The notes beneath the pieces are model-generated. The model made no database searches, was not told the origin of the DNA, and was given only the letters and a program-made list of their open reading frames with translations. Source: Thermoanaerobaculum sp. (GTDB taxonomy: Bacteria > Acidobacteriota > Thermoanaerobaculia > Multivoradales > UBA5704). Taken from it: 64,000 nucleotides of DNA. Shown piece by piece: positions 1-64,000 of the stretch. The position numbers were made by a program, and so were the translations under genes. Numbering within the stretch: position 1 is the stretch's first letter; each line of letters starts with the position of its first letter. The DNA is taken from assembly GCA_021154885.1 (NCBI GenBank), contig JAJKHS010000143.1:62001-126000 (forward strand). Reading direction: 5' to 3'.

Positions 1-760
1 AGGAGGTGTCCTTGCACAGCGCCGTGGCCGTGGCGACGGCGTGCGGGTCCACTCCGGCGAGGAAGTTCGAGGGGGCCGGCACCAGGGTGTCGGGCACCCC
101 GTCGCCATTCGTGTCCACCTTCACCGTGCCGGTGTGCTTCACGGCCACCTTGGCGATGCCGGTCGGGTACGCCCAGAACGACTGGCTGCCGGGCCCGAGG
201 CTGACCCGGTTCGCCACCTCGCGGCGGTCGCCCTTGCCGGAGACCGGCGTGAAGACCAGTCTGACCTTGAGGTCGAGCGGGGCGACGTAGTAGCCGCCGT
301 AGCTGCTGGTACGCACGATCTTCATCTCGGTCACCGGCTGCACGCCGGCCAGCGACGCGATCACGTCATAGAGGCCGCAGCCGGTGTCGACCGGCTTGAC
401 ACTGGCGAGGGACAGCGCCATCAACTGGATGCGGGTCGTGGTCTCGCCCTGCGGGTTGAAGGTGGCGTCGTCGAGCCGCCGGACGATCGTGTCGGTCTCG
501 CCGAGACCGCCGACGGGAATCGTGGCGAGCGGCACCCCCTTCATGTTGATGGTGCCCTTGAAGGGCTTGGACCCCTGGCAGAAGAAGTCGGCCGGGATGG
601 GGTTCTCCGCGAAGCTGGTGAACGTGAATCCCGACGTGGTGTGCCAGAGATCGGCGCCGTTCTGGACGACCTCCGCCGCGAACGCGGGCACGGCGGCCAC
701 CAGGACGAGCAGGGCGCAGCTCAGGGCGAGCCGCCTCCCCCAGGATCGCTTTCCTTTCAT
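1..760 (-). CDS. Secreted protein of unknown function, cut by the window edge
   Basis: The frame stays open from an ATG at 760 to the window edge, giving 253 codons of a longer protein. The start has an SD (GGAG, 6-7 nt upstream). The first 27 residues look like a Sec signal peptide: a basic KGKRSWGRR start, a leucine-rich core, then AFA before the mature AEVVQNGADLWHTT. The mature part is beta-rich with scattered Cys and has no enzyme motif that I recognise. A stretch DTNGDGVPD near the visible end has the look of a calcium-binding loop in extracellular proteins. The C-terminus lies outside the window. It is divergent from the Cys-rich gene at 1017. Reading frames on the opposite strand here are compositional shadows. 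Function unknown; export is a reasonable inference. Confidence 0.8.
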   Translation of the reverse strand, partial: MKGKRSWGRRLALSCALLVLVAAVPAFAAEVVQNGADLWHTTSGFTFTSFAENPIPADFFCQGSKPFKGTINMKGVPLATIPVGGLGETDTIVRRLDDATFNPQGETTTRIQLMALSLASVKPVDTGCGLYDVIASLAGVQPVTEMKIVRTSSYGGYYVAPLDLKVRLVFTPVSGKGDRREVANRVSLGPGSQSFWAYPTGIAKVAVKHTGTVKVDTNGDGVPDTLVPAPSNFLAGVDPHAVATATALCKDTS

Positions 761-962
761 CACACGCTCCTTTTCTCCCTGCAAGGACACGACGCCGCTC
801 CGTTGACGGCGCCGGGTCCGGATGGGCTCGCGCGGCGAAATCCAGCTCCGGTGAGAGAAACCCGATGATGTCCTCTAGAAGTCAAGGTGCGCGCGGCCCG
901 GATTGAGGGGACAACCACCTCAGTCCGGCTCCCTGCGGGAAGGAAGTGCCAAAAGGGACTCC

Positions 963-991
963 TTGACTTCGACATCATGAGCATGTTTAAT
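963..991 (+). promoter_or_regulatory. Sigma-70-type promoter for the Cys-rich exported peptide gene
   Basis: TTGACT at 963-968 and TTTAAT at 986-991 are separated by exactly 17 nt. Transcription would begin near 998, giving a short leader with AAGGAGG just before the ATG at 1017. The rest of 761-1016 shows no gene and presumably also holds the promoter of the leftward secreted-protein gene. Confidence 0.6.
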
Positions 992-1016
992 CGTCTGCCT
1001 CTAAGGAGGACGCGAT

Positions 1017-1466
1017 ATGAGAACCTGTCTTTCTTGTGCCCTGCTCGGCCTCATGCTCGCCTTCGTCCCCGCCCTCGCGAGCTCCCCCAATCGGTGTACC
1101 TCTTCCCGGGCTTCCACTCCGCTCCCCAGGTTCGTGACTGCCATGGGCTCCTGTACGGCAGCGTGCGGAAACATGGGAGGATCGGCGACGGTATCGTGCA
1201 CGGGGACCTGCACCATTGTGGACCAGGACTGCGACTCTGGAGTTCAAGGCTACGTCCAGTGTAATAGCGCACAGCCGGTGTACTGCCCCGCCTGCCAGTG
1301 GTGCTCGATCGAGGGATCGTGCCCGGAGGGCGGCTCTATTTCGTGCGGCACCTGGGGGTACGCCGGATCCACCTGCAGCGGCGGCTATAATACCTGCTTC
1401 GTCAAGTGCGGCAACGAGTATACGTTCTGCCCCGGGCACGTAGGGCAGATCTACTGCGGCTTCTGA
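1017..1466 (+). CDS. Small Cys-rich exported protein
   Basis: This 149-residue protein starts at an ATG with a strong AAGGAGG. Residues 1-21 form a signal peptide (RTCLSCALLGLMLAF, cleavage near ALA). The mature chain is rich in Cys, Gly and Ser, with roughly sixteen Cys after the signal, many in CxxC-like spacing (CTAACGN, CPACQWC). That suggests a disulfide-stapled extracellular protein. No family was recognised. It sits alone between a divergent secreted-protein gene and the convergent end of the dynamin gene, with its own good promoter at 963-991. A second unrelated but similar-style Cys-rich exported gene lies at 47947. Function unknown. Confidence 0.8.
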   Translation: MRTCLSCALLGLMLAFVPALASSPNRCTSSRASTPLPRFVTAMGSCTAACGNMGGSATVSCTGTCTIVDQDCDSGVQGYVQCNSAQPVYCPACQWCSIEGSCPEGGSISCGTWGYAGSTCSGGYNTCFVKCGNEYTFCPGHVGQIYCGF

Positions 1467-1487
1467 ACCAGTCTGGCGTAGGGCCGG

Positions 1488-3224
1488 TCAGCCCAGGGAT
1501 TCGACCCGGCTCCGCAGCCGGGTGAGCCCCTCGGACGCCGCGCCGAGCTCCTGGCTGGCGGCGGCCAGGCGGTCGCGCTCGGCGCGCACGAAGCGGGTGT
1601 ACGGGCCGATCGCTTCGTCGATCCGCCGCAGGCTGCCCTCGACCTCGCGGTCGAACTGGGCGGTGAGGGAGCCCATGAGCTGCTCGCGCATGGCGGCGAT
1701 CTTCTCGCGCAGGTCCCGCTTGGCGTCGGCGCGGCGGTTGGGGATGATGAACAGACCGAGGACGGCCACGGCGCTGGCGGCGAGGATGCCGGTGAAATCC
1801 GCGGCGGCAGTGACGGCGATGTGGGTGAGGACGGCCCCCAGCCCCAGGGCCCCCACCTCGGCCAGCGCCGTGCCCGCCACCGCCACCTGCACCGAGTCGG
1901 CCAGCCGCGACGACTCCCGCTCGCGGTCGAAGGTCTCCACCGACCGCTGAGCGGCCCGGCCGACGCTGTCGAGCAGGCGGGTGCGGTCGAAGTCGAAGCT
2001 GCGGCCCACCTGGCCCACGATGCGGTCGGCGTGCTCCTGCCGCCGCCGGGCCAGGTGCTCGGTCACCGCCTGCCACTGCCGCAGGTCCGCGTTCACCAGC
2101 CAGTCGATGATCTCCGTCACCCGCCGCTCCACCCGCTGCGGCAGATCGGCCACCACCATGCGCTCGAAGTCGGCCTTCATCTTCGACTTGTTGATGAGGT
2201 CGAAGACGCGGGTGATGCGCATGGTGTCGTCGAAGAAGCTCATGCCGCGGTTCTCGAACTCGTGGAGGACGACGTCGACATCGGCTAGGCGAAAGCGGAA
2301 CTCCCGCTGCATGTCCTCTTTATAGAGGGCCATCTGGCGCTCGATGTCCTCGAGGGCGGCGAAGTCCTCCTTGAGCAGGCCGAGACGTCCCTCCGCGACC
2401 TCCAGGTACTTGCCTGCCAGGTGCTCGCCCACGCCCAGGGGGTTGAGGAGCTTCAGCCGCACCCGCTCCTTCTCGTCCAGGGTGCCGACGACGTAGCGCT
2501 CCAGGGCGTCGAAGCGGCTGCGGGCGAGGAGGGCGTCGTCGCCGGACTCCTTGGCCCGCAGGGCCAGCCGGGCGGCCACGGGGAAAATCTCGGGAGACGC
2601 GCCCAGCAGGGTGCGGGCATTCTCGGAGACGAACTCCACGACGCGGGCCACATCTTCCTCGGTCTCCAGGATGTCAATTTTATTGATCACCACTACGATC
2701 TTCTTCCCCCAGTCGCGAATGCCCTGGAGAAAGGCGCGCTCGCTCTCGGTGAACGGGCGGTCCGCGGAGGTGACGAAGAGGACCATGTCGGAACGGGGGA
2801 CGAACTCCCGCGTGATCGCCTCGTGCTCGCGGTGGATGGCGTTGGTGCCCGGCGTGTCGACGATGTTGATGTCGCGCAGCAGCTCCACCGGCGCGGTGAT
2901 GACGTCGAGCGCCGCCTCCAGGGGGATGCGGTCCACGGCCGGACCGTACTTGACGACGTGGACTCTGGTGGTGGTGGGAGTGACCCCCTCCTCCAGTACC
3001 CGGCTCCCCAGGAGGGCGTTGATGAAGGCGCTCTTGCCCGCGTTGAACTCGCCGGCGACGACCAGGAGGAACAGCTCGTCGAGCTGCAGGGCGGACCGCT
3101 TGAGGGTCTCCTGGTCCTCCGCCGCGGCGTCGAACCGCGCCAGGGCCTGCTGGAGATCGGCCAGCAGCCGGCGGTTCTCCGCCAGGAGCTCGTCCTGATT
3201 CTTGTTGAGGATACGCCGCAGCAT
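1488..3224 (-). CDS. Dynamin-like GTPase
   Basis: A 578-residue large GTPase of the bacterial dynamin-like type. The G1 loop GEFNAGKS is at residues 58-65, a switch-I-like VTPTTT follows at 81-86, then DTPGTN (G3) and NKID (G4). The C-terminal half is helical and contains a long hydrophobic hairpin (about residues 470-520 region, AVAGTALAEVGALGLG onward) followed by PNRR, as in the membrane paddle or TM of BDLPs. The family remodels or protects membranes by GTP-dependent assembly; that role is inferred here. I chose the ATG at 3224 because GGGAGGG lies 6-7 nt upstream. An open frame extends to 3386, but that addition has no SD and overlaps the divergent gene at 3305. It is monocistronic as far as can be seen. 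Confidence 0.9.
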   Translation of the reverse strand: MLRRILNKNQDELLAENRRLLADLQQALARFDAAAEDQETLKRSALQLDELFLLVVAGEFNAGKSAFINALLGSRVLEEGVTPTTTRVHVVKYGPAVDRIPLEAALDVITAPVELLRDINIVDTPGTNAIHREHEAITREFVPRSDMVLFVTSADRPFTESERAFLQGIRDWGKKIVVVINKIDILETEEDVARVVEFVSENARTLLGASPEIFPVAARLALRAKESGDDALLARSRFDALERYVVGTLDEKERVRLKLLNPLGVGEHLAGKYLEVAEGRLGLLKEDFAALEDIERQMALYKEDMQREFRFRLADVDVVLHEFENRGMSFFDDTMRITRVFDLINKSKMKADFERMVVADLPQRVERRVTEIIDWLVNADLRQWQAVTEHLARRRQEHADRIVGQVGRSFDFDRTRLLDSVGRAAQRSVETFDRERESSRLADSVQVAVAGTALAEVGALGLGAVLTHIAVTAAADFTGILAASAVAVLGLFIIPNRRADAKRDLREKIAAMREQLMGSLTAQFDREVEGSLRRIDEAIGPYTRFVRAERDRLAAASQELGAASEGLTRLRSRVESLG

Positions 3225-3292
3225 GATCGCCCTCCCCCGCCGCGGGGAACATAGCATGGGGCGTGCCCATCCCTCTTCCCACAGGTTGGCAT

Positions 3293-3298
3293 TAGAAT
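3293..3298 (+). promoter_or_regulatory. -10 element of a probable leaderless transcript
   Basis: TAGAAT ends 6 nt before the ATG at 3305, and there is no SD. This spacing puts the transcription start at the start codon. The same arrangement recurs at 23327, 30663, 38729, 48293 and 56868. Confidence 0.45.
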
Positions 3299-3304
3299 TC
3301 AGCC

Positions 3305-3496
3305 ATGAAGATCTGGGTCCGAAAGGGGAACTCCTTTGAAGAAGAGGCGAAAGCCGACCGCGAGTTCTGGCGACAGACGACGCCAATCGAACGCCTCAGG
3401 GCGCTCGAAGAGCTTCGCCTCGAGGCGTGGGGGGCTGAAGGTTCTGCCGAAGGACTTCGCAGAGTTGCTCGAATTGTTAAACGAGAGGAAGGTTAG
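3305..3496 (+). CDS. Small protein paired with the nucleotidyltransferase
   Basis: A 63-residue, charged, probably helical protein (KIWVRKGNSFEEEAKADREF, then LRRVARIVKREEG). Its coding frame overlaps the start of the nucleotidyltransferase frame by up to about 160 nt. Small charged proteins commonly sit directly upstream of MNT/AbiEii-like nucleotidyltransferases, so I infer a two-gene unit in which this is the partner or antitoxin. I do not recognise a named family. The likely leaderless start (TAGAAT six bases before the ATG) supports this start codon. The overlap with a different frame means either the partner starts later or translation is coupled. Confidence 0.65.
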   Translation: MKIWVRKGNSFEEEAKADREFWRQTTPIERLRALEELRLEAWGAEGSAEGLRRVARIVKREEG

Positions 3497-3899
3497 AGCT
3501 CTCGTCGTCGGCGGCTATGCTTTCTGCTTTCACGCCCGGCCCCGCACCACCAAGGATATCGACATCTGGATTGAGCCCGCCCCGGACAACGTCGAGCGGC
3601 TCCTCCAAGCCCTCGCCGACTTCGGCTTTGGCAGTGTCGGACTGAAGGCCGAGGACTTCCTGGCGCCCGGTCAGTTCGTGCAACTCGGGTATCCTCCTCA
3701 TCGAGTCGACCTCCTGACCTCCATTAAAGGTGTGGGTTTCGAGGACGCCTGGGCGGGGCGCATGGAAGCCGAGGTGAACAAAGTGACGGTCTGTTTCCTC
3801 GGGAAGGACGACCTGATCCGGAACAAGAAGGCCGTGGGGCGTCCCCAGGACGTAGCCGACGTGGCGGTTCTGGAATTCTACCGAAACGAGGAGAGCTGA
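3336..3899 (+). CDS. Nucleotidyltransferase (DUF6036/MNT-like)
   Basis: The protein carries the polymerase-beta-fold nucleotidyltransferase signature: GGYAF followed by TKDIDIWI, where GG and D-x-D are the nucleotide and metal-binding residues. Further on are LTSIKGVGFEDAW and DDLIRNKKAVGRPQDVADV, typical of the DUF6036 group related to AbiEii and MNT toxins. The start is uncertain. The only ATG is at 3336, giving 187 residues, but its first 35 residues (KKRRKPTASSGDRRRQ) do not look like the fold and overlap the partner gene. The domain itself begins near LPKDFAEL (about 3444), and a TTG at about 3462 behind a weak GGA is possible. Toxin or housekeeping roles cannot be separated from sequence alone. 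Confidence 0.8.
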   Translation: MKKRRKPTASSGDRRRQSNASGRSKSFASRRGGLKVLPKDFAELLELLNERKVRALVVGGYAFCFHARPRTTKDIDIWIEPAPDNVERLLQALADFGFGSVGLKAEDFLAPGQFVQLGYPPHRVDLLTSIKGVGFEDAWAGRMEAEVNKVTVCFLGKDDLIRNKKAVGRPQDVADVAVLEFYRNEES

Positions 3900-3926
3900 G
3901 ATGCCCAGCCACAGGAGAGGCCCGGT

Positions 3927-5519
3927 TTGACCATCCCGCCGAATCCACCGCCGAAGCGACCCGGCACCCTTCAGAGCCTTCGCGGGGCGTTCACCTCGTG
4001 GCGGACGGCCTCGGTGACGCTGATGTCGTTCGCCTCGGGGATGCCCCTGGGGTTGATCTGGGTCGCCATCCCGGACTGGATGCGCAAGTCGGGGGTCGAC
4101 ATCCGGGTGGTGGGCCTGTTCACCCTGGCCCAGGCGCCGTGGACGTTCAAGTTCCTCTGGTCGCCGTTGATGGATCGCTTCGTGCCGCCGCTCGGGCGCC
4201 GCCGCGGCTGGGCCGCCATCGCCCAGATCGCCCTCTTCTTTGGCGCCCTCTGCCTCGCCGGGCTCGGCAATCATCCGCAGACCCCCTGGGTGGTCGGCGC
4301 CCTCGCCCTCGCCATGGCCTTTGCCGGCGCCACCCAGGACATCGCCATCGACGCCTATGCCGTGGACGTCCTGCGTCCGGACGAGCAGGCGGTCGCGGCC
4401 GGGGCCCGCAACGCGCTCTGGCGCCTCGGCTATCAGCTCGCCGGCAGCATCTCCATCTGGCTCGCGGGGCTGTGGGGATGGCAGACGGTCAACGTCTTCC
4501 TCGCCTGCCTCTATCTGCCGATACTGGTGGTCCTCTGGAAGGCGCCCGATCCAATGGATGCCGCCATTGCTCCCAGGACCCTGAAGGAGGCCGTCTGGTA
4601 CCCCTTCCTCGGTTTCCTCTCCCGTCATCGGGCGCTCGAGATCCTCGCCTTCGTCCTTCTCTACAAGCTGGCGGACAACCTCGTCCAGGCGCTGCAGCGG
4701 CCGTTCCTGATCGACAAGGGGTACAGCGACTTCGACCGCGGCTTCGTGCTGTTCGTCATCGGCCTGGTGGTCAACGTCGTGGGCACCTTCATCGGCGGCC
4801 TGCTCACCACGCCGCTGGGGCTGGGCCGGGCGCTGTGGGTCTTCGGCTTCATCCAGATCTTCGCCAACGCCGGCTATGCCATCCTCGCCCACCAGCCGGG
4901 GCCGAACCGGCCGATGATGTGGGCCGCCTTCGGCTTCGAGACGCTGGCGAGCAGCCTCGCGAGCGGCGCCTTCCTGGTGCTGCTGATGCGGATGACTCAG
5001 AAGCGCTTCTCGGCCACCCAGTACGCCCTCTTCTCCAGTCTCTTCGGACTGCCGCGCATCGTCTCCGGCCCCATCTGCGGCTTCCTCGTCCATGCCATCG
5101 GCTGGGAGGCGTTCTTCTGGTCGACGCTGCCGACCGGCATCCCGGGGCTGATCCTGCTCGCCCGCTTCGTCCCCTTCACCGCCCGCGAGCCGGAGTTCAA
5201 GGTGGAGCCGCCGCGCCTCCGTGAGCCCCTCACCTCCGGCGCGCTCGCCTTGAAGGGGCTCCTCGGCGGAGTCGTTGGCCTCACCTTCGGCGCCTTCACG
5301 GTGGCGCTGATGAGCGCCCTGGAAGCGGCGAAGAAGGGCGGCGCCTTCGACCTCCTGACGCCGCTCGCCACGCTCGTCCATCCGCAGGGGAACAGTGGAT
5401 GGCTCACCCTGCTGGGGATCGTGATCTTCGGCGCCGTCTGCGGTCTGCTCACGGCCGCCATCGTGGCGGCGCGGCACGGGGCGGGCCAGGAGCTTGCATC
5501 GGAGATGGGAGACGTCTGA
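3927..5519 (+). CDS. MFS transporter, AmpG-like
   Basis: A 530-residue, 12-14 TM major facilitator. The N-terminus (LMSFASGMPLGLIWVAIP, then GLFTLAQAPWTFKFLWSP and MDRFVPPLGRRRGW) matches the AmpG muropeptide permease pattern, including the loop-2-3 GRRRGW motif and a second TM bundle with FGLPRIVSGP. AmpG imports GlcNAc-anhydroMurNAc peptides for wall recycling; the substrate here is inferred. A TTG start is preferred because AGGAGAGG sits 6 nt upstream. It is closely followed by the PspC gene (12 bp), so the two are probably co-transcribed. Confidence 0.85.
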   Translation: MTIPPNPPPKRPGTLQSLRGAFTSWRTASVTLMSFASGMPLGLIWVAIPDWMRKSGVDIRVVGLFTLAQAPWTFKFLWSPLMDRFVPPLGRRRGWAAIAQIALFFGALCLAGLGNHPQTPWVVGALALAMAFAGATQDIAIDAYAVDVLRPDEQAVAAGARNALWRLGYQLAGSISIWLAGLWGWQTVNVFLACLYLPILVVLWKAPDPMDAAIAPRTLKEAVWYPFLGFLSRHRALEILAFVLLYKLADNLVQALQRPFLIDKGYSDFDRGFVLFVIGLVVNVVGTFIGGLLTTPLGLGRALWVFGFIQIFANAGYAILAHQPGPNRPMMWAAFGFETLASSLASGAFLVLLMRMTQKRFSATQYALFSSLFGLPRIVSGPICGFLVHAIGWEAFFWSTLPTGIPGLILLARFVPFTAREPEFKVEPPRLREPLTSGALALKGLLGGVVGLTFGAFTVALMSALEAAKKGGAFDLLTPLATLVHPQGNSGWLTLLGIVIFGAVCGLLTAAIVAARHGAGQELASEMGDV

Positions 5520-5531
5520 GGAGGAAGCGCC

Positions 5532-5720
5532 ATGCCTCTCTATCGCTCGCGCCAACACAAGCTGATCGCCGGGGTCTGCGGCGGCATCGCCGACTACCTG
5601 GGCTGGAACCCCAACCTGGTGCGGATCGGCTATGTCGTCGTCTCCATCGCCTCGGCGGCGTTCCCGGGAACCATCGCCTACATCGTGCTGTGGATCGTGA
5701 TGCCCAAGGCGCCGGGGTGA
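5532..5720 (+). CDS. PspC-domain membrane protein
   Basis: A 62-residue protein that is essentially one PspC domain: RSRQHKLIAGVCGGIADYLG followed by NPNLVRIGYVV and a TM segment ending YIVLWIVMP. PspC proteins sense or support envelope stress in the phage-shock response. Here no other psp gene is adjacent. It follows the AmpG-like gene with an SD (GAGGAAG) before the ATG, suggesting one transcript with it. Confidence 0.9.
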   Translation: MPLYRSRQHKLIAGVCGGIADYLGWNPNLVRIGYVVVSIASAAFPGTIAYIVLWIVMPKAPG

Positions 5721-5791
5721 GGGTTTCGGGCGGGCGCGCGGCCCCGTGCTATGTTGATCCGCGACACCCGCCAAGCCCGGAGGGACTCTCC

Positions 5792-7525
5792 ATGACCCCT
5801 GTCACCCCCCAAATCGTCACCGGCGCCGCCCGCGCTTCGTCCCGCGCGGAGATGGACGCGGCGGTGGCCGCCCTGCAGGCGAACAAGAGCGCCTGGACAG
5901 CCGTCAGCCCTCAGGAACGGCTGTCGCTCCTCGCCGAGCTCTCCCGCCGCTTCGCCGCCGTGGCGGACCGCTGGGCCGCCCTGGGTGTGGAGGCCGAGGG
6001 GCTCGACCCCAACCACCCCGGCTCCGGCGAAGAGGCCCTGGTGGGCCCTTACTTCATCCTGCGCAACCTGCGCCTGCTGCGCGAGTCGCTGCTGGACATC
6101 GACACCCACGGCCGGCCCCGCATCCCAGGGGCCGTGCGCACCCGTCCGGACGGCCAGGTGTTCGCCCGCATCTTCCCGCTCGACCTCTACGACCGCATCT
6201 TCTACGCCGGCGTCACCGCCGACGTCTGGATGGAGCCGGGCGTGACGGAGCAGAGCCTCCCCGAAACCCAGGCCGTGGCCTATCACGCGCCGGTACGCCA
6301 GGGGAAGGTCGCGCTGGTGCTGGGCGCGGGCAACGTCTCCTCGATCGGCCCCATGGACGCCCTCTACAAGCTCTTCGTCGAAGACCAGGTGGTGGTGCTC
6401 AAGACCCACCCCGTCAACGTCTTCCTGGGGCCGCTGCTGGAGGAGGCGTTCCAGCCGCTCGTCGAGCACGGCTTCTTCCGCGTCGTCTACGGCGGCGCCG
6501 AGGAGGGAGCCTACCTCTGCGGCCACGCCGGAGTGGACGAGATCCACATCACCGGCTCGGACAAGACCTACGAGGCGATCGTCTTCGGCCCCGGCGAGGA
6601 GGGGAAGCGGCGCAAAGGCGCGGGTGAGCCCTTGATCTCCAAGCGGTTCACGGCGGAGCTCGGCAATGTCAGCGGCGTCATCGTGGTGCCCGGCCCGTGG
6701 AGCGAGGGGGACCTCGCCTATCATGCCCAGAACCTGGCCACCATGCTCACCAACAACGCCGGCTTCAACTGCAACGCCGGCCGGGTGATCGTGCAGCACG
6801 CCGCCTGGCCGCAGCGGCAGGCCCTGCTGGCAAGGACGCGCGAGGTCCTCGCCCAGGTGCCGGTGCGCAAAGCCTATTATCCCGGCGCCGTCGACCGTTT
6901 CGAAACCTTTCTCGCCGCCCATCCGGAGACCGCCGAGATCTTCGGCACCCGCGCCGGCGACAAGCTCCCCTGGGTGCTCATCCCCGGCCTCGACCCGGCG
7001 AAGAAGGACGACGTCTGCTTCACCACCGAGGCCTTCTGCGGCGTCTTCGGCGAGACCGCCCTCGAGGCCACCACCGTCCCGGAGTATGTCGACAAGGCCG
7101 TGGCCTTCTGCAACGGCACTCTGTGGGGAACGCTCAACGTCACCCTCATCGTCCACCCCGCGTCGCTGGAGGACCCGGACGTGGCTCGGGCCGTCGACCG
7201 CGCCATCGCCAACCTGCGTTACGGCACTGTCTCCATCAACCACTGGGCGGCCGTGGGTTACGGTCTGGTGGTCACACCCTGGGGCGGCTTCCCCGGCCAC
7301 ACGTCGCAGGACATCAAGTCTGGCACCGGCTGGGTGCACAACACGCTGATGTTCGACCGGATTCAGAAGACCGTCGTGCGCGCGCCCTTCCGGGTCTTCC
7401 CCAAGCCCGTCTGGTTCGCCACCCACAAGACGGCCCACCTCCTCGCCCCGAAGCTGAGCCAGTTCGAAGCGGCGCCGTCGCCGGCGAAGCTGCCGGGGAT
7501 CCTGGCGCTGGCGTTGCGGGGGTAG
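5792..7525 (+). CDS. Aldehyde dehydrogenase family protein
   Basis: A 577-residue NAD(P)-dependent aldehyde dehydrogenase. The Rossmann part shows VALVLGAGNVSS. FTAELGNVSG gives the ELG element with the general base Glu, and NNAGFNCNAG contains the nucleophile Cys at residue 327. Later IPGLDP and WGTLNVTLIVHP fit the C-terminal part. It is longer than usual (about 490 residues), and the N-terminus has an extra 90 or so residues. The ATG at 5792 has GGAGG at about 9 nt. The frame is open upstream to 5399 but runs through other genes and is not used. The substrate is unknown. It stands alone in its orientation, and a decayed gene fragment lies just behind it. Confidence 0.88.
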   Translation: MTPVTPQIVTGAARASSRAEMDAAVAALQANKSAWTAVSPQERLSLLAELSRRFAAVADRWAALGVEAEGLDPNHPGSGEEALVGPYFILRNLRLLRESLLDIDTHGRPRIPGAVRTRPDGQVFARIFPLDLYDRIFYAGVTADVWMEPGVTEQSLPETQAVAYHAPVRQGKVALVLGAGNVSSIGPMDALYKLFVEDQVVVLKTHPVNVFLGPLLEEAFQPLVEHGFFRVVYGGAEEGAYLCGHAGVDEIHITGSDKTYEAIVFGPGEEGKRRKGAGEPLISKRFTAELGNVSGVIVVPGPWSEGDLAYHAQNLATMLTNNAGFNCNAGRVIVQHAAWPQRQALLARTREVLAQVPVRKAYYPGAVDRFETFLAAHPETAEIFGTRAGDKLPWVLIPGLDPAKKDDVCFTTEAFCGVFGETALEATTVPEYVDKAVAFCNGTLWGTLNVTLIVHPASLEDPDVARAVDRAIANLRYGTVSINHWAAVGYGLVVTPWGGFPGHTSQDIKSGTGWVHNTLMFDRIQKTVVRAPFRVFPKPVWFATHKTAHLLAPKLSQFEAAPSPAKLPGILALALRG

Positions 7526-7529
7526 TCAG

Positions 7530-7592
7530 GTAGGCGTACCCGAGATCCTGATCGTCCTTTTTCTGATTGTGCTTCTCGGCTTTTTCCAATCG
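7530..7592 (+). pseudogene. Fragment of a small membrane-protein gene
   Basis: Reading from 7530 gives VGVPEILIVLFLIVLLGFF, with no start codon and no C-terminal half. It matches residues 3-22 of the intact small protein encoded at 55203-55394 (GIPEILIVLVLIVFLGLVF), and the DNA is clearly similar too (a shared run GAGATCCTGAT). The piece lies in the 68 bp between the aldehyde dehydrogenase and the convergent sigma-54 activator, so it is a truncated relic. Confidence 0.55.
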
Positions 7593-7593
7593 C

Positions 7594-9243
<1,650 letters not shown>

Positions 9244-9259
9244 TTACTGACAGTTTAAA

Positions 9260-11053
9260 TCAAACGCGAGGGCCTTTCCGCTTCGCGGGCGGCTTGAGCC
9301 TCTGCAGGAGGTTGCGGGCCTGCTCGGCCTGCGTGGGGTCGCGGACAGTATCCGCCAGGGGCTCCAGGATGGCGACGGCGCCTTGGACGTCGCCCCGGTT
9401 GACCAGCTCGACCGCCTGGTTGTACCGCTCGACGAAGTGGTTGAAGTCCAGCGCCTTGCGGATCTCGTCGATCCGCAGCTCGAGGGTGCGGCGCCGCTCG
9501 GGCCGGCGCGTGGCGTCGCGCACCCGCTCCAGGAGGGGGAGCGCCTCCGCGACCTTCTCCTGGGTGACCAGCTCTTCGGCGTGGCGGTATTCCTCGTCCA
9601 GCAGGGCTTCGCGGGCGTCGATCACCACGTCGGGATCGGCCTGGGGAGCGAGGACGTGCTCGATGAGTTCCTCAGCCTGGGCCCGGTGTCCGGTGCGGGC
9701 ATAGGCCACGGCGAGGTTGTGCGCGACGTCCATGCGGGTGGGGAGGAGCCGGTGAGCCGTCTCCAGGACGTGGACGACGTTTTCGTCCAGCGACTCCTCG
9801 GCCTGCCAGGTGTAGCCGAGACGGGCCCAGGCCTCGCCGAAATCGGGCCGCAGGGCGACGGCCCGGGTCAGAGCGGCGCGGGCTGTGCGCAGCGAGCCGG
9901 GAGCAGGGTCGTCCAGCAGGCTCTGGGCGTAGCGGTACTGGACGATGAAATCGTCCGGCGCGAGCTTCGCGGCCTTCTCGTAGAGGGGGCGCGCGTCCTG
10001 CGGGCGACCGGCGAGCTCCGCGAGATAGCCGAGACCGCTGAGAGGGGCGCCGTAGTCCGGCCGCGCCGCCAGGGCGGCGTGGAAGTGCTCCTCGGCGGCG
10101 GCACGGTGCTCGGGACCGAGGTTGGCGAGCAGGTCGCCGAGGCGGAAGAGGACGTCGGGCCAGGCCATGGGGCGGACCTCCAGGGCGAGGTTCGCCTCCG
10201 GCTGGATCGGGTTGCGGGTATACGAGAAGGTGAAGCTCTTGACGTAGGTGTGCGCCTCCCGCTCCAGGGCTGCGGGATCGCTGCCGAAGATCTTCGAGAA
10301 CGCCTCCTTGCCGGAGGTCCCCGCCTTGTCCAGGCGGAGGAGGTCGAGGAGCTGGCCACGGCGCTGCGGGTTGCCGGCGAGGAGATAGTGGGTCAGGGCC
10401 CAGGACTCGGCGTAGAAGGCGCCGCGGCGCGCCTTCTCGTTGTACTCCTTCGAATTCTCGTCCAACGCGAAAAGCTCGGGGAGGGGGATCCAGGGGTTCT
10501 CCCGCAGCCAGCCCACGTGCTCGGCGATGGGCAGACCGACGAGGGCCTCGTTCTTGTCCACCTCGAAGGTGCTGTAATACTCGGCGAGCCCCTCGTTCAG
10601 CCACAGCGGCAGGTTGGCGTTCCGGGTCACGTAGTGGATGTACTCGTGGTAGACGAGGGCCGTCTGGTTGCCTCGATGATTGCCGTCGATCGCCACGTAA
10701 TTTCCCTGCGAGCGCGACATGAAGAAGCCGCCGGAATCCCGGGGCTTGCCCTCGTACAGCCGCTGGTAGGGCTGGAAAGAGCCCGCGTTCTTGAAGACGT
10801 AGATCCAGGTCGGAACCGGAGCGTCGAGGGCCAGTCCCGGCGAGAGCTGCGACAACGCGTCGCGCAGCCGTTCGAGGTCGGCGCCCACGCGGCGGGTGTC
10901 CTTCTCGCCGGCCTCGCTGAACAGCGTGAAGTTCGCTGTCCGGACCTCGACCCAGGCGTCGGTCTTAGGGGGCAGAGCCGACGCGGGGTGGGTGATCGCG
11001 AGGAGGGCCGCGATTCCGAGGGCGTTGGCATTCAGAAGAGAGAACTGCTTCAT
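9260..11053 (-). CDS. Secreted zinc metallopeptidase-like protein with TPR repeats
   Basis: A 597-residue protein with a signal peptide (residues 1-26, ending PASA). Residues 30-290 hold a DUF1570-like gluzincin domain: HEYIH at 136-140 and NEGLAEYY about 14 residues later, which supplies the third zinc ligand. Residues 290-480 are TPR repeats (LGDLLANLGPEHRAAAEEHF, LGYLAELAGRPQDARPLYEK), then another helical region. The fold is likely periplasmic or outer-surface. An SD (GGAG) precedes the ATG. It precedes the sigma-54 activator in the same direction and is divergent from the zinc-ribbon/TPR gene at 11178 (124 bp between). The substrate is unknown. Confidence 0.85.
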   Translation of the reverse strand: MKQFSLLNANALGIAALLAITHPASALPPKTDAWVEVRTANFTLFSEAGEKDTRRVGADLERLRDALSQLSPGLALDAPVPTWIYVFKNAGSFQPYQRLYEGKPRDSGGFFMSRSQGNYVAIDGNHRGNQTALVYHEYIHYVTRNANLPLWLNEGLAEYYSTFEVDKNEALVGLPIAEHVGWLRENPWIPLPELFALDENSKEYNEKARRGAFYAESWALTHYLLAGNPQRRGQLLDLLRLDKAGTSGKEAFSKIFGSDPAALEREAHTYVKSFTFSYTRNPIQPEANLALEVRPMAWPDVLFRLGDLLANLGPEHRAAAEEHFHAALAARPDYGAPLSGLGYLAELAGRPQDARPLYEKAAKLAPDDFIVQYRYAQSLLDDPAPGSLRTARAALTRAVALRPDFGEAWARLGYTWQAEESLDENVVHVLETAHRLLPTRMDVAHNLAVAYARTGHRAQAEELIEHVLAPQADPDVVIDAREALLDEEYRHAEELVTQEKVAEALPLLERVRDATRRPERRRTLELRIDEIRKALDFNHFVERYNQAVELVNRGDVQGAVAILEPLADTVRDPTQAEQARNLLQRLKPPAKRKGPRV

Positions 11054-11177
11054 CCTGACTCCCGGTAATCAGGGAGGAGCCTACCACCCGGCCGTCGCCG
11101 GTCCAAACCGCGCTGCCACTCACCCGATTTCAGGCCAGCCGTGTCTTGCGCTGTGAGAAGCAAGGAGGCGGAAGGCG

Positions 11178-11743
11178 ATGCCAGCCCTGACGAGAGTGGT
11201 CCAGAGACGCTGCGAACAGCGCGAATGTGAGCGGTTCGGGATGCCGGTGGACGCGGGTGACGTCTGCCCTGCCTGCAAGAACCCCCTGGTGGTCAGGACG
11301 AAGTGGGAGGCCTGGTTGGCGCTGGTGGCCGGCGGAGTCGTGCTCGTGCTCGCCGTCATCGTCGTCCTGCTTCTGCGGCCCCACTCCTCTCCGCCCCCCG
11401 CCGTCGTGACCGCACCAACTCCCGCTGTCGTGACCACGCCAACGAGCCCGCCGCCACAAACACCGCAAACCCGCGCTCCCGCGCCGGGCGTGATTCAGGA
11501 GGCTGCGCTGGCTGTGAGCCGGGGGGAGACGCTGGCGAGCCAGGGCCTTTACGAGGAGGCCCGGCGCGAGTTCCTCCGCGCCACCGTGGCAGACCCGGAG
11601 AGCCCCATGGCCTGGGCCAACCTGGGAGCCGCCGCCGCCGTGACCCGGCCGTCGACGACCTGCGCCGCGACCCCGCCTTGCGCGGGCTCCTCGACGATCC
11701 CCGCGTCCGCGATCTGGCGGCGCAGCCGGGAGGAAGGTCATGA
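11178..11743 (+). CDS. Zinc-ribbon, TM and TPR protein, frameshifted near 11640
   Basis: The N-terminus has a C-x4-C ... C-x2-C zinc-ribbon-like pattern (CEQRECERF, CPACKNP), then one TM helix (ALVAGGVVLVLAVIVVLLL), a Pro/Thr linker, and one TPR (GLYEEARREFLRATVADPES). After ANLGAAAA the frame changes character: in the original frame it runs on as low-quality sequence to 12038, deep inside the caspase gene. In the next frame it continues as DPAVDDLRRDPALRGLLDDP and stops at 11743, overlapping the ATG of the caspase gene by 4 nt. I therefore infer a single-base indel at about 11630-11645, either a real mutation or a sequencing error. It is the first gene of a five-gene forward operon. Confidence 0.7.
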
Positions 11744-12888
11744 CCAAGCGCGCCCTGGTGATTCTCATCCTGGTCCTGTTGCCGGCAGCCGTCCCGGCGG
11801 TGGCCGAGAGCCCGAACTGCACGCAGGCGCGGTCCATGGTTGCCGACGCCCAGGCGATGGTCGAGGCCGGGCATCCCGACTACGCCGCCATCCTCAGCAA
11901 GATGAAGACGGCGACCGGACTCTGCGCCGCACTCGGCGATGCCTGGAAACACGCTTACTGCAGCGCCGTGGCGCTCGGGGACAAGAAGGCGAGCTTCTAT
12001 CGCGATCAGGCGGTTCTCAACGGTGTCAAAAGACTTGAGTGCGGATCGGGAGCGAGCGGCGCGACTCAGGCGCCGGTGCCGCTGCCCAGCCATGTTCGGG
12101 ACAAATACGCCCTGGTGATCGGGATCGGGAAATTCAAGGATCCCGACATTCCAACCCTCCAATTCCCCGCCAAGGACGCCCGCGACCTGGCCGCCGTGCT
12201 CAAGGATCCGAAATATGGCCGCTTCGATCCCGCGCACGTCGTCCTGCTGACCGACGAGCAGGCCACGCGGGCCAACATCCTCAGTGCTCTCAACGATCTC
12301 ATTGGCAAGGCGAAAGAGGACGACCTGGTCTTCCTCTACTTCAGCAGCCATGGCTCACCCCACCAGGAGGACGCGGCACTGCAAGGTGTGGGCTATATCG
12401 TCACCTACGACACGTCCCGCAAGAGCCTCTTCATCGACGCCCTGGAATATGAGGACTTCTCGCGCAAGGTCGCGCTCATCAAGGCGCGGCGCAAAGTCGC
12501 TTTCCTCGACACCTGCTACAGCGGCCAGGCCAAGCCAGGGGCCAAAGGGCTGTTCATCGAAGACGGACGCGGGATCGACGACAAGACGGCCCGCCTGTTC
12601 CTCTCGGGCGAGGGAACCTACGTCGTCACCTCCAGCAAATCCTCGGAGCGCTCGTTCGAGAGCGAAACGCTTCACAACGGCTATTTCACATACTACCTGA
12701 TCAACGCGCTCAAGGCCGGCTCGGAGCCGCCCACCGTGCGACAGGTCTTCGACGTCCTGTCGCGCGAGGTTCCGGCCGCCGTGCTCAAGGACAAAGGGGC
12801 ACCGCAGCACCCTCAAATCCTACCCGAGGATGGCCGCGGCGACGTCCGCATCGGCGTTTCGACCGTCGGCTCCTCAGGGAACCCCTGA
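11740..12888 (+). CDS. Caspase-family (peptidase C14) protein, exported
   Basis: A 382-residue protein with a signal peptide (1-22) and a helical region with several Cys (25-101), then a p20-like caspase domain from about residue 120. The catalytic dyad is visible: His204 in YFSSHGSP and Cys259 in FLDTCYSG, with the typical LVIGIGKF start strand. Caspase-like (metacaspase and orthocaspase) proteins cleave after basic or acidic residues and in bacteria often act in stress or death pathways. Here an exported form is predicted, which points to periplasmic action. The ATG overlaps the preceding frame's stop (ATGA). It is co-oriented with 12912, 14358 and 14887 and faces the CHAT operon. Confidence 0.88.
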   Translation: MTKRALVILILVLLPAAVPAVAESPNCTQARSMVADAQAMVEAGHPDYAAILSKMKTATGLCAALGDAWKHAYCSAVALGDKKASFYRDQAVLNGVKRLECGSGASGATQAPVPLPSHVRDKYALVIGIGKFKDPDIPTLQFPAKDARDLAAVLKDPKYGRFDPAHVVLLTDEQATRANILSALNDLIGKAKEDDLVFLYFSSHGSPHQEDAALQGVGYIVTYDTSRKSLFIDALEYEDFSRKVALIKARRKVAFLDTCYSGQAKPGAKGLFIEDGRGIDDKTARLFLSGEGTYVVTSSKSSERSFESETLHNGYFTYYLINALKAGSEPPTVRQVFDVLSREVPAAVLKDKGAPQHPQILPEDGRGDVRIGVSTVGSSGNP

Positions 12889-12911
12889 TCTGAAAGGCTT
12901 GGAGAATCGCC

Positions 12912-14228
12912 ATGAAAAACCCACTTTGCTTCATTACATCGGCTCTCATCGCCCTGGGACTCTGCCTCTCCGCGGCTCCCGCGGGCGCGGACTTCGGCTG
13001 GACCAAGAAGACGGCGACGCTGGTTCGGGTGAGCCCGCCGAAAGTCTTTCTCATGGGAACCCGGATCAACGTCAAGACCACGTGCCAGGATCCCGCAAAC
13101 CAGGCTCTGGCGGAGAAGATCCGCAGTCAGCTAGAAAGCTCGCTGATCAGCGCCGACAGCCGGCTCTCCGCGGACGCGGCCAAGCCCGAGGTCCTCGTCG
13201 ACGTCACGGTCCTCCAGAACGACTACAGTGAGAGCACGTCGCAGCGCCGTGAGGTCGAGCGGCGCCAGGTCGGCAAGGATGGGAAGGGCAAGCCGGTCTA
13301 CCAGGATTATGACGTGATGGTCAACTACAAGACCGTCTCCTACGCCTTCGGCGCCTCCTACAAGGTGAACGATCTGGTGAAAGGCGCCAGCCTCGACGCC
13401 GACACCGTGCGTTACGAGTTGAGGCAGGATTATCGGGAGGGTTCCGGCGCGCCCGAAAAGTTCAGCCTCGAGAGCTCGGGAGCGGAGGCGGTGGTGAACA
13501 AGATCGTCCCGCGGCTGACTCCCACGCGCGAGAAGATCGGGGTCCTGCTGCCCAAGAGCAGCCTCGAGACCTACCTGCCGCTCGGCGAGAACGGCCTGTG
13601 GAGCAAGTACCTCGAAGCGCTGTCCGGGCTGTCCGAGAATCCCAAAGCGAACGAGGAGTCCTACCGCCAATACGCTCTGGGCACGGCCTACGAGGCGCTG
13701 GGCTACGCCGCGGACGATCCGGACACCACCCTCAAATATCTCGAGCAGGCGGCCGGCTTCTACAATCACGCCATCGAGACCAACCCTGGAGAAAAGTATT
13801 TCTCCAAGCCTTATCAGAGCCTCTTCGGCAAGACCGCCGCCGCGCCGCTCGACCGCGTCAAACAGGCTTTGGGGGACTACCGCCGGATCAAGGAGTTCCG
13901 GGAGAGCTACGAGAAGATGCAAGTGGCCGCGAAATCCGCAGCGATGGCCGAGGGCGCCAAGGCTCTCGACCGTCCGGCGGGGGCGAGCGATGCCGTGGAC
14001 AACGCGGCGGTGATCCAGATGGTGCAGTCGGGTCTGCCTGAGGAGATCATCGCCAACTCCATCAACGCGGCACCACACTGCAACTTCGACGTCTCGCCCA
14101 AAGGGCTGGTGGAGCTCTCCCAGGCCAAGGTGAGCACCGGTCTCATCAAGCGCATCCAGGAGATCGCCGCCAAAGGGAAGGACGCCGGCAAGGGCAAGCC
14201 GGCCAGGAAAGCACCGAAGAAGGGATGA
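12912..14228 (+). CDS. Exported protein of unknown function with a C-terminal helical motif
   Basis: A 438-residue protein with a signal peptide (1-26, ending PAGA). The middle is mixed, with a conserved-looking DVTVLQNDYSEST. Residues 240-330 are TPR-like (QYALGTAYEALGYAADDPDT, EQAAGFYNHAIETNPGEKYF). Near the C-terminus, AVIQMVQSGLPEEIIANSIN and then SQAKVSTGLIKRIQEIA form a short helical motif also seen at the ends of other exported bacterial proteins. It ends in a Lys/Pro-rich tail. GGAG lies 6-7 nt before the ATG. It follows the caspase gene by 23 bp, so co-transcription is likely. No enzyme motif was recognised. Confidence 0.75.
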   Translation: MKNPLCFITSALIALGLCLSAAPAGADFGWTKKTATLVRVSPPKVFLMGTRINVKTTCQDPANQALAEKIRSQLESSLISADSRLSADAAKPEVLVDVTVLQNDYSESTSQRREVERRQVGKDGKGKPVYQDYDVMVNYKTVSYAFGASYKVNDLVKGASLDADTVRYELRQDYREGSGAPEKFSLESSGAEAVVNKIVPRLTPTREKIGVLLPKSSLETYLPLGENGLWSKYLEALSGLSENPKANEESYRQYALGTAYEALGYAADDPDTTLKYLEQAAGFYNHAIETNPGEKYFSKPYQSLFGKTAAAPLDRVKQALGDYRRIKEFRESYEKMQVAAKSAAMAEGAKALDRPAGASDAVDNAAVIQMVQSGLPEEIIANSINAAPHCNFDVSPKGLVELSQAKVSTGLIKRIQEIAAKGKDAGKGKPARKAPKKG

Positions 14229-14357
14229 ACGTCTCCAGTGCCACATATGAGTCTCGTTCCGTGTGCGCCTCTGAGCTTGGACGAAATCCATTGATGATGA
14301 ATCATAGTTTGCCTACCTATCCAGTTGAGCCGTGCGGTCTCGAGTCAAGGAGGAAGT

Positions 14358-14723
14358 GTGACATCCTCGCAAAAAGAAAACTGCCACGTCATAATTCATG
14401 GAGCTTCAACCGCTGCCGCCGGCGTCGGCGCTGGCCTTGCCCAGCTTCCGGTGGCGGATCACATTGCCCTGATTCCCATTCAGGTCGCAATGGTCATTGC
14501 GCTGGGCAAAGTGTTCGATGTCCATCTCACCGAATCAGCCGCCAAGGGAGTGATCTACACGGGTGTTGCCGCTACAGTAGGTCGCGCAGTGTCGCAGATC
14601 CTGGTCGGGTGGATTCCTGGAATCGGCAACGCGATAAATGCTGCCACGGCAGCAGGCCTTACCGAGGCTCTTGGCTGGGCGACCGCGAATCGATTTGAGC
14701 GTGGTGATATCAAGAGTAGTTAA
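14358..14723 (+). CDS. Small membrane protein, DUF697-like
   Basis: A 121-residue protein. From residue 30 it is hydrophobic with Gly-rich kinks (HIALIPIQVAMVIALGKVF, then VGWIPGIGNAINAATAAGLT), the pattern of the DUF697 domain found fused to membrane GTPases. A GTG start at 14358 is chosen because AAGGAGG lies 4-5 nt upstream. An ATG-less extension to 14325 has no SD. The local GC is lower than in its neighbours, as is the preceding 129-bp gap. It is the fourth gene of the caspase operon. In other genomes DUF697-type proteins associate with GTPases; here none is adjacent. Confidence 0.65.
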   Translation: MTSSQKENCHVIIHGASTAAAGVGAGLAQLPVADHIALIPIQVAMVIALGKVFDVHLTESAAKGVIYTGVAATVGRAVSQILVGWIPGIGNAINAATAAGLTEALGWATANRFERGDIKSS

Positions 14724-14731
14724 GCTAGTGC

Positions 14732-14810
14732 GGCGGCTCAATGGTTTCGAGCCTGTCCAGCCGGAGACGCGGGTCGCAGGCGACTGAGCCGCCTGACTCC
14801 GCTGCAGCGG
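14732..14810. repeat. Long stem-loop and palindrome between small membrane gene and DUF4384 gene
   Basis: GGCGGCTCA at 14732-14740 is the exact reverse complement of TGAGCCGCC at 14785-14793, with about 44 nt between them. A perfect 12-bp palindrome CCGCTGCAGCGG follows at 14799-14810. These lie within the 163-bp gap of an otherwise compact operon and may attenuate or process the transcript. Confidence 0.4.
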
Positions 14811-14886
14811 ACACCGCCCGGGCGTTTCGCCTTGGCGGGCCGCTGAGTTCAAAGGCCGATAAACGTCTCAACGAGGAGGTCCGGAC

Positions 14887-15657
14887 ATGCGAGCATATGG
14901 TTTGACTCTCCTCGCCGCACTCCTGTGGAGCGGCGTGGCGAACGGAGCCGAAGCACCTATTCCGGGTGCCAAGGAACTGTTTTATAATCCGGCGGGCGAC
15001 CACTTGTCGAACAGCGCTCCGGCGAAAGCGCCGGTTAGAAAATCGGGCGGCAAACGCTCCGCCGCGAGCTCGGTCGCGACGGGTGGTTCCTCGGCGCGCC
15101 GACCGGTGCAAAACGTCTTAAACCCCGCAGCCCAGAAGGTCCTCGGCCTCAGCTACTGGATCGAGTTGGAGGGAGCCAAGGGACAGCCCGGCACCCAGGT
15201 GACGAATCAGCGGATCTTCCGGTCGGGAGAGCGGATCCGGCTCCATTTCCGCAGCAACGCCGAGGGCCAGATCGCTCTGATGATGCTCGGCTCCTCCGGT
15301 AACGCGACTTTCCTCTTTCCGGACGTCGAAAAGCGGCTGACAGATACCAACCTGGAGGCGGACCAGGATCGCGTGCTTCCCGACGACTCGGCCTGGTTCA
15401 CCTTCGACAATCGCCCTGGCACCGAGCGGTTGCTGGCCGTCTTCGCCAAGAGCAAAGCCGACGTGGACTCTTTGTCGATCGGCCCGGCCATGGATTCGAA
15501 GACGACCGAGGCGGTATTGCAGACGGCGGAGAAGCAGCGGGGAAGCAAGGACCTGGTGATCGAGACGGAGACCCGGAAGGCGTCGGAGATCGGCACCTAC
15601 GGCGTCACTCACAGTGGCAAGCCGGTCATTCTGGAAATCGATCTCAAGCACGAGTGA
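14887..15657 (+). CDS. Exported DUF4384-like protein
   Basis: A 256-residue protein with a signal peptide (1-20, ANGA) and a disordered Ala/Ser/Lys linker (35-75). A beta domain from about 85 has the look of DUF4384 (GERIRLHFRSNAEGQIALMM, then FLFPD), a small domain that often accompanies caspase-like or kinase-like proteins. GAGGAGG precedes the ATG. It is the last gene of the caspase operon and ends 107 bp before the convergent NTPase of the CHAT operon. That gap shows no gene. The combination of caspase, TPR and DUF4384 in one operon is known in environmental bacteria, but the job is undetermined. Confidence 0.72.
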   Translation: MRAYGLTLLAALLWSGVANGAEAPIPGAKELFYNPAGDHLSNSAPAKAPVRKSGGKRSAASSVATGGSSARRPVQNVLNPAAQKVLGLSYWIELEGAKGQPGTQVTNQRIFRSGERIRLHFRSNAEGQIALMMLGSSGNATFLFPDVEKRLTDTNLEADQDRVLPDDSAWFTFDNRPGTERLLAVFAKSKADVDSLSIGPAMDSKTTEAVLQTAEKQRGSKDLVIETETRKASEIGTYGVTHSGKPVILEIDLKHE

Positions 15658-15764
15658 GGCGGCTTCAGTCGCGCAGGCGGGAGGCACGTACAGCCTGGAG
15701 CTCTATGTGACCTTCCGCACTCTTCCTTTGCAGTCCCCAAGCAGAACTGCGGTGAAAATCCGGG

Positions 15765-18209
15765 CTAGTCTCCTGCCAGGGCGGCAAGCAGGCGAGGGGC
15801 GGCCGGTGTGCGGGTGATGATCTCGATGGCGAGCGCTTCGAGGTCGGAGCCCGGCTTGGCGAAGTCGGGATCGAACTTGAGGAGATGCAGGACCTCCTGC
15901 CGGACCTCCGGGCTCTCGGCCGAGATCAGGCCGTCGAATAGATCGATGACCGTTCCACGGCAGGCAACGGCAGAGCACGCCTGCCGGGCCCAGGTCTTCA
16001 GTGCGCTGAGCCACCTCTTGCGCAGAGCCTGGCGGAGGATGCCGGGAAACGGCGAGGTGCGAGAGTAGAGATTTTCGAAAAACTTGCCCAATCTTCGCGT
16101 CGCGTCGCCCCCAAGCCTCCAGGCCCAATAGAGGATGGCACTGCATCCTTCGCGTTCGTCTGCCTCGAGCTCATTTCCCCTGGTCATATCCACTTTGAAA
16201 CTGTTGAGAATGTCGATCAGTCCGTCGCGACTCAGGGCGACGAGCGTGACCAGGTGAGCCAGGGGCTCGTCCGGTTTCTGGCTCCATTCACTCAAGCGAT
16301 CGACCAGCGCCATCGCGGAGTCGTCGTAGAAGAGGCAAAGATCGGTCAGGGTTATGTAGACCGATTCGAGGATCTCTTGCTCTCTGTCGCTGAGCAGGGG
16401 AGCGATGTTTCCCGTCTGGAGCCTCAGCAGCGCGCTCAGCGCCTCCGTCGTGTCTGCCGGATTCCGCGCTGCCCTCTCAATCAACTCCACCCGCCGATAT
16501 ATCTTCCCGAGGTCCTCGAAGCGGGGAGCGAGTCGGGTGGACAACACTCTCCTGATTTCCTGAAAGGCCAGGCTCGGATCGGCCGCTCCGATCTCGCTCA
16601 GGCAGAGGATACCTGTGCAGGTTCTCTCCAGATCGTGATTGGACAGAGTCGCACGGAGCTCGCGGAGGCAGAGAGCCTTATAGCTACTCGCATTGCTTCC
16701 GAGAACACCTTGGAGAAACTGGCCGAGGATCCTGGCACGAAGCTGGCGGTCGTCGCCTGGCGGCCCCCAGATCAGCGGCATTGCCAGCCCGTAGGGATCC
16801 AACTCGGCGATCCTCCCGAGCGCCCTCGCCGCCGTGATGCGCAAGGAGGGCACAGGGGAGCGCAGGAGGTCGCGCAGGGCAGGCATGAGCGCTCCCAGGA
16901 TCTGGCGACCCGGGCCCAGCAGGCTCTTCCAGAGACGGACCGGATAGAACTTCTCCCGAAATCGGATGGCGCAGGCTTCGCCGCCGCTGGCTTGATCAAT
17001 CTCGGCCGCTGCGACTTGGCGCAACTCTTCCTCGCCGCAAAGGCAACTCGGGTTGCGTTCTCCAGGCTTGCGTCTCAACTCGCGATGCAGAACACGGGTC
17101 AGGACTTGGCGGAGCTGGTCGAAGTCGATCCAAGCGACCCTCTCGGAAGACGCAGCCGTCGCGTGGCACAGAGTCAAGGCCAGAACGTAGCTCCAGGCCG
17201 CGAAATCCTCGGCGAGGCTTTTGAGAAACCAGGGTCCGAGATCGTCGACGCGATCCAGAGCCTCGTCGAGGGAAAGGGAGCCTTTCGCCACCATCAGCAG
17301 CAGCTCCTGGACGAAACGCGTGATCCGGGGCATGGTTCCAAGCTTGGTAGCGATCCGCTCCCCTTCGGCCTCGAGGAGCGACCGGATCTGGGCACGATGC
17401 TCTTCGGCTTCGGGGCGTGAGCTCAACAGGTGTTCAACCTTGGATTGCAAACCCTCGACAAGAAGGTCGGCGGGTATAGGAGCCAATTCGCACAGGAGGC
17501 CAAGGCTGCTCAGCCTTTCGCGGTTTTCGATCTGGTCGGCGTCCGAAGTGAACAACAGGAAGCTTCGGTTCTCCGCCAGTCGTCGCGAGTAGCGGGCCGC
17601 CTCGGCCTCGTTCAACTCGCTGGCGAAGCGGTTGAGGTCGATACTCTTCTTGGCGAAAGCGTCCTTGAAGATCACTAACCTGCCTTGATAACTGGGAGAC
17701 TCAGCGAGCTCCTGAAAAGAAATTTCAGTTCCTCGATCCACAGGGCTGGAGTAAAAGAGCACCCCACGAGTTTTTCCGTCTCCGAGCCGGAGGGCGAGCG
17801 TGCGCGCGATGGTAGCTTTGCCGCTCTCCGGACCTCCAATCAGGAACAGGAAGCGCCGCTCCCTCAATCGCTGGATCAGAGGTTCGAGATCGGGGTGAAT
17901 GATTTCATCGTTCTCGCGTTCCAGGTCTTCAGGGGAGAATCGCTTGAAGTCCTCGGGTTGGAGACGTTTTCGCTCCTTCCCCTCTGCCCGGTTGATATTA
18001 ACGGTCTTATTGATCGTCTGAGCGATATCAGCCCCGCCCTCGACACTGCCGATGTTGGCTTCGACCCTCCAGTCGTCTTCGCCCTTTTTCTTCTCTCCGG
18101 CTTCGTCGTGGTGCGGTAGCTTGACGCGCTCCTCTTCGTCCGTCAGCTTCTCGGGAAGGACGGGGTTTGAGCTCGGATCTAGTTTCGGCTTGTCTGCCAT
18201 GACGCCCAT
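15765..18209 (-). CDS. P-loop NTPase (STAND-like) with HEAT-like repeats
   Basis: An 814-residue protein. The N-terminal 45 residues are charged and disordered. Residues 47-72 are a small beta motif (VEANIGSVEGGADIAQTIN) resembling the end of the CHAT protein. The NTPase core starts near 110: FLFLIGGPESGKAT at 120-133 is a Walker A in which Ala replaces the Ser/Thr that normally follows the Lys. LVIFKDAF is Walker-B-like and RSFLLFTSDADQI resembles sensor 1. From about 430, helical repeats of HEAT type occur (LRITAARALGRIAELDPYGL). This is the layout of STAND signal NTPases: adaptor, switch, superstructure. The start may be the ATG at 18200, which has a better SD (GAGGG). It is the last gene of the CHAT-SPFH-NTPase operon, 4 bp behind the SPFH gene. 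Confidence 0.75.
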   Translation of the reverse strand: MGVMADKPKLDPSSNPVLPEKLTDEEERVKLPHHDEAGEKKKGEDDWRVEANIGSVEGGADIAQTINKTVNINRAEGKERKRLQPEDFKRFSPEDLERENDEIIHPDLEPLIQRLRERRFLFLIGGPESGKATIARTLALRLGDGKTRGVLFYSSPVDRGTEISFQELAESPSYQGRLVIFKDAFAKKSIDLNRFASELNEAEAARYSRRLAENRSFLLFTSDADQIENRERLSSLGLLCELAPIPADLLVEGLQSKVEHLLSSRPEAEEHRAQIRSLLEAEGERIATKLGTMPRITRFVQELLLMVAKGSLSLDEALDRVDDLGPWFLKSLAEDFAAWSYVLALTLCHATAASSERVAWIDFDQLRQVLTRVLHRELRRKPGERNPSCLCGEEELRQVAAAEIDQASGGEACAIRFREKFYPVRLWKSLLGPGRQILGALMPALRDLLRSPVPSLRITAARALGRIAELDPYGLAMPLIWGPPGDDRQLRARILGQFLQGVLGSNASSYKALCLRELRATLSNHDLERTCTGILCLSEIGAADPSLAFQEIRRVLSTRLAPRFEDLGKIYRRVELIERAARNPADTTEALSALLRLQTGNIAPLLSDREQEILESVYITLTDLCLFYDDSAMALVDRLSEWSQKPDEPLAHLVTLVALSRDGLIDILNSFKVDMTRGNELEADEREGCSAILYWAWRLGGDATRRLGKFFENLYSRTSPFPGILRQALRKRWLSALKTWARQACSAVACRGTVIDLFDGLISAESPEVRQEVLHLLKFDPDFAKPGSDLEALAIEIITRTPAAPRLLAALAGD

Positions 18210-18213
18210 TCCC

Positions 18214-19386
18214 TCAGGCCAATTCGCCCTTTAATCTACCGCTGTCCTGCAGCCGCCGCAGGAATTGCGTCTGTTCATCGCTCAGCTCGCGGAAGAGTTT
18301 CCTCATCTCCTGCCCCAGGGCTTCGGAGTAGCGCTGCGCCACGGCCTCCTCGGCCTCATTTCCGCGGAGCGCTTCGGCGACCAGATGCAGAGCGGCCGAG
18401 GCAATGCGCCGTTTGTCTTCGGGCCCGCATACAAGGCCGCTCACCAACTCCAAGGTCCGGGACAATAGACCGCCGAGACTCCCGCTCATCGCGACGTGGG
18501 CGGGCAACTGCTGCACCGCCGCCGGCGGCAGGAATCCGGTGCCCGCGGATGCAACGGGCGAGCCGCTCGTGGTGAGACCTTGGAGGCCGGCCTTGATAGC
18601 CTGGAGGTCGGGCAGGGTTTGCCGGACTTCGCTGAAGGTCCGGATCTCGCCGGCCGCGCGGGTGATGACGTTGGCGGTGGCGGTCGCCATGGTGCTGCGC
18701 ACCTTCTGTCCGTCGTCGAGCCCTGTGATCTGTTGCTTGTGTTCCACCTGCTGGACGTGGTACTCGTGAGTGACCTGTTCGATCTCCTTGTTCTCGTGGA
18801 GTTTCTTTTTGGCTTTGGCGACCCGCAGCTCTTCTTCCGGGAGGATCCGGGAGACCGAGACGCCGCGGATCTCGATCCCGATCTTGCGGGCAAAACGCTG
18901 GATGAGATCCAGGTTGGTGCTTGTCCCAGTCCCATCCGGGGCCTGCTGGAAGAGAGTGGCTCGTTCCAGCGCAGTCTCATCCTCGATGACCGACCAATCG
19001 AGTGGGCGGAGAGCCACCCGGAAGGTCTCCCCAGCCTCCTGCTCGATGCGCAGCAGCGGATCGGTCGACAGCTTCTCGACGAGACGCAGCGGATTCGCTA
19101 CCTGATAGATCAGGGCGAAGCGCAGCGTGAACGACCGCGTCTGATCCTTGTAATCGAACTCCCGGTGGAAGACGTGACGGAGGCTGTCGTCCTTGGATAC
19201 GGCATAGGTCACGAAAGAGGTCGCGCTTTCGAACAGCCTGGGCTTGAAGATGCGGTTCGGCTGGACGATCTCCTGGAACTTCAAGCCATCGCCGACTTTC
19301 CGGAAGACGACCAAGTCGTGGTCGGGGACAGGATGGAATCCTTTGGTTTCCCGGACGAGATTCGCCTGTTCGGTGAGGTTCGCCAT
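18214..19386 (-). CDS. SPFH/band-7 domain protein
   Basis: A 390-residue protein. Residues 25-190 read as an SPFH domain: RSFTLRFALIYQVANPLRLV and the LDLIQRFARKIGIEIRGVSV strand-helix, then PEEELRVAKAKKKL, typical of stomatin/flotillin proteins. A coiled coil follows (HENKEIEQVTHEYHVQQVEH), then a Gly/Ala linker and a C-terminal helical domain of about 90 residues. No N-terminal TM helix is seen, unlike classical stomatins, so it may bind membranes peripherally or act as a scaffold. An SD (GGAG) sits inside the end of the CHAT gene, 3 bp away. Placement between a CHAT protease and a P-loop NTPase strongly suggests one functional unit. Confidence 0.75.
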   Translation of the reverse strand: MANLTEQANLVRETKGFHPVPDHDLVVFRKVGDGLKFQEIVQPNRIFKPRLFESATSFVTYAVSKDDSLRHVFHREFDYKDQTRSFTLRFALIYQVANPLRLVEKLSTDPLLRIEQEAGETFRVALRPLDWSVIEDETALERATLFQQAPDGTGTSTNLDLIQRFARKIGIEIRGVSVSRILPEEELRVAKAKKKLHENKEIEQVTHEYHVQQVEHKQQITGLDDGQKVRSTMATATANVITRAAGEIRTFSEVRQTLPDLQAIKAGLQGLTTSGSPVASAGTGFLPPAAVQQLPAHVAMSGSLGGLLSRTLELVSGLVCGPEDKRRIASAALHLVAEALRGNEAEEAVAQRYSEALGQEMRKLFRELSDEQTQFLRRLQDSGRLKGELA

Positions 19387-19389
19387 GGC

Positions 19390-20721
19390 TCAGCTCCGGT
19401 TGATCCTGCCGCCGATGTAGACGCCTTTACCGCTCTTGATGTCGCCCGCTTTCACTTGGGTGCGGAGGGTCTCGGGGACGCTGGCGCGCCTGCCAGCTCC
19501 CAGGCCTTGGTTCAACTCGCCGAAGAGAAGGACCTCCTCATGGCTCTCGATATCTCCGACCTCAAAGGAGCTCTCTGTGGTGCCGGCGGCTGGGCTCTCC
19601 TTCTGCGCAGCGAAGAGATGACCATCCGGGAGACGCATGAACAGCATCGGCGTCGCCCACTCCAGAGAGTCGGGATCACCATTGTGCATTGCGATCCGAC
19701 CCTCGGCCACGGCCGCGTCGACCGGATCGCCGGCGGCGAGGCGCTCGTAAAGAGACTTGCTGAAAACGATGGCCGCCGGGTCCGAGATGCCACGGCGCAT
19801 CGCCACCACGGCCGGCACGCCTGCCCTGACCAGCGCCGGCGCGACTCCCGCGAAGGGATGACGGCCGGGCTGGTCCGAGGTCCGGCCGGTCTGGCAGGCA
19901 TTAAGCACGACGAGTCGCGGTCGGCCCTCGCCGCGCAGCACCGTGGCGAGGGCCTCGTCGCGGACCGTCTGGGGCGCGCCGCTCGAAGTCTCGAACAGGA
20001 GGTGGCCGGCGCCTCGGGCATCATCGAAGCCGCCATGACCCATGAAGTGGAAGACGTGCTGAGGGGAGGAGAGGAGGTGTTGGCGCAGCGTGTCGAGGGT
20101 GGGCCTCTCCAGGAACGAAATCTCGACGTTGTCGGAGCGCCAGGCATTCTTCAACGCTTTGCGCTCGGCGTCCAGATCGAGCGGCGTCGTTGCTTCCGCA
20201 TTCGCGATCACTACCAGGATGCGCAGAGGGGGGCGGAAAGGAACGGGACGGTTCGGCTCTGAGACTTCGAGGTAACGCACCACCGGATTCAGCCGATCGA
20301 GGCTGAGGAAGCGGCCGGTCTCGGGATCTTGCAGCGTTTCCCAAGGCAACCCGGATATGCCCGCCAACCGTGGCTCTCGCGGATCGATCCGGATCTTCAC
20401 CCGGACTCCTCGCTCCCTGGCCTGGGCGGCGGTTCGGGAGGTCGCGAAGAGCTGGCGGATCGCGCCCTGGAAGAAGGTCTCGAAGAGGCGCTCTCCGATC
20501 TGAGGGCTGACGATGGTCGCCTCCGCCGCGAGGTCGAGCTCCCGGATCGGTCTACTCGCAGAAGACCCCAGTCCGGTTCTCGCTTCGCTTTCCAGAGCCT
20601 CTACCACTTCACGCCCAAGGGCTCCCTGTTCCTCGCCCTCCGTCGAATCAGCGGTAATCCGGAACTTGTCGGTTCCGTCCGGCAGGATCCGCAGCACGAA
20701 ATCCTCGTAGTCTATGGCCAT
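19390..20721 (-). CDS. CHAT-domain caspase-like protease
   Basis: A 443-residue protein. Residues 90-370 form a CHAT domain. Catalytic His229 lies in HVFHFMGHGG and Cys276 in VVLNACQTG, and the strands LRILVVIANAE and GVPAVVAMRR are typical. The N-terminal 90 residues are a separate small domain (DYEDFVLRILPDG). The C-terminal 60 residues contain two short beta motifs (EVGDIESHEEVLLFGELNQG and VKAGDIKSGKGVYIGGRIN). CHAT proteases are the effectors of several bacterial immune systems, for example with gasdermins. The ATG at 20721 is chosen because GGAGGG lies 4-5 nt upstream; the frame extends to 20766. It is the first gene of the three-gene operon, 79 bp behind the sensor-kinase gene on the same strand. 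Confidence 0.88.
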   Translation of the reverse strand: MAIDYEDFVLRILPDGTDKFRITADSTEGEEQGALGREVVEALESEARTGLGSSASRPIRELDLAAEATIVSPQIGERLFETFFQGAIRQLFATSRTAAQARERGVRVKIRIDPREPRLAGISGLPWETLQDPETGRFLSLDRLNPVVRYLEVSEPNRPVPFRPPLRILVVIANAEATTPLDLDAERKALKNAWRSDNVEISFLERPTLDTLRQHLLSSPQHVFHFMGHGGFDDARGAGHLLFETSSGAPQTVRDEALATVLRGEGRPRLVVLNACQTGRTSDQPGRHPFAGVAPALVRAGVPAVVAMRRGISDPAAIVFSKSLYERLAAGDPVDAAVAEGRIAMHNGDPDSLEWATPMLFMRLPDGHLFAAQKESPAAGTTESSFEVGDIESHEEVLLFGELNQGLGAGRRASVPETLRTQVKAGDIKSGKGVYIGGRINRS

Positions 20722-20800
20722 GGGCCCTCCACCCATCTCTGGAGTGAGGAGACACGGCTCTGTCACCGCTTGTTTAGGAAGCTCAAGTGGGTCCTTTTTG

Positions 20801-23314
20801 TCAGTCCCCCCGCCGCGGGTCCCCCCGCTCGCTGGCGGGTACCCGCCAGGTGACTCGGTAGGTGCCGGCGCGGGGCTCGAAGGCGAGGTCCCGCCACTCG
20901 AAGAGGCGGGCGAGGCGTTCGAGAATGCGGCGGCCGCCGTAGGACTCGCTGCGGTCGCGGACGGGGCCGCCGGGCGCGGCGGGGAGGTCGTTCTCGATCT
21001 CGAAGACGAGCTCCCGGCGCACCCGGTCGAGGGCGATGCGCAACGCCGGCGTCGAGCCCGGCCGGCCGTGGCGGACGGCGTTGATCAGCACCTCGCCGAG
21101 GAAGAAGCCGAAACCCCCGCGCACCGGGCACGAGAACCAGAGCTCCTCCGGCCAGTCCATCTCTGTCGTGAAGACGGGCGCCGACCCCGCGGGCCGCTCG
21201 GAGAGCACGCCGTTGTCCCAGTGCAGGCGGGCACGCAGGTCGGCGTCCCCGGCCGCCAGGGCGAAAACGCTCGCCAGGCGCTCGATCGTCGTCCGCGCCT
21301 GGGCGGCCTCCACGGAGCTGTCCGGCGGCAGGGGCGGCCGGGCGTCCCAGTGGTCGAGCAGCCAGGCGGTGGTGCGCAGCCGGCGGTCGACGTAGCCGCC
21401 GAGCCAAGCCACGAATTCCGGGTCGGAGGCCGCTCCGGTCGTGCTCCGCAGGCCGTGGGCGAGCACCCGGATCAGCGCGTCCACGCCGTGCGAGAGGAGG
21501 CCGGCGAGCTTGCGGCGCTCGTCCTGGCGGGTATCGTCCTCCAAGTCCTCGGTGAGCAGGGCGAGGTCCACCTCCGGCTCCAGCACGAAGAGGACGCCAA
21601 GCCGGTGCCGCTCGTCGGCCTTCAGCGCCTCGATGGGGGCGGTCACGGCCACCGAGCGGACGATGGCGTAGCGCTCCTCCTCGCCGCCGTCCTCCCCCCG
21701 CACCCGCACCGGCACGCCGTAGGCCCGGCGCGGCTCGGGTCTCGCCACCTGCATGCGCTCGTAGTGGGCCCGCGCCCGTGGGTCCGGCGACACCATGTCG
21801 CCGAAGCGGGAGCCGGGACGCACGCCCAGGTTCTCCGCCGCCTGATTGCCGAAGACGACTTCGTCCGTGTTGGGGTCCACGACCATCAGCGGCACCTGCA
21901 TGGTGTTGAGCAGGTTCTGCTTCTCGGCCAAGGCGCCTTCTGCCTTCGCTTGCGCCCGCTCAGCCCGCCGCCGGTTGAGCTCGAAGCCCGCCAGGAGCGC
22001 CACCAGCATCACCGCCGAAAGCAGCACGGGCACCAGCGGCTGGTGGGACTGGGTCTTGGGAAACAGCACCACGAGCCAGGTGGTGGCCGCCACCTGGAAG
22101 GCCGCGACCGCGCCCTGGCCCTCGACCACGCCATGGAGGAGGTAGGGCGTGCTTTCGGCGGCGGCAACGCCGGGCCGCTGCGCCGCGAGGGCGGAGATGG
22201 CGTTGCGCAGGGCCGCCGGCCGGGAGCCCGGCAAGCCGCCGGCGATGTCCGCCCAGGGATGGGCTCCGGCCGGCGCCGCGGTGAAGTGGGCGACGCCGGC
22301 CGTCATCGGCGGCTCGATGCCGCGGGCGAAGGCCTCCCAGTCGATGTCGAACGTCAGGTCGGCGCCCACCAGCCCCCGCTCGCCAGCGGCGGCGCGCAGG
22401 GGGACGGTGATGGTGGCCACGAGCCCCTGACCGCCGAGGTCGAGGTAGAGCCCCGAGTAGAAGGTCTGGTCCTCGGGCGTGCCGTAGTCGAAGCGGAAAT
22501 AGAACTCGTTGGAGACGAACGTGGGCCGCTCCGGCGAGCTCCGGAAGCCGCGCCCCTCGAGGAGGGTGGCGCGGCGGCTCGCCTCGGGATCGAAGGGGCC
22601 GGGCGGGCCATTGGGAATGGGTAGAGAGACGAGCGTGCCGTCTTCTGAGAGGGCATAGAGACGCACCACCCGCGGCGGGCGGCTCCCCGGCAGCGCCGGC
22701 AGGGGGTGCTCGGCCAGCACCTGCGGCAGCTCCTTGGAGAGGGCCAGGACGTGCGGTGTGGCGAAGGCGAGAAAGCGGTTCGAAGGGTTCGCGAGGTCCG
22801 CGAGGTCTGGTGAGTCCAGGGCCGTGCGGCGGGTGATGGCGAACCAGCGGCGGTCGAGCTCGAGGAAGCTCTGGGTGCGCAGGGAGAAGGGGCCGGGCGG
22901 ATCACCCAGCGGATCGGGAGAGACGAGCCGCGGCCGGACCGCGATCTCCGGCGGGCGGGCGGGGCTCGCCAGGAGCTGGCGCAGGGGGGCGAAGAACGGC
23001 GGCACCGAGCGCGTGTCCTGCCACTCCGCCACCTCGCCGTAGAGCCGCGCCTTGACCGGGTCGGCGATGCGCTCGCGGTAGCGCCGCAGCTCGAGGTTGA
23101 GCCAGGCCGAGGCGCCCGGAGTCTCCGTGGGCCGCGACGGGGTCTTCCCCTGTACGAGCTGGAAGATGACGTCCGACCGGCTCTGGCCGATCCGCTGCTG
23201 CCACTCCTGCCGGATGGACGTCGCGGCGAGGGCCACCAGGACGGCGAAGAGGAAGACGCCCAGGAAGAGCAGGCGGGAGCCCCAGCGGCGCGTGCGTTCG
23301 GGATCGGAGGACAT
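20801..23314 (-). CDS. Membrane sensor histidine kinase-like protein with PAS domain
   Basis: An 837-residue sensor. A TM helix near the N-terminus (LLFLGVFLFAVLVALAAT), a large extracytoplasmic region of about 400 residues, and a second TM (PVLLSAVMLVALLAGFEL) are followed by a PAS domain (LNTMQVPLMVVDPNTDEVVF). The C-terminus is a GHKL ATPase: FFLGEVLINAVRHGRPG (N box) and SYGGRRILERLARLFEW (G2-like). A phosphoacceptor His is not obvious; LLSHGVDALIRVLAHGL is the best candidate. I used the ATG at 23314 because the upstream extension to 23359 runs into the divergent gene. No SD is seen, which fits a leaderless start (TATACT ten bases upstream). No response regulator is adjacent. It is divergent from 23340. 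Confidence 0.83.
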   Translation of the reverse strand: MSSDPERTRRWGSRLLFLGVFLFAVLVALAATSIRQEWQQRIGQSRSDVIFQLVQGKTPSRPTETPGASAWLNLELRRYRERIADPVKARLYGEVAEWQDTRSVPPFFAPLRQLLASPARPPEIAVRPRLVSPDPLGDPPGPFSLRTQSFLELDRRWFAITRRTALDSPDLADLANPSNRFLAFATPHVLALSKELPQVLAEHPLPALPGSRPPRVVRLYALSEDGTLVSLPIPNGPPGPFDPEASRRATLLEGRGFRSSPERPTFVSNEFYFRFDYGTPEDQTFYSGLYLDLGGQGLVATITVPLRAAAGERGLVGADLTFDIDWEAFARGIEPPMTAGVAHFTAAPAGAHPWADIAGGLPGSRPAALRNAISALAAQRPGVAAAESTPYLLHGVVEGQGAVAAFQVAATTWLVVLFPKTQSHQPLVPVLLSAVMLVALLAGFELNRRRAERAQAKAEGALAEKQNLLNTMQVPLMVVDPNTDEVVFGNQAAENLGVRPGSRFGDMVSPDPRARAHYERMQVARPEPRRAYGVPVRVRGEDGGEEERYAIVRSVAVTAPIEALKADERHRLGVLFVLEPEVDLALLTEDLEDDTRQDERRKLAGLLSHGVDALIRVLAHGLRSTTGAASDPEFVAWLGGYVDRRLRTTAWLLDHWDARPPLPPDSSVEAAQARTTIERLASVFALAAGDADLRARLHWDNGVLSERPAGSAPVFTTEMDWPEELWFSCPVRGGFGFFLGEVLINAVRHGRPGSTPALRIALDRVRRELVFEIENDLPAAPGGPVRDRSESYGGRRILERLARLFEWRDLAFEPRAGTYRVTWRVPASERGDPRRGD

Positions 23315-23324
23315 GACCGGACTC

Positions 23325-23332
23325 AGTATAGT
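23325..23332. promoter_or_regulatory. Overlapping divergent -10 elements
   Basis: On the + strand TATAGT (23327-23332) ends 7 nt before the ATG at 23340. On the - strand TATACT (23325-23330) ends 10 nt before the ATG at 23314. The two start codons are only 25 bp apart and neither has an SD, so the shared AGTATAGT block could drive both genes and prevent them from firing together. Confidence 0.45.
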
Positions 23333-23339
23333 AGCCGGC

Positions 23340-24377
23340 ATGAGCTGGGTCGGAGCCACGGGCTTCGCGCGGCGGCCGCTGGTCGTGGCCGAGGACCATC
23401 TGCATCACGTCTCGGAATTGCTGGCGGTGTTGGCGGCGGCCGGCGTCGGCTTGGTGGCGCAGGCGACCGTGCTCTGCCTGGACCGGCCGGGTCCGGACAC
23501 CACCCGCATCGCCGCCGGCTGGCTGGAGCGCTATCCCGGCCTGCAGGTCGCGGCCCGTTTTGACGGCGACGTGCCGGAGCCTCTCCGGCCCCGCCACGCC
23601 GTCCTCGACGCCGCCGTGTTCGAGAGCGCCAACCGCTTCGCCAAGGCTCTCGCCGGCCTGCTCCGCCCGGGCGGCCTGCTGCTCCAGGACATCCAGCTCT
23701 CGACGCTCGCTTTCATTCCCCCGGACCGCTGGTGGGAGTCCATCTACCTCGCCACCACGGTGCGGGGGATGTTCGCCGAGAATCCGCCCACCGGCCGGTT
23801 CCTCTCCAACAAGCGGGGCTACGAGGCCACCTTCGGCCGCGACCTCCTCGACGCCGGTTTCGATCCGCGCGACGTGATGGACAAGAGCGAGCTTCAGGAG
23901 ATGGTCCTGCCGGTCGTGCGGGCCTCGCTCGACCGCGCCTTTCCCCTGGCCCTCCAGGTCATCGGGGGAGGGGAGACGCCTCCCATCGCCTGGGTGGGCA
24001 GGACCGAGGAGGACCGCCGGGAGGTGGAATCCGAGCTGGACCTGGTGGTCTGGTGCGGCGGTCCGGGTGTCGAGATCGGCGGCCGTCTTCTTCCACGGCT
24101 GTCCTGCAAGGCGGGGAGCCAGGAGGCGGTCACCTGGACCGAGCTGGTGGAGGACCGCCTGCGGGGCGGCGACGGGGTCCCCGTCCTGGAGGTCGGGACG
24201 CGGATCGCACCGGAGGGGGCCGGCCGGGCCGAGATCACCAACCTCGCGGCGCGGCACGTCCACGGTCTGCGCGGCCGGCTGCGCGAGGGCGGAGCGATCG
24301 TGACCGCGCACCATGCGTACCGGCTCGCCGACGGGATTCGGATTGGCAAGGTGCAACCGCGCAAAACGGTTCTGTAG
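23340..24377 (+). CDS. Uncharacterised protein, possible methyltransferase-like fold
   Basis: A 345-residue soluble protein. The first half alternates strands and helices (VSELLAVLAAAGVGLVAQAT), and LRPGGLLLQDIQLSTLAFIP resembles the strand after motif II of class I methyltransferases, but I see no clear SAM-binding glycine loop. The second half contains PPIAWVGRTEEDRREVE and a His-rich stretch ARHVHGLRGRLREG. The ATG at 23340 is preferred on grounds of the leaderless -10 at 23327; the frame is open to 23097 but inside the divergent kinase gene. I do not recognise a family. Divergent pairing with the sensor kinase hints at a shared regulon. Confidence 0.6.
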   Translation: MSWVGATGFARRPLVVAEDHLHHVSELLAVLAAAGVGLVAQATVLCLDRPGPDTTRIAAGWLERYPGLQVAARFDGDVPEPLRPRHAVLDAAVFESANRFAKALAGLLRPGGLLLQDIQLSTLAFIPPDRWWESIYLATTVRGMFAENPPTGRFLSNKRGYEATFGRDLLDAGFDPRDVMDKSELQEMVLPVVRASLDRAFPLALQVIGGGETPPIAWVGRTEEDRREVESELDLVVWCGGPGVEIGGRLLPRLSCKAGSQEAVTWTELVEDRLRGGDGVPVLEVGTRIAPEGAGRAEITNLAARHVHGLRGRLREGGAIVTAHHAYRLADGIRIGKVQPRKTVL

Positions 24378-24467
24378 AGACGCCTCCCCCTACCTCCATT
24401 TTCCAGATATCGCGGCGCGAAGGTCGCGGGATAGAGAGGCCCCTGGGCCTTCTCTTAACCTGCCGCC

Positions 24468-25966
24468 ATGACGAAGCCAACCAATCCACTGTTTGCCCGC
24501 AAACCCCTGAGTATGCTGCTGGAGGAGCTGAAGGGAGAGAACCGGTTGCGCCGGGTGCTCGGTCCCGTGCAGCTCACCAGCCTCGGCGTCGGCGCGGTGA
24601 TCGGCGCCGGGATCTTCGTTTCCACCGGCGCAGTCGCCCGGCAGACGGCGGGGCCGGCCCTGACGCTCTCCTACGCCGTGGCCGGGCTCGTCTGCGTGTT
24701 CGCGGCGCTGTGCTACGCCGAGTTCGCCTCGATGGTGCCGGTGGCAGGCTCGGCCTATACCTACGCCTACGCCACGCTGGGCGAGCTGCTTGCCTGGATC
24801 ATCGGCTGGGACCTCATCCTCGAATATGCGGTCAGCTCCGCGACGGTGGCGGACGGCTGGTCCGGCTACTTCCAGAGCGTCCTCAACGTCTTCGGCTGGA
24901 AGCTTCCCCACGCGATCGCCGGTCCGGTGGTGAACTACGATCCGCAGCTCGGCCACCTGGTCGCCACCGGGTCGTACATCAACCTGCCGGCGGTCGTGAT
25001 CGTCGCCCTGGTCACGGGCATCCTGGTGATCGGCATTCAGGAGAGCGCCAGCGTCAACACGGCCCTGGTGGGGATCAAGGTGGCCGCGGTCCTCTTCGTG
25101 ATTGGTGTGGGATTGTTCTACGTGAACACCGCCAACTGGCACCCGTTCGCGCCTTTTGGCTTCACCGGCTTTCAGGTTTTTGGTCACACTCTCCTCGGCC
25201 AGAGCGACGCCGGGGGCAAGCCCGTGGGCATGCTCGCCGGCGCCGCTCTGGCCTTTTTTGCCTACATCGGTTTCGACTCCGTCTCCACCCACTCCGAGGA
25301 GGCCCGGAACCCGCAGCGCGACGTGCCCATCGGCATCATCGTGTCGCTGGTCCTCTGCACGCTTCTTTACATCTGCGTCGTCGCGGTGCTCACCGGCATG
25401 GTGCCGTTCGATCAGCTTGATATCAACGCGCCGGTGGCCGACGCGTTCCGGCGCGTGGGTCTGCGCTGGGCCCAGTTCCTGATCGCTCTCGCCGGCATCG
25501 CCGGCATCACCTCCGTGCTGCTGGTGACGATGCTGAGCCAGGCGCGCATCCTGCTCGCCATCGCCCGCGACGGCCTCCTCCCGGCCGGCTTCTTCGCCGC
25601 GGTCCACGACCGCTTTCGCACGCCGTGGAAGTCGACGATCGTGACCGGAATCTTCGTGGCCTCGCTCACGGCGTTCCTGCCCATCAGCGTGCTGCTGATG
25701 CTGGTCAACATGGGGACGCTGTTCGCTTTCGTGATCGTCTGCGCGGCCGTGCTCATCATGCGGCGCACGCACCCGGAGGCCGAGCGGCCGTTCCGCGTGC
25801 CGTTCGTGCCCGTGCTCCCGATCGTGGGGATCGGGAGCTGTCTCCTGCTGATGTTCTCGCTGCCCTCGGAAAACTGGCTGCGGCTGATCGTCTGGCTGGC
25901 GATCGGCCTGATCATCTATTTCTCCTATGGCCGCAAACACAGCAAGCTGAGGAAAGGAGCGGAAAC

Positions 25967-25970
<4 letters not shown>
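24468..25970 (+). CDS. APC-family amino-acid permease
   Basis: A 500-residue, 12-14 TM transporter. TM1 carries the unwound GAVIGAGIFV motif that binds the substrate backbone in LeuT-fold APC permeases. AALCYAEFASMVPVAGSAYT (TM2-3) and FFAYIGFDSVSTHSEEARNP (TM6-loop) are typical of cationic amino-acid transporters (YfnA/CAT type). The substrate is not deducible. The stop codon overlaps the GTG of the next gene (GTGA), so it is translationally coupled with the OPT transporter. The start is the ATG at 24468; no strong SD is seen. Confidence 0.92.
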
Positions 25971-28288
<2,318 letters not shown>

Positions 28289-28294
28289 CCGAAG

Positions 28295-28411
28295 CAGGGA
28301 CAGCAGGGACAACAGGGACTGCAAGGACAACAGGGACAGGGAGACAACCATCGACAGTGACTTCCTTGTCCCTGCTGTCCCTGCTGTCCCTGAAGTCCCT
28401 GCTGTCCCTGG
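28295..28411. repeat. Long inverted repeat built of 9-bp CAGGGACAG units
   Basis: Left arm 28295-28339: five units (CAGGGACAG, CAGGGACAA, CAGGGACTG, CAAGGACAA, CAGGGACAG). Right arm 28365-28411: the same units reversed (GTCCCTGCT type). The arms can form a long imperfect hairpin exactly between the convergent OPT and M64 genes (stops at 28288 and 28416), so it may end transcription from both sides. Related elements are at 37020, 53263, 55065 and 56686. Confidence 0.7.
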
Positions 28412-28415
28412 TATC

Positions 28416-29843
28416 TCACTCTGTATACGATCTGATCGCCCGCTCGATCGCCCAGGCACAGACGGCGCAATAGGTCTTGGGATTGCGGCTGAACATGATG
28501 CAGTCCACCGCGGGACGGTAGAGCCCCTTGGCCTCGTAGGCGGCGCCCTGGAAGGCCCCCACCTTTCCGAAGTACTTCTCGGCACGGAGCATGGGCGTGG
28601 TCTTCTCGCGGATCTCCTGGAAGAGGGCCTCCATCTGCTCCTCGGGCGCCCCCTTCTCGCGCAGCTCTCGCCGCTTCTTCTCGTAGGCCAGCACCACCTT
28701 GTCGTAGGCGTCCTGGTCCCAGGGCGTGGGGAGCGGCGTGCCGGCGGCCACGAGGCCTTTCCACTTCACGCTCTGCGGATCGAGGAGAGCCGTGACGTTC
28801 GGCTCCCAGGGTTCGCTGCCCGGCGGGTTGAAATTCTGATAGGAAACCTGGGAGGTGTAGTACTCGTCCCCCAGGCCCGCGAAGGAGTGGCCGAATTCGT
28901 GGACCAGCAGGTAGGCGGACTCGGCGCTGTCCACGGCGGCCGTGTTCCAAAGATTGTAGATCCCCCCTCCGCCGTACTTGCGGCTGTTGGCGAGGAGGAT
29001 CAGCGCGTCGTAGGGCGCCTGGGCCGCGATCTCGCGCAGGCCCAAGTCCGCGAAGGTGAGCATGTAGCGCTCGGAGTCGAAGGCGTTGTAGGCGAGGCCC
29101 AGCGGCGTCCTGCGCCAGGTGCCGGTGCGCGGATCGGTGACCCCGGAGGCCGGGGAGGCGACATCGATGGCCCGCACGTTGAAGTCCGCCCGGAAACTTT
29201 TGAACGGCTCGGTGGCGAAGAGGGCGTCCGTCAGCCGCTTGACGTCGGCGTGGAACTTCGCCTGCTCGGCGGCCGTGTAGCCGTCGCCCAGGATCAGCAG
29301 GTCCACCTTGACGGCCGGCGGACCGTTCTCGAAGACGCTCCAGACGGCCCCCGTCGCGGGCACGGGCGAGCGGTCCACGAAGCGGCTGGCCGGGTCGGCG
29401 ACGGTCGAGTAGATCTCCCGGAAAGCGCCGTCCGCGGCCCGTTTCTTGAGGATGAGCTGTACCTTTCCCCGCGGCCCAGGGAAGCGTATGGACTCGTGGA
29501 ACGTCCGCCAGGTGCCGGCGTTGGCCTCCCCTGTCGTTTCCCATTCGCCGTAAATGCTGGAGAAGCCGCGCGACCAGACCACCCGGTTGGTGGCGAGGTC
29601 GATCACCTCGAAGAGGTACTTGCCGAGGTTGGAGTCGTCCAGCAGGCGGGTGCGGCTGCCCGGCCACTCCCCTTCGAGGCGCAGGCCGTCGAGGCTGACG
29701 TGCTCCTCCTTGGCGGTGCCGGAGTGGAAGTAGTCGAAGCGCAGGGTGCGGCCCGTGAAGCGGGAATCAAAGCGGGAATCGAAACCCGTAGGCTGCACCG
29801 CGGCGGCGAGGGCCAGGACGAGGCTGAGGAGGTGGATCGGCAT
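28416..29843 (-). CDS. IgA-type M64 metallopeptidase
   Basis: A 475-residue secreted protein: a signal peptide at 1-16, an N-terminal beta domain (to about 150), then the M64 peptidase domain. The zinc motif HEFGHSFAGLGDEYY gives both His ligands, the catalytic Glu and the distal Asp; VKVDLLILGDGYTAAEQAKF is the typical entry strand of the family. The C-terminal part contains C-x-x-C (TYCAVCAWAIERAI). The family includes IgA peptidase; the role here is likely extracellular proteolysis for nutrition. AAGGAGA precedes the ATG. A small in-frame duplication (FDSRFDSRF) follows the signal peptide. Confidence 0.9.
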   Translation of the reverse strand: MPIHLLSLVLALAAAVQPTGFDSRFDSRFTGRTLRFDYFHSGTAKEEHVSLDGLRLEGEWPGSRTRLLDDSNLGKYLFEVIDLATNRVVWSRGFSSIYGEWETTGEANAGTWRTFHESIRFPGPRGKVQLILKKRAADGAFREIYSTVADPASRFVDRSPVPATGAVWSVFENGPPAVKVDLLILGDGYTAAEQAKFHADVKRLTDALFATEPFKSFRADFNVRAIDVASPASGVTDPRTGTWRRTPLGLAYNAFDSERYMLTFADLGLREIAAQAPYDALILLANSRKYGGGGIYNLWNTAAVDSAESAYLLVHEFGHSFAGLGDEYYTSQVSYQNFNPPGSEPWEPNVTALLDPQSVKWKGLVAAGTPLPTPWDQDAYDKVVLAYEKKRRELREKGAPEEQMEALFQEIREKTTPMLRAEKYFGKVGAFQGAAYEAKGLYRPAVDCIMFSRNPKTYCAVCAWAIERAIRSYTE

Positions 29844-29894
29844 GGCGGAGTCTCCTTGTCCCGCCGATCCTATCCCTCCCCGGCCGCCTGGGCT

Positions 29895-30515
29895 TTAGAA
29901 CAGCTTGTGCCCCGTCACCTGGTTGACATCGATCGAGACGCTGGCGCTCTGGAGCTTGCCGGTGGCGTCCAGGCACTCGAGCTTCTCGGGAGAGGCCGAC
30001 CAGTTGGCGCAGGTCTGGGCCGTGTAGACGGCCGTCACGTCGAGCTCGATCGTGGTGCCCAGGACGAGGAAGCCGATCGTCAGCGGATACGGCGTCGGCA
30101 CCGCTCCCCAGAGCATCTCGGCGATGCGGTTGCAGTCGTCCATCGTCGCGTTGCCCGGCGGCAAGGGATCGAGGACGTCGCCAAGGATCAGCTTGGCGAT
30201 ACGCTTTTCGCGGCCCACCGGAACCCCCTTGTCCACGAGCAGGAGGATGCTCTTCTCGACGTGTTGCGGGAACGTCGGGTCGGCGTAGATGTTGAAGTTG
30301 TAGAGGTTGATGTCCGTGGCGTAGTTGCCGAACTTGACGGTCTGCTCGCCGCCCCTCTGGTCGAGGGCGTCGCCCCAGATGCCAAGGTTGGTCGGGTTGT
30401 AGCCGCAGACGAACTTCACGGCGTAGCTGTAGAGGATCTTGGCCGAGGCGGCCTGCGCCCCCGCGAGGGTGAGGCTGAGGACGACGATCCCGTGGATCCA
30501 AACCTTGCGTGACAT
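29895..30515 (-). CDS. Exported protein of unknown function
   Basis: A 206-residue protein with a clear signal peptide (1-25, ASA) and an SD GGAG before the ATG. The mature part is a mix of beta strands with four Cys (FVCGYNPTN, MDDCNRI, AQTCANW, EKLECLD), suggesting two disulfides. I do not recognise a family. It is on the same strand as the M64 peptidase 51 bp downstream and may share its transcript. The 160 bp upstream contain a hairpin (GCCCGCC...GGCGGGC, 30535-30552) and a 14-bp perfect palindrome. Confidence 0.75.
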   Translation of the reverse strand: MSRKVWIHGIVVLSLTLAGAQAASAKILYSYAVKFVCGYNPTNLGIWGDALDQRGGEQTVKFGNYATDINLYNFNIYADPTFPQHVEKSILLLVDKGVPVGREKRIAKLILGDVLDPLPPGNATMDDCNRIAEMLWGAVPTPYPLTIGFLVLGTTIELDVTAVYTAQTCANWSASPEKLECLDATGKLQSASVSIDVNQVTGHKLF

Positions 30516-30575
30516 GACGGCTCCTTTCTCGATCGCCCGCCTGGGCGGCGGGCTCGACGCATACAGTCCCTGTCA

Positions 30576-30589
30576 CGACGGCCGTCGTT
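30576..30589. promoter_or_regulatory. Perfect palindrome, possible operator
   Basis: ACGACGGCCGTCGT is a perfect 14-bp palindrome in the divergent gap between 30515 and 30676, a location that suits a repressor site. A hairpin GCCCGCC-TGGGC-GGCGGGC lies at about 30535-30552. Confidence 0.3.
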
Positions 30590-30662
30590 CACGGTCCGGA
30601 GGTCCCGGACTTTGTCTCTAACTTTAACTAGTGTTCAAGGTTCGATAAGCGGGACAAGCGGA

Positions 30663-30668
30663 TAGAGT
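30663..30668 (+). promoter_or_regulatory. -10 element of a probable leaderless transcript
   Basis: TAGAGT ends 7 nt before the GTG at 30676 and there is no SD. Confidence 0.4.
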
Positions 30669-30675
30669 TGGCGCC

Positions 30676-31656
30676 GTGAGCGACGATCCCCTCCTCCGCA
30701 CCTTCCGCGCCGACCGTGGCGACGCCCGCGGGCGGCTGGACCGGGTCCTCATGCGGCATCTCGCGGACCGTCCCGAGGTGACGCGCTCGCAGGTCCAGGC
30801 CTGGATCGAAGGCGGCCGCGTGCGGGTCAACGGCGGCGTGCCGTCGAAGCCCGCGAGCCGGCTGGCCCTGGCCGACGAGGTGGAGGTCGTGCTGCCGCCG
30901 CCTCCGCTCCGCCGGCAGCCGCAGGCGCAGGAGATGCCTCTCTCCGTGCTCTACGAGGACGAGCACCTGCTGGCCCTGGAAAAGCCGCCCGGCCTGGTGG
31001 TCCATCCGGCACCGGGGCACCGGGAGGGGACGCTGATCAACGCTCTGCTCTGGCGGGCCCGCGAGTGGGGGGAGGGGCAGCGGCCCGGGCTGGTGAGCCG
31101 TCTCGACCGCGACACGTCGGGCGTGCTGATGGTGACCAAGACCCCGGCCGCGCACGCCGCCCTGGCCCGCGCCCTCAAGCACCGCAACGCGGAGAAGGAA
31201 TACCTCGCCGTCGCCTACGGCAAGGCGCCCACCGATCGCGGACGGATCGAGCTCAAGATCGACCGCGACCCGGCGGACCTGCGGCGCCGCATCGCCTCGA
31301 AGACGGAGGGTCGGGACAGCGTGACCCTCTACGAGCTCCTCGGGGATTCCGGCGGCCTCTCCCTCCTGCGCTGCCGGCTGCTCACCGGCCGCACGCACCA
31401 GATCCGCGTCCACCTCCAGGCCCACGGGCTGCCGATCGTCGGCGATCCCCTCTACGGCGAGCCGCGCTGGAAAGGGATCGGCGATTCAGGGCTGGCCGCC
31501 GCCTGCCGCGACTTCCCCCGCCAGGCCCTCCACGCCTGGCGGCTGGCCTTCTTCCATCCGGCGACTGGAGAGCGGCTGGAGATCGTGGCGCCGGTGCCGG
31601 ACGACCTGGCCGGCCTGCTCGCGGCGGCCGGGCTTGAACCTGGCCTCAGGGGCTGA
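30676..31656 (+). CDS. RluA-family 23S rRNA pseudouridine synthase (RluD-like)
   Basis: A 326-residue protein. An S4 RNA-binding domain covers residues 18-75 (RLDRVLMRHLADRPEVTRSQ) and the RluA catalytic domain follows. The catalytic Asp144 lies in SRLDRDTSGVLMV, with ALEKPPGLVVHPAPGH before it and TGRTHQIRVHLQAHGLPIVG after. RluD modifies helix 69 of 23S rRNA; the exact site is inferred. The GTG start at 30676 is favoured by the leaderless -10 pattern. It overlaps the convergent small membrane gene by 11 bp at the 3' end. Confidence 0.93.
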   Translation: MSDDPLLRTFRADRGDARGRLDRVLMRHLADRPEVTRSQVQAWIEGGRVRVNGGVPSKPASRLALADEVEVVLPPPPLRRQPQAQEMPLSVLYEDEHLLALEKPPGLVVHPAPGHREGTLINALLWRAREWGEGQRPGLVSRLDRDTSGVLMVTKTPAAHAALARALKHRNAEKEYLAVAYGKAPTDRGRIELKIDRDPADLRRRIASKTEGRDSVTLYELLGDSGGLSLLRCRLLTGRTHQIRVHLQAHGLPIVGDPLYGEPRWKGIGDSGLAAACRDFPRQALHAWRLAFFHPATGERLEIVAPVPDDLAGLLAAAGLEPGLRG

Positions 31657-32053
31657 CGGGCTCGACCTTGGTGACGAAGTACTCGGTCTCGCCGAAGCAG
31701 TTGCCGGGCACACCCTTGTGCTGCTCGTAGTGGAGGCGCACGCGCTGGCCGAGGCTCTGGTTGACGCGGGCGGCCACGGCGTCGTCGCGCACCGAGAAGC
31801 GGAAGAGCTCGGGCAGGGCGCCGGGGAGGTTGACCATGGCGAGCTCGCCCTCCCACGTCTTGCAGACCCAACCCTTGCGGGAGAACTTCTGGACGTACCC
31901 CGCCCGCTCCCCATTCGAGTAGCTGAGGTGGAGGGCGCTCCAGACGTACAGGGCGAAGCCGCCGATCACCACGATCAGGAACAGGAGGAGGAACAACAGC
32001 GGCTTGCCGCGCCTGCGCGGCCTGGCGGTGGGGGACTGCACGGTTGCGGCCAT
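31646..32053 (-). CDS. Small conserved single-TM protein
   Basis: A 135-residue protein: a basic N-terminus, one TM helix (LLFLLLFLIVVIGGFALYVW), then a soluble domain with GYVQKFSRKGWVCKTWEGEL and HYEQHKGVPGNCFGETEYFV. These two blocks are strongly patterned, so the family is probably widespread even though I cannot name it (similar proteins are sometimes mislabelled 6-phosphogluconate dehydrogenase). Likely membrane-anchored with the domain outside. AAGGAGA before the ATG. Convergent with the pseudouridine synthase gene. Confidence 0.75.
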   Translation of the reverse strand: MAATVQSPTARPRRRGKPLLFLLLFLIVVIGGFALYVWSALHLSYSNGERAGYVQKFSRKGWVCKTWEGELAMVNLPGALPELFRFSVRDDAVAARVNQSLGQRVRLHYEQHKGVPGNCFGETEYFVTKVEPVSP

Positions 32054-32180
32054 GGCGGTCTCCTTCGGAAAGGGCGAGGCGCCCTCTGGAGATCATTCCA
32101 CAGAATGGCCGTTCTTAGTCCCCCCGCGGCGTATCCTGGACGGGCGGCTCGCGATACCATGGCGTCGCCGGGAGCGCTCG

Positions 32181-32693
32181 ATGATCCGATACCTCGCAGA
32201 GCTGGGGCTGGCCTCGCTGCTGAAGCTCGACCGGGCGACCATCGCCTCGCTCATCGCCAGCAGCGCGGAGCGCTATGGCGGCGACAGCGCCCGCGAGCTC
32301 GACGATTTCGTCAAGGTCCTGGAGACCGCGGACCGCCTGGAGCTCTTCTGGGGGCTCTACGGAGTGTTCACGAAGCCGCGCCAGGAGCTGCGCCGTTTTC
32401 CTCACCAAGCGCTCGCCGGCAGCCTCCTTCTCTGCCTGCGGCCGCCCTGTCCCCTCCCGGCCTGTGAGGCGATCCGCGGCGTCCTCCTCAGTTGGGAGGT
32501 GAGCATCGAGGAGCTGCCCTGGTACCTCGCCCTGACCTGCGGCGAGGACACCGTCTGGAACGCCATCGCCCAGCTCGACGCCGAGCCGCTCAGCGACCGG
32601 GAGCGACTCGTCCTCCACGCCTTCCGCTACTGGGTGCTCCCCGGCTGGCGGGAGAACCCGCTGGCCCGCCCGCGGATCGGGGACCCGGGCTAG
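32181..32693 (+). CDS. Uncharacterised helical protein
   Basis: A 170-residue, mainly helical, soluble protein (YLAELGLASLLKLDRATIAS, then ALAGSLLLCLRPPCPLP). The ATG at 32181 has GGGAG 6-7 nt before it; an open frame upstream to 32004 lies inside the divergent gene and is not used. I recognise no family. Its stop codon overlaps the stop of the convergent 1,415-residue protein. No function is suggested by the neighbours. Confidence 0.6.
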   Translation: MIRYLAELGLASLLKLDRATIASLIASSAERYGGDSARELDDFVKVLETADRLELFWGLYGVFTKPRQELRRFPHQALAGSLLLCLRPPCPLPACEAIRGVLLSWEVSIEELPWYLALTCGEDTVWNAIAQLDAEPLSDRERLVLHAFRYWVLPGWRENPLARPRIGDPG

Positions 32694-35600
32694 GGGGGAG
32701 GCGGCGCCGTCCCCGCCCCTGCCCCCGGCGGGATCACCACCCGGGGCGGCTTCGACGGGAACCACAGCCACGGCCGCCAGCCGCCACCCGTGGTGAAGCT
32801 CTCCCAGGCCCAGCGCAGCCAGCGCAGGAGGGCGACGGCGAGCCACAGCGCCCAGGCGAGCATGGCCAGACGATAGACCAGCAGCGGCACCGAGAGCATC
32901 CACGCCGCCGGTGGCACGGCGCCGGCACGGTCCGCGTACCAGCGGAGCTGAGAGGCGGTGGAGCCGTTGCCAGCGACCTGCATCTCGGGGGTGCCCAGCA
33001 GCCCCTGCTGGATGCTCCAGAAGAGGATGCCGAGCGCCACCAGGGTCCAGATCCCGAGCACCAGTTGGATGAGGTCGAAGACGTGGTCGCGGCGCACGGC
33101 GGCGCCCCGCTCCCGGCGCAGGCCCAGCACGAGGAGCCAGGCGGCCACCAGCCCCCCGGCCGCGAGCGGCACCTGGGAGAGGCCCACGCCCAGCAGGGCC
33201 CAGTCCCGGGCTCGCAGCGGCGTCAGGCGCACCCGTCCCAGGCCCCAGGCCGTCAGCAGGATCACCAGCAGCAGGCTCCAGAAGAGGACGGCCGGCCCCA
33301 GGCGGGGTCCGCCGGCGAGGAGGAGCCAGCGGCCGCGGGGGATGTCGACTGTCGTCAGGGCGTTGACGCCCGGCGTCTTCAGGTCCACCGCGGGCGTGCG
33401 GAAGAGCAGGGAGGTCCCCCGGCTCTCGCGCCAGGCGAGGACCGCCCGCTGCGCGCCGGGGTGGATGGGCAGGGTGACCCGCCGGCCCTCCTGGCGGATG
33501 GGCTGCGGCCGGCCGTCGATCGCCACCGCGGTCAGCTCCGCGCCCGGGGGCAGGACGATCGTGTGCTGGCCGCCGCGGCTGCTGCGCAGGGCGAGGTCGA
33601 GGGAGACGTCCGTCGAGCGCACGCCGGGGGTCACGCCGAGCTGGCTGCGCACCAGGGTGAGGGTGCGGCCGGCAATCCCCTCCGGCCGGCTGATGGCCAG
33701 CTCGACGCGCTCGCCGGGCCAGGGCCGCCACTCGGGGATCCGCGGCTCCGCGGCGGGGAGCACGGCGGGGATGCCCTTCGCTTCGAAGTGCCAGATGGGG
33801 CTCGCGTCGAGCCTCCAGACCTCGGTCCACGCCAGGGTGCGCGGCGCGGCGAGCACCAGGGCGGGACGGATGGCGAGCGTCGAGGTCCACGTCACCTCGT
33901 CCGTCTGCGGCCCGAGGCTCACCTGCACGGCGCCGGCTTTCACCCGGATGCCGCTCGTGGTCACCGACTCGCCGGGCAGCAGGGGGACGTCCGCCGCCGC
34001 CGGCACGCCCTCGGGCGAGCGGCGGGAGACGCGGGTCTCCACCTGCCAGGTGAGGCCTAAGCGCACGGTGCGCTCGACCTCCAGGAAGGGGGGGAGGGCG
34101 CTCGGCTGGAGGGCTCCGGCCGCGGCGGGACTCGCGCCGCGCAACCGGGCGAGCTGCAGCGTGTCGTCCGCCTCGCCGTCCTCGTGAACGCCGGCGACGG
34201 TCCAGCCGCTTGCCGTCACCTCCACCCGGTGCGGCTTGAGCGGCAGGGGGATCTGCACGCCGTCGCGCGGCGGCAGCGGCCCGGCGAGGAGGACCTCGTG
34301 GCGGCCGGGGCCGATCCGCACCCAGAGCCGGCCGTCCTCTGTGCGCGCGACCCCTGCCGGCTGGCCGTCCACCTGCACCTCGGCGGGCACCCACTGCTGC
34401 GCGCCGCCGGGAATGGGGACGGCCACCTCCGCCGCCGCGCCCACCTCGAAGCGGGCGCGCAAGCCGGCCGGCGAGACGTCGAGGAAGAGGCGCGAGCTCG
34501 CGGCGCAGCCGGGGAAGCAGTCGGGCTTCTCGGTGAGCGCCTGGCGCAACTGGTTCAGGACGTCCATCGCCGGGGCGCTCGGCATGACCGGCGGGTCCTC
34601 CGCCCGCGCCAGGGCCGGAACGAGGAGCAGGACGAGCAGGAGCGCCGCGGCGGCCGGCGGCGTTCCGACCGGGCGCCAGGGGAGACGCAGACCCGCGAGG
34701 TCGAGGGTCAGCAGCGCCAGCAGGATCAGCAGCGCCGCCCGCAGAAAGGTGAGGAGCCCGTTGGCGAGCGGCGAGAGGAGGAAGAAGCGCACCCGCTGCG
34801 ACTTTTCGACCGGGCCGCTCCAGCGCAGGCTGACCCGCGTCCACTCCCACTCCGGCAGGCCCGGGCCGGTGTCGACCACGGCCCGCGGATCCACCTCCTG
34901 GAGCTCGGCGGACGGTGGGGCCGGCGCCGTTTTCCCCCTGGCCATCTCCAGTTGCATGCCGGCGCGAGGCTTCGGCGCCGGCGGGGGCGGCGGCGGAGGA
35001 GGGGGCACGATGAGAGCCGAAGGCGGAGCGGCCGGGGCGGGCTCGGGGGCCTCCACTCCGGCTTTGGACTCCACCGCCGCACCGTTGCGGCCGACATCGC
35101 CGAGCGATCTCAGCGCGTCCGCCGAGGACGCCGAGCCCAGCGAGGCCTGAAGCGTCCGGTCCTGCACCTCGCCGCCGGCCTCGATCGACACCTCGGGCCG
35201 CTCCAGGGCGGGGTAGATCGCCTGGCGCACCTGCCCGGCCACGAAGGCGACGGTGACGAGGATCAGGCAGGCCCGGGCGATCACCGACCCGGCGCGCACC
35301 AGCGTCCGCAGGCGGCCGTCCGTGGGGAGGAGGCGGCGCAGCGCCTCCAGGGCGAGCACCACGATCCAGACCCACTGCGGCGCATCCGGCTCCTGCCAAC
35401 TGAGGACCATGGCCGCGAGCGCGATCAGCCCCCAGCGCGTCCCCCACAGGTGGCGGACGGCGAGGGCGATGATCAGCACGAGGAAGAGGTCGAGCAGCGT
35501 CCAGCGGCTGATCCAGGTGCCAGGCACTTCGTCAACGCCGGTGGCGCCCAGGATGCGCCAGCCCGGAGGGAGGTGGAGCTCACCCGTGACCTGCTGGAAA

Positions 35601-36937
35601 TCATGGTCCCAGCCCACGGCGGGGAGGGTCCAGGCGTTCTCGATCCGCCCCTCGGCGCCCAGCACGACGGTGCCCTGGCGCACCTCAATACCCGCCAGTG
35701 GTGCCAGCCGCGAGCCGGCGCGGCGGGTGATCACCTGCTCGCGGCCGGCGATGGCCACGCGCTCCAGGCGGCTGGGCGGAGCCATCTCCAGGCGCCAGCT
35801 CCGGGTGAGGGTGCCCGCCAGCCGGTCCGACCAGGTGTAGCCGCCGCCGTCGAAATCGAGCCATAGGATGCGGTGGAGCGCCAGCCGGTCCGGCGCCGGA
35901 TCGGCGTCGCCCCGCCGGTGCTCGGCGAAACGCATCGTCTCGCCGGGCCGCAGGCGGTAGGCCGGGAGCTTCTTCCACTCTTCCGGCAGGCTCGTCTGCT
36001 GGGGATCGACGGCCGTCACGCCCTCGACGTCGGCGAGGCGCAGGCTGGGCTGGGCTTCGAACACCCAGACCTCCTCCTTCGCCCACGGGCCGCCCGGCGC
36101 CGGCGCCGTGAGGGCGCTGACCGGGCCGTCGTGGCGGGCCGTGAGCTCCAGCGTCCAGGAACCGGGGCGCACCTGCACGCGCAGGCGGCCGTCCGGCTCG
36201 ATGCGGGCGGGCAGCGACGACGCCAGCTCCAGGGGGATGAAGCGGTCAGGGAGGGCGCGGCCGAGGAGCACCTCGCGGGCCTTGCCGGCGACCGCGAGCT
36301 GGAGGCGCGTCACCAGCACGAGCGGCACCGCGTCGATCACCTTCCGGTGGACGATCACCTCCAGGCTCTCCGCCTCCGTCGCCGCGGCGGCGCTCGCGCG
36401 CTGGAGGAAGATCCGGCCGTCCGCGTCGCGATCCGGGAACGGCACCGCGGCGCCGCGCACGGTGAGCGACACGAGCCCCACCTCCTGCGACAGGTCGAGC
36501 GACTCGGGGAGCGAGTCCCAGCGGAAGGCTCCCGCCAGGGCGTGGCGGCCGGCGGCCAGCCAGACCCCCGGTGCGCCGCCGTTCTCGACGGCGGCGGCGG
36601 GCCGGCCGTCGACCGTCAGCTCCACGGGCCAGTGCCGCTCCTCGCCGGGCAGGGGCACGAAGCCCGGGATCTGCAGCGTCCACTCCTGGCGGAACCGGCC
36701 CTCCTTCTCGCCGAGATCGAGAGCCAGCCGGCCGGGCCAGGTGCACTGCGTCTCGGCCGTGCTCGCGTCCGTCGCGCCGAGGAGGAACGGGCAGACCTCA
36801 GGCTCGTGGCCGCGCATCACCCAGTCCGTCCAGGTCTGGAGCGGCGCGGGGATGCGGTCCTTCGGGATCGGGCCCGCCGCCAGGGAGAGAGCGGTCAGGA
36901 GCGACAGAGCCAGCGTCAGAAGAGCGCGGCGAATCAC
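32690..36937 (-). CDS. Very large exported membrane protein of unknown function
   Basis: A 1,415-residue protein starting at a GTG with GGAGG six bases upstream. It has a signal peptide (1-21), a long beta-rich extracytoplasmic part (30-480) with SQEVGLVSLTV and PGEERHWPVELTV, a first TM cluster (about 490-590), a Pro-rich linker with a run of Pro at about 655, another TM cluster (about 740-800), a second beta-rich part repeating the same design (VQVDGQPAGVARTEDGRLWV), and a final TM cluster (1180-1390). The repeated VTV-DGRP units suggest internal duplication. It resembles no named family that I know. The stop overlaps that of the convergent gene at 32693. It may be a surface or cell-envelope factor. 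Confidence 0.75.
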   Translation of the reverse strand: MIRRALLTLALSLLTALSLAAGPIPKDRIPAPLQTWTDWVMRGHEPEVCPFLLGATDASTAETQCTWPGRLALDLGEKEGRFRQEWTLQIPGFVPLPGEERHWPVELTVDGRPAAAVENGGAPGVWLAAGRHALAGAFRWDSLPESLDLSQEVGLVSLTVRGAAVPFPDRDADGRIFLQRASAAAATEAESLEVIVHRKVIDAVPLVLVTRLQLAVAGKAREVLLGRALPDRFIPLELASSLPARIEPDGRLRVQVRPGSWTLELTARHDGPVSALTAPAPGGPWAKEEVWVFEAQPSLRLADVEGVTAVDPQQTSLPEEWKKLPAYRLRPGETMRFAEHRRGDADPAPDRLALHRILWLDFDGGGYTWSDRLAGTLTRSWRLEMAPPSRLERVAIAGREQVITRRAGSRLAPLAGIEVRQGTVVLGAEGRIENAWTLPAVGWDHDFQQVTGELHLPPGWRILGATGVDEVPGTWISRWTLLDLFLVLIIALAVRHLWGTRWGLIALAAMVLSWQEPDAPQWVWIVVLALEALRRLLPTDGRLRTLVRAGSVIARACLILVTVAFVAGQVRQAIYPALERPEVSIEAGGEVQDRTLQASLGSASSADALRSLGDVGRNGAAVESKAGVEAPEPAPAAPPSALIVPPPPPPPPPAPKPRAGMQLEMARGKTAPAPPSAELQEVDPRAVVDTGPGLPEWEWTRVSLRWSGPVEKSQRVRFFLLSPLANGLLTFLRAALLILLALLTLDLAGLRLPWRPVGTPPAAAALLLVLLLVPALARAEDPPVMPSAPAMDVLNQLRQALTEKPDCFPGCAASSRLFLDVSPAGLRARFEVGAAAEVAVPIPGGAQQWVPAEVQVDGQPAGVARTEDGRLWVRIGPGRHEVLLAGPLPPRDGVQIPLPLKPHRVEVTASGWTVAGVHEDGEADDTLQLARLRGASPAAAGALQPSALPPFLEVERTVRLGLTWQVETRVSRRSPEGVPAAADVPLLPGESVTTSGIRVKAGAVQVSLGPQTDEVTWTSTLAIRPALVLAAPRTLAWTEVWRLDASPIWHFEAKGIPAVLPAAEPRIPEWRPWPGERVELAISRPEGIAGRTLTLVRSQLGVTPGVRSTDVSLDLALRSSRGGQHTIVLPPGAELTAVAIDGRPQPIRQEGRRVTLPIHPGAQRAVLAWRESRGTSLLFRTPAVDLKTPGVNALTTVDIPRGRWLLLAGGPRLGPAVLFWSLLLVILLTAWGLGRVRLTPLRARDWALLGVGLSQVPLAAGGLVAAWLLVLGLRRERGAAVRRDHVFDLIQLVLGIWTLVALGILFWSIQQGLLGTPEMQVAGNGSTASQLRWYADRAGAVPPAAWMLSVPLLVYRLAMLAWALWLAVALLRWLRWAWESFTTGGGWRPWLWFPSKPPRVVIPPGAGAGTAPPPP

Positions 36938-36990
36938 GGGCCACCTCCACTCGAAAGAGTCCTGCTCAGCGAGTTGGACACGATCCTATC

Positions 36991-37629
36991 TCACAAGGAA
37001 ACCGGCGCTTCCCGGACGGCCTCCTTTCTTGCCCCTGCCGTCCCTGTTGTCCTTGTTGTCCCTGCCCTTTCTGCGGCGCAGGCGCCCAGCCCGCCCAGCC
37101 CACCCAGCAGATGAACGAGTGGGACCACTCCGACCCCGGGCGGCAACGGCCCCGCGAACAGCGTCTGCCCGGCGAGCGACTCGAAAGCCGCCTTGGCGAG
37201 GAAGAGCGCGACGGCCGCCAGCGCCAGGGCACGTGTCCACGGATCGCGCGACTCCGCGACGCGGACCGCCGCCAGGACGAAGAGCGCGGAAGCCACTCCG
37301 GAGCTGCCCCGGTATACCAGGAGGTCGGGCGAGAGCGCGTGGACGGCGAGCGCGGTGAGCCCGCCGCCCAGCGCCAGGGCCGAGGCCGCGAGCCGCCGGT
37401 CCCCCCGGACCTCCAGCCAGATCCCGAGCCCGAGCAGCATGCCGAGGTCGAAGGCCGCCATCCGCGGCATCCAGTGAACGAGCTGCCCGGTGAGCAGCCG
37501 CCAGACCTCGCCCGCCGCCACCCGGGCCCGGTCGTACTCCAGGGCGGCCGCTGGAAAGAACGCGGCGGCAGCGCAGAGCGCGACGAGCGCTGCGGTTATC
37601 CAGGGAAAGCGCCACGGAAAACGTTTCAT
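36991..37629 (-). CDS. rrtA: Rhombosortase (rhomboid-family intramembrane protease)
   Basis: A 212-residue polytopic protein of the compact rhomboid type. The catalytic Ser110 is in YRGSSGVASALF and the catalytic His173 in PLVHLLGGLGG; VWRLLTGQLVHWMPRMAAFD is the conserved early region. Rhombosortases cleave GlyGly-CTERM tails from exported proteins and transfer the new end to a glycerophospholipid. The gene directly upstream, 1 bp away, encodes a protein with exactly such a tail, which makes the assignment firm. The start is the ATG at 37629; the frame extends to 37683 only inside that gene. The last 25 residues (RAGTTRTTGTAGARKEA) are read through 9-bp repeats, so the C-terminus may have been altered by repeat insertion. 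Confidence 0.88.
   Translation of the reverse strand: MKRFPWRFPWITAALVALCAAAAFFPAAALEYDRARVAAGEVWRLLTGQLVHWMPRMAAFDLGMLLGLGIWLEVRGDRRLAASALALGGGLTALAVHALSPDLLVYRGSSGVASALFVLAAVRVAESRDPWTRALALAAVALFLAKAAFESLAGQTLFAGPLPPGVGVVPLVHLLGGLGGLGACAAERAGTTRTTGTAGARKEAVREAPVSL
37020..37075 (-). repeat. CAGGGACAA-type repeat inside the end of the rhombosortase gene
   Basis: On the - strand this stretch reads as units of the form CAGGGACAA, CAAGGACAA, CAGGGACGG. Only one orientation is present, unlike the inverted copy at 28295. It encodes the Thr/Gly-rich tail of the protease. Confidence 0.6.
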
Positions 37630-37630
37630 T

Positions 37631-38521
37631 TCAGGCTCCCGCGGCGCGGCGCCTGACCAGCAGAGAAACCCCGAGCAGCGCAACGACGATCAGCTCCGGA
37701 ATCCCCAGGGCCCCGCCACCGCCGCCGCCGCTGCTCCTGGCGGTGATGCGCTCTCCCTTGGCGTCGTACATCGCAATCGCCGGGGTGCCCGGCCCCTGGA
37801 CCGTGCCGTTCCTGGCCTGCTCCTCGAACCGGGCCAGCGAGGCGTTCAGGCTGTCGATCAGGCCCTTGGTCGCTTTGTCGAACCCCTCCGCCGCGAAAAT
37901 CCGGCGCTTCCGGTCCATGTTGAGTGGGCTCGACCGGCCATTGACCGTGCTCTCGCCGGCCGCGCGGAAGAGCAGCGCGTGCGAGTGGATGTCGTAGACC
38001 ACGGCGTCCATGACCGTGCGGGTGTCGTTTTTCTCCCCTTCGATCAGGAGGGGACCGACCACCGTGAGATACGTCCATGAGGCGCGAGTCGACTCGGTGA
38101 ATTGTGACTGGTCGTAGGACAGCAGGACCATCAGGTCGGCCCCCAGCGAGCTGCGGATCTGCTCGAGATTGACGAAGCTCCCTCCGGGCTGCAGGTAGGT
38201 CGTGGGCACGACTTCCAGGTGGCTGATGGCCTTGTGCTCCTTGAATGCGTCGGCGACGCGGGTGAGAAGCCTCTGCTTCTGCTCCTCCGTGATCGGGTCC
38301 ATCTGGTTGCGCCGGTTTGGCGCGAAGGCGAGCCCCACGCGAAGCGGCAGCTTGAGGACCACCTCGCTCGCCGGCGCGGCGGTGGTGATCCCATGGGGAT
38401 AGAGGAAGTCCAGCGCGCTGTTGACGTGGTGGGACGGCTGCAAGGAGTAGCCGATGCAACCGGCTGCCAGCGCCAGCAGTGGCAGCAGCGAGACGAAGAC
38501 GAGAGTCATGCGATTCCTCAT
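37631..38521 (-). CDS. Lipoprotein with GlyGly-CTERM tail (rhombotarget-type)
   Basis: A 296-residue protein. The N-terminus is a lipoprotein signal with lipobox LAAGC (Cys22). The middle is a conserved-looking domain (VVLKLPLRVGLAFAPNRRN, SSLGADLMVLLSYDQSQF, VMDAVVYDIHSHALLFRAAG), probably outer-membrane associated. The end is a textbook GlyGly-CTERM signal: SSGGGGGGALG, then a hydrophobic stretch LIVVALLGVSLLV and RRRAAGA. Such proteins are substrates of rhombosortase, encoded 1 bp downstream. A protein with both an N-terminal lipid anchor and a C-terminal sorting signal matches the known rhombotarget lipoprotein architecture. GGAGG sits before the ATG at 38521; the frame extends far upstream without one. 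Confidence 0.85.
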   Translation of the reverse strand: MRNRMTLVFVSLLPLLALAAGCIGYSLQPSHHVNSALDFLYPHGITTAAPASEVVLKLPLRVGLAFAPNRRNQMDPITEEQKQRLLTRVADAFKEHKAISHLEVVPTTYLQPGGSFVNLEQIRSSLGADLMVLLSYDQSQFTESTRASWTYLTVVGPLLIEGEKNDTRTVMDAVVYDIHSHALLFRAAGESTVNGRSSPLNMDRKRRIFAAEGFDKATKGLIDSLNASLARFEEQARNGTVQGPGTPAIAMYDAKGERITARSSGGGGGGALGIPELIVVALLGVSLLVRRRAAGA

Positions 38522-38728
38522 ACAGCCTCCTTCAGAAGAAGTGACCGCGATCCGGTCCCTGGCAAGGGCGAAGCTCATGCCACCGTGGCGCGGAAACCTA
38601 TCTGCTTGCAGGGCTTGAGGTTGGGGCGCAGGGCTCCCGCGCGGCGAAGGCCGTCGAGTACATCGGCTGTACACGGGGAGCGCAGCGGATGTCAGGTGCG
38701 GAGAGCGGGGCCGCGCTCTTTCTTGACG

Positions 38729-38734
38729 TAGAAT
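38729..38734 (+). promoter_or_regulatory. -10 element of a probable leaderless transcript
   Basis: TAGAAT ends 6 nt before the ATG at 38741; the intervening TTCCCA is no SD. Confidence 0.45.
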
Positions 38735-38740
38735 TTCCCA

Positions 38741-39340
38741 ATGATCGACCCGGATCGATTGCCGACGATTGCCGCCCCGCGCGTCCTCCTGCGCTGGCTG
38801 ACCGAGGACGACGTCGACGCACTGTTCTCGATCTTCTCGAACCCTGAGGTGATGCGCTACTGGAGCACCCTGCCGATGACGGATCGGCGCGAGGCCCGGG
38901 AACTGCTGGAGCACGTCCACGAGAGCTTCCGCCGCCAGACACTCTGGCAATGGGGAGTCGCGCGGCGAGACGACGATCTCGTGATCGGGACCTGCACTCT
39001 GTTTCATTTCGAGGCGGACAACCGCCGGGCCGAAATCGGCTATGCTCTCGGCCGCGAGCACTGGGGTCAGGGCTACATGGGTGAGGCCTTGGAGGCACTC
39101 CTCGGCTTTGCCTTCGGGGAACTGGACCTGCACCGGCTCGAGGCGGACGTCGATCCCCGCAACTCCTCCTCGATCCGCACCTTGGAGCGTCTGGGATTCC
39201 AGCGCGAGGGTTATCTCCGCGAGCGGTGGCTGGTCGGCGGCGAGGCGCAGGACGCGCTGTTCTTCGGTCTGCTGCGGCGCGAGTGGACGGGGCGGTCGAG
39301 GCCCGAGATCTTGCCCCCCTCCGCCGCTGAGGAGCGATAA
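38741..39340 (+). CDS. GNAT N-acetyltransferase (RimJ/RimL type)
   Basis: A 199-residue acetyltransferase. It has the opening ITAAPRVLLRWLTEDD-like strand (here TIAAPRVLLRWLTEDDVDAL), the acetyl-CoA pyrophosphate loop at EIGYALGREHWGQGYMGEAL (Q/R-x-x-G-x-G/A form), and LHRLEADVDPRNSSSIRTLE, followed by LGFQREGYLRERW. RimJ/RimL-type enzymes acetylate N-termini or small amines; the substrate is unknown. It is likely leaderless (-10 at 38729). It stands alone between the lipoprotein gene, which faces away, and the lower-GC accessory gene at 39615. Confidence 0.9.
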   Translation: MIDPDRLPTIAAPRVLLRWLTEDDVDALFSIFSNPEVMRYWSTLPMTDRREARELLEHVHESFRRQTLWQWGVARRDDDLVIGTCTLFHFEADNRRAEIGYALGREHWGQGYMGEALEALLGFAFGELDLHRLEADVDPRNSSSIRTLERLGFQREGYLRERWLVGGEAQDALFFGLLRREWTGRSRPEILPPSAAEER

Positions 39341-39434
39341 AACGCTGAACCCAGGGTGCTTAGCGGCATCTCCTGCCGCAATCGCGAGCGGCCCAACCCG
39401 ACCCGTCTAGGCCAACTCGACAATGCTCCATGCG

Positions 39435-39463
39435 TTGACGAGGATTAGGAATCAGCGTAGAAT
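39435..39463 (+). promoter_or_regulatory. Sigma-70-type promoter for the HEPN-like gene
   Basis: TTGACG at 39435-39440 and TAGAAT at 39458-39463 are 17 nt apart. The start codon is 150 bp further on, so a long leader is expected; nothing recognisable is in it. The gap 39341-39614 holds no gene. Confidence 0.5.
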
Positions 39464-39614
39464 GTCTCCGCTCCATAGATTGAATGAACATACATCTTTA
39501 CCAGCAGGAGTAGGGTCCAGGACGAAAACTGTCGGGAAGGCTTTTAGGGGTAGGACGGATACAGGTCACCTAGAGGTTCTGCGGCAGGAAGAGTGAAGGT
39601 TGAGGGGTACCACA

Positions 39615-40409
39615 GTGGCAGACAAGGTAGTAAGTGATAGCGATCTCCGAAGGATGGTACTTGAGGTGCTCGCTTCGAAGCCAACAGACGACTGGGGCAC
39701 TATTCGGAGTGAGGTGATCAGCCGTTTACAGGATAGTGACCTTGGGAAGCTTGGCCGACTGGGAGAGCAGCGGGTAAACCAAGCTATCGTGGGCCTCATC
39801 ATTGAGCAGCTTGTAACGGTCGGGGCTAGAGGAGGTAACTATTCCCCCCTGTGGCCTCCGATCATGCTTACGGATCTTGGTCGAGCTTGGGTCGACACCA
39901 CAGGCACTCGTTGGAGAGACCCTGATGGGTACGGCACATTCCTCAGAGAGGTGGCTCCCGGAGTCGAGCGGGCGACGGTCGAGTATGCAGTCGAGGCTTT
40001 CAAGTGCCTTCAACAGAATTTGCTCTTTGCGGGTGCGGTTATGATCGGCGCCGCAGCAGAGCGGGAGGTCTTTCGACTTGGGCAAGCTATCCTGTCCTAC
40101 GAGAAGGACGAGCGGGCAGCGAAGAAGTTGAGAGAAGCTCTGGATCGTGGCAGGCTGCCCTCGCTCTTTCAGGAGATCAGAGCATCTGTAGAGAAATCTG
40201 CCCAAAACGAGTTGTCTTACTCAATTCATCAGGGCTCCGTAGAACATCTACTCTCCTTTCAGGAGATGATCCGCAGCCAGCGAAACGATGCTGTCCATTC
40301 AGGAGCCGAGAGCATTACCAAGGACAAAGTCTTCCTCTCTATACAAACGTTCCCTGTGGCGCTCGGAGTCATTGACCGCCTGCGGACATGGTTCGAGGAG
40401 CACCGTTGA
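39615..40409 (+). CDS. HEPN-like protein, accessory gene of lower GC
   Basis: A 264-residue protein. The N-terminus looks like a winged-helix or small DNA-binding region (LRRMVLEVLASKPTDDWGTI, then GGNYSPLWPPIMLTDLGRAW). The C-terminal half is all helical, with LLFAGAVMIGAAAEREVFRL and, at 223-228, RNDAVH, which fits the R-x4-6-H signature of HEPN RNases. HEPN proteins serve as toxins or RNA-cutting effectors in toxin-antitoxin, abortive infection and CRISPR systems. Base composition is clearly lower in GC than in neighbours, a sign of transfer. The GTG at 39615 with GAGGGG at about 7 nt is preferred over a TTG at 39600. No partner antitoxin is recognised. The assignment rests on the motif and helical pattern, so it is moderate. 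Confidence 0.6.
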   Translation: MADKVVSDSDLRRMVLEVLASKPTDDWGTIRSEVISRLQDSDLGKLGRLGEQRVNQAIVGLIIEQLVTVGARGGNYSPLWPPIMLTDLGRAWVDTTGTRWRDPDGYGTFLREVAPGVERATVEYAVEAFKCLQQNLLFAGAVMIGAAAEREVFRLGQAILSYEKDERAAKKLREALDRGRLPSLFQEIRASVEKSAQNELSYSIHQGSVEHLLSFQEMIRSQRNDAVHSGAESITKDKVFLSIQTFPVALGVIDRLRTWFEEHR

Positions 40410-40457
40410 GCAATGATGGGCCGAAAGCCGCAGAACCCGGCGCTTGCACTCGGACGG

Positions 40458-40493
40458 CCGGCTTCGCCGGCTTCGCCGGCTTCGCCGGCTTCG
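40458..40493. repeat. Tandem CCGGCTTCG repeats beside the RAYT gene
   Basis: Four exact copies of the 9-mer CCGGCTTCG; adjacent copies form GCCGGC-TTC-GCCGGC hairpins, the size and style of REP elements. The RAYT transposase gene ends 227 bp away. Otherwise the 310-bp gap 40410-40719 holds nothing I can support. Confidence 0.6.
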
Positions 40494-40719
40494 CCGCCAG
40501 AATAAGCGCCAGAGGTCTGTAGAAGAGAATCGGAGAATCGCCTCGAAAGGATTGACCTTGCCTTTTTCTCGCTCCTGAGGCGTCAATTTTAAGGTATTGT
40601 AGCCTTCCGAGCCTCACTCTCGGAAAGCTTCGGACACACCTCGGCCCTGCGAACGGAGTACGCTCACGAAATGGCCCTCAGCGGGCGGCACATCTGTCAA
40701 AGATCGCGTCCTGGTTTGC

Positions 40720-41637
40720 CTATCCGGCGACAAAAGGCAGGGCCGGCGGGAAGCTGCCGGCGGGGAAGGGGGCGGCTCGATCCCCTCGACGCAGCTTTTC
40801 GGCGGCATCGCGGAAGGCTCCCACGAACCAGGAGTAGGCCTCGTAGAACGCCCTGCGCGCCGCCTTGGTCGCGGCATGCACCCGCGGTGCTGGCGAGCGG
40901 GCGAGCTGTTTCGGCCGGTACAGGGGATCCCGAGCCAGAATGGCGTCGACTCCTACGACCTGGGTCCCAGCCGCTTCTCTGGCGACGGCGGCTTCGGCTT
41001 CAATGTCCTCTCCCAGGGAGGCGACGCGTTGACGGTAGGCTTCGTCCGAGAGATGAGCCCAACAGGGAAGCGGGGAGAGGATCACGGTCTCAGTCGTCGC
41101 GTACTTGAATCGGCTGTACTCTTCTCCGCGAACCCGGGCCGCATGCTCCTGGCTGCGGTCGAACCAGTGGCCGGTCATGGGAGTGCCTTCGAGCAGGGCT
41201 CCAAAGCAGTGGACGCCGGGCCAATCCAGAATCCGTTCCACGAGCTGCTCTTTGACGCCCTGCGCCAAAATATACTTGAAAATCTCTACTTGGGCGGCCT
41301 CCTCGTCGGTGACGACGGCCATTTCGTAGCGTCGGTCGAAGACCGTTCCGCTCCAACCCGTCAGGCGGTTGGTCTCCAGGGCCAGCTTGGATTTGAAGTT
41401 CCGCATGAAGTCGGCCGCGTGTTTGACGTCGTCGACCACCGACAGCAGGTGGAAGTGGGTCGACAGTACTGAAACAGCGCAGAGCTCGACTTCGCAGTCC
41501 CGCTGGGCTTTCCCGAGAACACCCAGAAAGACGTCGTTGAATTCCGGGCCGGGACGGAACAGATAGAGTCCCTGGATGGTCCGGCAGGTGATGTGGACGA
41601 GGGTCTTGGGCTTGGGTACGTAGCGAAGTTTTCTCAT
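40720..41637 (-). CDS. REP-associated tyrosine transposase (RAYT)-like protein
   Basis: A 305-residue HUH (Y1) transposase-like protein. The HUH motif is seen in VSVLSTHFHLLSVV and the nucleophile Tyr in FKYILAQGVKEQLV, followed by WPGVHCFGALLEG. RAYTs cleave single-stranded DNA at REP hairpins and are usually single-copy and domesticated. The start at 41637 (GAGGG upstream) is preferred; the frame runs to 41739. It is longer at the C-terminus than typical RAYTs by about 100 residues (helical, rich in Ala and Arg). GCCGGC hairpin repeats lie close to its 3' end. Confidence 0.82.
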   Translation of the reverse strand: MRKLRYVPKPKTLVHITCRTIQGLYLFRPGPEFNDVFLGVLGKAQRDCEVELCAVSVLSTHFHLLSVVDDVKHAADFMRNFKSKLALETNRLTGWSGTVFDRRYEMAVVTDEEAAQVEIFKYILAQGVKEQLVERILDWPGVHCFGALLEGTPMTGHWFDRSQEHAARVRGEEYSRFKYATTETVILSPLPCWAHLSDEAYRQRVASLGEDIEAEAAVAREAAGTQVVGVDAILARDPLYRPKQLARSPAPRVHAATKAARRAFYEAYSWFVGAFRDAAEKLRRGDRAAPFPAGSFPPALPFVAG

Positions 41638-41891
41638 GCCCTCTATAAACGGAAAAACTCGCTCCCATCGCTCAACTATTTTGGTCGTGGTCGAGACGGG
41701 CATCGATCTAAAGCGGACTGGTCTACTGCTAGAAAACAAGATGTGGAAATCGACATGATGACCCTATGTCAGTTGGGTCGGCCGGCGTCAGGCTGACCGC
41801 AGGAGGTTGCCAGGGCTAGACCCTGGTCAGCCCCCCAGAATCGACCCCTAGCACCTGGAGGGCCCAGGGTGCCCACTTGCGTTGCGCCTCG

Positions 41892-41918
41892 CATCGTGTT
41901 GCAATCTGCAACGCGATG
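41892..41918. promoter_or_regulatory. Palindrome over the start codon, probable autoregulatory operator
   Basis: CATCGTGTTGCA (41892-41903), spacer ATC, TGCAACGCGATG (41907-41918): 12-bp arms with one mismatch. The final ATG is the start codon of the DNA-binding-like gene at 41916, so a bound protein would block initiation. A second partial copy, TTGCG and GCAACACG, lies on either side. Confidence 0.5.
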
Positions 41919-42335
41919 ACGCAACACGAGCACGACCTCCGGCGCCAGGAGTTGGAGGCGCGGTACCGGGCCGCCCTGGCGATCCTGGAGGCCGGCCACC
42001 GCACCCAAGTGGAGGAGCTCGAGCGGCTCTGGCAGGCGGAGCGGGAAACCGAACCGCAGTCAGAGGCTCCGGCGCCGGTCCCCGAGCCCGTACGACGCTG
42101 GGGGGTGAGCCTCCTCGCCGAGTGCCGCGACGCGCTCGACCGTCTGCCGGAGGAGTTCGACAAGGATGACCTTCTCCGGGTCCTGGGCTTCTCTCCGCAC
42201 CGGAGCTCTCTCTTCAGGGCGCTCCAGCAACTCGGATGGGAGGGACGGATCGCCGTCACTTCCGTCGGGAGCAACCGGAAGGCGAGCGTCTACCGTCAAC
42301 TGCCGCCGCGGAGCGGCTCCGAGACGCCACGGTAG
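41916..42335 (+). CDS. Small coiled-coil/winged-helix-like protein
   Basis: A 139-residue protein. Residues 1-45 are a charged helix (HDLRRQELEARYRAALAILE), a likely coiled coil. The C-terminal 65 residues (DKDDLLRVLGFSPHRSSLFR, then GWEGRIAVTSVGSNRKASVY) look like a winged helix with a beta wing ending in Arg/Lys. The ATG at 41916 is at the end of a 27-bp palindrome that probably is its own operator; the frame continues upstream to 41877 through the palindrome without an SD. I recognise no named family. Its 3' side runs into 21-bp tandem repeats. Confidence 0.6.
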   Translation: MTQHEHDLRRQELEARYRAALAILEAGHRTQVEELERLWQAERETEPQSEAPAPVPEPVRRWGVSLLAECRDALDRLPEEFDKDDLLRVLGFSPHRSSLFRALQQLGWEGRIAVTSVGSNRKASVYRQLPPRSGSETPR

Positions 42336-42392
42336 GCAGCGACGAGCTCCCGGAGCGTTCCGGCAACACGGAGGAATGCTCCACCTCCGCCA

Positions 42393-42539
42393 CGGAACGC
42401 TCCTCCGCGTTTCCGGCGCGTTCCTCCGCGTTGCTGGAACGCTCCTCCGCGTTGCTGGAACTCTCCGCTGCGTTGCGGGAGCATTCTTCCGCGTTGCTGG
42501 AACGCTCCGCCGCGTCTCGCGAGCGTTCCTCCGCGTTGC
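42393..42539 (+). repeat. Seven 21-bp tandem repeats
   Basis: Units resemble TGGAACGCTCCTCCGCGTTGC with 0-6 differences, at 42393, 42414, 42435, 42456, 42477, 42498 and 42519; a partial unit follows to about 42560. Each unit pairs its GGAACGC with a GCGTTCC of the neighbour, so hairpins are possible. Multiples of 21 keep three frames open on both strands, giving apparent heptapeptide ORFs (ERSSALL) that I do not believe are genes. The gap 42336-42644 holds nothing else. Confidence 0.75.
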
Positions 42540-42644
42540 ATGAACACTCCGTGTCCGCGATCGGGGCTGCCGCGTCGCTTCTCCAACCCTGTTTGTCAGG
42601 TTGAGGAAGCTGGCTCGTTGAAGGAGAGCACCCCGCAGGGCAAG

Positions 42645-43514
42645 TCATCCTCCCCATGGTCTGCTCGTACGCAACGCCGCCCGAAACGTCCCCGGAGTCA
42701 TCCCGGTCACCCGTTTGAAGATGCGGTTGCAGTGGCTCTGGTCGGCGAAGCCGGCATCCAGGGCGAGGTCGATGAGGGAGCGGTCGGGATCGGCGAGCCC
42801 TTCGCAGAGGTGGCGGATGCGCAGCTCGTGGACGAAATCGCCCGGGGTCAGACCGCGAAAATGGCGGAAGGTGCGGCTGACGTGGCACGGGTGCACGCCG
42901 GCCGCGGCGGCGAGGTGGTCGAGGGTCAGGGGCTCGCGGTAGCTCTGGCGAAGGAGGTCCTCGACGGTGGCGAGCCAGGCGGGCGGGCGCCGCTCGTGGG
43001 GCCGCGCCAGTCGTCCGGCGGCAGCCAGCAGCTCGAGCACCAGCCCGTCGATCACCAGGGCCGCGGCCGCTCCCGGCGCCCGGAGCTCGCGGTAGAGGCG
43101 CGCCGCCAGCCACAGGGGCGCGCCCGAGGTGAGGACAGTGAAGCCCAACTCCGGCCGCGCCTCCTCCCGCAGCCGCTTGAACCACCGCTCGCCGACTTCG
43201 ACGCTGAAAAAGTGTCCGCCGCCATCGCCCACCTCGTCCCGGTGCTCCAGGCCCGGCGGATGGAAGGCCAGGGTCATGGGCCGGTGAGCGAACGACCGGC
43301 TGCCGACCTGCTCCGCATAGCCGCCTTCCAGCAGCAGAGAGAAGTAGGCGAGCTCGTGGGAGTGAGAGGGGAAGCTCCGCTGCTCGCGGTGGCGCAGGTC
43401 GGTCATCACCAGTCCCGGGGCGCGGCACCGCATCAAGACCTCGCCGAAGAAGCGGCCGGCGCCCAGGGGCTCGCCCCTGAGCTCCACGCTCGTCTGCTGT
43501 CCATCCGTCGCCAT
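42645..43514 (-). CDS. AraC-family transcriptional regulator
   Basis: A 289-residue regulator. Residues 1-130 are a cupin-like ligand domain (HSHELAYFSLLLEGGYAEQV). The C-terminal 100 residues have the two AraC helix-turn-helices (LDHLAAAAGVHPCHVSRTFR; LIDLALDAGFADQSHCNRIF), with the typical PGDFVHELRIRH. GAGGAG before the ATG at 43514; the frame upstream to 43685 is not used. It is divergent from the DJ-1-type gene at 43670 with 155 bp between, the usual position for a local regulator of that gene. Confidence 0.9.
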   Translation of the reverse strand: MATDGQQTSVELRGEPLGAGRFFGEVLMRCRAPGLVMTDLRHREQRSFPSHSHELAYFSLLLEGGYAEQVGSRSFAHRPMTLAFHPPGLEHRDEVGDGGGHFFSVEVGERWFKRLREEARPELGFTVLTSGAPLWLAARLYRELRAPGAAAALVIDGLVLELLAAAGRLARPHERRPPAWLATVEDLLRQSYREPLTLDHLAAAAGVHPCHVSRTFRHFRGLTPGDFVHELRIRHLCEGLADPDRSLIDLALDAGFADQSHCNRIFKRVTGMTPGTFRAALRTSRPWGG

Positions 43515-43669
43515 GGTGTGCTCCTCTCGTCTTCGTTTACGTACGGTAAGGCCTGGAGTTGCGATGTCCAGCAGGTTGATTTCGTTCAAGATTGCTGGCG
43601 AAATTCCGTCTAGGCTCCCCCCTGACCCTCCCGAATGCTCGGGTCGGCGTCCTCCAGGAGCTTGCACTG

Positions 43670-44683
43670 ATGAAAACCTTTTCAAGGATCCTCCTCATCC
43701 TTTTCGTCTGCGTCGCGCTGGCGGCGCCGCTTATCGCTCAAGGCTCGCCGGAGGCTGGCCGGCCGGCCGCCGCCATCCTGATTTTCGAAGGCGTGCAGAT
43801 CATCGATTACACCGGACCCTATGAGGTCCTGGGTCAGGCCGGATTCCGCGTCTTCACCGTCGCTGCCTCCGCCGCATCGATCACCACCAGCATGGGGATG
43901 AAGGTCACGCCGGCCTACGCCCTGGCCGACGCGCCGCCGGCCGACGTCCTCGTGATTCCTGGCGGCGATACCCGGAGCACCCTGGCTGATGCCGCGGTGC
44001 TCGCCTGGGTGCGCGAGCGGGCGCGGCCGGCCAGGCACGTCCTCACCGTGTGCAACGGCGCCTTCATCCTGGCGAAGACGGGTCTGCTCGACGGCCTCAC
44101 GGCCACGACGTTCTACGACCTCATCCCGCAGCTCCGGGAGACCGCGCCCAAGGTCCACGTCGTCGCCGACCGCCGGTTCGTGGACAACGGTCAGATCATC
44201 ACTACGGCGGGCCTCTCCTCGGGGATCGACGGCGCCCTTCACGTGGTGGAAAGGATGCTGGGGACGGGGCGGGCGCAGCAGGTGGCGCTCAACATGGAGT
44301 ACGACTGGCGGCCGGACTCAGGGTTCGCCCGCGCCGCCCTGGCCGACGCCGAGCTGCGGCGGATCTTCGGCCGGCCGCTCGAGCTCCAGGTGCCGGGTGG
44401 CGAGTCGGAGGTGCTGAGCACGGCGGGGACAGCCGACCGCTGGGAGGTTCGCTGGCGGGTGAAGACCGCGACGCCGCTCGCCGATCTGCGCGCCCTCCTG
44501 GTGCACCACCTCGCCGAGACCGGCAAGTGGACCCCGAAGTCCGCTGTGGCTGGAGCCCCCGGCGAGTGGACCTATAAGGACGCCGCTCAGAAGACCTGGA
44601 ACGCCCGCGTGGACCTCGTGCCGGAGGCCGGGAAGACCGGCGAATACCGGATGGTGATCAAGGTCGAGCGGGCAGGGGCGTGA
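43670..44683 (+). CDS. Exported DJ-1/PfpI-family protein with extra C-terminal domain
   Basis: A 337-residue protein with a signal peptide (1-24). Residues 32-205 form a DJ-1/PfpI (class I glutamine amidotransferase-like) domain: LIFEGVQIIDYTGPYEVLGQ and the nucleophile-elbow Cys128 in LTVCNGAFILAKTGLLDG. The remaining 130 residues (ELRRIFGRPLELQVPGGESE, then WEVRWRVKTATPLADLRALL) are a separate domain not usual in the family. Similar proteins are often next to AraC regulators, and here one is divergent. Secretion of a DJ-1-like protein suggests envelope redox or hydrolase function; the substrate is unknown. AGGAG lies about 9 nt before the ATG. Confidence 0.85.
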   Translation: MKTFSRILLILFVCVALAAPLIAQGSPEAGRPAAAILIFEGVQIIDYTGPYEVLGQAGFRVFTVAASAASITTSMGMKVTPAYALADAPPADVLVIPGGDTRSTLADAAVLAWVRERARPARHVLTVCNGAFILAKTGLLDGLTATTFYDLIPQLRETAPKVHVVADRRFVDNGQIITTAGLSSGIDGALHVVERMLGTGRAQQVALNMEYDWRPDSGFARAALADAELRRIFGRPLELQVPGGESEVLSTAGTADRWEVRWRVKTATPLADLRALLVHHLAETGKWTPKSAVAGAPGEWTYKDAAQKTWNARVDLVPEAGKTGEYRMVIKVERAGA

Positions 44684-45407
44684 GGGCCCGCGCATACACC
44701 GGCGCCAGGAACACCGCCTCGACGTCTGGTCCGGGCACGGGGATCCGCAGGGCCACCTGCCAGTAGGTGGCCTCGTCGCCGCCGAGGTCGTTGCCCGGGA
44801 GGTCCACGGGTAGGTCGAAAGCGAGCGGCAACTCGCGCAGGGTCTCGCCGGGGGGCAGGGTCTCGAAGCTCTGCTCATAGATCACGTACGGCTCGAGGTG
44901 GGAGGTCGAGCCGTCCGGCGCCGGATGCTCGACCCGCTCCTCCCGCACACAGCGCAACCTCACCTGGATCGAGCTCATGACGTGCTGGCGGGGCCGGAGG
45001 GTGACGGTCCCCTCCAGCCGGCCTCCTAAGAAAGCGGGGAAGGTGGTCCAGCGCATCCGCGTCCGGGGGTGGCGCAGCCAGTGGACGAGCTTCAGCAGCG
45101 AGTCGAAGAGGATCAGGATCCCGGCGAGGTCGCAGGCGGCGATCACGATCTTGAGGACGAGATAGGGTGAGGCGAGCCCGAGGTTGAGGAGAGCGATCAG
45201 CGCCAGGATGGCCGCCCGGCCGAGCACCGCACAGCGGGAGTCGCGCGAGTCGTCGGGGTTCATCCCCCGCGGACGCCAGGGATGGTCCGAGATCCAGGGC
45301 TGCGCGGGGTCCACGGGTTGCCGGCTCGAGAGCCGAGTGGTCTTCATCGCCGCCCGCGGTGAGGCAAAGAGCAGGTAGCGCTCGCGGGATTCTTGGGTGG
45401 GTGGCAT
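44658..45407 (-). CDS. Membrane protein with arrestin-like beta domain
   Basis: A 249-residue protein: an N-terminal tail of about 65 residues, two TM helices (AAILALIALLNLGLASPYLVL, KIVIAACDLAGILILFDSLL), then a beta-sandwich resembling an arrestin fold (PAFLGGRLEGTVTLRPRQHV, IQVRLRCVREE, then GETLRELPLAFDLPVDLPGN). No catalytic residues are apparent. The first ATG at 45407 lacks an SD; later in-frame Met codons at residues 21 and 49 are alternatives. It overlaps the convergent DJ-1-type gene by 26 bp and is divergent from the multicopper oxidase. Confidence 0.7.
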   Translation of the reverse strand: MPPTQESRERYLLFASPRAAMKTTRLSSRQPVDPAQPWISDHPWRPRGMNPDDSRDSRCAVLGRAAILALIALLNLGLASPYLVLKIVIAACDLAGILILFDSLLKLVHWLRHPRTRMRWTTFPAFLGGRLEGTVTLRPRQHVMSSIQVRLRCVREERVEHPAPDGSTSHLEPYVIYEQSFETLPPGETLRELPLAFDLPVDLPGNDLGGDEATYWQVALRIPVPGPDVEAVFLAPVYARALTPLPARP

Positions 45408-45516
45408 GGGACGTCCAGGGGCGGGTTCGGCCGGGCGGGAGATGATATCAGGGCTGGGACCTTCGCCGGACCAAAACGAGCGTGCTACACTCCGCCGCCA
45501 TTAACCCGGAGGCGAT

Positions 45517-47835
45517 ATGTCGGAAGATCGAGACGGTCTCTGCTGTAGCGAGAGTGTAGCCAACGATCCCAGATGGATACAGTGGCGGGGCGCCGGGCTG
45601 GGCCTGCTCTGCGCCGGCTGGCTCCTCGCCGCGGCCGCTCCGGCCCGAGCCCAGAAGATTCCGGTCATTCCCTGCGCGCACACGGGTAAACCGGTGTTTG
45701 GCCAGGAGCTGGAGCAGCCGCGCGTAATCCGGCCCGTCGACGGGGTCGTCAGCACCAGCCTGGTGGCGCGCAAGGCGACGTATTCCTGCATCCCGGCGTG
45801 GATCGACAAGCAGTGGGTCTGGCAGCCGATGACGCTGCGTACTTACTACGTGCCCAAGAATGGGAACAATCCGCACGATCCCAATCTGCTGCCGGCGATC
45901 CCGGGGCCGACCTTCCGCATTCGCAAGGCCCTGCTGAAGAACCCCGACCTGCCGCCGGGACCGTCCAATCCGCAGGTGAAGCCCGGCACCCGCTTGAGGG
46001 TGCTGCTCAAAAACCAGCTTCCAGTCAGTGCCGATCCCAACGCCTGCGAACCCACCGAGGTCCTGGAGCCGCCGCAACCCGGATGCGAGCCCAACTGTGA
46101 CAAGAGCAAGCGGTACAAGGCGAAGCATCCCGACTGCTTCCACGGCGCCGAGGTGACCAACCTCCACCTCCACGGCACCCACGTCTCTCCTCAGCCGCAC
46201 CAGGACTACATCTTCCTGGAGCTGTATCCGGAGAATGGGCCGAAGCCTGCCAAGGCGATGTACCCGACCGGCGCGACGGAGACCGGGCAGTATCAGGTCG
46301 ACGTCAATCCGTTCCCCTGGAACCAGGCACCGGGAACCCATTGGTACCACGCCCACAAGCACGCCTCGACGGCGCTGCAGGTGCTCAACGGCATGTCCGG
46401 AGCGCTGCTCATCGAAGGACCGTTCGATGACTGGCTGTACGGTTATTACAAGGTCGATCCGAACAACGACGCGCAGCTCAAGACTTTCGAAAAGCTCCTC
46501 GTCGTGCAGCAGATCTGGCCGGAGCTCAACTTCTATAAAAAGCCCCATCCCAACTATCCGCCGCCGCCCCTGGTCAATGGCCAGGCGGAGCCCAAGATCA
46601 AGATCCGCTATGGCGAGGTCCAGCGCCTGCGGTTCATCGGCGCCACCATGCAGGCGGCGGCGGAGCTCACGATTTGTTTCGACTCCCTGATCGGTCAGGG
46701 TTATCAGATCAGGCAGATCGCTCAGGACGGAGTCCAGTTCGCCAGGGAGAACTGGGAGGGGCCGAACAGTCAGCCGCTGATCGGCCCTGACGGTAAAGGC
46801 TGCAAGGCGTCCTACTTCCTGGCGCCAGGCAACCGGGCCGATTTTCTGATCAAGGCGCCGCCGCCCCCGGCGGGAGCGAAGGCCGAGGCGCTGGCGGCGA
46901 AAAAGCTCTCGTCCATCACCTACCGGGTCTCCGGCAACCTGGCGGACGAGATTCGTGAGCAGATCGAAGAGCAGGTCAAGCAGCGTCTGGCGGCCCCGTC
47001 CGCCCAGGCGGTCAACGCCGCCAATCCCGTGCTCTTCTCGATGGAGCTCAGCGGCACGGGCCCCTCGATGTCGTTCCCGACGACCTGGCCGGCGATGCCC
47101 TACTTCCTGCGCGACGTCACCGCGGCCGACGTGGATGGCCGCAAGCGCACCGTGGCTTTCAGCATGACGGACCCCGCGACCGGGGTGCCCACCGCCCCGG
47201 CCAAGCAGCCCAACGGCTTCTGGATCGACAAGACGAAGTACAACCCAAGCTGCGCCAACCAGACCATGGTGCTCGGCACGGCGGAGCAGTGGACGGTGAC
47301 CAACGATTCAGCTCCGAACCACCCCTTCCACATTCATATCAATCCGTTCCAGGTGGTCCGCAACGACACGAGGACGTTCGCGAAACCGGTCTGGCAGGAC
47401 ACGATCGCGTTGCCCGTGGGCGGCTGCAACGACGTCAACGCCGGCCCGATCCTCAACCAGAAGGAGGCGGAGGCGAAGTGCCCCGGCGTCTGCACCGCCA
47501 AGCAACAGGTGTGGGACGGCCAATGGACGACGACGCAGCCGGGCGTCATGTCCGTCTGCGGCTGCTGCACGGTCAAGTCGGTGGAGCTGCGCAGCCGCTT
47601 CGAGGACTACACGGGCGGCTACGTCTATCACTGCCACTTCCTGGGCCATGAGGACCGCGGGATGATGCACAACGTCCAGACGGTCTGCCCGGCCGGGAGC
47701 GATGCGAAGCAGTACGGCACGCCGCAGGCCAACGGCGGAGCCGACAACTGCGGCGTGCCGAATCCGCTCAAGCCGCTCCCCGTCTGCACCGGCGCGACGG
47801 GCGGCGCGAGCTCGCACGCGAGCCACCAGCCCTGA
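45517..47835 (+). CDS. Multicopper oxidase
   Basis: A 772-residue exported enzyme. The signal peptide follows a 30-residue extension (GLGLLCAGWLLAAAAPARAQ). All copper motifs are present: HLHGTHV and HWYHAHKHAS in domain 1, HPFHIHINPF and YHCHFLGHEDRGMM in the last domain, giving the type 1, 2 and 3 ligands. The protein is larger than CueO-type enzymes, with inserts around residues 170-200 (Cys-rich) and 610-670 (CNDVNAGPILNQKEAEAKCP, CGCC). It probably oxidises metals or phenolic substrates outside the inner membrane. GGAGG precedes the ATG by 5 nt. A perfect hairpin terminator follows. Confidence 0.92.
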   Translation: MSEDRDGLCCSESVANDPRWIQWRGAGLGLLCAGWLLAAAAPARAQKIPVIPCAHTGKPVFGQELEQPRVIRPVDGVVSTSLVARKATYSCIPAWIDKQWVWQPMTLRTYYVPKNGNNPHDPNLLPAIPGPTFRIRKALLKNPDLPPGPSNPQVKPGTRLRVLLKNQLPVSADPNACEPTEVLEPPQPGCEPNCDKSKRYKAKHPDCFHGAEVTNLHLHGTHVSPQPHQDYIFLELYPENGPKPAKAMYPTGATETGQYQVDVNPFPWNQAPGTHWYHAHKHASTALQVLNGMSGALLIEGPFDDWLYGYYKVDPNNDAQLKTFEKLLVVQQIWPELNFYKKPHPNYPPPPLVNGQAEPKIKIRYGEVQRLRFIGATMQAAAELTICFDSLIGQGYQIRQIAQDGVQFARENWEGPNSQPLIGPDGKGCKASYFLAPGNRADFLIKAPPPPAGAKAEALAAKKLSSITYRVSGNLADEIREQIEEQVKQRLAAPSAQAVNAANPVLFSMELSGTGPSMSFPTTWPAMPYFLRDVTAADVDGRKRTVAFSMTDPATGVPTAPAKQPNGFWIDKTKYNPSCANQTMVLGTAEQWTVTNDSAPNHPFHIHINPFQVVRNDTRTFAKPVWQDTIALPVGGCNDVNAGPILNQKEAEAKCPGVCTAKQQVWDGQWTTTQPGVMSVCGCCTVKSVELRSRFEDYTGGYVYHCHFLGHEDRGMMHNVQTVCPAGSDAKQYGTPQANGGADNCGVPNPLKPLPVCTGATGGASSHASHQP

Positions 47836-47865
47836 GAGGGCGTCTGGACAGCGCGACCTCCTGCT

Positions 47866-47895
47866 CCTGGCCCGGCGGTGAATCGCCGGGCCAGG
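47866..47895 (+). terminator. Hairpin terminator behind the multicopper oxidase
   Basis: CCTGGCCCGGCG and CGCCGGGCCAGG are perfect 12-bp arms around a 6-nt loop. There is no T-tract, so it may also act as an mRNA-stabilising 3' end. Confidence 0.65.
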
Positions 47896-47912
47896 AACAG
47901 CGTTCCTGAGAG

Positions 47913-47934
47913 TATGATTACTGAACTTTCAGTA
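47913..47934 (+). promoter_or_regulatory. -10 element and perfect inverted repeat before the Cys-rich gene
   Basis: TATGAT at 47913-47918 is a -10 element about 28 nt before the ATG. Immediately after it TACTGAA-CT-TTCAGTA (47919-47934) is a perfect 7-bp inverted repeat over the likely transcription start, a good spot for a repressor. Confidence 0.45.
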
Positions 47935-47946
47935 GAAGGAGGAGCC

Positions 47947-48291
47947 ATGTACAGAAAGACCCTTCTCCCTTTGATCTTGCTGGTCTCGTCGACCCTGCCA
48001 GGTGTCGTTCACGCCGCGACCGCTGCCGCTGCGCAGAGCACGGATCCGGGGATGATGGTGACCTCACCGGCAAGCGGTGCCTGCGGAGAGGTTCAGGGCG
48101 CAGCATCCCCATCTCCGGGTCAGGAGCCCGCCACGCTGTTCGACCTGCCCTGGACCCGGCCGGTCGAGCGCACCTCCTGCGATTGCAGCGGCTTCGACTG
48201 CAACGCGGTCTGCTCCCCGTGCTTCGGCGAAATTGCCCAATGCGTTCTGGTCCGAGGTCATTGCAACGCGATCTGCCGTTGCGGCTGCTGA
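47947..48291 (+). CDS. Small exported Cys-rich protein
   Basis: A 114-residue protein with a signal peptide (1-23, VHA) and a strong GAAGGAGG before the ATG at 47947. After a low-complexity middle, the last 40 residues hold nine or ten Cys (RTSCDCSGFDCNAVCSPCFG, then CVLVRGHCNAICRCGC). The pattern suggests a disulfide-knotted or metal-binding extracellular domain. Its position directly behind the multicopper oxidase raises a possible metal role, but the terminator between them argues for separate expression. No family recognised. Confidence 0.78.
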   Translation: MYRKTLLPLILLVSSTLPGVVHAATAAAAQSTDPGMMVTSPASGACGEVQGAASPSPGQEPATLFDLPWTRPVERTSCDCSGFDCNAVCSPCFGEIAQCVLVRGHCNAICRCGC

Positions 48292-48292
48292 G

Positions 48293-48298
48293 TATGAT
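48293..48298 (+). promoter_or_regulatory. -10 element of a probable leaderless transcript
   Basis: TATGAT ends 6 nt before the ATG at 48305 (GCTGTC in between, no SD). It lies 2 bp after the stop of the Cys-rich gene. Confidence 0.45.
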
Positions 48299-48304
48299 GC
48301 TGTC

Positions 48305-48631
48305 ATGAAGATCGAAGCCACCCCGGGCCGCGTCAAGGCCGCGCGCATGATCGCCGTCGTCGCCGACCTCCTTCAGATCGGCGGCTTCGCGGTCTTCATG
48401 CCGGGCTGGGCCTCGCCTGCCGACGACGTGCTCGACGCGGTGGTGGGCGCGGCCCTCATCTGGCTCGTGGGCTGGCACTGGTCCTTCCTGCCGGGCTTCA
48501 TCGCCGAGCTGGTCCCAGGCCTGGACCTCATCCCGAGCTGGACGGCGGCCGTCCTCCTCGCCACGCGGGGCCAGGGCAAGGTGGAGCCCGAGCAGGAACC
48601 GGTCAAGGTGATCACGCCCGGGAAGCGGTAG
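48305..48631 (+). CDS. Small membrane protein
   Basis: A 108-residue protein with probably two or three TM segments (RMIAVVADLLQIGGFAVFMP, AVVGAALIWLVGWHWSFLPG, DLIPSWTAAVLLATRG) and a short polar tail. The Pro/Gly-rich loops PGFIAELVPGLDLIPS are well patterned. Reading starts at the ATG at 48305, just 13 bp after the stop of the Cys-rich gene, with a leaderless-type -10. I recognise no family and its neighbours give no clue. Confidence 0.65.
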   Translation: MKIEATPGRVKAARMIAVVADLLQIGGFAVFMPGWASPADDVLDAVVGAALIWLVGWHWSFLPGFIAELVPGLDLIPSWTAAVLLATRGQGKVEPEQEPVKVITPGKR

Positions 48632-48778
48632 GGGCGAGTGGCGTACAGGGATTCCGAGGAGCGGGTCCGGTTCGCTTCGAAGCCTCACCCCCGGTCTCTG
48701 GGGGCCGGGGTGAGGGTCCGGCCTCCCTCTGATAGGCTTGCAGGCCGATTCCGAGCCGAAGGACCCGAGGAGACCTGC

Positions 48779-49663
48779 ATGTCCGCGCGATCCAAATTCC
48801 GCTCTCCCCGACCCGCCGTGTCGGCGATCGTCACCACCTTCAACGAGGAGGCGAACATCGCCGCCTGCATCGAGTCGCTCCTGTGGTGCGACGAGATCCT
48901 GGTCGTCGACTCCTTCTCCACCGACCGCACGCCGGAGATCTCCCGCGGCTACGACCAGGTCCGCTTCTTCCAGCGCACCTACTTCGGCTCGGCGTCGCAG
49001 AAGAACTGGGCCATGGACCAGGTGACCAACGACTGGATCCTCATCTTCGACGCCGACGAGCGCTGCACCCCCGCCCTGCAACGGGAGATCGAGGAGTTGC
49101 TGGCGAGAGGCCCCGAGCAGGAGGCCTACACCATCAAGCGGCGGGTCTACTTCCTCGACCGTGTCATCCGCTTCTCCGGCTGGCAGCACGACCAGGTGGT
49201 GCGGCTGGTGCGCAACGGCTCGGCCCGCTATCCCAACCGCCGGGTGCACGCCGACATGATCACCCGCGGGCCGGCGCCGGTGCTGCGCAACCCCATGGAG
49301 CACTACATGGCCGACACGCTGGACGAGTACATCCGGCGCATCGAGAAGTACAGCTTCTGGGGCGCGGCGCAGAACTGGAAGGAGCGCAAGAGGTCCGGCT
49401 TCCTGGAGGTCTTCGGCCGCTCCATCTGGCGCTTCTTCCGCACCTACATCTTCCAGCTCGGGATCCTCGACGGCATGCACGGCCTGGTCTTCTGCATGCT
49501 CCAGTCCTACGGCACCTACCTCAAGTGGGTCCTCCTCTGGGGCTGGCATATCAACTCCGCGCGCGGCCGCATGCCCTCGCTGCCGATCTTCGACGACAAC
49601 GAGGAGACCTGGCGCGGCCTCGACGACGACGACGCGGGCCGTCCCGCGGCGTCGGGGGAGTAG
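48779..49663 (+). CDS. Glycosyltransferase family 2 (WaaE/KdtX-like)
   Basis: A 294-residue GT-A enzyme. The start strand AVSAIVTTFNEEANIAACIE binds the nucleotide sugar, ILVVDSFSTDRTPEI follows, and the metal-binding DxD is IFDADERC. The C-terminal part has MEHYMADTLDEYIRRIEKYS and a hydrophobic segment near TYIFQLGILDGMHGLVFCML, as in WaaE/KdtX heptose or core lipid A glucosyltransferases. Probably modifies LPS core or another envelope glycan. GAGGAG precedes the ATG at 48779. Confidence 0.88.
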   Translation: MSARSKFRSPRPAVSAIVTTFNEEANIAACIESLLWCDEILVVDSFSTDRTPEISRGYDQVRFFQRTYFGSASQKNWAMDQVTNDWILIFDADERCTPALQREIEELLARGPEQEAYTIKRRVYFLDRVIRFSGWQHDQVVRLVRNGSARYPNRRVHADMITRGPAPVLRNPMEHYMADTLDEYIRRIEKYSFWGAAQNWKERKRSGFLEVFGRSIWRFFRTYIFQLGILDGMHGLVFCMLQSYGTYLKWVLLWGWHINSARGRMPSLPIFDDNEETWRGLDDDDAGRPAASGE

Positions 49664-49672
49664 GCGGGGACG

Positions 49673-52102
49673 GTGACGGCTCAGGACCTCCGCTTCAGCC
49701 TCCGGCAACTGTTCCGCCACCCCGGCCACACCGTGACGGCGGTGCTGGCGCTCGGCCTCGGCATCGGCCTGGCCACGGCCATGTTCAGCATCGTCTACGG
49801 CGCACTGCTGCGCGGCCTGCCGGTGCCGGCGGCGGACCGCCTGCTCCGCGTCCACAGCGCCAACCCGAGCCACGACGACCCGGCGCTGGAAGTCTTCCTC
49901 CACGACTTCCTCGATTTCCGGGCTCGCCAGCGGTCCTTCCAGAGCCTCGCCGCCTTCTATGAGGGCACCGTCAACCTCAGCGGCGACGGCAATCCGCCGG
50001 AGCGCTTCAACGGCGTCTTCTCCTCCGCCAACCTGTTCGACGTGCTGCGCGTCCCGCCCGTCCACGGCCGCGCCTTCCTGCCGGGAGAGGACGCCCCGGC
50101 GGCGGAGCCGGTGATCCTCCTCTCCTATGGCGTCTGGCAGCGCCGCTACCACGCCGACCCCCGGGTGGTGGGGCGGCCGGTGCGGATCAACGGCGAGGCC
50201 GGGACGATCGCCGGCGTCCTGCCCCCCGGGTTCGGCTTCCCCCTGAGCTCCGAGGTCTGGGTCCCCCTGCGTCTCGACCCCCTGCGCATCCCGCGCGGCG
50301 AGGGGAAGACCCTGGACGTGATCGGACGGCTGCGGGACGGCGTCTCCCTGGAGCAGGCGCGGGCCGATCTCAGGGCCATCGCCCGCGCCCTGGCCGCCGA
50401 GCACCCGCAGACGAACCGGGGGCGGATCGCCGTGGTCAATCCATGGATGGAGGAGGCCCTGGGCGGCGGCATCGCCAAGCTCCTGTGGACCATGCTGGGA
50501 GCCTGCGTCTTCGTCCTCCTCATCGCCTGTGCCAACGTCGCCAGCCTGATGATGGCCCGTGCCTCGCGGCGCACCCGTGAGATCACCATCCGCGCCGCCC
50601 TGGGAGCCAGCCGGCGGCGGCTGGTGGGACACCTCCTGCTCGAAAGCCTGCTCCTCGCCCTCTGTGGCGCCGGGCTCGGCGTCCTCCTCGCCGCCCTCGG
50701 GGTGAAGCTCTTCAACCTCGGCATCGCCGCTAGCAGCCCGCCGTTCTGGATGCGCATCGCCGTCGATCCCGTGGCCCTGCTGTTCACGCTCGGCGTCACC
50801 CTGGCGGCCGGCCTCCTCTCCGGCCTGATGCCGGCCCTCCAGACCTCGCGGACGGACCTGAACGAGGTGCTCAAGGACGAGGGACGAGGCTCCTCCAGCC
50901 TGCGCCTGGGCCGCTTCAGCCGGCTCGTCGTGGTGGCGGAGGTGGCCTTCTCCTGCCTGCTGCTGGTGGGCACCGGCCTCATGGTGAGGAGCGTCGTCCG
51001 CCTGCGCACGATGGACCTGGGGATCGATCCCGCCCGGCGTTTCACCGGCCGTGTCACCCTGCCGGCGGCAACCTACCCGAAGGAGGCCGACCGGCTCGCC
51101 TTCTACGACGAGGTCCTGCGCCGGCTGGAGGCGCAGCCGGACGTGGCCGCGGCGGCGGTCGGGACGCACCTGCCGGGCGGCTTCTCGGGCCTGTCGCCCT
51201 ACCGCGCCGAGGGGCGCTCGTATCCCAACGAGCAGGACCTGCCGATGACCCACACCGCCGAGATCTCGCCCGCTTACTTCGAGGCCTTCGGGGTGCGGCT
51301 GCTGGCGGGCCGCCCCTTTGGCCGGCTGGACACGGCGACGTCGCTGCCGGTGGCGATCGTCAACCAGAGCTTCGCGGCCGAGGCCTGGCCGGGCCAGGAC
51401 CCGCTGGGCCGGCGCTTCCGCCTGGGGGATGAGGAGGGGGTGAGCAATCCGCCGTGGCGCACCGTCGTGGGGGTGGCGCCCGACCTGCACATGGGCGGCC
51501 TGGACGATGTCCGCGGCTGGCCCCAGGGGGTCTACCTGCCGCTCGCCCAGCGCCCCCCCGCGACCGCCACGCTGACGGCGCGGACGCGCACCCCCGACCC
51601 GCTGACGCTCACCGCCGCGGTACGCCAGCAGGTCTCGGCCCTCGACCCGGACCTCCCCGTTTACCTCGTCCGCTCGCTGGAGGAGCAGCTCGCGCGCGAG
51701 CGCTTCTTCCCCAACCTCTTCGCCTCGCTGTTCGCCATCTTCGGCGGCGCCGCCCTGGTGCTCGCCGCCGTGGGCATCTACGGCGTCATCGCCTTCTCCG
51801 TCCAGCAGCGGACGCAGGAGATCGGCATTCGCATGGCCCTGGGGGCGCAGCAGGGGAGCGTGCTGAGCCTGATCCTGCGCCGGGGGATGGGACAGCTCCT
51901 CGCCGGGCTGGCGGCCGGCCTCCTGGGCGCCTTCTTCGTCTCACACCTCCTCGTCGACTACCTGTCGGGGATCCAGCCCCGCGATCCGCTGACCTTCCTC
52001 CTGGTGTCGCTGGCCTTGGCGCTGATCGCCTTTGTGGCCTGCTGGATTCCGGCCCGGCGGGCGACGCGGACGGATCCGCTGGTTGCCATTCGCTACGAGT
52101 GA
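49673..52102 (+). CDS. ADOP-family duplicated ABC permease (MacB/FtsX type, orphan)
   Basis: An 809-residue protein with two MacB-like periplasmic core domains and two FtsX-type TM triplets. A TM begins after FRHPGHTVTAVLALGLGIGL; the first FtsX block has LLIACANVASLMMARASRRT and AALGASRRRLVGHLLLESLL, and the second has VLAAVGIYGVIAFSVQQRTQ and IGIRMALGAQQGSVLSLILR. This duplicated permease with no adjacent ATPase is the acidobacterial duplicated orphan permease architecture and is one reason for the phylum guess. MacB-type permeases export by mechanotransmission, here with an unlinked ATPase. A GTG start at 49673; the stop leads into the M20 gene within a few bases, so they are likely co-transcribed with the glycosyltransferase. 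Confidence 0.92.
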   Translation: MTAQDLRFSLRQLFRHPGHTVTAVLALGLGIGLATAMFSIVYGALLRGLPVPAADRLLRVHSANPSHDDPALEVFLHDFLDFRARQRSFQSLAAFYEGTVNLSGDGNPPERFNGVFSSANLFDVLRVPPVHGRAFLPGEDAPAAEPVILLSYGVWQRRYHADPRVVGRPVRINGEAGTIAGVLPPGFGFPLSSEVWVPLRLDPLRIPRGEGKTLDVIGRLRDGVSLEQARADLRAIARALAAEHPQTNRGRIAVVNPWMEEALGGGIAKLLWTMLGACVFVLLIACANVASLMMARASRRTREITIRAALGASRRRLVGHLLLESLLLALCGAGLGVLLAALGVKLFNLGIAASSPPFWMRIAVDPVALLFTLGVTLAAGLLSGLMPALQTSRTDLNEVLKDEGRGSSSLRLGRFSRLVVVAEVAFSCLLLVGTGLMVRSVVRLRTMDLGIDPARRFTGRVTLPAATYPKEADRLAFYDEVLRRLEAQPDVAAAAVGTHLPGGFSGLSPYRAEGRSYPNEQDLPMTHTAEISPAYFEAFGVRLLAGRPFGRLDTATSLPVAIVNQSFAAEAWPGQDPLGRRFRLGDEEGVSNPPWRTVVGVAPDLHMGGLDDVRGWPQGVYLPLAQRPPATATLTARTRTPDPLTLTAAVRQQVSALDPDLPVYLVRSLEEQLARERFFPNLFASLFAIFGGAALVLAAVGIYGVIAFSVQQRTQEIGIRMALGAQQGSVLSLILRRGMGQLLAGLAAGLLGAFFVSHLLVDYLSGIQPRDPLTFLLVSLALALIAFVACWIPARRATRTDPLVAIRYE

Positions 52103-52105
52103 CCC

Positions 52106-53257
52106 GTGACCGGCCCCGCCCAGCAGATCCTCACCCACCTCCGCGCAGGGACGGAGGAGATGGCCGCTCTCCTCGTGGACCTCGCCCGCCTCGAATCGCC
52201 GTCGCTGGACGCGGCGTCGCAGGAACCGGTTTTCGCCCGCCTCGCCGCCGAGCTGGGGGCGGTGGGCCTGCGCGTTCGCCGGCTGCCGGGGCGGCAGACC
52301 GGCGGCCAGCTCTGGGCCGTGCCCCGGGATCGCCAGCGTGGCGTGCCCGCTCAGCTCCTGCTAGGCCACTGCGATACCGTGTGGCCGCGAGGGACCGTCG
52401 AACGCATGCCCGTCGAGGTGACCGACGGCCGGCTCACCGGGCCCGGCGTCTACGACATGAAGGCGGGGCTGGTGCAGGGGATCTTCGCCCTGCGGGCTCT
52501 GCGCGACCTGGGGCTCGCGCCCGCGGTCACGCCTGCCTTCTTCATCGACTCGGACGAGGAGATCGGCAGCCTCGAGTCCATCCCCCGCCTCGAGCGCGTG
52601 GCGCGCTGCATGCGACGGGTCTTCGTGCTGGAGCCTTCGCTGGGGCCGGAGGGGAGGCTCAAGACGCGGCGCAAGGGATCGCTGCGCTTCACGATCAAGA
52701 TCCAGGGCCGCGCGGCCCACTCCGGGCTCGATCCGGAGAAGGGGGCGAGCGCCATCCTGGAGCTCTCGCGGGTGATCCAGCGGCTTTACGAGCTGGCCGA
52801 TCCCGCGCGGGGGATCACCGTCAACGTCGGCGTGGTTGCCGGCGGCCTGCGGGCCAACGTGGTCGCCCCCGAGGCCCGGGCCGAGCTGGACGTGCGGGCC
52901 CTCGCCACGGAGGACGCGCTGCGCCTGGAGCGGACGATCCTCGATCTCGCGCCCCTCACCCCGGGCACCACCCTCGAAGTGATCGGGGGAATCGACCGGC
53001 CGCCCCTCGAAGCCACGCCCGGCAACCGGGTCCTGTGGGAGGCCGCCCGCCGGCGGGCGGCGGAGCTGGGGATCCCGCTCGCCGAAGGCACGGCCGGCGG
53101 CGCCTCGGACGGCAGCCTCACCAGCCGCTTCGTGCCCACTCTGGACGGCCTCGGCGCCGTGGGCGACGGCGCCCACGCCCTCCACGAGCACGTGCTGGTG
53201 GACTGCATGCCCGAGCGCGCGGCGCTGTTGGCTCTGCTGTTGCTGGAGCCGGCGTAA
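52106..53257 (+). CDS. M20-family peptidase (CPG2-like)
   Basis: A 383-residue zinc peptidase of the glutamate carboxypeptidase type. The catalytic and metal residues are seen in LLGHCDTVWPRGT, GVYDMKAGLVQGIF and FIDSDEEIGSLES, and the dimerisation domain carries GRAAHSGLDPEKGASAILEL. The C-terminal ligand is HALHEHV. No signal peptide, so cytoplasmic. The GTG start at 52106 lies 3 bp after the permease stop. The 3' end is followed by a repeat element. Confidence 0.92.
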   Translation: MTGPAQQILTHLRAGTEEMAALLVDLARLESPSLDAASQEPVFARLAAELGAVGLRVRRLPGRQTGGQLWAVPRDRQRGVPAQLLLGHCDTVWPRGTVERMPVEVTDGRLTGPGVYDMKAGLVQGIFALRALRDLGLAPAVTPAFFIDSDEEIGSLESIPRLERVARCMRRVFVLEPSLGPEGRLKTRRKGSLRFTIKIQGRAAHSGLDPEKGASAILELSRVIQRLYELADPARGITVNVGVVAGGLRANVVAPEARAELDVRALATEDALRLERTILDLAPLTPGTTLEVIGGIDRPPLEATPGNRVLWEAARRRAAELGIPLAEGTAGGASDGSLTSRFVPTLDGLGAVGDGAHALHEHVLVDCMPERAALLALLLLEPA

Positions 53258-53262
53258 GGCAG

Positions 53263-53352
53263 CACGGACAGACACGGACGATCACAGACGGCAGGACGGG
53301 ACGGTCTTCCTTGTCCGTGTCCGTCCTTGTGCGTCCGTGCTCGTCCGTGTGT
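53263..53352. repeat. Inverted array of CACGGAC-type short repeats
   Basis: Left side CACGGACAGACACGGACGAT, right side with GTCCGTGTCCGTCC and several GTCCGTG units; the two sides are complementary. It lies just behind the M20 stop and before the L,D-transpeptidase. It belongs to, or imitates, the 9-bp repeat family with a C-to-G change in the core. Confidence 0.55.
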
Positions 53353-53456
53353 GCTGGCCGAAAGGTTGCATCAAAGATTTTCCCCGTTGGGGTTCTAGAC
53401 CGCCACCCGCTGCAGTCCGTATATGTTGATGTAGTCCAGGGTGGAAGGGGGTTCCG

Positions 53457-54197
53457 ATGTCGACGTACCGCCGTTTCGTCGTTCTCGCCGCGCTTCTCGC
53501 CGCCGTTGCCGTCCCGCTCCAGGCTGCCAGTCCCGCCAGCAAGAAGTCCCTCACTCAGGCCGAGGTCCGCCAGGCCGAGCAGCGTCTCGCCGATCTCGGC
53601 TACTGGACGGGACCCATCGACGGCGTGTGGGACGGCGTGAGCCGCAACGCCCTCGTCGCCTTCCAGAAGGTCCAGCGCGCCAGGGCCACGGGGCAGCTCA
53701 CCCGGGCGGAGCTCAACGCCCTGTCGATGGCCGCTCCGCCCCGGCCGCGCGAGCTGGGAGGGGCGCACATCGAAGTGGACCTCGCCCGCCAGGTGCTCTT
53801 CCTCGTGGACGGCGAGGGGAGAGTGGGGAACGTCCTCACCATCTCCTCCGGCAGCGGCAAGACCTTCCATGAGAAGGGCTACCCGGAGACGCACGCCGTC
53901 ACGCCGTGCGGCCACCTGGAGGTCTTCGCCAAGGCCTCCGGCTGGAAGACCAGCCCGCTGGGCGAGATGTACAACCCGTTGTATATCGTGGGCGGCATCG
54001 CCATCCACGGCAGCCTGGACGTGCCGGCCCACCCGGCCAGCCACGGCTGCATCCGCGTCCCCATGTTCGCCTCCGAGCGCCTGCCGCGGATGATACCCAA
54101 GGGCACGCCCGTCTTCGTCTACGGCTGCAAGGACGACAAGCTGCAGGAAGAGATCGCGGCCACGTCCGTGGCGCCGGTGGCTGCCGGGCAGGAGTGA
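53457..54197 (+). CDS. L,D-transpeptidase with peptidoglycan-binding domain
   Basis: A 246-residue exported protein: a signal peptide at 1-23, a peptidoglycan-binding domain at 30-92 (VRQAEQRLADLGYWTGPIDG) and a YkuD L,D-transpeptidase domain at 100-225. The catalytic Cys is in ASHGCIRVPMF, with the conserved IHGS before it. It probably makes 3-3 crosslinks or attaches proteins to peptidoglycan. The ATG at 53457 is preferred. A good operon partner is not seen; a 304-bp stretch with no clear gene follows. Confidence 0.92.
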   Translation: MSTYRRFVVLAALLAAVAVPLQAASPASKKSLTQAEVRQAEQRLADLGYWTGPIDGVWDGVSRNALVAFQKVQRARATGQLTRAELNALSMAAPPRPRELGGAHIEVDLARQVLFLVDGEGRVGNVLTISSGSGKTFHEKGYPETHAVTPCGHLEVFAKASGWKTSPLGEMYNPLYIVGGIAIHGSLDVPAHPASHGCIRVPMFASERLPRMIPKGTPVFVYGCKDDKLQEEIAATSVAPVAAGQE

Positions 54198-54501
54198 CGG
54201 CCCGCTCCGAGGGGCGCCACAGAAGGTCTATCTGCGGATAAAATCCACGCTGCGAGAGCCCTCTCTCCAGCCCATGCACACCTACAACTGCTGATCAACC
54301 TGCGCGGCGAGCGCTCTCGATGTACGCCACGCACCAGGAGAACCTCTCGGAGGAGGAGATGGAGCGCCGCGCTGCCGCCGCCGGCAAGCACGCCTGAGCC
54401 GCTCCGAGCCGTCGAGGAAGGAAGTACCCCGGGGCCGGTCGCCACCTGTCCCCGGAGTTGAATCGTTAGTATGGGAGTCATTTTTGAAGGGAGATCCCAC
54501 T
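54198..54501. other. Stretch without a supported gene
   Basis: A 26-codon + strand frame at about 54318-54398 (YATHQENLSEEEMERRAAAA) looks like the end of a lost protein, but it has no upstream part. There is a GGGAG SD for the broken gene at 54502. Nothing else is supported. Confidence 0.35.
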
Positions 54502-55028
54502 ATGGAAACTAAGCTTGAAAAAGAAGTGCGCTTCTGGAAAATTTACGCTGCCATGACCACGCTTTTCTGCGCGATGTTTTTCCTTTCAGCCTTTGCCGCC
54601 CACAGCAAGAGGGACGGCCCCCGCCCGCCGGGAATGATCTTTTCAACCATCTGGGCGATGAAATAGGCGGATTTATATTCGGGGACAACGGCGGCAATGG
54701 GCATTTCGGCACGCTAACCTTCGATAAAGTCAGAAACGATCAGGCCATTGGCTTCCGCTACCTGGAGAGCGACAACGGCGCATACCGACGGGCCTTGAAA
54801 TATGGCAGCAGCCCAATCTGCCGTCGGACGTTGTCGGAGCCAAGTGGGAAGCCGCGAGAAAAATGCCCGATGATCGAAGACCACAAGGCAGAGGTGATCG
54901 TCCAACCCTGGAACGAGAGTTTCCTCGTTGCGCTCCATTGCAAGGAGTCGCGCCTCTCAGATCCCCAACTCGTTGATGCTGAGAGCAAAGAATCGGTCAA
55001 CCTGTTCTTCCAGTGGCCTCGTTCCTAG
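54502..55028 (+). pseudogene. Broken membrane-anchored protein gene, several frameshifts
   Basis: The ATG at 54502 (GAAGGGAG upstream) starts METKLEKEVRFWKIYAAMTT and a TM helix, then the frame stops at 54666. Just before that stop a +1 shift gives IFFNHLGDEIGGFIFGDNGG and NGHFGTLTFDKVRNDQAIGF, clearly one continuous protein. Later, around 54795, another frame carries WQQPNLPSDVVGAKWEAARK. An internal segment after AFAAHSK also seems deleted. I infer a decayed member of a TM-anchored beta protein family. GC is lower than average. Confidence 0.65.
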
Positions 55029-55064
55029 GTCTGCCTCAGGAATCAAGACCTGGGCTCTAAGAAG

Positions 55065-55159
55065 CAGGGACAGCAGGGACTCCAAGGACAGCAGGGACAC
55101 GAAAACCTAGCCGAGACCGGAGCTTTTTCGTCCCTGCTGTCTCTGATGTCCCTGTCTTC
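55065..55159. repeat. Inverted repeat of CAGGGACAG units
   Basis: Left arm 55065-55100 (CAGGGACAG, CAGGGACTC, CAAGGACAG, CAGGGACAC), right arm about 55130-55155 (GTCCCTGCT, GTCTCTGAT, GTCCCTGTC). It lies between the broken gene and the convergent small membrane gene, in the same setting as the copy at 28295. Confidence 0.65.
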
Positions 55160-55202
55160 GGTTTTCAGGGATCGAATAAGCCGTCGATCGGCTGCCTGGA
55201 CC

Positions 55203-55394
55203 CTAACCTTCATCGCGCCTGGACGCAGCCACCTCCGCCCGCAGCGCCTTCACCTCGCTCTCCAGAGCCTCCACTTTGCGACCCAAGGCTGGTCTGCCGA
55301 GCACGCGCATGAGCAGAAAAACGCCTCCGAAGACCAAGCCGAGAAACACGATCAGAACAAGGACAATCAGGATCTCCGGTATACCTATACTCAT
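55203..55394 (-). CDS. Small TM and coiled-coil protein
   Basis: A 63-residue protein: one TM helix (GIPEILIVLVLIVFLGLVFG) and a coiled coil (RKVEALESEVKALRAEVAAS). The ATG at 55394 has GAGGAGG about 8-9 nt upstream. The layout resembles small phage-shock or membrane scaffold peptides, but no family is firm. A broken copy of its N-terminal half is found at 7530-7592. It lies downstream of the SCP2-like gene on the same strand and probably shares its transcript. Confidence 0.72.
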   Translation of the reverse strand: MSIGIPEILIVLVLIVFLGLVFGGVFLLMRVLGRPALGRKVEALESEVKALRAEVAASRRDEG

Positions 55395-55447
55395 GAGCTC
55401 AATCCTCCTCTGCTGATTTTTTCCCAGCGTCTGCTCGCGCGCCTTGC

Positions 55448-55870
55448 TCAAACTCCCTCAGGAAGACGATAGGGCACCTGCGACGCCGCGGCGACCATCT
55501 CCCTGGCGGCGGTGACGTAGGGGATCAGCGCGGCGAGGCTCCCCTTCTCCAGCTTGAGCTTGCCCGTCATCAGCGCGAGGATGGGCTCGAGCTCGCGGTC
55601 CAGCACCCGTTTCCAGGTGTGGAAGTCGCCGCTGATGACGTATGCCACGGCGGCCCGATCCATTTCGGTGGCGGACCGTGCCTCGCGGCAATCCCCCTCG
55701 AACAGGTCGAGGAAGACCGAGCGCCCGGGCAGGTTCAGCCCCGGATCAGGGGTCATGGCGATGATCATGGGCCACTGCCACCGCCGGGCGGCCGTCCGGT
55801 AGCCATCGCTGGCGCGGATCGCCTCGCCCCAGGCGACGGCCCAGTCGTGGGTGAAGACCTCGTGGGACAT
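55448..55870 (-). CDS. SCP2-type sterol/lipid-binding domain protein
   Basis: A 140-residue single-domain protein. The pattern VAYVISGDFHTWKRVLDREL followed by EPILALMTGKLKLEKGSLAAL is the SCP2 signature around the lipid-binding tunnel. SCP2-like proteins bind fatty acids or sterol-like lipids; the ligand is unknown. GGAGG lies 7 nt before the ATG at 55870. The small TM gene follows within 53 bp. Confidence 0.75.
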   Translation of the reverse strand: MSHEVFTHDWAVAWGEAIRASDGYRTAARRWQWPMIIAMTPDPGLNLPGRSVFLDLFEGDCREARSATEMDRAAVAYVISGDFHTWKRVLDRELEPILALMTGKLKLEKGSLAALIPYVTAAREMVAAASQVPYRLPEGV

Positions 55871-56426
55871 CACAAGCCTCCTTCTCAGGAAGCTTACAAC
55901 GTCCTACACGGCCAAGTTGCCGTCGGGGAGATCACCGGGGAGGGGAGCAGCCTTTTCATTGACAACTGAATCCGCTGGGGGAATGGAAGCCCAACCACTC
56001 CCCGGCAAAGCTCTGGCCCGGCGGATCCTCCCGCGGGCCTCGGGATAGGGTGCGCCCCGGGGCCCTCGGATTTTTTGGGAGCCGTGCAGATGCGTCCACG
56101 AGCGGAGTATCCAGCGCTCCCTTCAAGATCCAAGCCGGCGCGACTGAAGCCGCCGAAGACCGATTGGCGCGATCGACTCCAGAGTCTCACCGGCATCGTG
56201 TGGAAATCGACGGCAAGCGCTGGACTCTTCACACCTTCCTCTGGTCTCAACTCTCAGTCCTGCAAAGGATCGGCGAAAGGATCCACGTTTCCATTCCCAG
56301 TTTCTTTCGCCGACACGGGTCTTCTCGCTGTGAAAGGCCCCGAACTTGCTCGGCTTGCTCCAGTAGTAGTTGGTCAGGCCGTCGACCTCATAGACCTCGG
56401 CCTGGTGGAAAACGCTTTGACCCCGG
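55871..56426. other. 556-bp stretch without a supported gene
   Basis: Reading frames on both strands are open but have no good start and mixed codon use. The - strand around 56300-56400 gives HQAEVYEVDGLTNYYWSKPS, which looks like protein and may be a relic of another gene. Otherwise I see nothing to support. Confidence 0.3.
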
Positions 56427-56660
56427 TCATTGAAACGGATCGATGATCTCGCTCCCGCCTTCTCGAAACCGCGCCGATTCCAGGTTACGACGGCGATGCC
56501 ATGAACGAGTGCCGTGGCTGCGATCAGGCTGTCTTTGAGCGGCATGGACCGGCCGCTGGTGCGGAGCTCGGCGAGAAGGCGCGCCCAGCGCAAGCCCGTG
56601 CCCGCGTCGAGGTCGACGCGCTGGCGTTCTTCTTCGACCAGTTGCAGGTGGGACCGCGGT
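56427..56660 (-). pseudogene. Remnant of a VapC-like PIN-domain toxin
   Basis: The - strand reads RWARLLAELRTSGRSMPLKD, then SLIAATALVHGIAVVTWNRR, the C-terminal half of a PIN domain with the conserved acidic LKDSLIAATA core. The N-terminal half is missing. Near the end a shift of frame is needed to reach the usual EIIDPFQ and stop at 56427. With the truncation this is a dead gene. 9-bp repeats sit at the broken end. Confidence 0.6.
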
Positions 56661-56685
56661 AACCGGCGCGGCAGCCGCGAAGCCA

Positions 56686-56760
56686 GGGACGACAGGGACA
56701 GCAGGGACGACAAAGCCCACCGTCTCGGCCAGTCCGTGCAGTCCTTGGCGTCCGTGTCTT
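56686..56760. repeat. CAGGGACGA-type repeats at the broken end of the PIN remnant
   Basis: CAGGGACGA, CAGGGACAG, CAGGGACGA in a row, followed by GTCCGTG and GTCCTTGG fragments reading the other way. It sits where the PIN gene was cut. Confidence 0.5.
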
Positions 56761-56867
56761 CGGCTGCCGCGCAGTCCTCCGACGCGGAACACCGGCTGAG
56801 ACAAGATCACTACCTCCTCCCATAACGGCGAGAGCCGCGCACCCCTTCCCTTCACACGCCTTTCGAG

Positions 56868-56873
56868 TATAAG
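56868..56873 (+). promoter_or_regulatory. -10 element of a probable leaderless transcript
   Basis: TATAAG ends 6 nt before the GTG at 56880. It is the only promoter candidate seen for the Hsp70 cassette. Confidence 0.45.
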
Positions 56874-56879
56874 ATCGGT

Positions 56880-57476
56880 GTGGACAGGACGAGGAGGGGC
56901 ACTTTGCGCTCGGACCCGCAGGAGACACTCATTGCCGAAGCCGCCGAGGCTCAGGAGACCGCGCTGCTCGCGGCCCTGGGTCAGGAGCTCGGCCTGCTGC
57001 GCAAGGCGGTGCTCCGCCAGGGCCATGCCCAGGAGCTGTTCCAGGCGCGGGTGGAGGAGGCGGTCGGACGGCTCTCCGGGGCTGCGGAGAGGGCCGGTCC
57101 GCCGTCGTCCGCAGCCAACCCCGCCCAGGTGCGGGCGCTCCTGGAGCTCGATCAGGCGGTGCTCCAACTCCTGCGCCTGTCCCAGACGCCGCCGGGTGGG
57201 ACGGAGGAACCGGCGGAGAACGCTCCCCAGTCCCTGCGCGAGGGCCTCTCCCTCCTTCAGGTGAGGGTCCGCAATCTCCAGCACTCGCTGGGGCTCGAGG
57301 CCATTCCCACTCTGAACCGATTCTTTGACGACCGCTGGCACGAGGCCCGCGGCGTGGCGCACCGGCCCGACCTCCCGGACGGCTGGGTGGTCGAGGAGAT
57401 CCTTCCCGGCTACCGGCTGGGCGAGCGGGTGGTGCGTCCCGCGCGAGTCGTCGTCAACCGCCGTGATCACGATTGA
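56880..57476 (+). CDS. GrpE-like nucleotide exchange factor, divergent
   Basis: A 198-residue protein. The N-terminal 130 residues are helical and coiled-coil-like ([20 protein letters not shown]). The last 50 ([20 protein letters not shown], then [25 protein letters not shown]) match the C-terminal beta domain of GrpE, which pries open the Hsp70 ATPase. The gene precedes a DnaK-like gene by 17 bp, which supports the call. Start: GTG 56880 by the leaderless pattern, or TTG 56904 with AGGAGGGG six bases upstream. It is more divergent than housekeeping GrpE, so a dedicated paralog is likely. Confidence 0.78.
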
Positions 57477-57493
57477 GACGATTGAGGAGTTCC

Positions 57494-59287
57494 ATGACGC
57501 ACGTCACGAAGAGAATTTTTGGTATCGATCTGGGAACCACCAACTCCTGTCTGGCGGTGATGGAGGCCGGCGGGCCGCGCGTCATCGCCATCGAGGGCGA
57601 GCCCATCGTGCCGTCGGTGGTGGGCCTCGACCGCCAGACGGGCCGCTTCCTGGTGGGCCGGAGAGCGAGGAATCGCCAGGTGCTCGAGCCGGCCTGGACC
57701 GTGCGCTCGGTCAAGCGCCGCATGGGGGAGACGGCGCGCGTGCGGCTGGGCGACCGGGAACTGCTGCCCGAGGAGGTGTCGGCCGAGATCCTCCGCTATC
57801 TGAAGGAGCAGGGCGAGGCGGCGCTGGGCGAGCCGGTGGAGCGGGCCGTGATCACCGTACCCGCCTACTTCGGTGACGCCCAGCGCCGCGCCACCATCCG
57901 TGCCGGCGAACTGGCCGGCCTCGAGGTGGTCCGCATCCTCAACGAGCCCACGGCCGCGGCTCTCGTCTACGACCGCCTGGTGGCCCGCAAAGTCGAGCCC
58001 CAGGCCGTGGAGGCGGCGCCGGCCCCTGCGGGCACGGCGCTGGCCGTCCCGGGCCGCCGCGCCGGGGCCGATGTCCAGCGCGTCCTCGTCTACGACCTCG
58101 GGGGCGGCACTTTCGACGTCTCGGTGGTGGAGATCGGCGGTGGCATCAACGAGGTGCGGGCAAGCTGCGGCAACAATCAACTCGGCGGCGACGACTTCGA
58201 CCGGTTGCTGGCGGACCATCTGGCCGCGCATCTGCGGCAGCGGACGGGCCGCGACCTCCCCGAGGACCTGCGCCTCCGCGCGCGTCTGGAGGACGCCGCC
58301 GAGCGGGCGAAGATCGACCTCTCCTCCCGTCCCTACGCCCAGGTGACGGAGGAGGCGCTGGTGGGGGGCTTTCACCTCAACCTGGAGGTGGACCGGCCCA
58401 GCTTCGAGGAGCTGATCGACGGCCTGCTCGCCAGCACCCTCGCGGAGGTGGACCGGGCCCTGAGCGAGGCCCGCCTTACAGCGAAGCAGATCGACCTGGT
58501 GATCCTGGTGGGCGGCTCGACGCACGTCCCACGGGTGCGGGAGCTGCTCGCCGGGCGCTTTTCCTGTCCGGTCGAGCATGCCGTCGATCCAGCTCTCTGC
58601 GTGGCCCTGGGAGCCGCCGTCCAGGGGGCGATCCTCGCCGGCCAGGTGTTCGACCACATCCTGGTCGACGTGGCCGCCCACTCTCTGGGTATCAAGACCC
58701 TGGACCACGCTTCTGAAGGCGGTTTCTGGGGCCGCCCGCGGGCCAACCATTTCTCCACCATCATCCAGCGCAACACGCAGGTGCCGGCGACCCGGTCCGA
58801 GGTCTTCAGGACTCTGCTGGACGACCAGAAGAGCGTGGCCGTCGAGGTCTACCAGGGCGAGAGCGCCCGCTGCAGCGAGAACACCCTGGTCGGCCACTTC
58901 CCGTTCAAGCTCCTGCCGGCCCCCGCCGGCAGTCCGGTGGTGGTGGAATTCCGCTACGACCTCGACGGCGTCATCCGGGTGATCGTCCACCAGAAGGGCA
59001 CCGACAATCGGCAGGAGGTGACCCTCTCCACCCGCATGCGCGAGCCGGCTCCTGCCGCCGTCGCGGCGGGCACCGCCGGTGCGGTCGAGAACTACATCCT
59101 GCGCAAGGCTCGGGCCTTGACTGCGAGCCTTCCGGCTGGTGAGCTGAGGGAGCGCCTCGCCGCCGCCGCGGAGTCCTACGAGGAGGTTCTGGCCGACGCA
59201 GAGGCAGGTCCCACCGAGGTCGATCCGGCCGAGGAGGAGCTCCTGGAGCTGCTGCAAGAGGCTGAAGAGGCTGCGGTCGGACTGTGA
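57494..59287 (+). CDS. DnaK-like Hsp70 chaperone, atypical
   Basis: A 597-residue Hsp70. The ATPase domain shows [70 protein letters not shown] and [17 protein letters not shown] 40-residue insert rich in Ala and Pro ([20 protein letters not shown]) interrupts the domain between EPTAAA and DLGGGT. The substrate-binding domain is present ([20 protein letters not shown]) but the lid is short. Compared with a housekeeping DnaK (about 640 residues), it is a paralog. The ATG at 57494 has GAGGAG at 7-8 nt. It lies between the GrpE-like gene and the 739-residue gene, whose start overlaps its stop. Confidence 0.9.
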
Positions 59288-61503
59288 GCGGCAAGCGGAG
59301 CCTCAAGAAGCAGCAGAAGCGCCAGGCGTCGGCCTTGGCGCAGCTCGAGGAGCTGTACCGGCGGGGCGCCGACGACGAGTTCCTCGCCCGCGCTGCCGAG
59401 CAGGTTGCGGACCTCGCCGCCTCGCCGTTCGCCGCGAAGTGGGCGGAGGTGGCGGACCGGGCCTTGCGGCAGAGCTTGGCTCGCGCCGACCTCGGCCGGC
59501 TCGGCCACCTCCTCCGTTCTCTGCGCCGGAGCGGTCCACCGCGGCTCCTGGCCCTCCTCGGCGAAGGCGTCCTGGACCTGGCGGCGGGCCGCCTCGACGT
59601 GGCCCGCTCGCGGCTCGCGGCCGTTGCCGCCGGGGGCGCCGCGGAAGGCGCCGCCGGCGCGCTTCCACCGCGTCTCCTCGCGGACCTCCGGGCTCTGGCC
59701 CGGGACGCGCCGGACCCGTCCCAAGATGACCCCTACCTGCTGGCGGTGGCGGAGCTTTTCGCTGCGTTTCAGAATTTGGAAACGCGAGGCTTCGCACCGA
59801 CCGCGGCGGACCGCGAGGCCCTGGCCCGGGGCCTGCGGACCCTGCGGGACCTGGCTCCGGCGGAGAATTCGGAGGACGCCGAGCGCCGCCGTCTCCTCAC
59901 CGCTGCCGACCAGCATCTGTTGGTGCTCGCCGATCTCGAAGCTCTCGAGACCCGGCTGTCCTCCCTTCCGGAGCCCCCTGAGAGCCCTGAGGCGCGGGCG
60001 AGCCGGGTGGTCGCCGACTGGCTCCGCGCTCCCGGACCGTCGCTGACCGCGGCGCTCGACGCCTCCGTGCCGCCTCTGCTCGCCCCTCTCCAGTACGCCG
60101 TATGGATGCGGTGGCGGAGCGTGCTGGAACGGGTGGCGGCGCAGGAGGGGGCGTCAGGGCTCGCGGCCCTCTGCGCCGCCGATCCCCGACTCCTGAACCA
60201 CGACGTGGACCTGCAAGGGAGCGGTCTCGCAGGTCTCCGGCAACGGGCCCAGGCGCAGCAGCTCCTGGCCATGAGTCGCTACGGCGAGCTGGCCCAGCTT
60301 CTCCGGTCGCGCAGCCGGGCCGCCGCCGAGCCTGGAGACCTGGCGGCGCTCTGGAGCCTGGAGCTGTGGGCCTGCCGGCGGATCCCCGACGAGCCGGAAG
60401 CCGAGGAGTACGAAGACTGGGCGCCGGATCTCCCCGAGCCTTTCCATCATGGCACTCTCGTCCGTCTGGGAGAGATGGCCGCCGAGGTCGGGCGGCGCTT
60501 TCCGGCCGGGCAGCGCGCCGAGGTGGCGCGGGTGCTGGGCGACGAGCTGATCGAGCTCTGCGAGGCGGTCGACTTCTGCGACCACACGGCGACGGCGGCC
60601 CTGTCGCTGCTGGAGCATCTGCCCGGCGACCTCGGCCTGCTCATCGCGGGCGTGGCCGGGGCTCTTGCGGGCGGCCGTCTCCGCACTCTCCGCACCCTGG
60701 AAGCTCTCATCGAGCGCCGCGGCCAGGCGAACGCGAGCCCGGAGCACCTCCGCGCGATCGAGCAGCGGCTGATGGCCCAGGTCGCCCAGGAGAGCCCGCG
60801 GACCCTGGCGCGGATCCTCGACAAGGTGAGACCGCTGTTCTCCGGCGACGCCTGGCCGGCGGTCGCGGAGCTCGTGGCCCGGGAGATGGGCGGCAACTTC
60901 GCCCGGCTCCTGTGGTCGGCAGGCTTCGAAACCCTGGAGAGTCCCGAGGCGGCAAGGCGGATAGCGCAGAGCGCTCGCGAGAGGCTCGACCTCCTGCGGC
61001 CGGCTCTGGGTGGGACCCTCGGCTTCGCCGCCGTGGACCTGACCCTCGACTGCTGGCGGCCGGACCGGCCGGCGGTGGAGAAGCGGCTCGCCAGGTTCCT
61101 GGCCGGCGTTCCCGGCTGGGAGGGCGTCCTCGTCGCCCTCCAGGTGATGAACAAATTTCTCATCCCCTGGGCGCCAAAGGGTCTGGGCATGGCCTTCGGC
61201 AGCCTTGCCCAGGCGGCGATTGACCGCCTCGATGACCGGTGGCAGCTCTGGGGGCGAGCGGTGCCGATGCTGGCCCTCACCGCCGGCGGCGGCCATCTCC
61301 AGGGCCTGGAGAAAAAGGTCCGGCAGCTCCTCGCCTCGCCCGAGATCCAGGGGGAGGGCCGCGAGGTCCTCGAGGAGGGTCTGCGGGCGATCCACCGCGT
61401 CGAGAGCCTGAAGCGCGAGCGTGAGCGTCCTCGCCGGCGTCCGCAGAAGAAGAAGCCCCGCCGCAGTCGCGGCGGCGTCCCCAAGCTCCGGCTGGACATC
61501 TGA
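59284..61503 (+). CDS. Large helical protein of the Hsp70 cassette
   Basis: A 739-residue, almost all helical protein. The GTG start overlaps the Hsp70 stop (GTGA), a sign of translational coupling. The N-terminus is basic ([20 protein letters not shown]), the middle has repeated helical pairs resembling TPR or HEAT ([40 protein letters not shown]), and the end is very basic ([17 protein letters not shown]). No catalytic motif was found. I recognise no named family. As the partner between an Hsp70 and a J-like protein, it may be a client-binding or nucleic-acid-binding subunit of a specialised chaperone machine. Confidence 0.75.
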
Positions 61504-61520
61504 ATTCGGGGGAGTTGACT

Positions 61521-61886
61521 TTGGAGACTCCGCACGACGTCCTGGGGTTGCCGGCCTCGGCCACCGCCGAAGAGGTCACCCGCGCCTACCGCAAGCTGGT
61601 GCGCCGCTATCCGCCCGAGCTCGCCCCTGAGCAGTTCGCGCGCATCCATCGCGCCTATCAGCTCCTGACCTCCCCCGAGCGGCGCATGGCGGTGGTGCGG
61701 ACCGCTCCCGAGGAGGCGATCGATCAGCTATTTCCCCTGCCCGTGCCGGCCCTCAAGGCTCCGCCCCCACTCCCTCCCGCCCTCGCCGAACGAGACCTGG
61801 AGCCGCTCCTCGCTCCCTTTCGTCGCGCCCGGCTCGTCCGTATCCTGCGTGAAGCCTTCACGGAAGGCGGAGGAAACGGGGAGTGA
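61521..61886 (+). CDS. J-like protein lacking the HPD motif
   Basis: A 121-residue protein. Residues 4-55 fit a J domain: PHDVLGLPASATAEEVTRAY is helix I-II, RKLVRRY ends helix II, and FARIHRAYQLLTSPERR is helix III. The HPD tripeptide that stimulates Hsp70 is replaced: after RRY the sequence is PPEL, so the His and Asp are both gone. The rest is Pro-rich and helical. The start is TTG at 61521 with GGGGGAG six bases away (another TTG at 61515 lies directly against it). It may hold the Hsp70 without activating ATPase, or activate it in a different way. Confidence 0.75.
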   Translation: METPHDVLGLPASATAEEVTRAYRKLVRRYPPELAPEQFARIHRAYQLLTSPERRMAVVRTAPEEAIDQLFPLPVPALKAPPPLPPALAERDLEPLLAPFRRARLVRILREAFTEGGGNGE

Positions 61887-61987
61887 AAGGTTTCTCGTCG
61901 CAGGGTGAGGAGATTCCCCGCCTGCCTTCGTTACCTTCGCCGAGGCAGCCAATCAAGGCCGTCTTCAGAGGTAAGGAAAAGACGTTC

Positions 61988-62140
61988 ATGAAGAAGCAAG
62001 CCAAGAAGCTCACGCTGGCCAAAGAGACGCTCCGTAACCTGGAAGGTAAGGATGCCAAGCTCGTGAACGGCGGCATCAGCGGCAGCGCCTGCACGAATCC
62101 CACCTGCATCAAGCTCTGTCCGGTTACCAAGGACTGCTAG
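61988..62140 (+). CDS. RiPP precursor peptide, lanthipeptide-like leader, copy 1
   Basis: A 50-residue peptide. Leader KKLTLAKETLRNLEG is of the K-x-L-x-L-x-K-E-T-L type used by class I lanthipeptide precursors, then KLVNGG as a double-Gly cleavage site near residue 29. The core, about 21 residues (ISGSACTNPTCIKLCPVTKD plus a final Cys), has four Cys with Ser and Thr before them, which suits thioether rings. The ATG at 61988 is used; an open frame upstream to 61883 starts inside the J-like gene. No lanthionine synthetase, cyclase or exporter is in the window, so modification must come from elsewhere. The gene lies 101 bp behind the Hsp70 cassette. A second copy follows. Confidence 0.72.
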   Translation: MKKQAKKLTLAKETLRNLEGKDAKLVNGGISGSACTNPTCIKLCPVTKDC

Positions 62141-62157
62141 ACCAGAAGCCTCGTAAC

Positions 62158-62184
62158 GGGTGGGCGGTCCGAGGCCGCCCACCC
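62158..62184 (+). terminator. GC-rich hairpin behind RiPP precursor 1
   Basis: GGGTGGGCGG and CCGCCCACCC are perfect 10-bp arms around TCCGAGG. No T-tract follows. The same stem recurs behind copy 2 at 62434, so the unit of duplication includes the hairpin. Confidence 0.6.
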
Positions 62185-62269
62185 GAACCCTGGCCATGAG
62201 CAACTTTCTCTATTATACTCCTGATCCGGCCAATCCAGGCCGCTCGTCGTGGATTAGGAGAGCCCATCC

Positions 62270-62419
62270 GTGAAAAAGCAAATCAAGAAGCTCGTGCTGG
62301 CCAAGGAAACCCTCCGCAACCTGGAAGATAAGGACGTCAAGTACGTGAACGGCGGCCAGAGCGGCAGCAGGTGCGGCAACCCCACCTGCATTCAGGACTG
62401 CGGGACCACGACCTGCTAG
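62270..62419 (+). CDS. RiPP precursor peptide, lanthipeptide-like leader, copy 2
   Basis: A 49-residue peptide. GTG start with AGGAG at about 9-10 nt. The leader KKLVLAKETLRNLEDKD and KYVNGG are nearly identical to copy 1. The core (QSGSRCGNPTCIQDCGTTTC) again has four Cys with a conserved C-x-NPTCI block, but otherwise differs, so the pair looks like diversifying substrates of one modifying enzyme. It is separated from copy 1 by a hairpin and 85 bp. Confidence 0.72.
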   Translation: MKKQIKKLVLAKETLRNLEDKDVKYVNGGQSGSRCGNPTCIQDCGTTTC

Positions 62420-62433
62420 CAGGTGTGTGATCC

Positions 62434-62460
62434 GGGTGGGCGGCCCCGAGCCGCCCACCC
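62434..62460 (+). terminator. GC-rich hairpin behind RiPP precursor 2
   Basis: GGGTGGGCGGC and GCCGCCCACCC are perfect 11-bp arms around CCCGA. Same stem as at 62158. No T-tract. Confidence 0.6.
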
Positions 62461-62498
62461 GCTCCTGAAGTCTCCTGACACCACAGCCCGGAGGCGAC

Positions 62499-63593
62499 AT
62501 GACGCTGCGTTCCCGGATCTTCCCTGTCCTCTTCGTGCTGGGTCTCGCCGCCGGCTGGTCGACTCTGCCGGCAGGCGGCGCGTCCTATCCTGATCCAGTC
62601 GAGGGGGACTTCGTCCTCCACGATTTTCGTTTCGCATCCGGCGAGACGCTGCCGGCGCTGAAGCTCCACTACCGGACGATCGGTCATCCGGTGCGGGACG
62701 CTCAGGGCGTCACGCGCAATGCCGTGCTCGTCCTCCACGGCACCACCGGCGCCGGCAGCAATTTCATTTCGGACACTTTCGCCGGCCGGCTCTTCGGTCC
62801 CGGCCAGCTCCTCGACGCCGCGCGCTACTTCATCGTGCTGCCGGACGGTATCGGCCACGGCCAATCGAGCAAGCCGAGCGACGGATTGCACATGCGTTTT
62901 CCCCGCTACACCTACGACGACATGGTGACCGCTCAGTACCGGCTGCTGACCGAGGGACTGAAGGTCAACCACCTCTTCCTCGTCATGGGCACGTCCATGG
63001 GGGGCATGCACACCTGGGTCTGGGGGGAGAGGTACCCCGGCTTCATGGACGGGCTCGTGCCGCTGGCGAGCGTGCCGACCCAGATCGCCGGCCGCAACCG
63101 CGTGATGCGCAGGATGGCCATGGATGCGATCAAGAGCGATCCCGAGTGGCGCCACGGCGAGTATCAGGCGCAGCCGCGCCAGGGGCTGACGGGAGCCTTG
63201 AACATCCTCCTGATGATGACGAGCAGCCCCCTGCAGTGGCAGAAGACGGCGCCCACCCGCGATCAGGCCGATGCCTTCCTCGCCGAGCAGATCCAGCGCC
63301 GGCTGGCCGCGAACGACGCCAACGACATGCTCTACGCCTTCGACGCCTCGCGGGAGTACGACCCCTCGAAGGAGCTGGAGAAGATCGCGGCCCCCGTCCT
63401 CGCCATCAACTCGGCCGACGACCAGGTCAATCCGCCCGAGCTGGGGCTGATGGAGAAGCTGATGCCGCGGGTCAGGAAGGGACGCTACGTGCTGATCCCC
63501 ATCAGCGACGAGACCCGGGGGCATGGGACGCACTCGCTGCCGGCGGTGTGGGGATCGCATCTGGAGGCGTTCCTCAAGGAGCTCAAAAAATGA
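62499..63593 (+). CDS. Exported alpha/beta hydrolase, homoserine acetyltransferase (MetX)-like
   Basis: A 364-residue protein with a signal peptide (1-28). The MetX-type alpha/beta fold is seen in VLVLHGTTGAGSNF and VLPDGIGHGQSSKP. The catalytic Ser166 lies in VMGTSMGGMHTWVW, the Asp in LAINSADDQVNPPE, and the His in DETRGHGTHSLP. True MetX is cytoplasmic and acylates homoserine; an exported form is more likely a hydrolase. GGAGG precedes the ATG at 62499. It ends 5 bp before the convergent RES gene. Confidence 0.88.
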   Translation: MTLRSRIFPVLFVLGLAAGWSTLPAGGASYPDPVEGDFVLHDFRFASGETLPALKLHYRTIGHPVRDAQGVTRNAVLVLHGTTGAGSNFISDTFAGRLFGPGQLLDAARYFIVLPDGIGHGQSSKPSDGLHMRFPRYTYDDMVTAQYRLLTEGLKVNHLFLVMGTSMGGMHTWVWGERYPGFMDGLVPLASVPTQIAGRNRVMRRMAMDAIKSDPEWRHGEYQAQPRQGLTGALNILLMMTSSPLQWQKTAPTRDQADAFLAEQIQRRLAANDANDMLYAFDASREYDPSKELEKIAAPVLAINSADDQVNPPELGLMEKLMPRVRKGRYVLIPISDETRGHGTHSLPAVWGSHLEAFLKELKK

Positions 63594-63598
63594 CATCC

Positions 63599-64000
63599 TT
63601 AAGAGCTTCTCGGCCCGATCGACTCTTCCTTACCGGTCAGCGGGTTGAACCAGGAGATCCGGCTTCTACGCCGCAGCTTCTGGGGAAAGATGGTAAGGAT
63701 GTGGTGGTATGGCGCTTTCGAAGAGAGCGACTTGAAGGCCTCCAGCTTCGGCACCCTGAAGAGCGCAGATCCAAGGTCCTGTGTGGGAGCCGATCCCGTC
63801 GGGCTCTTGATCGTCGTGCCTGAACCCCGTAAATGATATCCACGCCAGTCGCCAGTCAGCTCCTGAGCCGTGACCTCCAGAAGGCTCTGGGAAGCGAGAT
63901 CTGTGAGATCCGCGACGTGCTGGAGTGAAACCTGGATGTTGAGGGTTGTCCAGGTGCTGTGAGGGGAGGGTACCAAGCTTCCTGGAGTGGTCGGAGAGCC
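63599..64000 (-). CDS. RES-domain toxin, C-terminal part, cut by the window edge
   Basis: The frame is open from the window end to the stop at 63599, 133 residues visible. VSLQHVADLTDLASQSLLEV, then AQELTGDWRGYHLRGSGTTI, SAPTQDLGSALF, and HHILTIFPQKL with FNPLTGKEESI match the C-terminal half of RES toxins, which destroy or phosphorolyse NAD in type II toxin-antitoxin systems (RES-Xre). The N-terminal half and the usual Xre antitoxin gene upstream would lie beyond 64000. It is convergent with the MetX-like gene. The frame shows no internal stop, so the gene may be intact. Confidence 0.72.
   Translation of the reverse strand, partial: GSPTTPGSLVPSPHSTWTTLNIQVSLQHVADLTDLASQSLLEVTAQELTGDWRGYHLRGSGTTIKSPTGSAPTQDLGSALFRVPKLEAFKSLSSKAPYHHILTIFPQKLRRRSRISWFNPLTGKEESIGPRSS

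What the first reader, a model, noticed from the sequence alone, without database searches (positions are those of the whole stretch)
15765..20721. Three-gene operon: CHAT protease, SPFH/band-7 protein, P-loop NTPase with HEAT repeats
Seen: three genes with gaps of 3 and 4 bp on one strand, a CHAT domain with both catalytic residues (His229, Cys276), a band-7-like protein without an N-terminal TM, and an NTPase in the layout of STAND signalling proteins. Known: CHAT proteases and STAND NTPases are common effector and sensor parts of bacterial immunity, and SPFH proteins organise membranes. Inference: the NTPase senses, the SPFH protein scaffolds at the membrane, the CHAT protease acts. I do not know of a described system with exactly these three parts.
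Basis: partly seen in the sequence, partly recalled or inferred. Interest (0 to 1): 0.85.

Follow-up and report, generated by a model that had tools for sequence, protein, structure and literature searches.

The report
CHAT protease, SPFH and NTPase cassette
A bacterium of the class Thermoanaerobaculia carries a compact, patchily distributed three-gene cassette (a caspase-like protease, a membrane-organising type of protein and a nucleotide-binding protein) that looks like a rare, modular immunity system, though its function is untested.

Summary
In detail: three co-oriented genes with 3-4 bp gaps encode a CHAT protease with intact His229/Cys276, an SPFH protein without a TM helix, and a P-loop NTPase with C-terminal HEAT repeats. 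The cassette is accessory: in a sister genome the genes that flank the 9.7-kb stretch holding it lie 10 bp apart. The exact trio was found in no other genome searched (searches of limited sensitivity), but its parts recur in modular loci. The SPFH + NTPase pair recurs in another Thermoanaerobaculia genome beside TIR, ZorA/ZorB-like and trypsin-like genes. Short-tailed CHATs recur beside NTPase-like proteins, once with an SPFH-like protein and ZorAB-like channel, once with a DUF4407 membrane protein. Best reading: a modular STAND-type conflict system in which the NTPase/HEAT protein senses, the SPFH or membrane partner places the complex, and an exchangeable protease executes. CHAT's tail holds a repeated beta-type motif resembling the N-terminus of the G093 NTPase, suggesting BASS-like (amyloid) recruitment, but the pair within this window is not above chance. 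The STAND label rests on sub-threshold nSTAND3 matches. No anti-phage activity is shown. New variant of a known kind.

The parts
19390..20721 (-). CHAT-domain cysteine protease, 443 aa from ATG (an in-frame GTG at 20766 would give 458 aa)
   Evidence: PF12770 E 2.1e-29, PADLOC SAVED_CHAT 4.2e-23
20035..20037 (-). catalytic His229 codon (HFMGHG)
   Evidence: 37 of 37
19894..19896 (-). catalytic Cys276 codon (LNACQT)
   Evidence: 37 of 37
19393..19572 (-). CHAT C-terminal tail with two imperfect copies of a beta-type motif (..GDIESHEEVLLFGELNQ.. and ..AGDIKSGKGVYIGGRINRS)
   Evidence: score of the two halves (split chosen by eye) reached by 0 of 2000 shuffles
18214..19386 (-). SPFH/Band-7 protein: beta/alpha domain (aa ~23-181), long helix (~184-241), Gly/Pro/Ser linker (~273-303), helical C-terminus; no TM helix
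   Evidence: (low-confidence model)
15765..18209 (-). P-loop NTPase with HEAT repeats, 814 aa (alternative start 18200)
17994..18065 (-). N-terminal stretch of the NTPase (VEANIGSVEGGADIAQTINKTVNI), candidate partner of the CHAT tail
   Evidence: inference; similarity to the window's CHAT tail not above chance
17811..17837 (-). P-loop GGPESGKAT (A after K)
   Evidence: alignment with two relatives
15774..16943 (-). helical, HEAT-like region (aa ~423-812; confident only in parts, from about aa 441)
   Evidence: PF02985 3.1e-6 at aa 441-469; model; the 50 Foldseek matches listed are mostly HEAT/ARM-type solenoid proteins, with low TM-scores
11054..20800 (.). 9.7-kb stretch absent between homologues of the same two flanking genes in sister genome G002; holds the caspase/DUF4384 block and the trio

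Best explanation
A modular, accessory conflict (probably anti-phage, abortive-type) cassette. Inferred working: the NTPase/HEAT protein is the STAND-like sensor and switch. On sensing an invader through its HEAT arm it assembles and, through a short N-terminal beta motif, recruits the CHAT protease by its C-terminal tail, activating it by proximity. The SPFH protein forms an oligomeric ring or cage that concentrates the complex at a membrane, or is itself the protease's co-encoded substrate. The active protease cleaves target(s) and arrests or kills the cell. Shown: gene order, intact CHAT residues, SPFH-type fold and HEAT repeats, presence/absence between sister genomes, recurrence of SPFH + NTPase beside another protease and ZorAB-like/TIR genes. 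Inferred: sensing, assembly, recruitment through the motif, target, outcome.
For: Tight co-oriented cluster. SPFH + NTPase pair in G093: NTPase 30% identity over 429 aa, pairwise E 4e-42; SPFH 23%, 1e-11, in a run TIR - ZorA-like - ZorB-like - X - SPFH - NTPase - trypsin-like (ZorB1 model E 2.4e-25). CHAT + NTPase-like neighbours in G003, G022 and G044. The G022 NTPase matches the window's (E 3.8e-6 pairwise, filter off; 2.7e-4 in a larger set). G003 continues into an SPFH-like gene and ZorA/ZorB-like genes. Absent between the flanking genes in sister genome G002; SPFH not found in the 2 same-genus genomes and 1 same-family genome searched (completeness 93, 82 and 90%). GC3 0.74-0.80 against a median of 0.885 for 26 other window ORFs.
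Against: The exact trio occurs once in all searches. No phage or defence assay. nSTAND3 matches are below cutoff; the P-loop is unusual; PDB matches of the NTPase region are G-alpha (2.7e-4) and AAA+ proteins such as ClpB and Midasin (0.003), not STAND proteins; the G093 NTPase has no PADLOC match. The G022 NTPase does not match the G093 one significantly (0.29). G003/G044 NTPase-like proteins lack a recognisable P-loop and their homology to the window's is not demonstrated (hhalign E 0.098 and 0.41). The G003 'SPFH' is weak (Band_7 0.061, below cutoff; no SPFH relative in the PDB by sequence). The tail/N-terminus similarity in this window is not above chance. Most CHATs read here are not beside such NTPases. 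Whether the 9.7 kb was gained here or lost in G002 is not settled, and GC3 of five of the 26 other ORFs is 0.79 or lower.
Confidence: 0.5

Rival explanations
1. SPFH as protease substrate and executioner: as bacterial gasdermins and Csx30 are encoded with caspase-like proteases that cut them, CHAT cleaves the SPFH protein in its Gly/Pro/Ser linker, releasing a ring that damages or rearranges the membrane.
For: SPFH sits directly after CHAT; in G022 the gene after CHAT encodes a DUF4407 transmembrane protein, though 1190 bp away; CHAT cleavage of Csx30 in Type III-E systems is stated in a table passage of PMC10952713. The gasdermin comparison is recalled; that paper only cites it.
Against: In G093 the SPFH gene is beside a trypsin-like protease gene and no CHAT is in the run; no cleavage site is evident; SPFH assemblies are usually scaffolds (general knowledge).
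Confidence: 0.2
2. Housekeeping membrane quality-control module, like HflK/C with FtsH: an SPFH cage regulating a protease, with the NTPase as chaperone or adaptor.
For: Regulation of a protease is a known SPFH role (general knowledge); Foldseek matches a chain of the E. coli FtsH-HflKC complex.
Against: Patchy occurrence: SPFH in 2 of 98 related genomes and 1 of 396 across the phylum; presence/absence between sister genomes; the pair sits with TIR and ZorAB-like genes in G093.
Confidence: 0.15
3. A regulatory proteolysis or programmed-cell-death module without a phage role, perhaps linked to the adjacent caspase/DUF4384 block.
For: The window has a C14 caspase block next door; the genome has at least 11 related CHAT genes.
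Against: The caspase block is conserved at another place in G002, where no SPFH relative was found; the G093 context is defence-like.
Confidence: 0.15

Closest known systems
BASS / bacterial amyloid NLR signalosomes (Dyrka et al. 2020, not seen, cited in PMC10907252; review PMC7889193 and PMC8086366, passages seen)
   Same: Effector and NLR-type protein encoded by neighbouring genes, effector C-terminal motif and NLR N-terminal motif; CHAT and TIR are named among the effector domains that carry BASS
   Different: Described as two-gene clusters, here an SPFH gene lies between; a shared motif between the window's two proteins is not demonstrated; NTPase is HEAT-type with weak STAND support
VMAP/iSTAND ternary conflict systems (Kaur et al. 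2020, PMC7159879, passages seen)
   Same: Peptidase effectors, Band7-like superstructure domains, HEAT repeats and STAND-type components, exchange of proteases
   Different: No MoxR or vWA protein among the 10 window proteins scanned; SPFH is a separate gene
Zorya (PMC11890865, passages seen)
   Same: Relatives G093 and G003 carry ZorA/ZorB-like channel genes in the same gene run
   Different: No such gene among the 10 window proteins scanned; no ZorC/D/E match among the relatives' proteins scanned; NTPase, SPFH and protease instead
Bacterial gasdermin and Csx30 protease-substrate pairs (gasdermin recalled; Csx30 in a PMC10952713 passage)
   Same: Caspase-like (CHAT) protease with a co-encoded candidate target
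   Different: No gasdermin match among the 10 window proteins scanned; SPFH protein instead
SAVED-CHAT proteases (PADLOC model)
   Same: CHAT catalytic region, E 4.2e-23
   Different: No SAVED domain and no nucleotide cyclase among the 10 window proteins scanned
HflK/C-FtsH complex (general knowledge)
   Same: SPFH protein paired with a protease and an NTPase function
   Different: CHAT cysteine protease and a separate NTPase; SPFH lacks a TM helix

Membership tests
CHAT protease (PF12770) | CHAT domain above curated cutoff | tested here: met
   103.3 bits, cutoff 24
CHAT protease (PF12770) | His/Cys dyad | tested here: met
   H229/C276, 37 of 37 compared
SPFH/Band 7 | Pfam Band_7 above cutoff | tested here: not met
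   18.7 bits against 23.6
SPFH/Band 7 | SPFH fold | tested here: met
   6 of 6 PDB matches with E<=0.001 come from SPFH-protein entries; model pLDDT 48; no PDB relative by sequence
SPFH/Band 7 | membrane association and ring oligomer | not testable with these tools
   no TM helix
STAND NTPase (nSTAND3) | profile above cutoff | tested here: not met
   22.2 bits (window) and 25.6 bits (G093) against 27.2
STAND NTPase (nSTAND3) | Walker A and Walker B | tested here: inconclusive
   GxxxxGK kept but followed by A/Q/W then T; one invariant Asp in the Walker B place
STAND NTPase (nSTAND3) | C-terminal repeat region | tested here: met
   HEAT PF02985 27.4 bits, cutoff 23.5; helical model
BASS amyloid signalosome | neighbouring effector and NLR-type genes | tested here: inconclusive
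   CHAT and NTPase genes in one cluster with SPFH between them; NLR/STAND identity of the NTPase not established
BASS amyloid signalosome | shared motif at effector C-terminus and NLR N-terminus | tested here: inconclusive
   window pair 357/2000, 544/2000 and p 0.11; window tail against G093 N-terminus 31/2000, 7/2000 and 0/1000
BASS amyloid signalosome | amyloid formation | not testable with these tools
   -
Zorya | ZorA and ZorB in the gene cluster | tested here: not met
   none among 10 window proteins scanned; present in G093 and G003
VMAP ternary system | MoxR + vWA partners | tested here: not met
   none among 10 window proteins scanned; one VMAP-M0 match in the NTPase at E 0.058, below cutoff
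Bacterial gasdermin operon | gasdermin gene | tested here: not met
   no gasdermin match among 10 window proteins scanned

The most novel reading that the evidence does not exclude
A new class of bacterial immune signalosome whose core is an SPFH cage plus a HEAT-NTPase, onto which different executioners (CHAT, trypsin-like, TIR) and a ZorAB-type ion channel are plugged, with prion-like tail motifs coupling protease to sensor: a protease-activating platform built on an SPFH scaffold.
Probability: 0.2. Interest if true: 0.85.

Novelty: new variant of a known kind. Interest (0 to 1): 0.6.

Why it matters
If confirmed it would give an SPFH protein a defined role in bacterial immunity (as scaffold or protease substrate), link Zorya-type channels to protease effectors, and extend motif-based recruitment of CHAT proteases to Thermoanaerobaculia. 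The predictions (C276, P-loop, tail motif, SPFH) can be tested one by one in a laboratory host.

Tried and rejected
Fixed, conserved trio: rejected as stated. SPFH single-protein search 2 of 98 genomes; SPFH pair profile 1 of 396 in the phylum draw; NTPase 1 of 396; NTPase pair profile 8 of 148 in the class, of which only G000 and G093 match at full length, the other six covering at most 131 of 850 columns. The draws overlap in genomes and the searches are insensitive: G022, which the class draw included and which holds a related NTPase, is not among the 8 matched genomes. Counts are lower bounds.

Other collections: genome contigs, SPFH none, NTPase alignment one relative, JADGNY010000023.1 (Thermoanaerobaculia MAG Chersky.31_28), the same contig as G093:C228 by length and content. 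Viral contigs none; plasmids none. Not searched: phages, E. coli genomes, metagenome contigs.

Stray matches not believed: IS630 transposase model on the SPFH protein (19.2 bits, cutoff 100); G-alpha on the NTPase (2.7e-4 whole-sequence, no stretch passing on its own).

G003/G044 NTPase-like protein as a demonstrated homologue of the window NTPase: not supported. The two are clearly related to each other (E 7e-115) and found in 2 of 147 genomes.

Homotypic motif: of the four same-locus pairs only G003 reaches p<0.05 (0.045; 24/2000) among 20 combinations; the window 0.11, G022 0.218, G044 0.288. In the window row two other NTPase N-termini score higher than its own. I keep it as a lead only. 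G093's TIR tail shows no match above chance (332/2000 against its NTPase, 304/2000 against the window CHAT tail).

Short CHAT tails and NTPase neighbours: the 37 CHATs are 35 from 32 of the 36 loci L051-L086 (L064, L076, L085 gave no CHAT ORF; L086 is the G002 flank), the window's, and G044's. Six have tails of 80 aa or less; 4 of these 6 (window, G003, G022, G044) lie in a cluster with an NTPase-like gene. No blastp relative of the window, G093, G022 or G003 NTPases was found in the other loci; two other loci (L062, L071) have a P-loop-like pattern in an unrelated downstream gene. Fisher p 2.3e-4 for 4 of 6 against 0 of 31, but the split is post hoc. The window is listed with tail 0 because it was aligned to itself; measured like most others its tail is about 65-73 aa. 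G044 came from a later fetch of 8 regions chosen partly for short open frames; 6 of these held CHAT ORFs, and the other 5 (L090, L091, L093, L095, L096) were left out of the 37; no window-NTPase relative was seen beside them, but nor was one in L089 (G044) by that test. Regions were chosen from the better hits, not all of them.

Base composition: the 26 comparison ORFs are window ORFs over 230 aa picked by a codon-position rule, with one doubtful pick (23732) dropped.

Rfam and tRNA: nothing at threshold in the window. Structure models are low-confidence (mean pLDDT 48 and 52); TM-scores are low, so Foldseek is used for fold class only, and the NTPase domain itself is not confidently modelled.
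Full report
Observation. Three minus-strand genes lie head to tail at 15765-20766. In order of transcription they encode a CHAT protein, an SPFH protein and a P-loop NTPase with HEAT repeats, separated by 3 and 4 bp. The NTPase may start at its second ATG (18200): a GAGGGA stretch directly precedes the first ATG and the relative's start aligns with the second. CHAT is unambiguous (PF12770 E 2.1e-29). HEAT passes its cutoff; the predicted model is helical from about residue 423, with fair confidence in parts from about 441, and the 50 Foldseek matches listed are mostly HEAT/ARM-type solenoids. Band_7 is below its Pfam cutoff and sequence searches of the PDB find no SPFH relative, but the six Foldseek matches of the SPFH model with E<=0.001 are all from SPFH-protein entries: prohibitin, stomatin, FtsH-HflKC and flotillin. 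The model itself is weak (pLDDT 48). Hydropathy shows no TM helix.

The NTPase. Residues 111-199 match nSTAND3 below cutoff in the window protein (E 1.2e-4) and likewise in its G093 relative (1.1e-5). A PADLOC mad8 model also matches the window protein (6.7e-6) but nothing in PADLOC matches the G093 one. PDB matches at the P-loop are G-alpha (2.7e-4) and, with a three-row profile, AAA+ proteins such as Midasin and ClpB (about 0.003). The P-loop keeps GxxxxGK, but the next residue is A, Q or W in the three aligned proteins, followed by T. This is unusual and I do not explain it. 'STAND-like' is a working label, not a demonstrated membership.

Accessory region. In sister genome G002 (same genus, 82% complete) the homologues of the window genes 9260-11053 and 20801-23359 are adjacent, 10 bp apart (L086). 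In the window 9.7 kb lies between them: a caspase/DUF4384 block (11740-15657) and the trio. The caspase block is conserved elsewhere in G002 (L049). The SPFH gene has no match in the two same-genus genomes or the one same-family genome searched. One sister genome cannot tell gain here from loss there. Trio GC3 is 0.74-0.80 against a median of 0.885 for 26 other window ORFs, but five of those are at 0.79 or lower, so composition is only a hint of foreign origin.

Relatives. The SPFH-NTPase pair recurs in G093 (Thermoanaerobaculia MAG, contig JADGNY010000023.1): NTPase 30% identity over 429 aa (pairwise E 4e-42), SPFH 23% (1e-11). There the run is TIR, MotA/ExbB-like, OmpA-like, an unknown, SPFH, NTPase and a trypsin-like (Nal1-type) protease, nearly contiguous. 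PADLOC scores the channel genes as ZorA-like (5.1e-8) and ZorB-like (2.4e-25). So the pair is kept while the protease differs (CHAT here, trypsin-like there).

CHAT loci. CHAT relatives are common: 56 of 147 class genomes match, and the window's own genome has at least 11. I read 35 regions chosen from CHAT hits (32 gave CHAT ORFs) and 8 more. Among the 37 CHATs tabulated, most have long tails, 19 with a TM-like stretch, and relatives of the window, G093, G022 or G003 NTPases were not found beside the others. Four short-tailed ones differ, the window's among them. In G003 (same family): CHAT, an 876-aa protein without a recognisable P-loop, an SPFH-like 763-aa protein (Band_7 0.061 only), ZorA-like and ZorB-like genes, mostly overlapping by 4 bp. 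In G022: CHAT, then after 1190 bp a DUF4407 membrane protein (1.9e-13) and a 1435-aa NTPase that matches the window's (E 3.8e-6 pairwise; 2.7e-4 in the larger set) but not G093's (0.29). In G044: CHAT and a relative of the G003 876-aa protein (E 7e-115), next to a contig end. The homology of the G003/G044 protein to the window NTPase is not demonstrated. Two further short-tailed CHATs (L073, L077) have no such neighbour.

A candidate coupling motif. The last 60 residues of the window CHAT hold two imperfect copies of a beta-type motif (0 of 2000 shuffles reach the score, with a split chosen by eye). The second copy, AGDIKSGKGVYIGGRIN, resembles AGDVKADTVNIGPRYN at the N-terminus of the G093 NTPase (31/2000; 7/2000; 0/1000). 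Against its own NTPase's N-terminus it is not above chance (357/2000, 544/2000, 0.11). Of the three other same-locus pairs only G003 is nominally significant (0.045) among 20 combinations. By eye each short-tailed CHAT and its NTPase-like partner share a short string (EQ..VQG in G003, VNNY in G044, GR..Y.A in G022), but the scores do not carry this. The review PMC7889193 (passages seen) says BASS motifs occur also with CHAT and TIR domains, which makes amyloid-type recruitment a sensible hypothesis, no more.

Mechanism. Most likely a STAND-like conflict system: NTPase/HEAT sensing, motif- or contact-driven recruitment and proximity activation of the CHAT protease, and SPFH as oligomeric scaffold near a membrane (or as protease substrate), ending in cleavage that stops the cell. 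Shown: genes, SPFH-type fold, HEAT repeats, catalytic residues, presence/absence, modular relatives with defence-type genes. Inferred: every step of the mechanism.

Known systems. Kaur et al. 2020 (PMC7159879, passages seen) describe Band7-like domains among superstructure-forming parts, and proteases among exchangeable parts, of vWA-MoxR ternary systems; no MoxR or vWA is among the 10 window proteins scanned. Zorya (PMC11890865, passages seen) shares the channel genes of the relatives only. In the library searched, no paper holds 'band 7' with 'CHAT domain' and none holds SPFH, CHAT, bacterial and peptidase together as whole words. The listings (5 of 5; 25 of 36; 15 of 431; 8 listed, 9 found) showed nothing that by title and start of abstract describes such a trio. 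The library is open-access only and most subscription papers are missing, so this is not proof of absence from print.

Verdict. Real, rare in the genomes searched, accessory, modular; a new variant of STAND/protease conflict systems with an SPFH part. Interest 0.6.

Noticed in passing
window 11740-15657 (+): Caspase (C14; EACC1-associated type 1.8e-35 but below cutoff), a 438-aa protein, a DUF697-like small ORF and a DUF4384 protein form a block that is conserved at another place in sister genome G002 (L049).
   Followed up: partly
L004:5397-13345: G093 run TIR - ZorA-like - ZorB-like - X - SPFH - NTPase - trypsin-like: Zorya-like channel genes with protease, NTPase and SPFH genes.
   Followed up: partly
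L070:1390-9937 (-): G003 run CHAT - NTPase-like without P-loop - SPFH-like - ZorA-like - ZorB-like, most genes overlapping by 4 bp.
   Followed up: partly
L069:1928-10336 (+): G022 CHAT, DUF4407 membrane coiled-coil protein and a 1435-aa NTPase with a long acidic N-terminus.
   Followed up: partly
window 17811-17837 and relatives: P-loop GK followed by A, Q or W where S/T is usual, in three aligned NTPases; unexplained.
   Followed up: no
window 40720-41739 (-): Weak Y1 (IS200-like) transposase match (7e-4, below cutoff).
   Followed up: no
genome G000: At least 11 related CHAT proteases in one 8.2-Mb genome (all 11 candidates scored matched).
   Followed up: partly
L068: A gene near a CHAT of G029 matches the OmpA/ZorB-like protein of G093 (E 3.3e-4); not examined.
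   Followed up: no

Follow-up and report, generated by a model that had tools for sequence, protein, structure and literature searches.

A tandem pair of putative class I lanthipeptide precursors in a dispersed, genome-wide set of an acidobacterial genome

Results

Structure of the locus

The analyzed window, a stretch of 64,000 nucleotides (C143:62001-126000) from an 8.2-Mb genome in 161 contigs, contains two short genes on the forward strand that were annotated as putative class I lanthipeptide precursors. Precursor 1 (61988..62140, +) encodes a 50-aa peptide starting at ATG, with the leader MKKQAKKLTLAKETLRNLEGKDAKLVNGG and the core ISGSACTNPTCIKLCPVTKDC, and was assigned by homology to its neighbor and to about 50 leaders in the genome; precursor 2 (62270..62419, +) encodes a 49-aa peptide starting at GTG, with the leader ...KKLVLAKETLRNLEDKDVKYVNGG and the core QSGSRCGNPTCIQDCGTTTC. 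The mechanical call of the precursor 1 reading frame reaches upstream to a GTG at 61883; homology begins only at the ATG at 61988. A preliminary description of two 49–50-residue peptides with nearly identical leaders and different Cys-rich cores was borne out by these reading frames, which share 83% identity over the first 29 residues and 73% over the entire peptides, with C-x-NPTCI common to both otherwise differing cores. Comparison of their codons revealed a near-even split of changes in the leader (6 synonymous and 5 non-synonymous) and an excess of non-synonymous changes in the core (4 synonymous and 7 non-synonymous). Neither precursor matched any Pfam model or any entry of the plasmid collection.

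Each gene is followed by a GC-rich hairpin (62158..62185 and 62434..62461, both +) whose arm sequences are identical between the two copies, as the preliminary description had stated, and about 30 bases 5' of the two genes are also similar to each other; the pair therefore looks like a tandem duplication at the sequence level. Both hairpins have near-perfect stems, for which no such patterns are expected in window shuffles, and folding z-scores of -4.7 and -4.5. Since both are without a U-run, they are not classical intrinsic terminators, and the one behind precursor 1 is probably a U-less terminator or an mRNA 3' end. A promoter-like site (TGGCCA, 17, TATACT; 62191..62219, +) lies in the intergenic region between the precursors as a consensus match only (1 found, 0.1 expected). 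The Rfam scan of the region yielded two weak matches, to snoRNA families, both under the gathering score.

We considered the hairpin as a signature of the precursor family and rejected it, because the single further exact copy in the genome (C120:32397) follows an unrelated small secreted Cys-rich ORF, and other precursors carry other stems. The peptide in front of this third copy (L247:1539-1775, minus strand, on C120) is small, probably secreted and Cys-rich (MKKLKLILMAAVMTASAIV...CCRCDGF). An upstream regulatory motif common to the precursors was likewise rejected, as the ribosome-binding site alone recurs; about 60 bases 5' of the leader are common to a few precursors and to copies in a relative.

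The upstream neighbors of the pair encode GrpE, Hsp70, a 739-aa protein and a J-domain protein, and the downstream neighbor encodes an alpha/beta hydrolase. The 739-aa protein of this Hsp70 cassette (window 59284-61503) has no Pfam match. Whether the proximity to the cassette is meaningful had been left open earlier; a functional tie was rejected, since the 739-aa protein was not found in three relatives with the same leader family, and the Hsp70 neighborhood looks coincidental.

Leader family and its distribution in the genome

The leader of the pair follows the pattern L-x-L-x-K-(5)-L and terminates in GG. Walker et al. 2020 (PMC7268733) described the corresponding motif, L-x-L-x-K-x5-L with GG, in class I LanA of Bacteroidetes, whose class I clusters often encode a C39 protease cutting at GG (PMC7268733). 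Against NF038153, the NCBIfam model of the class I lanthipeptide leader (lant_leader_L1a; cut-off 22 bits), precursor 2 scored 24.6 bits, over the cut-off, and precursor 1 scored 17.6 bits, under it. Both genes are short ORFs with a class I leader and a core containing Cys and Ser/Thr, with precursor 1 under the NF038153 cut-off, and LanB and LanC are encoded in the genome at sites not adjacent to the pair. The two peptides add new members to an established family of precursors.

Further precursors with this leader, for which the preliminary description had suggested a search, were found by the dozen: a search of the genome with NF038153 gave 49 matches up to an E value of 10, 22 of them over the cut-off, and a profile built from the genome's own leaders gave 52. 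One of the L1a-leader precursors lies on the same contig before the window (C143:50420-50605). The set thus comprises about 50 precursors, 43 of which were read by hand. Their leader consensus is KKxxKKLxLxKETLRxL...GG/GA. Cys makes up 16.8% of the core residues, Thr 15.1% and Ser 8.6%, whereas the leaders contain 2 Cys among 1218 residues. The cores are hypervariable, ranging from about 20 to 53 residues and mostly containing 3–14 Cys; one is Cys-free, a hydrophobic core (TLPLTVTLVPLATALAIETGILVYHAYKNVTG) behind a family leader at C88:14985. For only about three precursor genes is the distance to a class I enzyme about 10 kb or less: those at C75:2273 and C1:110762 adjoin LanC, and that at C1:32704 has a LanC/LanB pair about 8 kb away. 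Precursors examined in context occur singly, in pairs or in threes amid unrelated genes. Nearly all members of the set stand alone, and the genome combines one leader and variable cores with few enzymes.

The family is represented here by four genomes, this one and three relatives, and the leader profile matched 42, 32 and 10 sites in the relatives. No near-identical copy of the window pair was present in these three. Where flanks are syntenic, a precursor is retained with a related but altered core (e.g. C91 here and C1148 in G002). Such retention of the leader with change of the core fits conserved leader recognition combined with fast-changing cores.

Lanthipeptide enzymes encoded outside the window

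The window contains no match to LanB, LanC or C39 peptidase, in agreement with the earlier statement that no synthetase, cyclase or exporter is encoded there. The preliminary description named the lack of any modifying enzyme in the genome as a refutation of the lanthipeptide reading, and the reading survived this check: the genome encodes two full-length LanB proteins of 1112 and 1074 aa (C75:4618-7956 and C1:42286-45510), each containing the two dehydratase domains, together with three LanC proteins of class I type (C75:2576, C1:40943 and C1:111160). Each full-length LanB has a LanC gene close by, giving two complete class I pairs, both outside the window. The LanB proteins resemble MibB and NisB; the LanC proteins resemble NisC and retain the WCYG and CHG motifs. 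The named LanB proteins closest to these (64–77% identity) are encoded in MAGs of Thermoanaerobaculia, Holophagales and Acidobacteria gp7, which suggests an origin of the genome in this part of the Acidobacteriota. Three C39 peptidase domains are encoded in the genome, for example in a C39-peptidase ABC transporter at C81:79985.

A third LanB is split (C83:22999-27318; a 287-aa C-terminal domain and 863 aa) and follows four tandem small ORFs of another type (MTQKPETKSKALxLEVE...CNPGCG). Further lanthipeptide enzymes are encoded as well, namely five LanM proteins, a single LanKC and HopA1/LanC proteins of class V-like type, so that the genome appears, from its gene content, to encode four lanthipeptide classes (LanB, LanM, LanKC and class V-like). 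Two loci resemble class V enzymes: a HopA1-LanC fusion protein (C45:83146-86601) and a three-gene set with a free LanC last (C144:29153-32536). About 5 kb before the window start lies a class II LanM (TIGR03897; C143:53466-56816), preceded by three tandem short ORFs with mersacidin/lichenicidin-like leaders (C143:52614-53398); the one of these that was tested is a mersacidin/lichenicidin-type precursor (TIGR03898-type).

Association of the leader with LanB and LanC

Comparison across the phylum, in a sample of 297 genomes, revealed LanB in all 7 leader-positive genomes versus 26 of the 290 others (Fisher p 1e-7, a value that ignores genome kinship). Among 30 genomes, a subset in which the family was included, LanB was present in 10 of 10 leader-positive genomes versus 1 of 20 others, kinship again being ignored. 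The 26 sampled genomes carry LanB without a detected leader; the leader therefore predicts LanB, and not vice versa.

The leader profile, built from this genome only, also matched 30 of 80 named LanB loci, in 25 cases within 2 kb of LanB, and matched none of the reversed LanB-locus sequences used as a control. Among the matched loci are those of Blastococcus, Corallococcus, Archangium, Paenibacillus, Gemmatimonadetes and Hymenobacter. Ten loci, some in this genome and the rest elsewhere in the phylum, combine a leader-bearing precursor with a class I LanC no more than 1.5 kb away. These three tests are concordant, and judged from gene content and position the leader family belongs with class I LanB/LanC, to which it is tied both physically and phylogenetically.

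Discussion

The pair most likely represents class I lanthipeptide precursors that would be modified in trans. The suggestion of lanthipeptide-like products modified in trans, made in the preliminary description, gains support from the leader motif, from the LanB and LanC genes of the genome and from the linkage of the leader to them; for the modification itself, as for export and activity of the peptides, we infer rather than observe. With considerable confidence, we regard the two genes as tandem-duplicated class I LanA genes within a genome-wide set of about 50 members, served in trans by LanB/LanC. The leader would be bound by a LanB encoded elsewhere (C75 or C1). Dehydration in class I lanthipeptides uses glutamyl-tRNA, and the core Ser/Thr would be dehydrated by LanB through tRNA-Glu-dependent glutamylation and elimination. 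The LanC proteins may then form (methyl)lanthionine rings of a putative pattern at the four core Cys, and a C39-peptidase ABC transporter encoded elsewhere, such as that on C81, may remove the leader behind GG and export the product.

Among other explanations, modification by a LanM, LanKC or HopA1/LanC class V-like set instead of LanB/LanC is improbable. Enzymes of all three kinds are present in the genome, and a LanM gene is located about 67 kb upstream of the pair on this contig; however, this LanM has its own mersacidin-type precursor adjoining, and across genomes the leader family co-occurs with LanB and adjoins LanB or free LanC. We consider it very unlikely that the peptides are GG-leader substrates of radical-SAM or other RiPP enzymes (sactipeptide or ranthipeptide type): their cores are Cys-rich and precursor 2 weakly matches TIGR04149 (GG_sam_targ_CFB), but its score, 16.7 bits, is under the cut-off of 25, the cores are also rich in Thr and Ser, and the linkage is to LanB/LanC. 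Equally slight is the chance that the genes are decayed or unexpressed relics of a mobile precursor family, now functionless, as their orphan position and the absence of the exact pair from relatives might suggest, given that the ORFs are intact, ribosome-binding sites and leaders are kept in about 43 copies, and other species of the family have kept the arrangement.

Under the preferred reading of class I precursors served by distant LanB/LanC, a few enzymes probably turn many dispersed genes into many differing compounds. We lean, with less assurance, toward a broader proposal, in which one or two substrate-tolerant LanB/LanC pairs would serve about 50 dispersed precursors per genome in trans, forming a class I counterpart of the prochlorosins that is characteristic of one acidobacterial family and provides a large peptide library per cell. 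Cluster-based mining, in which precursors are sought near LanB/LanC, would miss nearly all of these genes. If the proposal is true, the class I case would be a second, mechanistically different (tRNA-Glu-dependent) kind of enzyme for peptide libraries, and the question raised by prochlorosins would recur, namely why dozens of distinct ring-bearing peptides should be produced by one cell; antimicrobial and signaling roles are both possible for the products.

The kind of precursor is known, whereas the dispersed class I set is new: no report of such a set was found in the open-access literature, and one may exist elsewhere. The L1a-leader class I precursors (NF038153; PMC7268733) share with those described here the leader motif, the GG/GA boundary, the core of Cys and Ser/Thr and the association with LanB/LanC. 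However, they lie within gene clusters, chiefly of Bacteroidetes (PMC7268733), whereas most of the roughly 50 genes here stand alone, far from LanB/LanC, in a host whose LanB proteins have their nearest named relatives in Acidobacteriota. Precursors of the radical-SAM-modified TIGR04149 type have a similar Lys-rich start and GG-ended leader, but the peptides here fall under that cut-off and are linked to LanB/LanC. In the literature searched, promiscuous enzymes with dozens of distant precursors are class II only (ProcM/SyncM), acting in the prochlorosin and synechococsin systems with 29–83 scattered precursors (PMC10783134). Those systems resemble the present one in their many dispersed precursors, conserved GG leader, hypervariable cores and few trans-acting enzymes. 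In contrast, prochlorosins depend on a class II LanM and a Nif11-type leader, while the present precursors have an unrelated, NF038153-type leader and would be acted on in trans by class I LanB/LanC; neither a ProcM-like LanM modifier nor a Nif11-type leader applies to them. Because the leader is of the NF038153 type and the LanM on the same contig has its own TIGR03898-type precursor, the set appears to work like the prochlorosins without being one of them.
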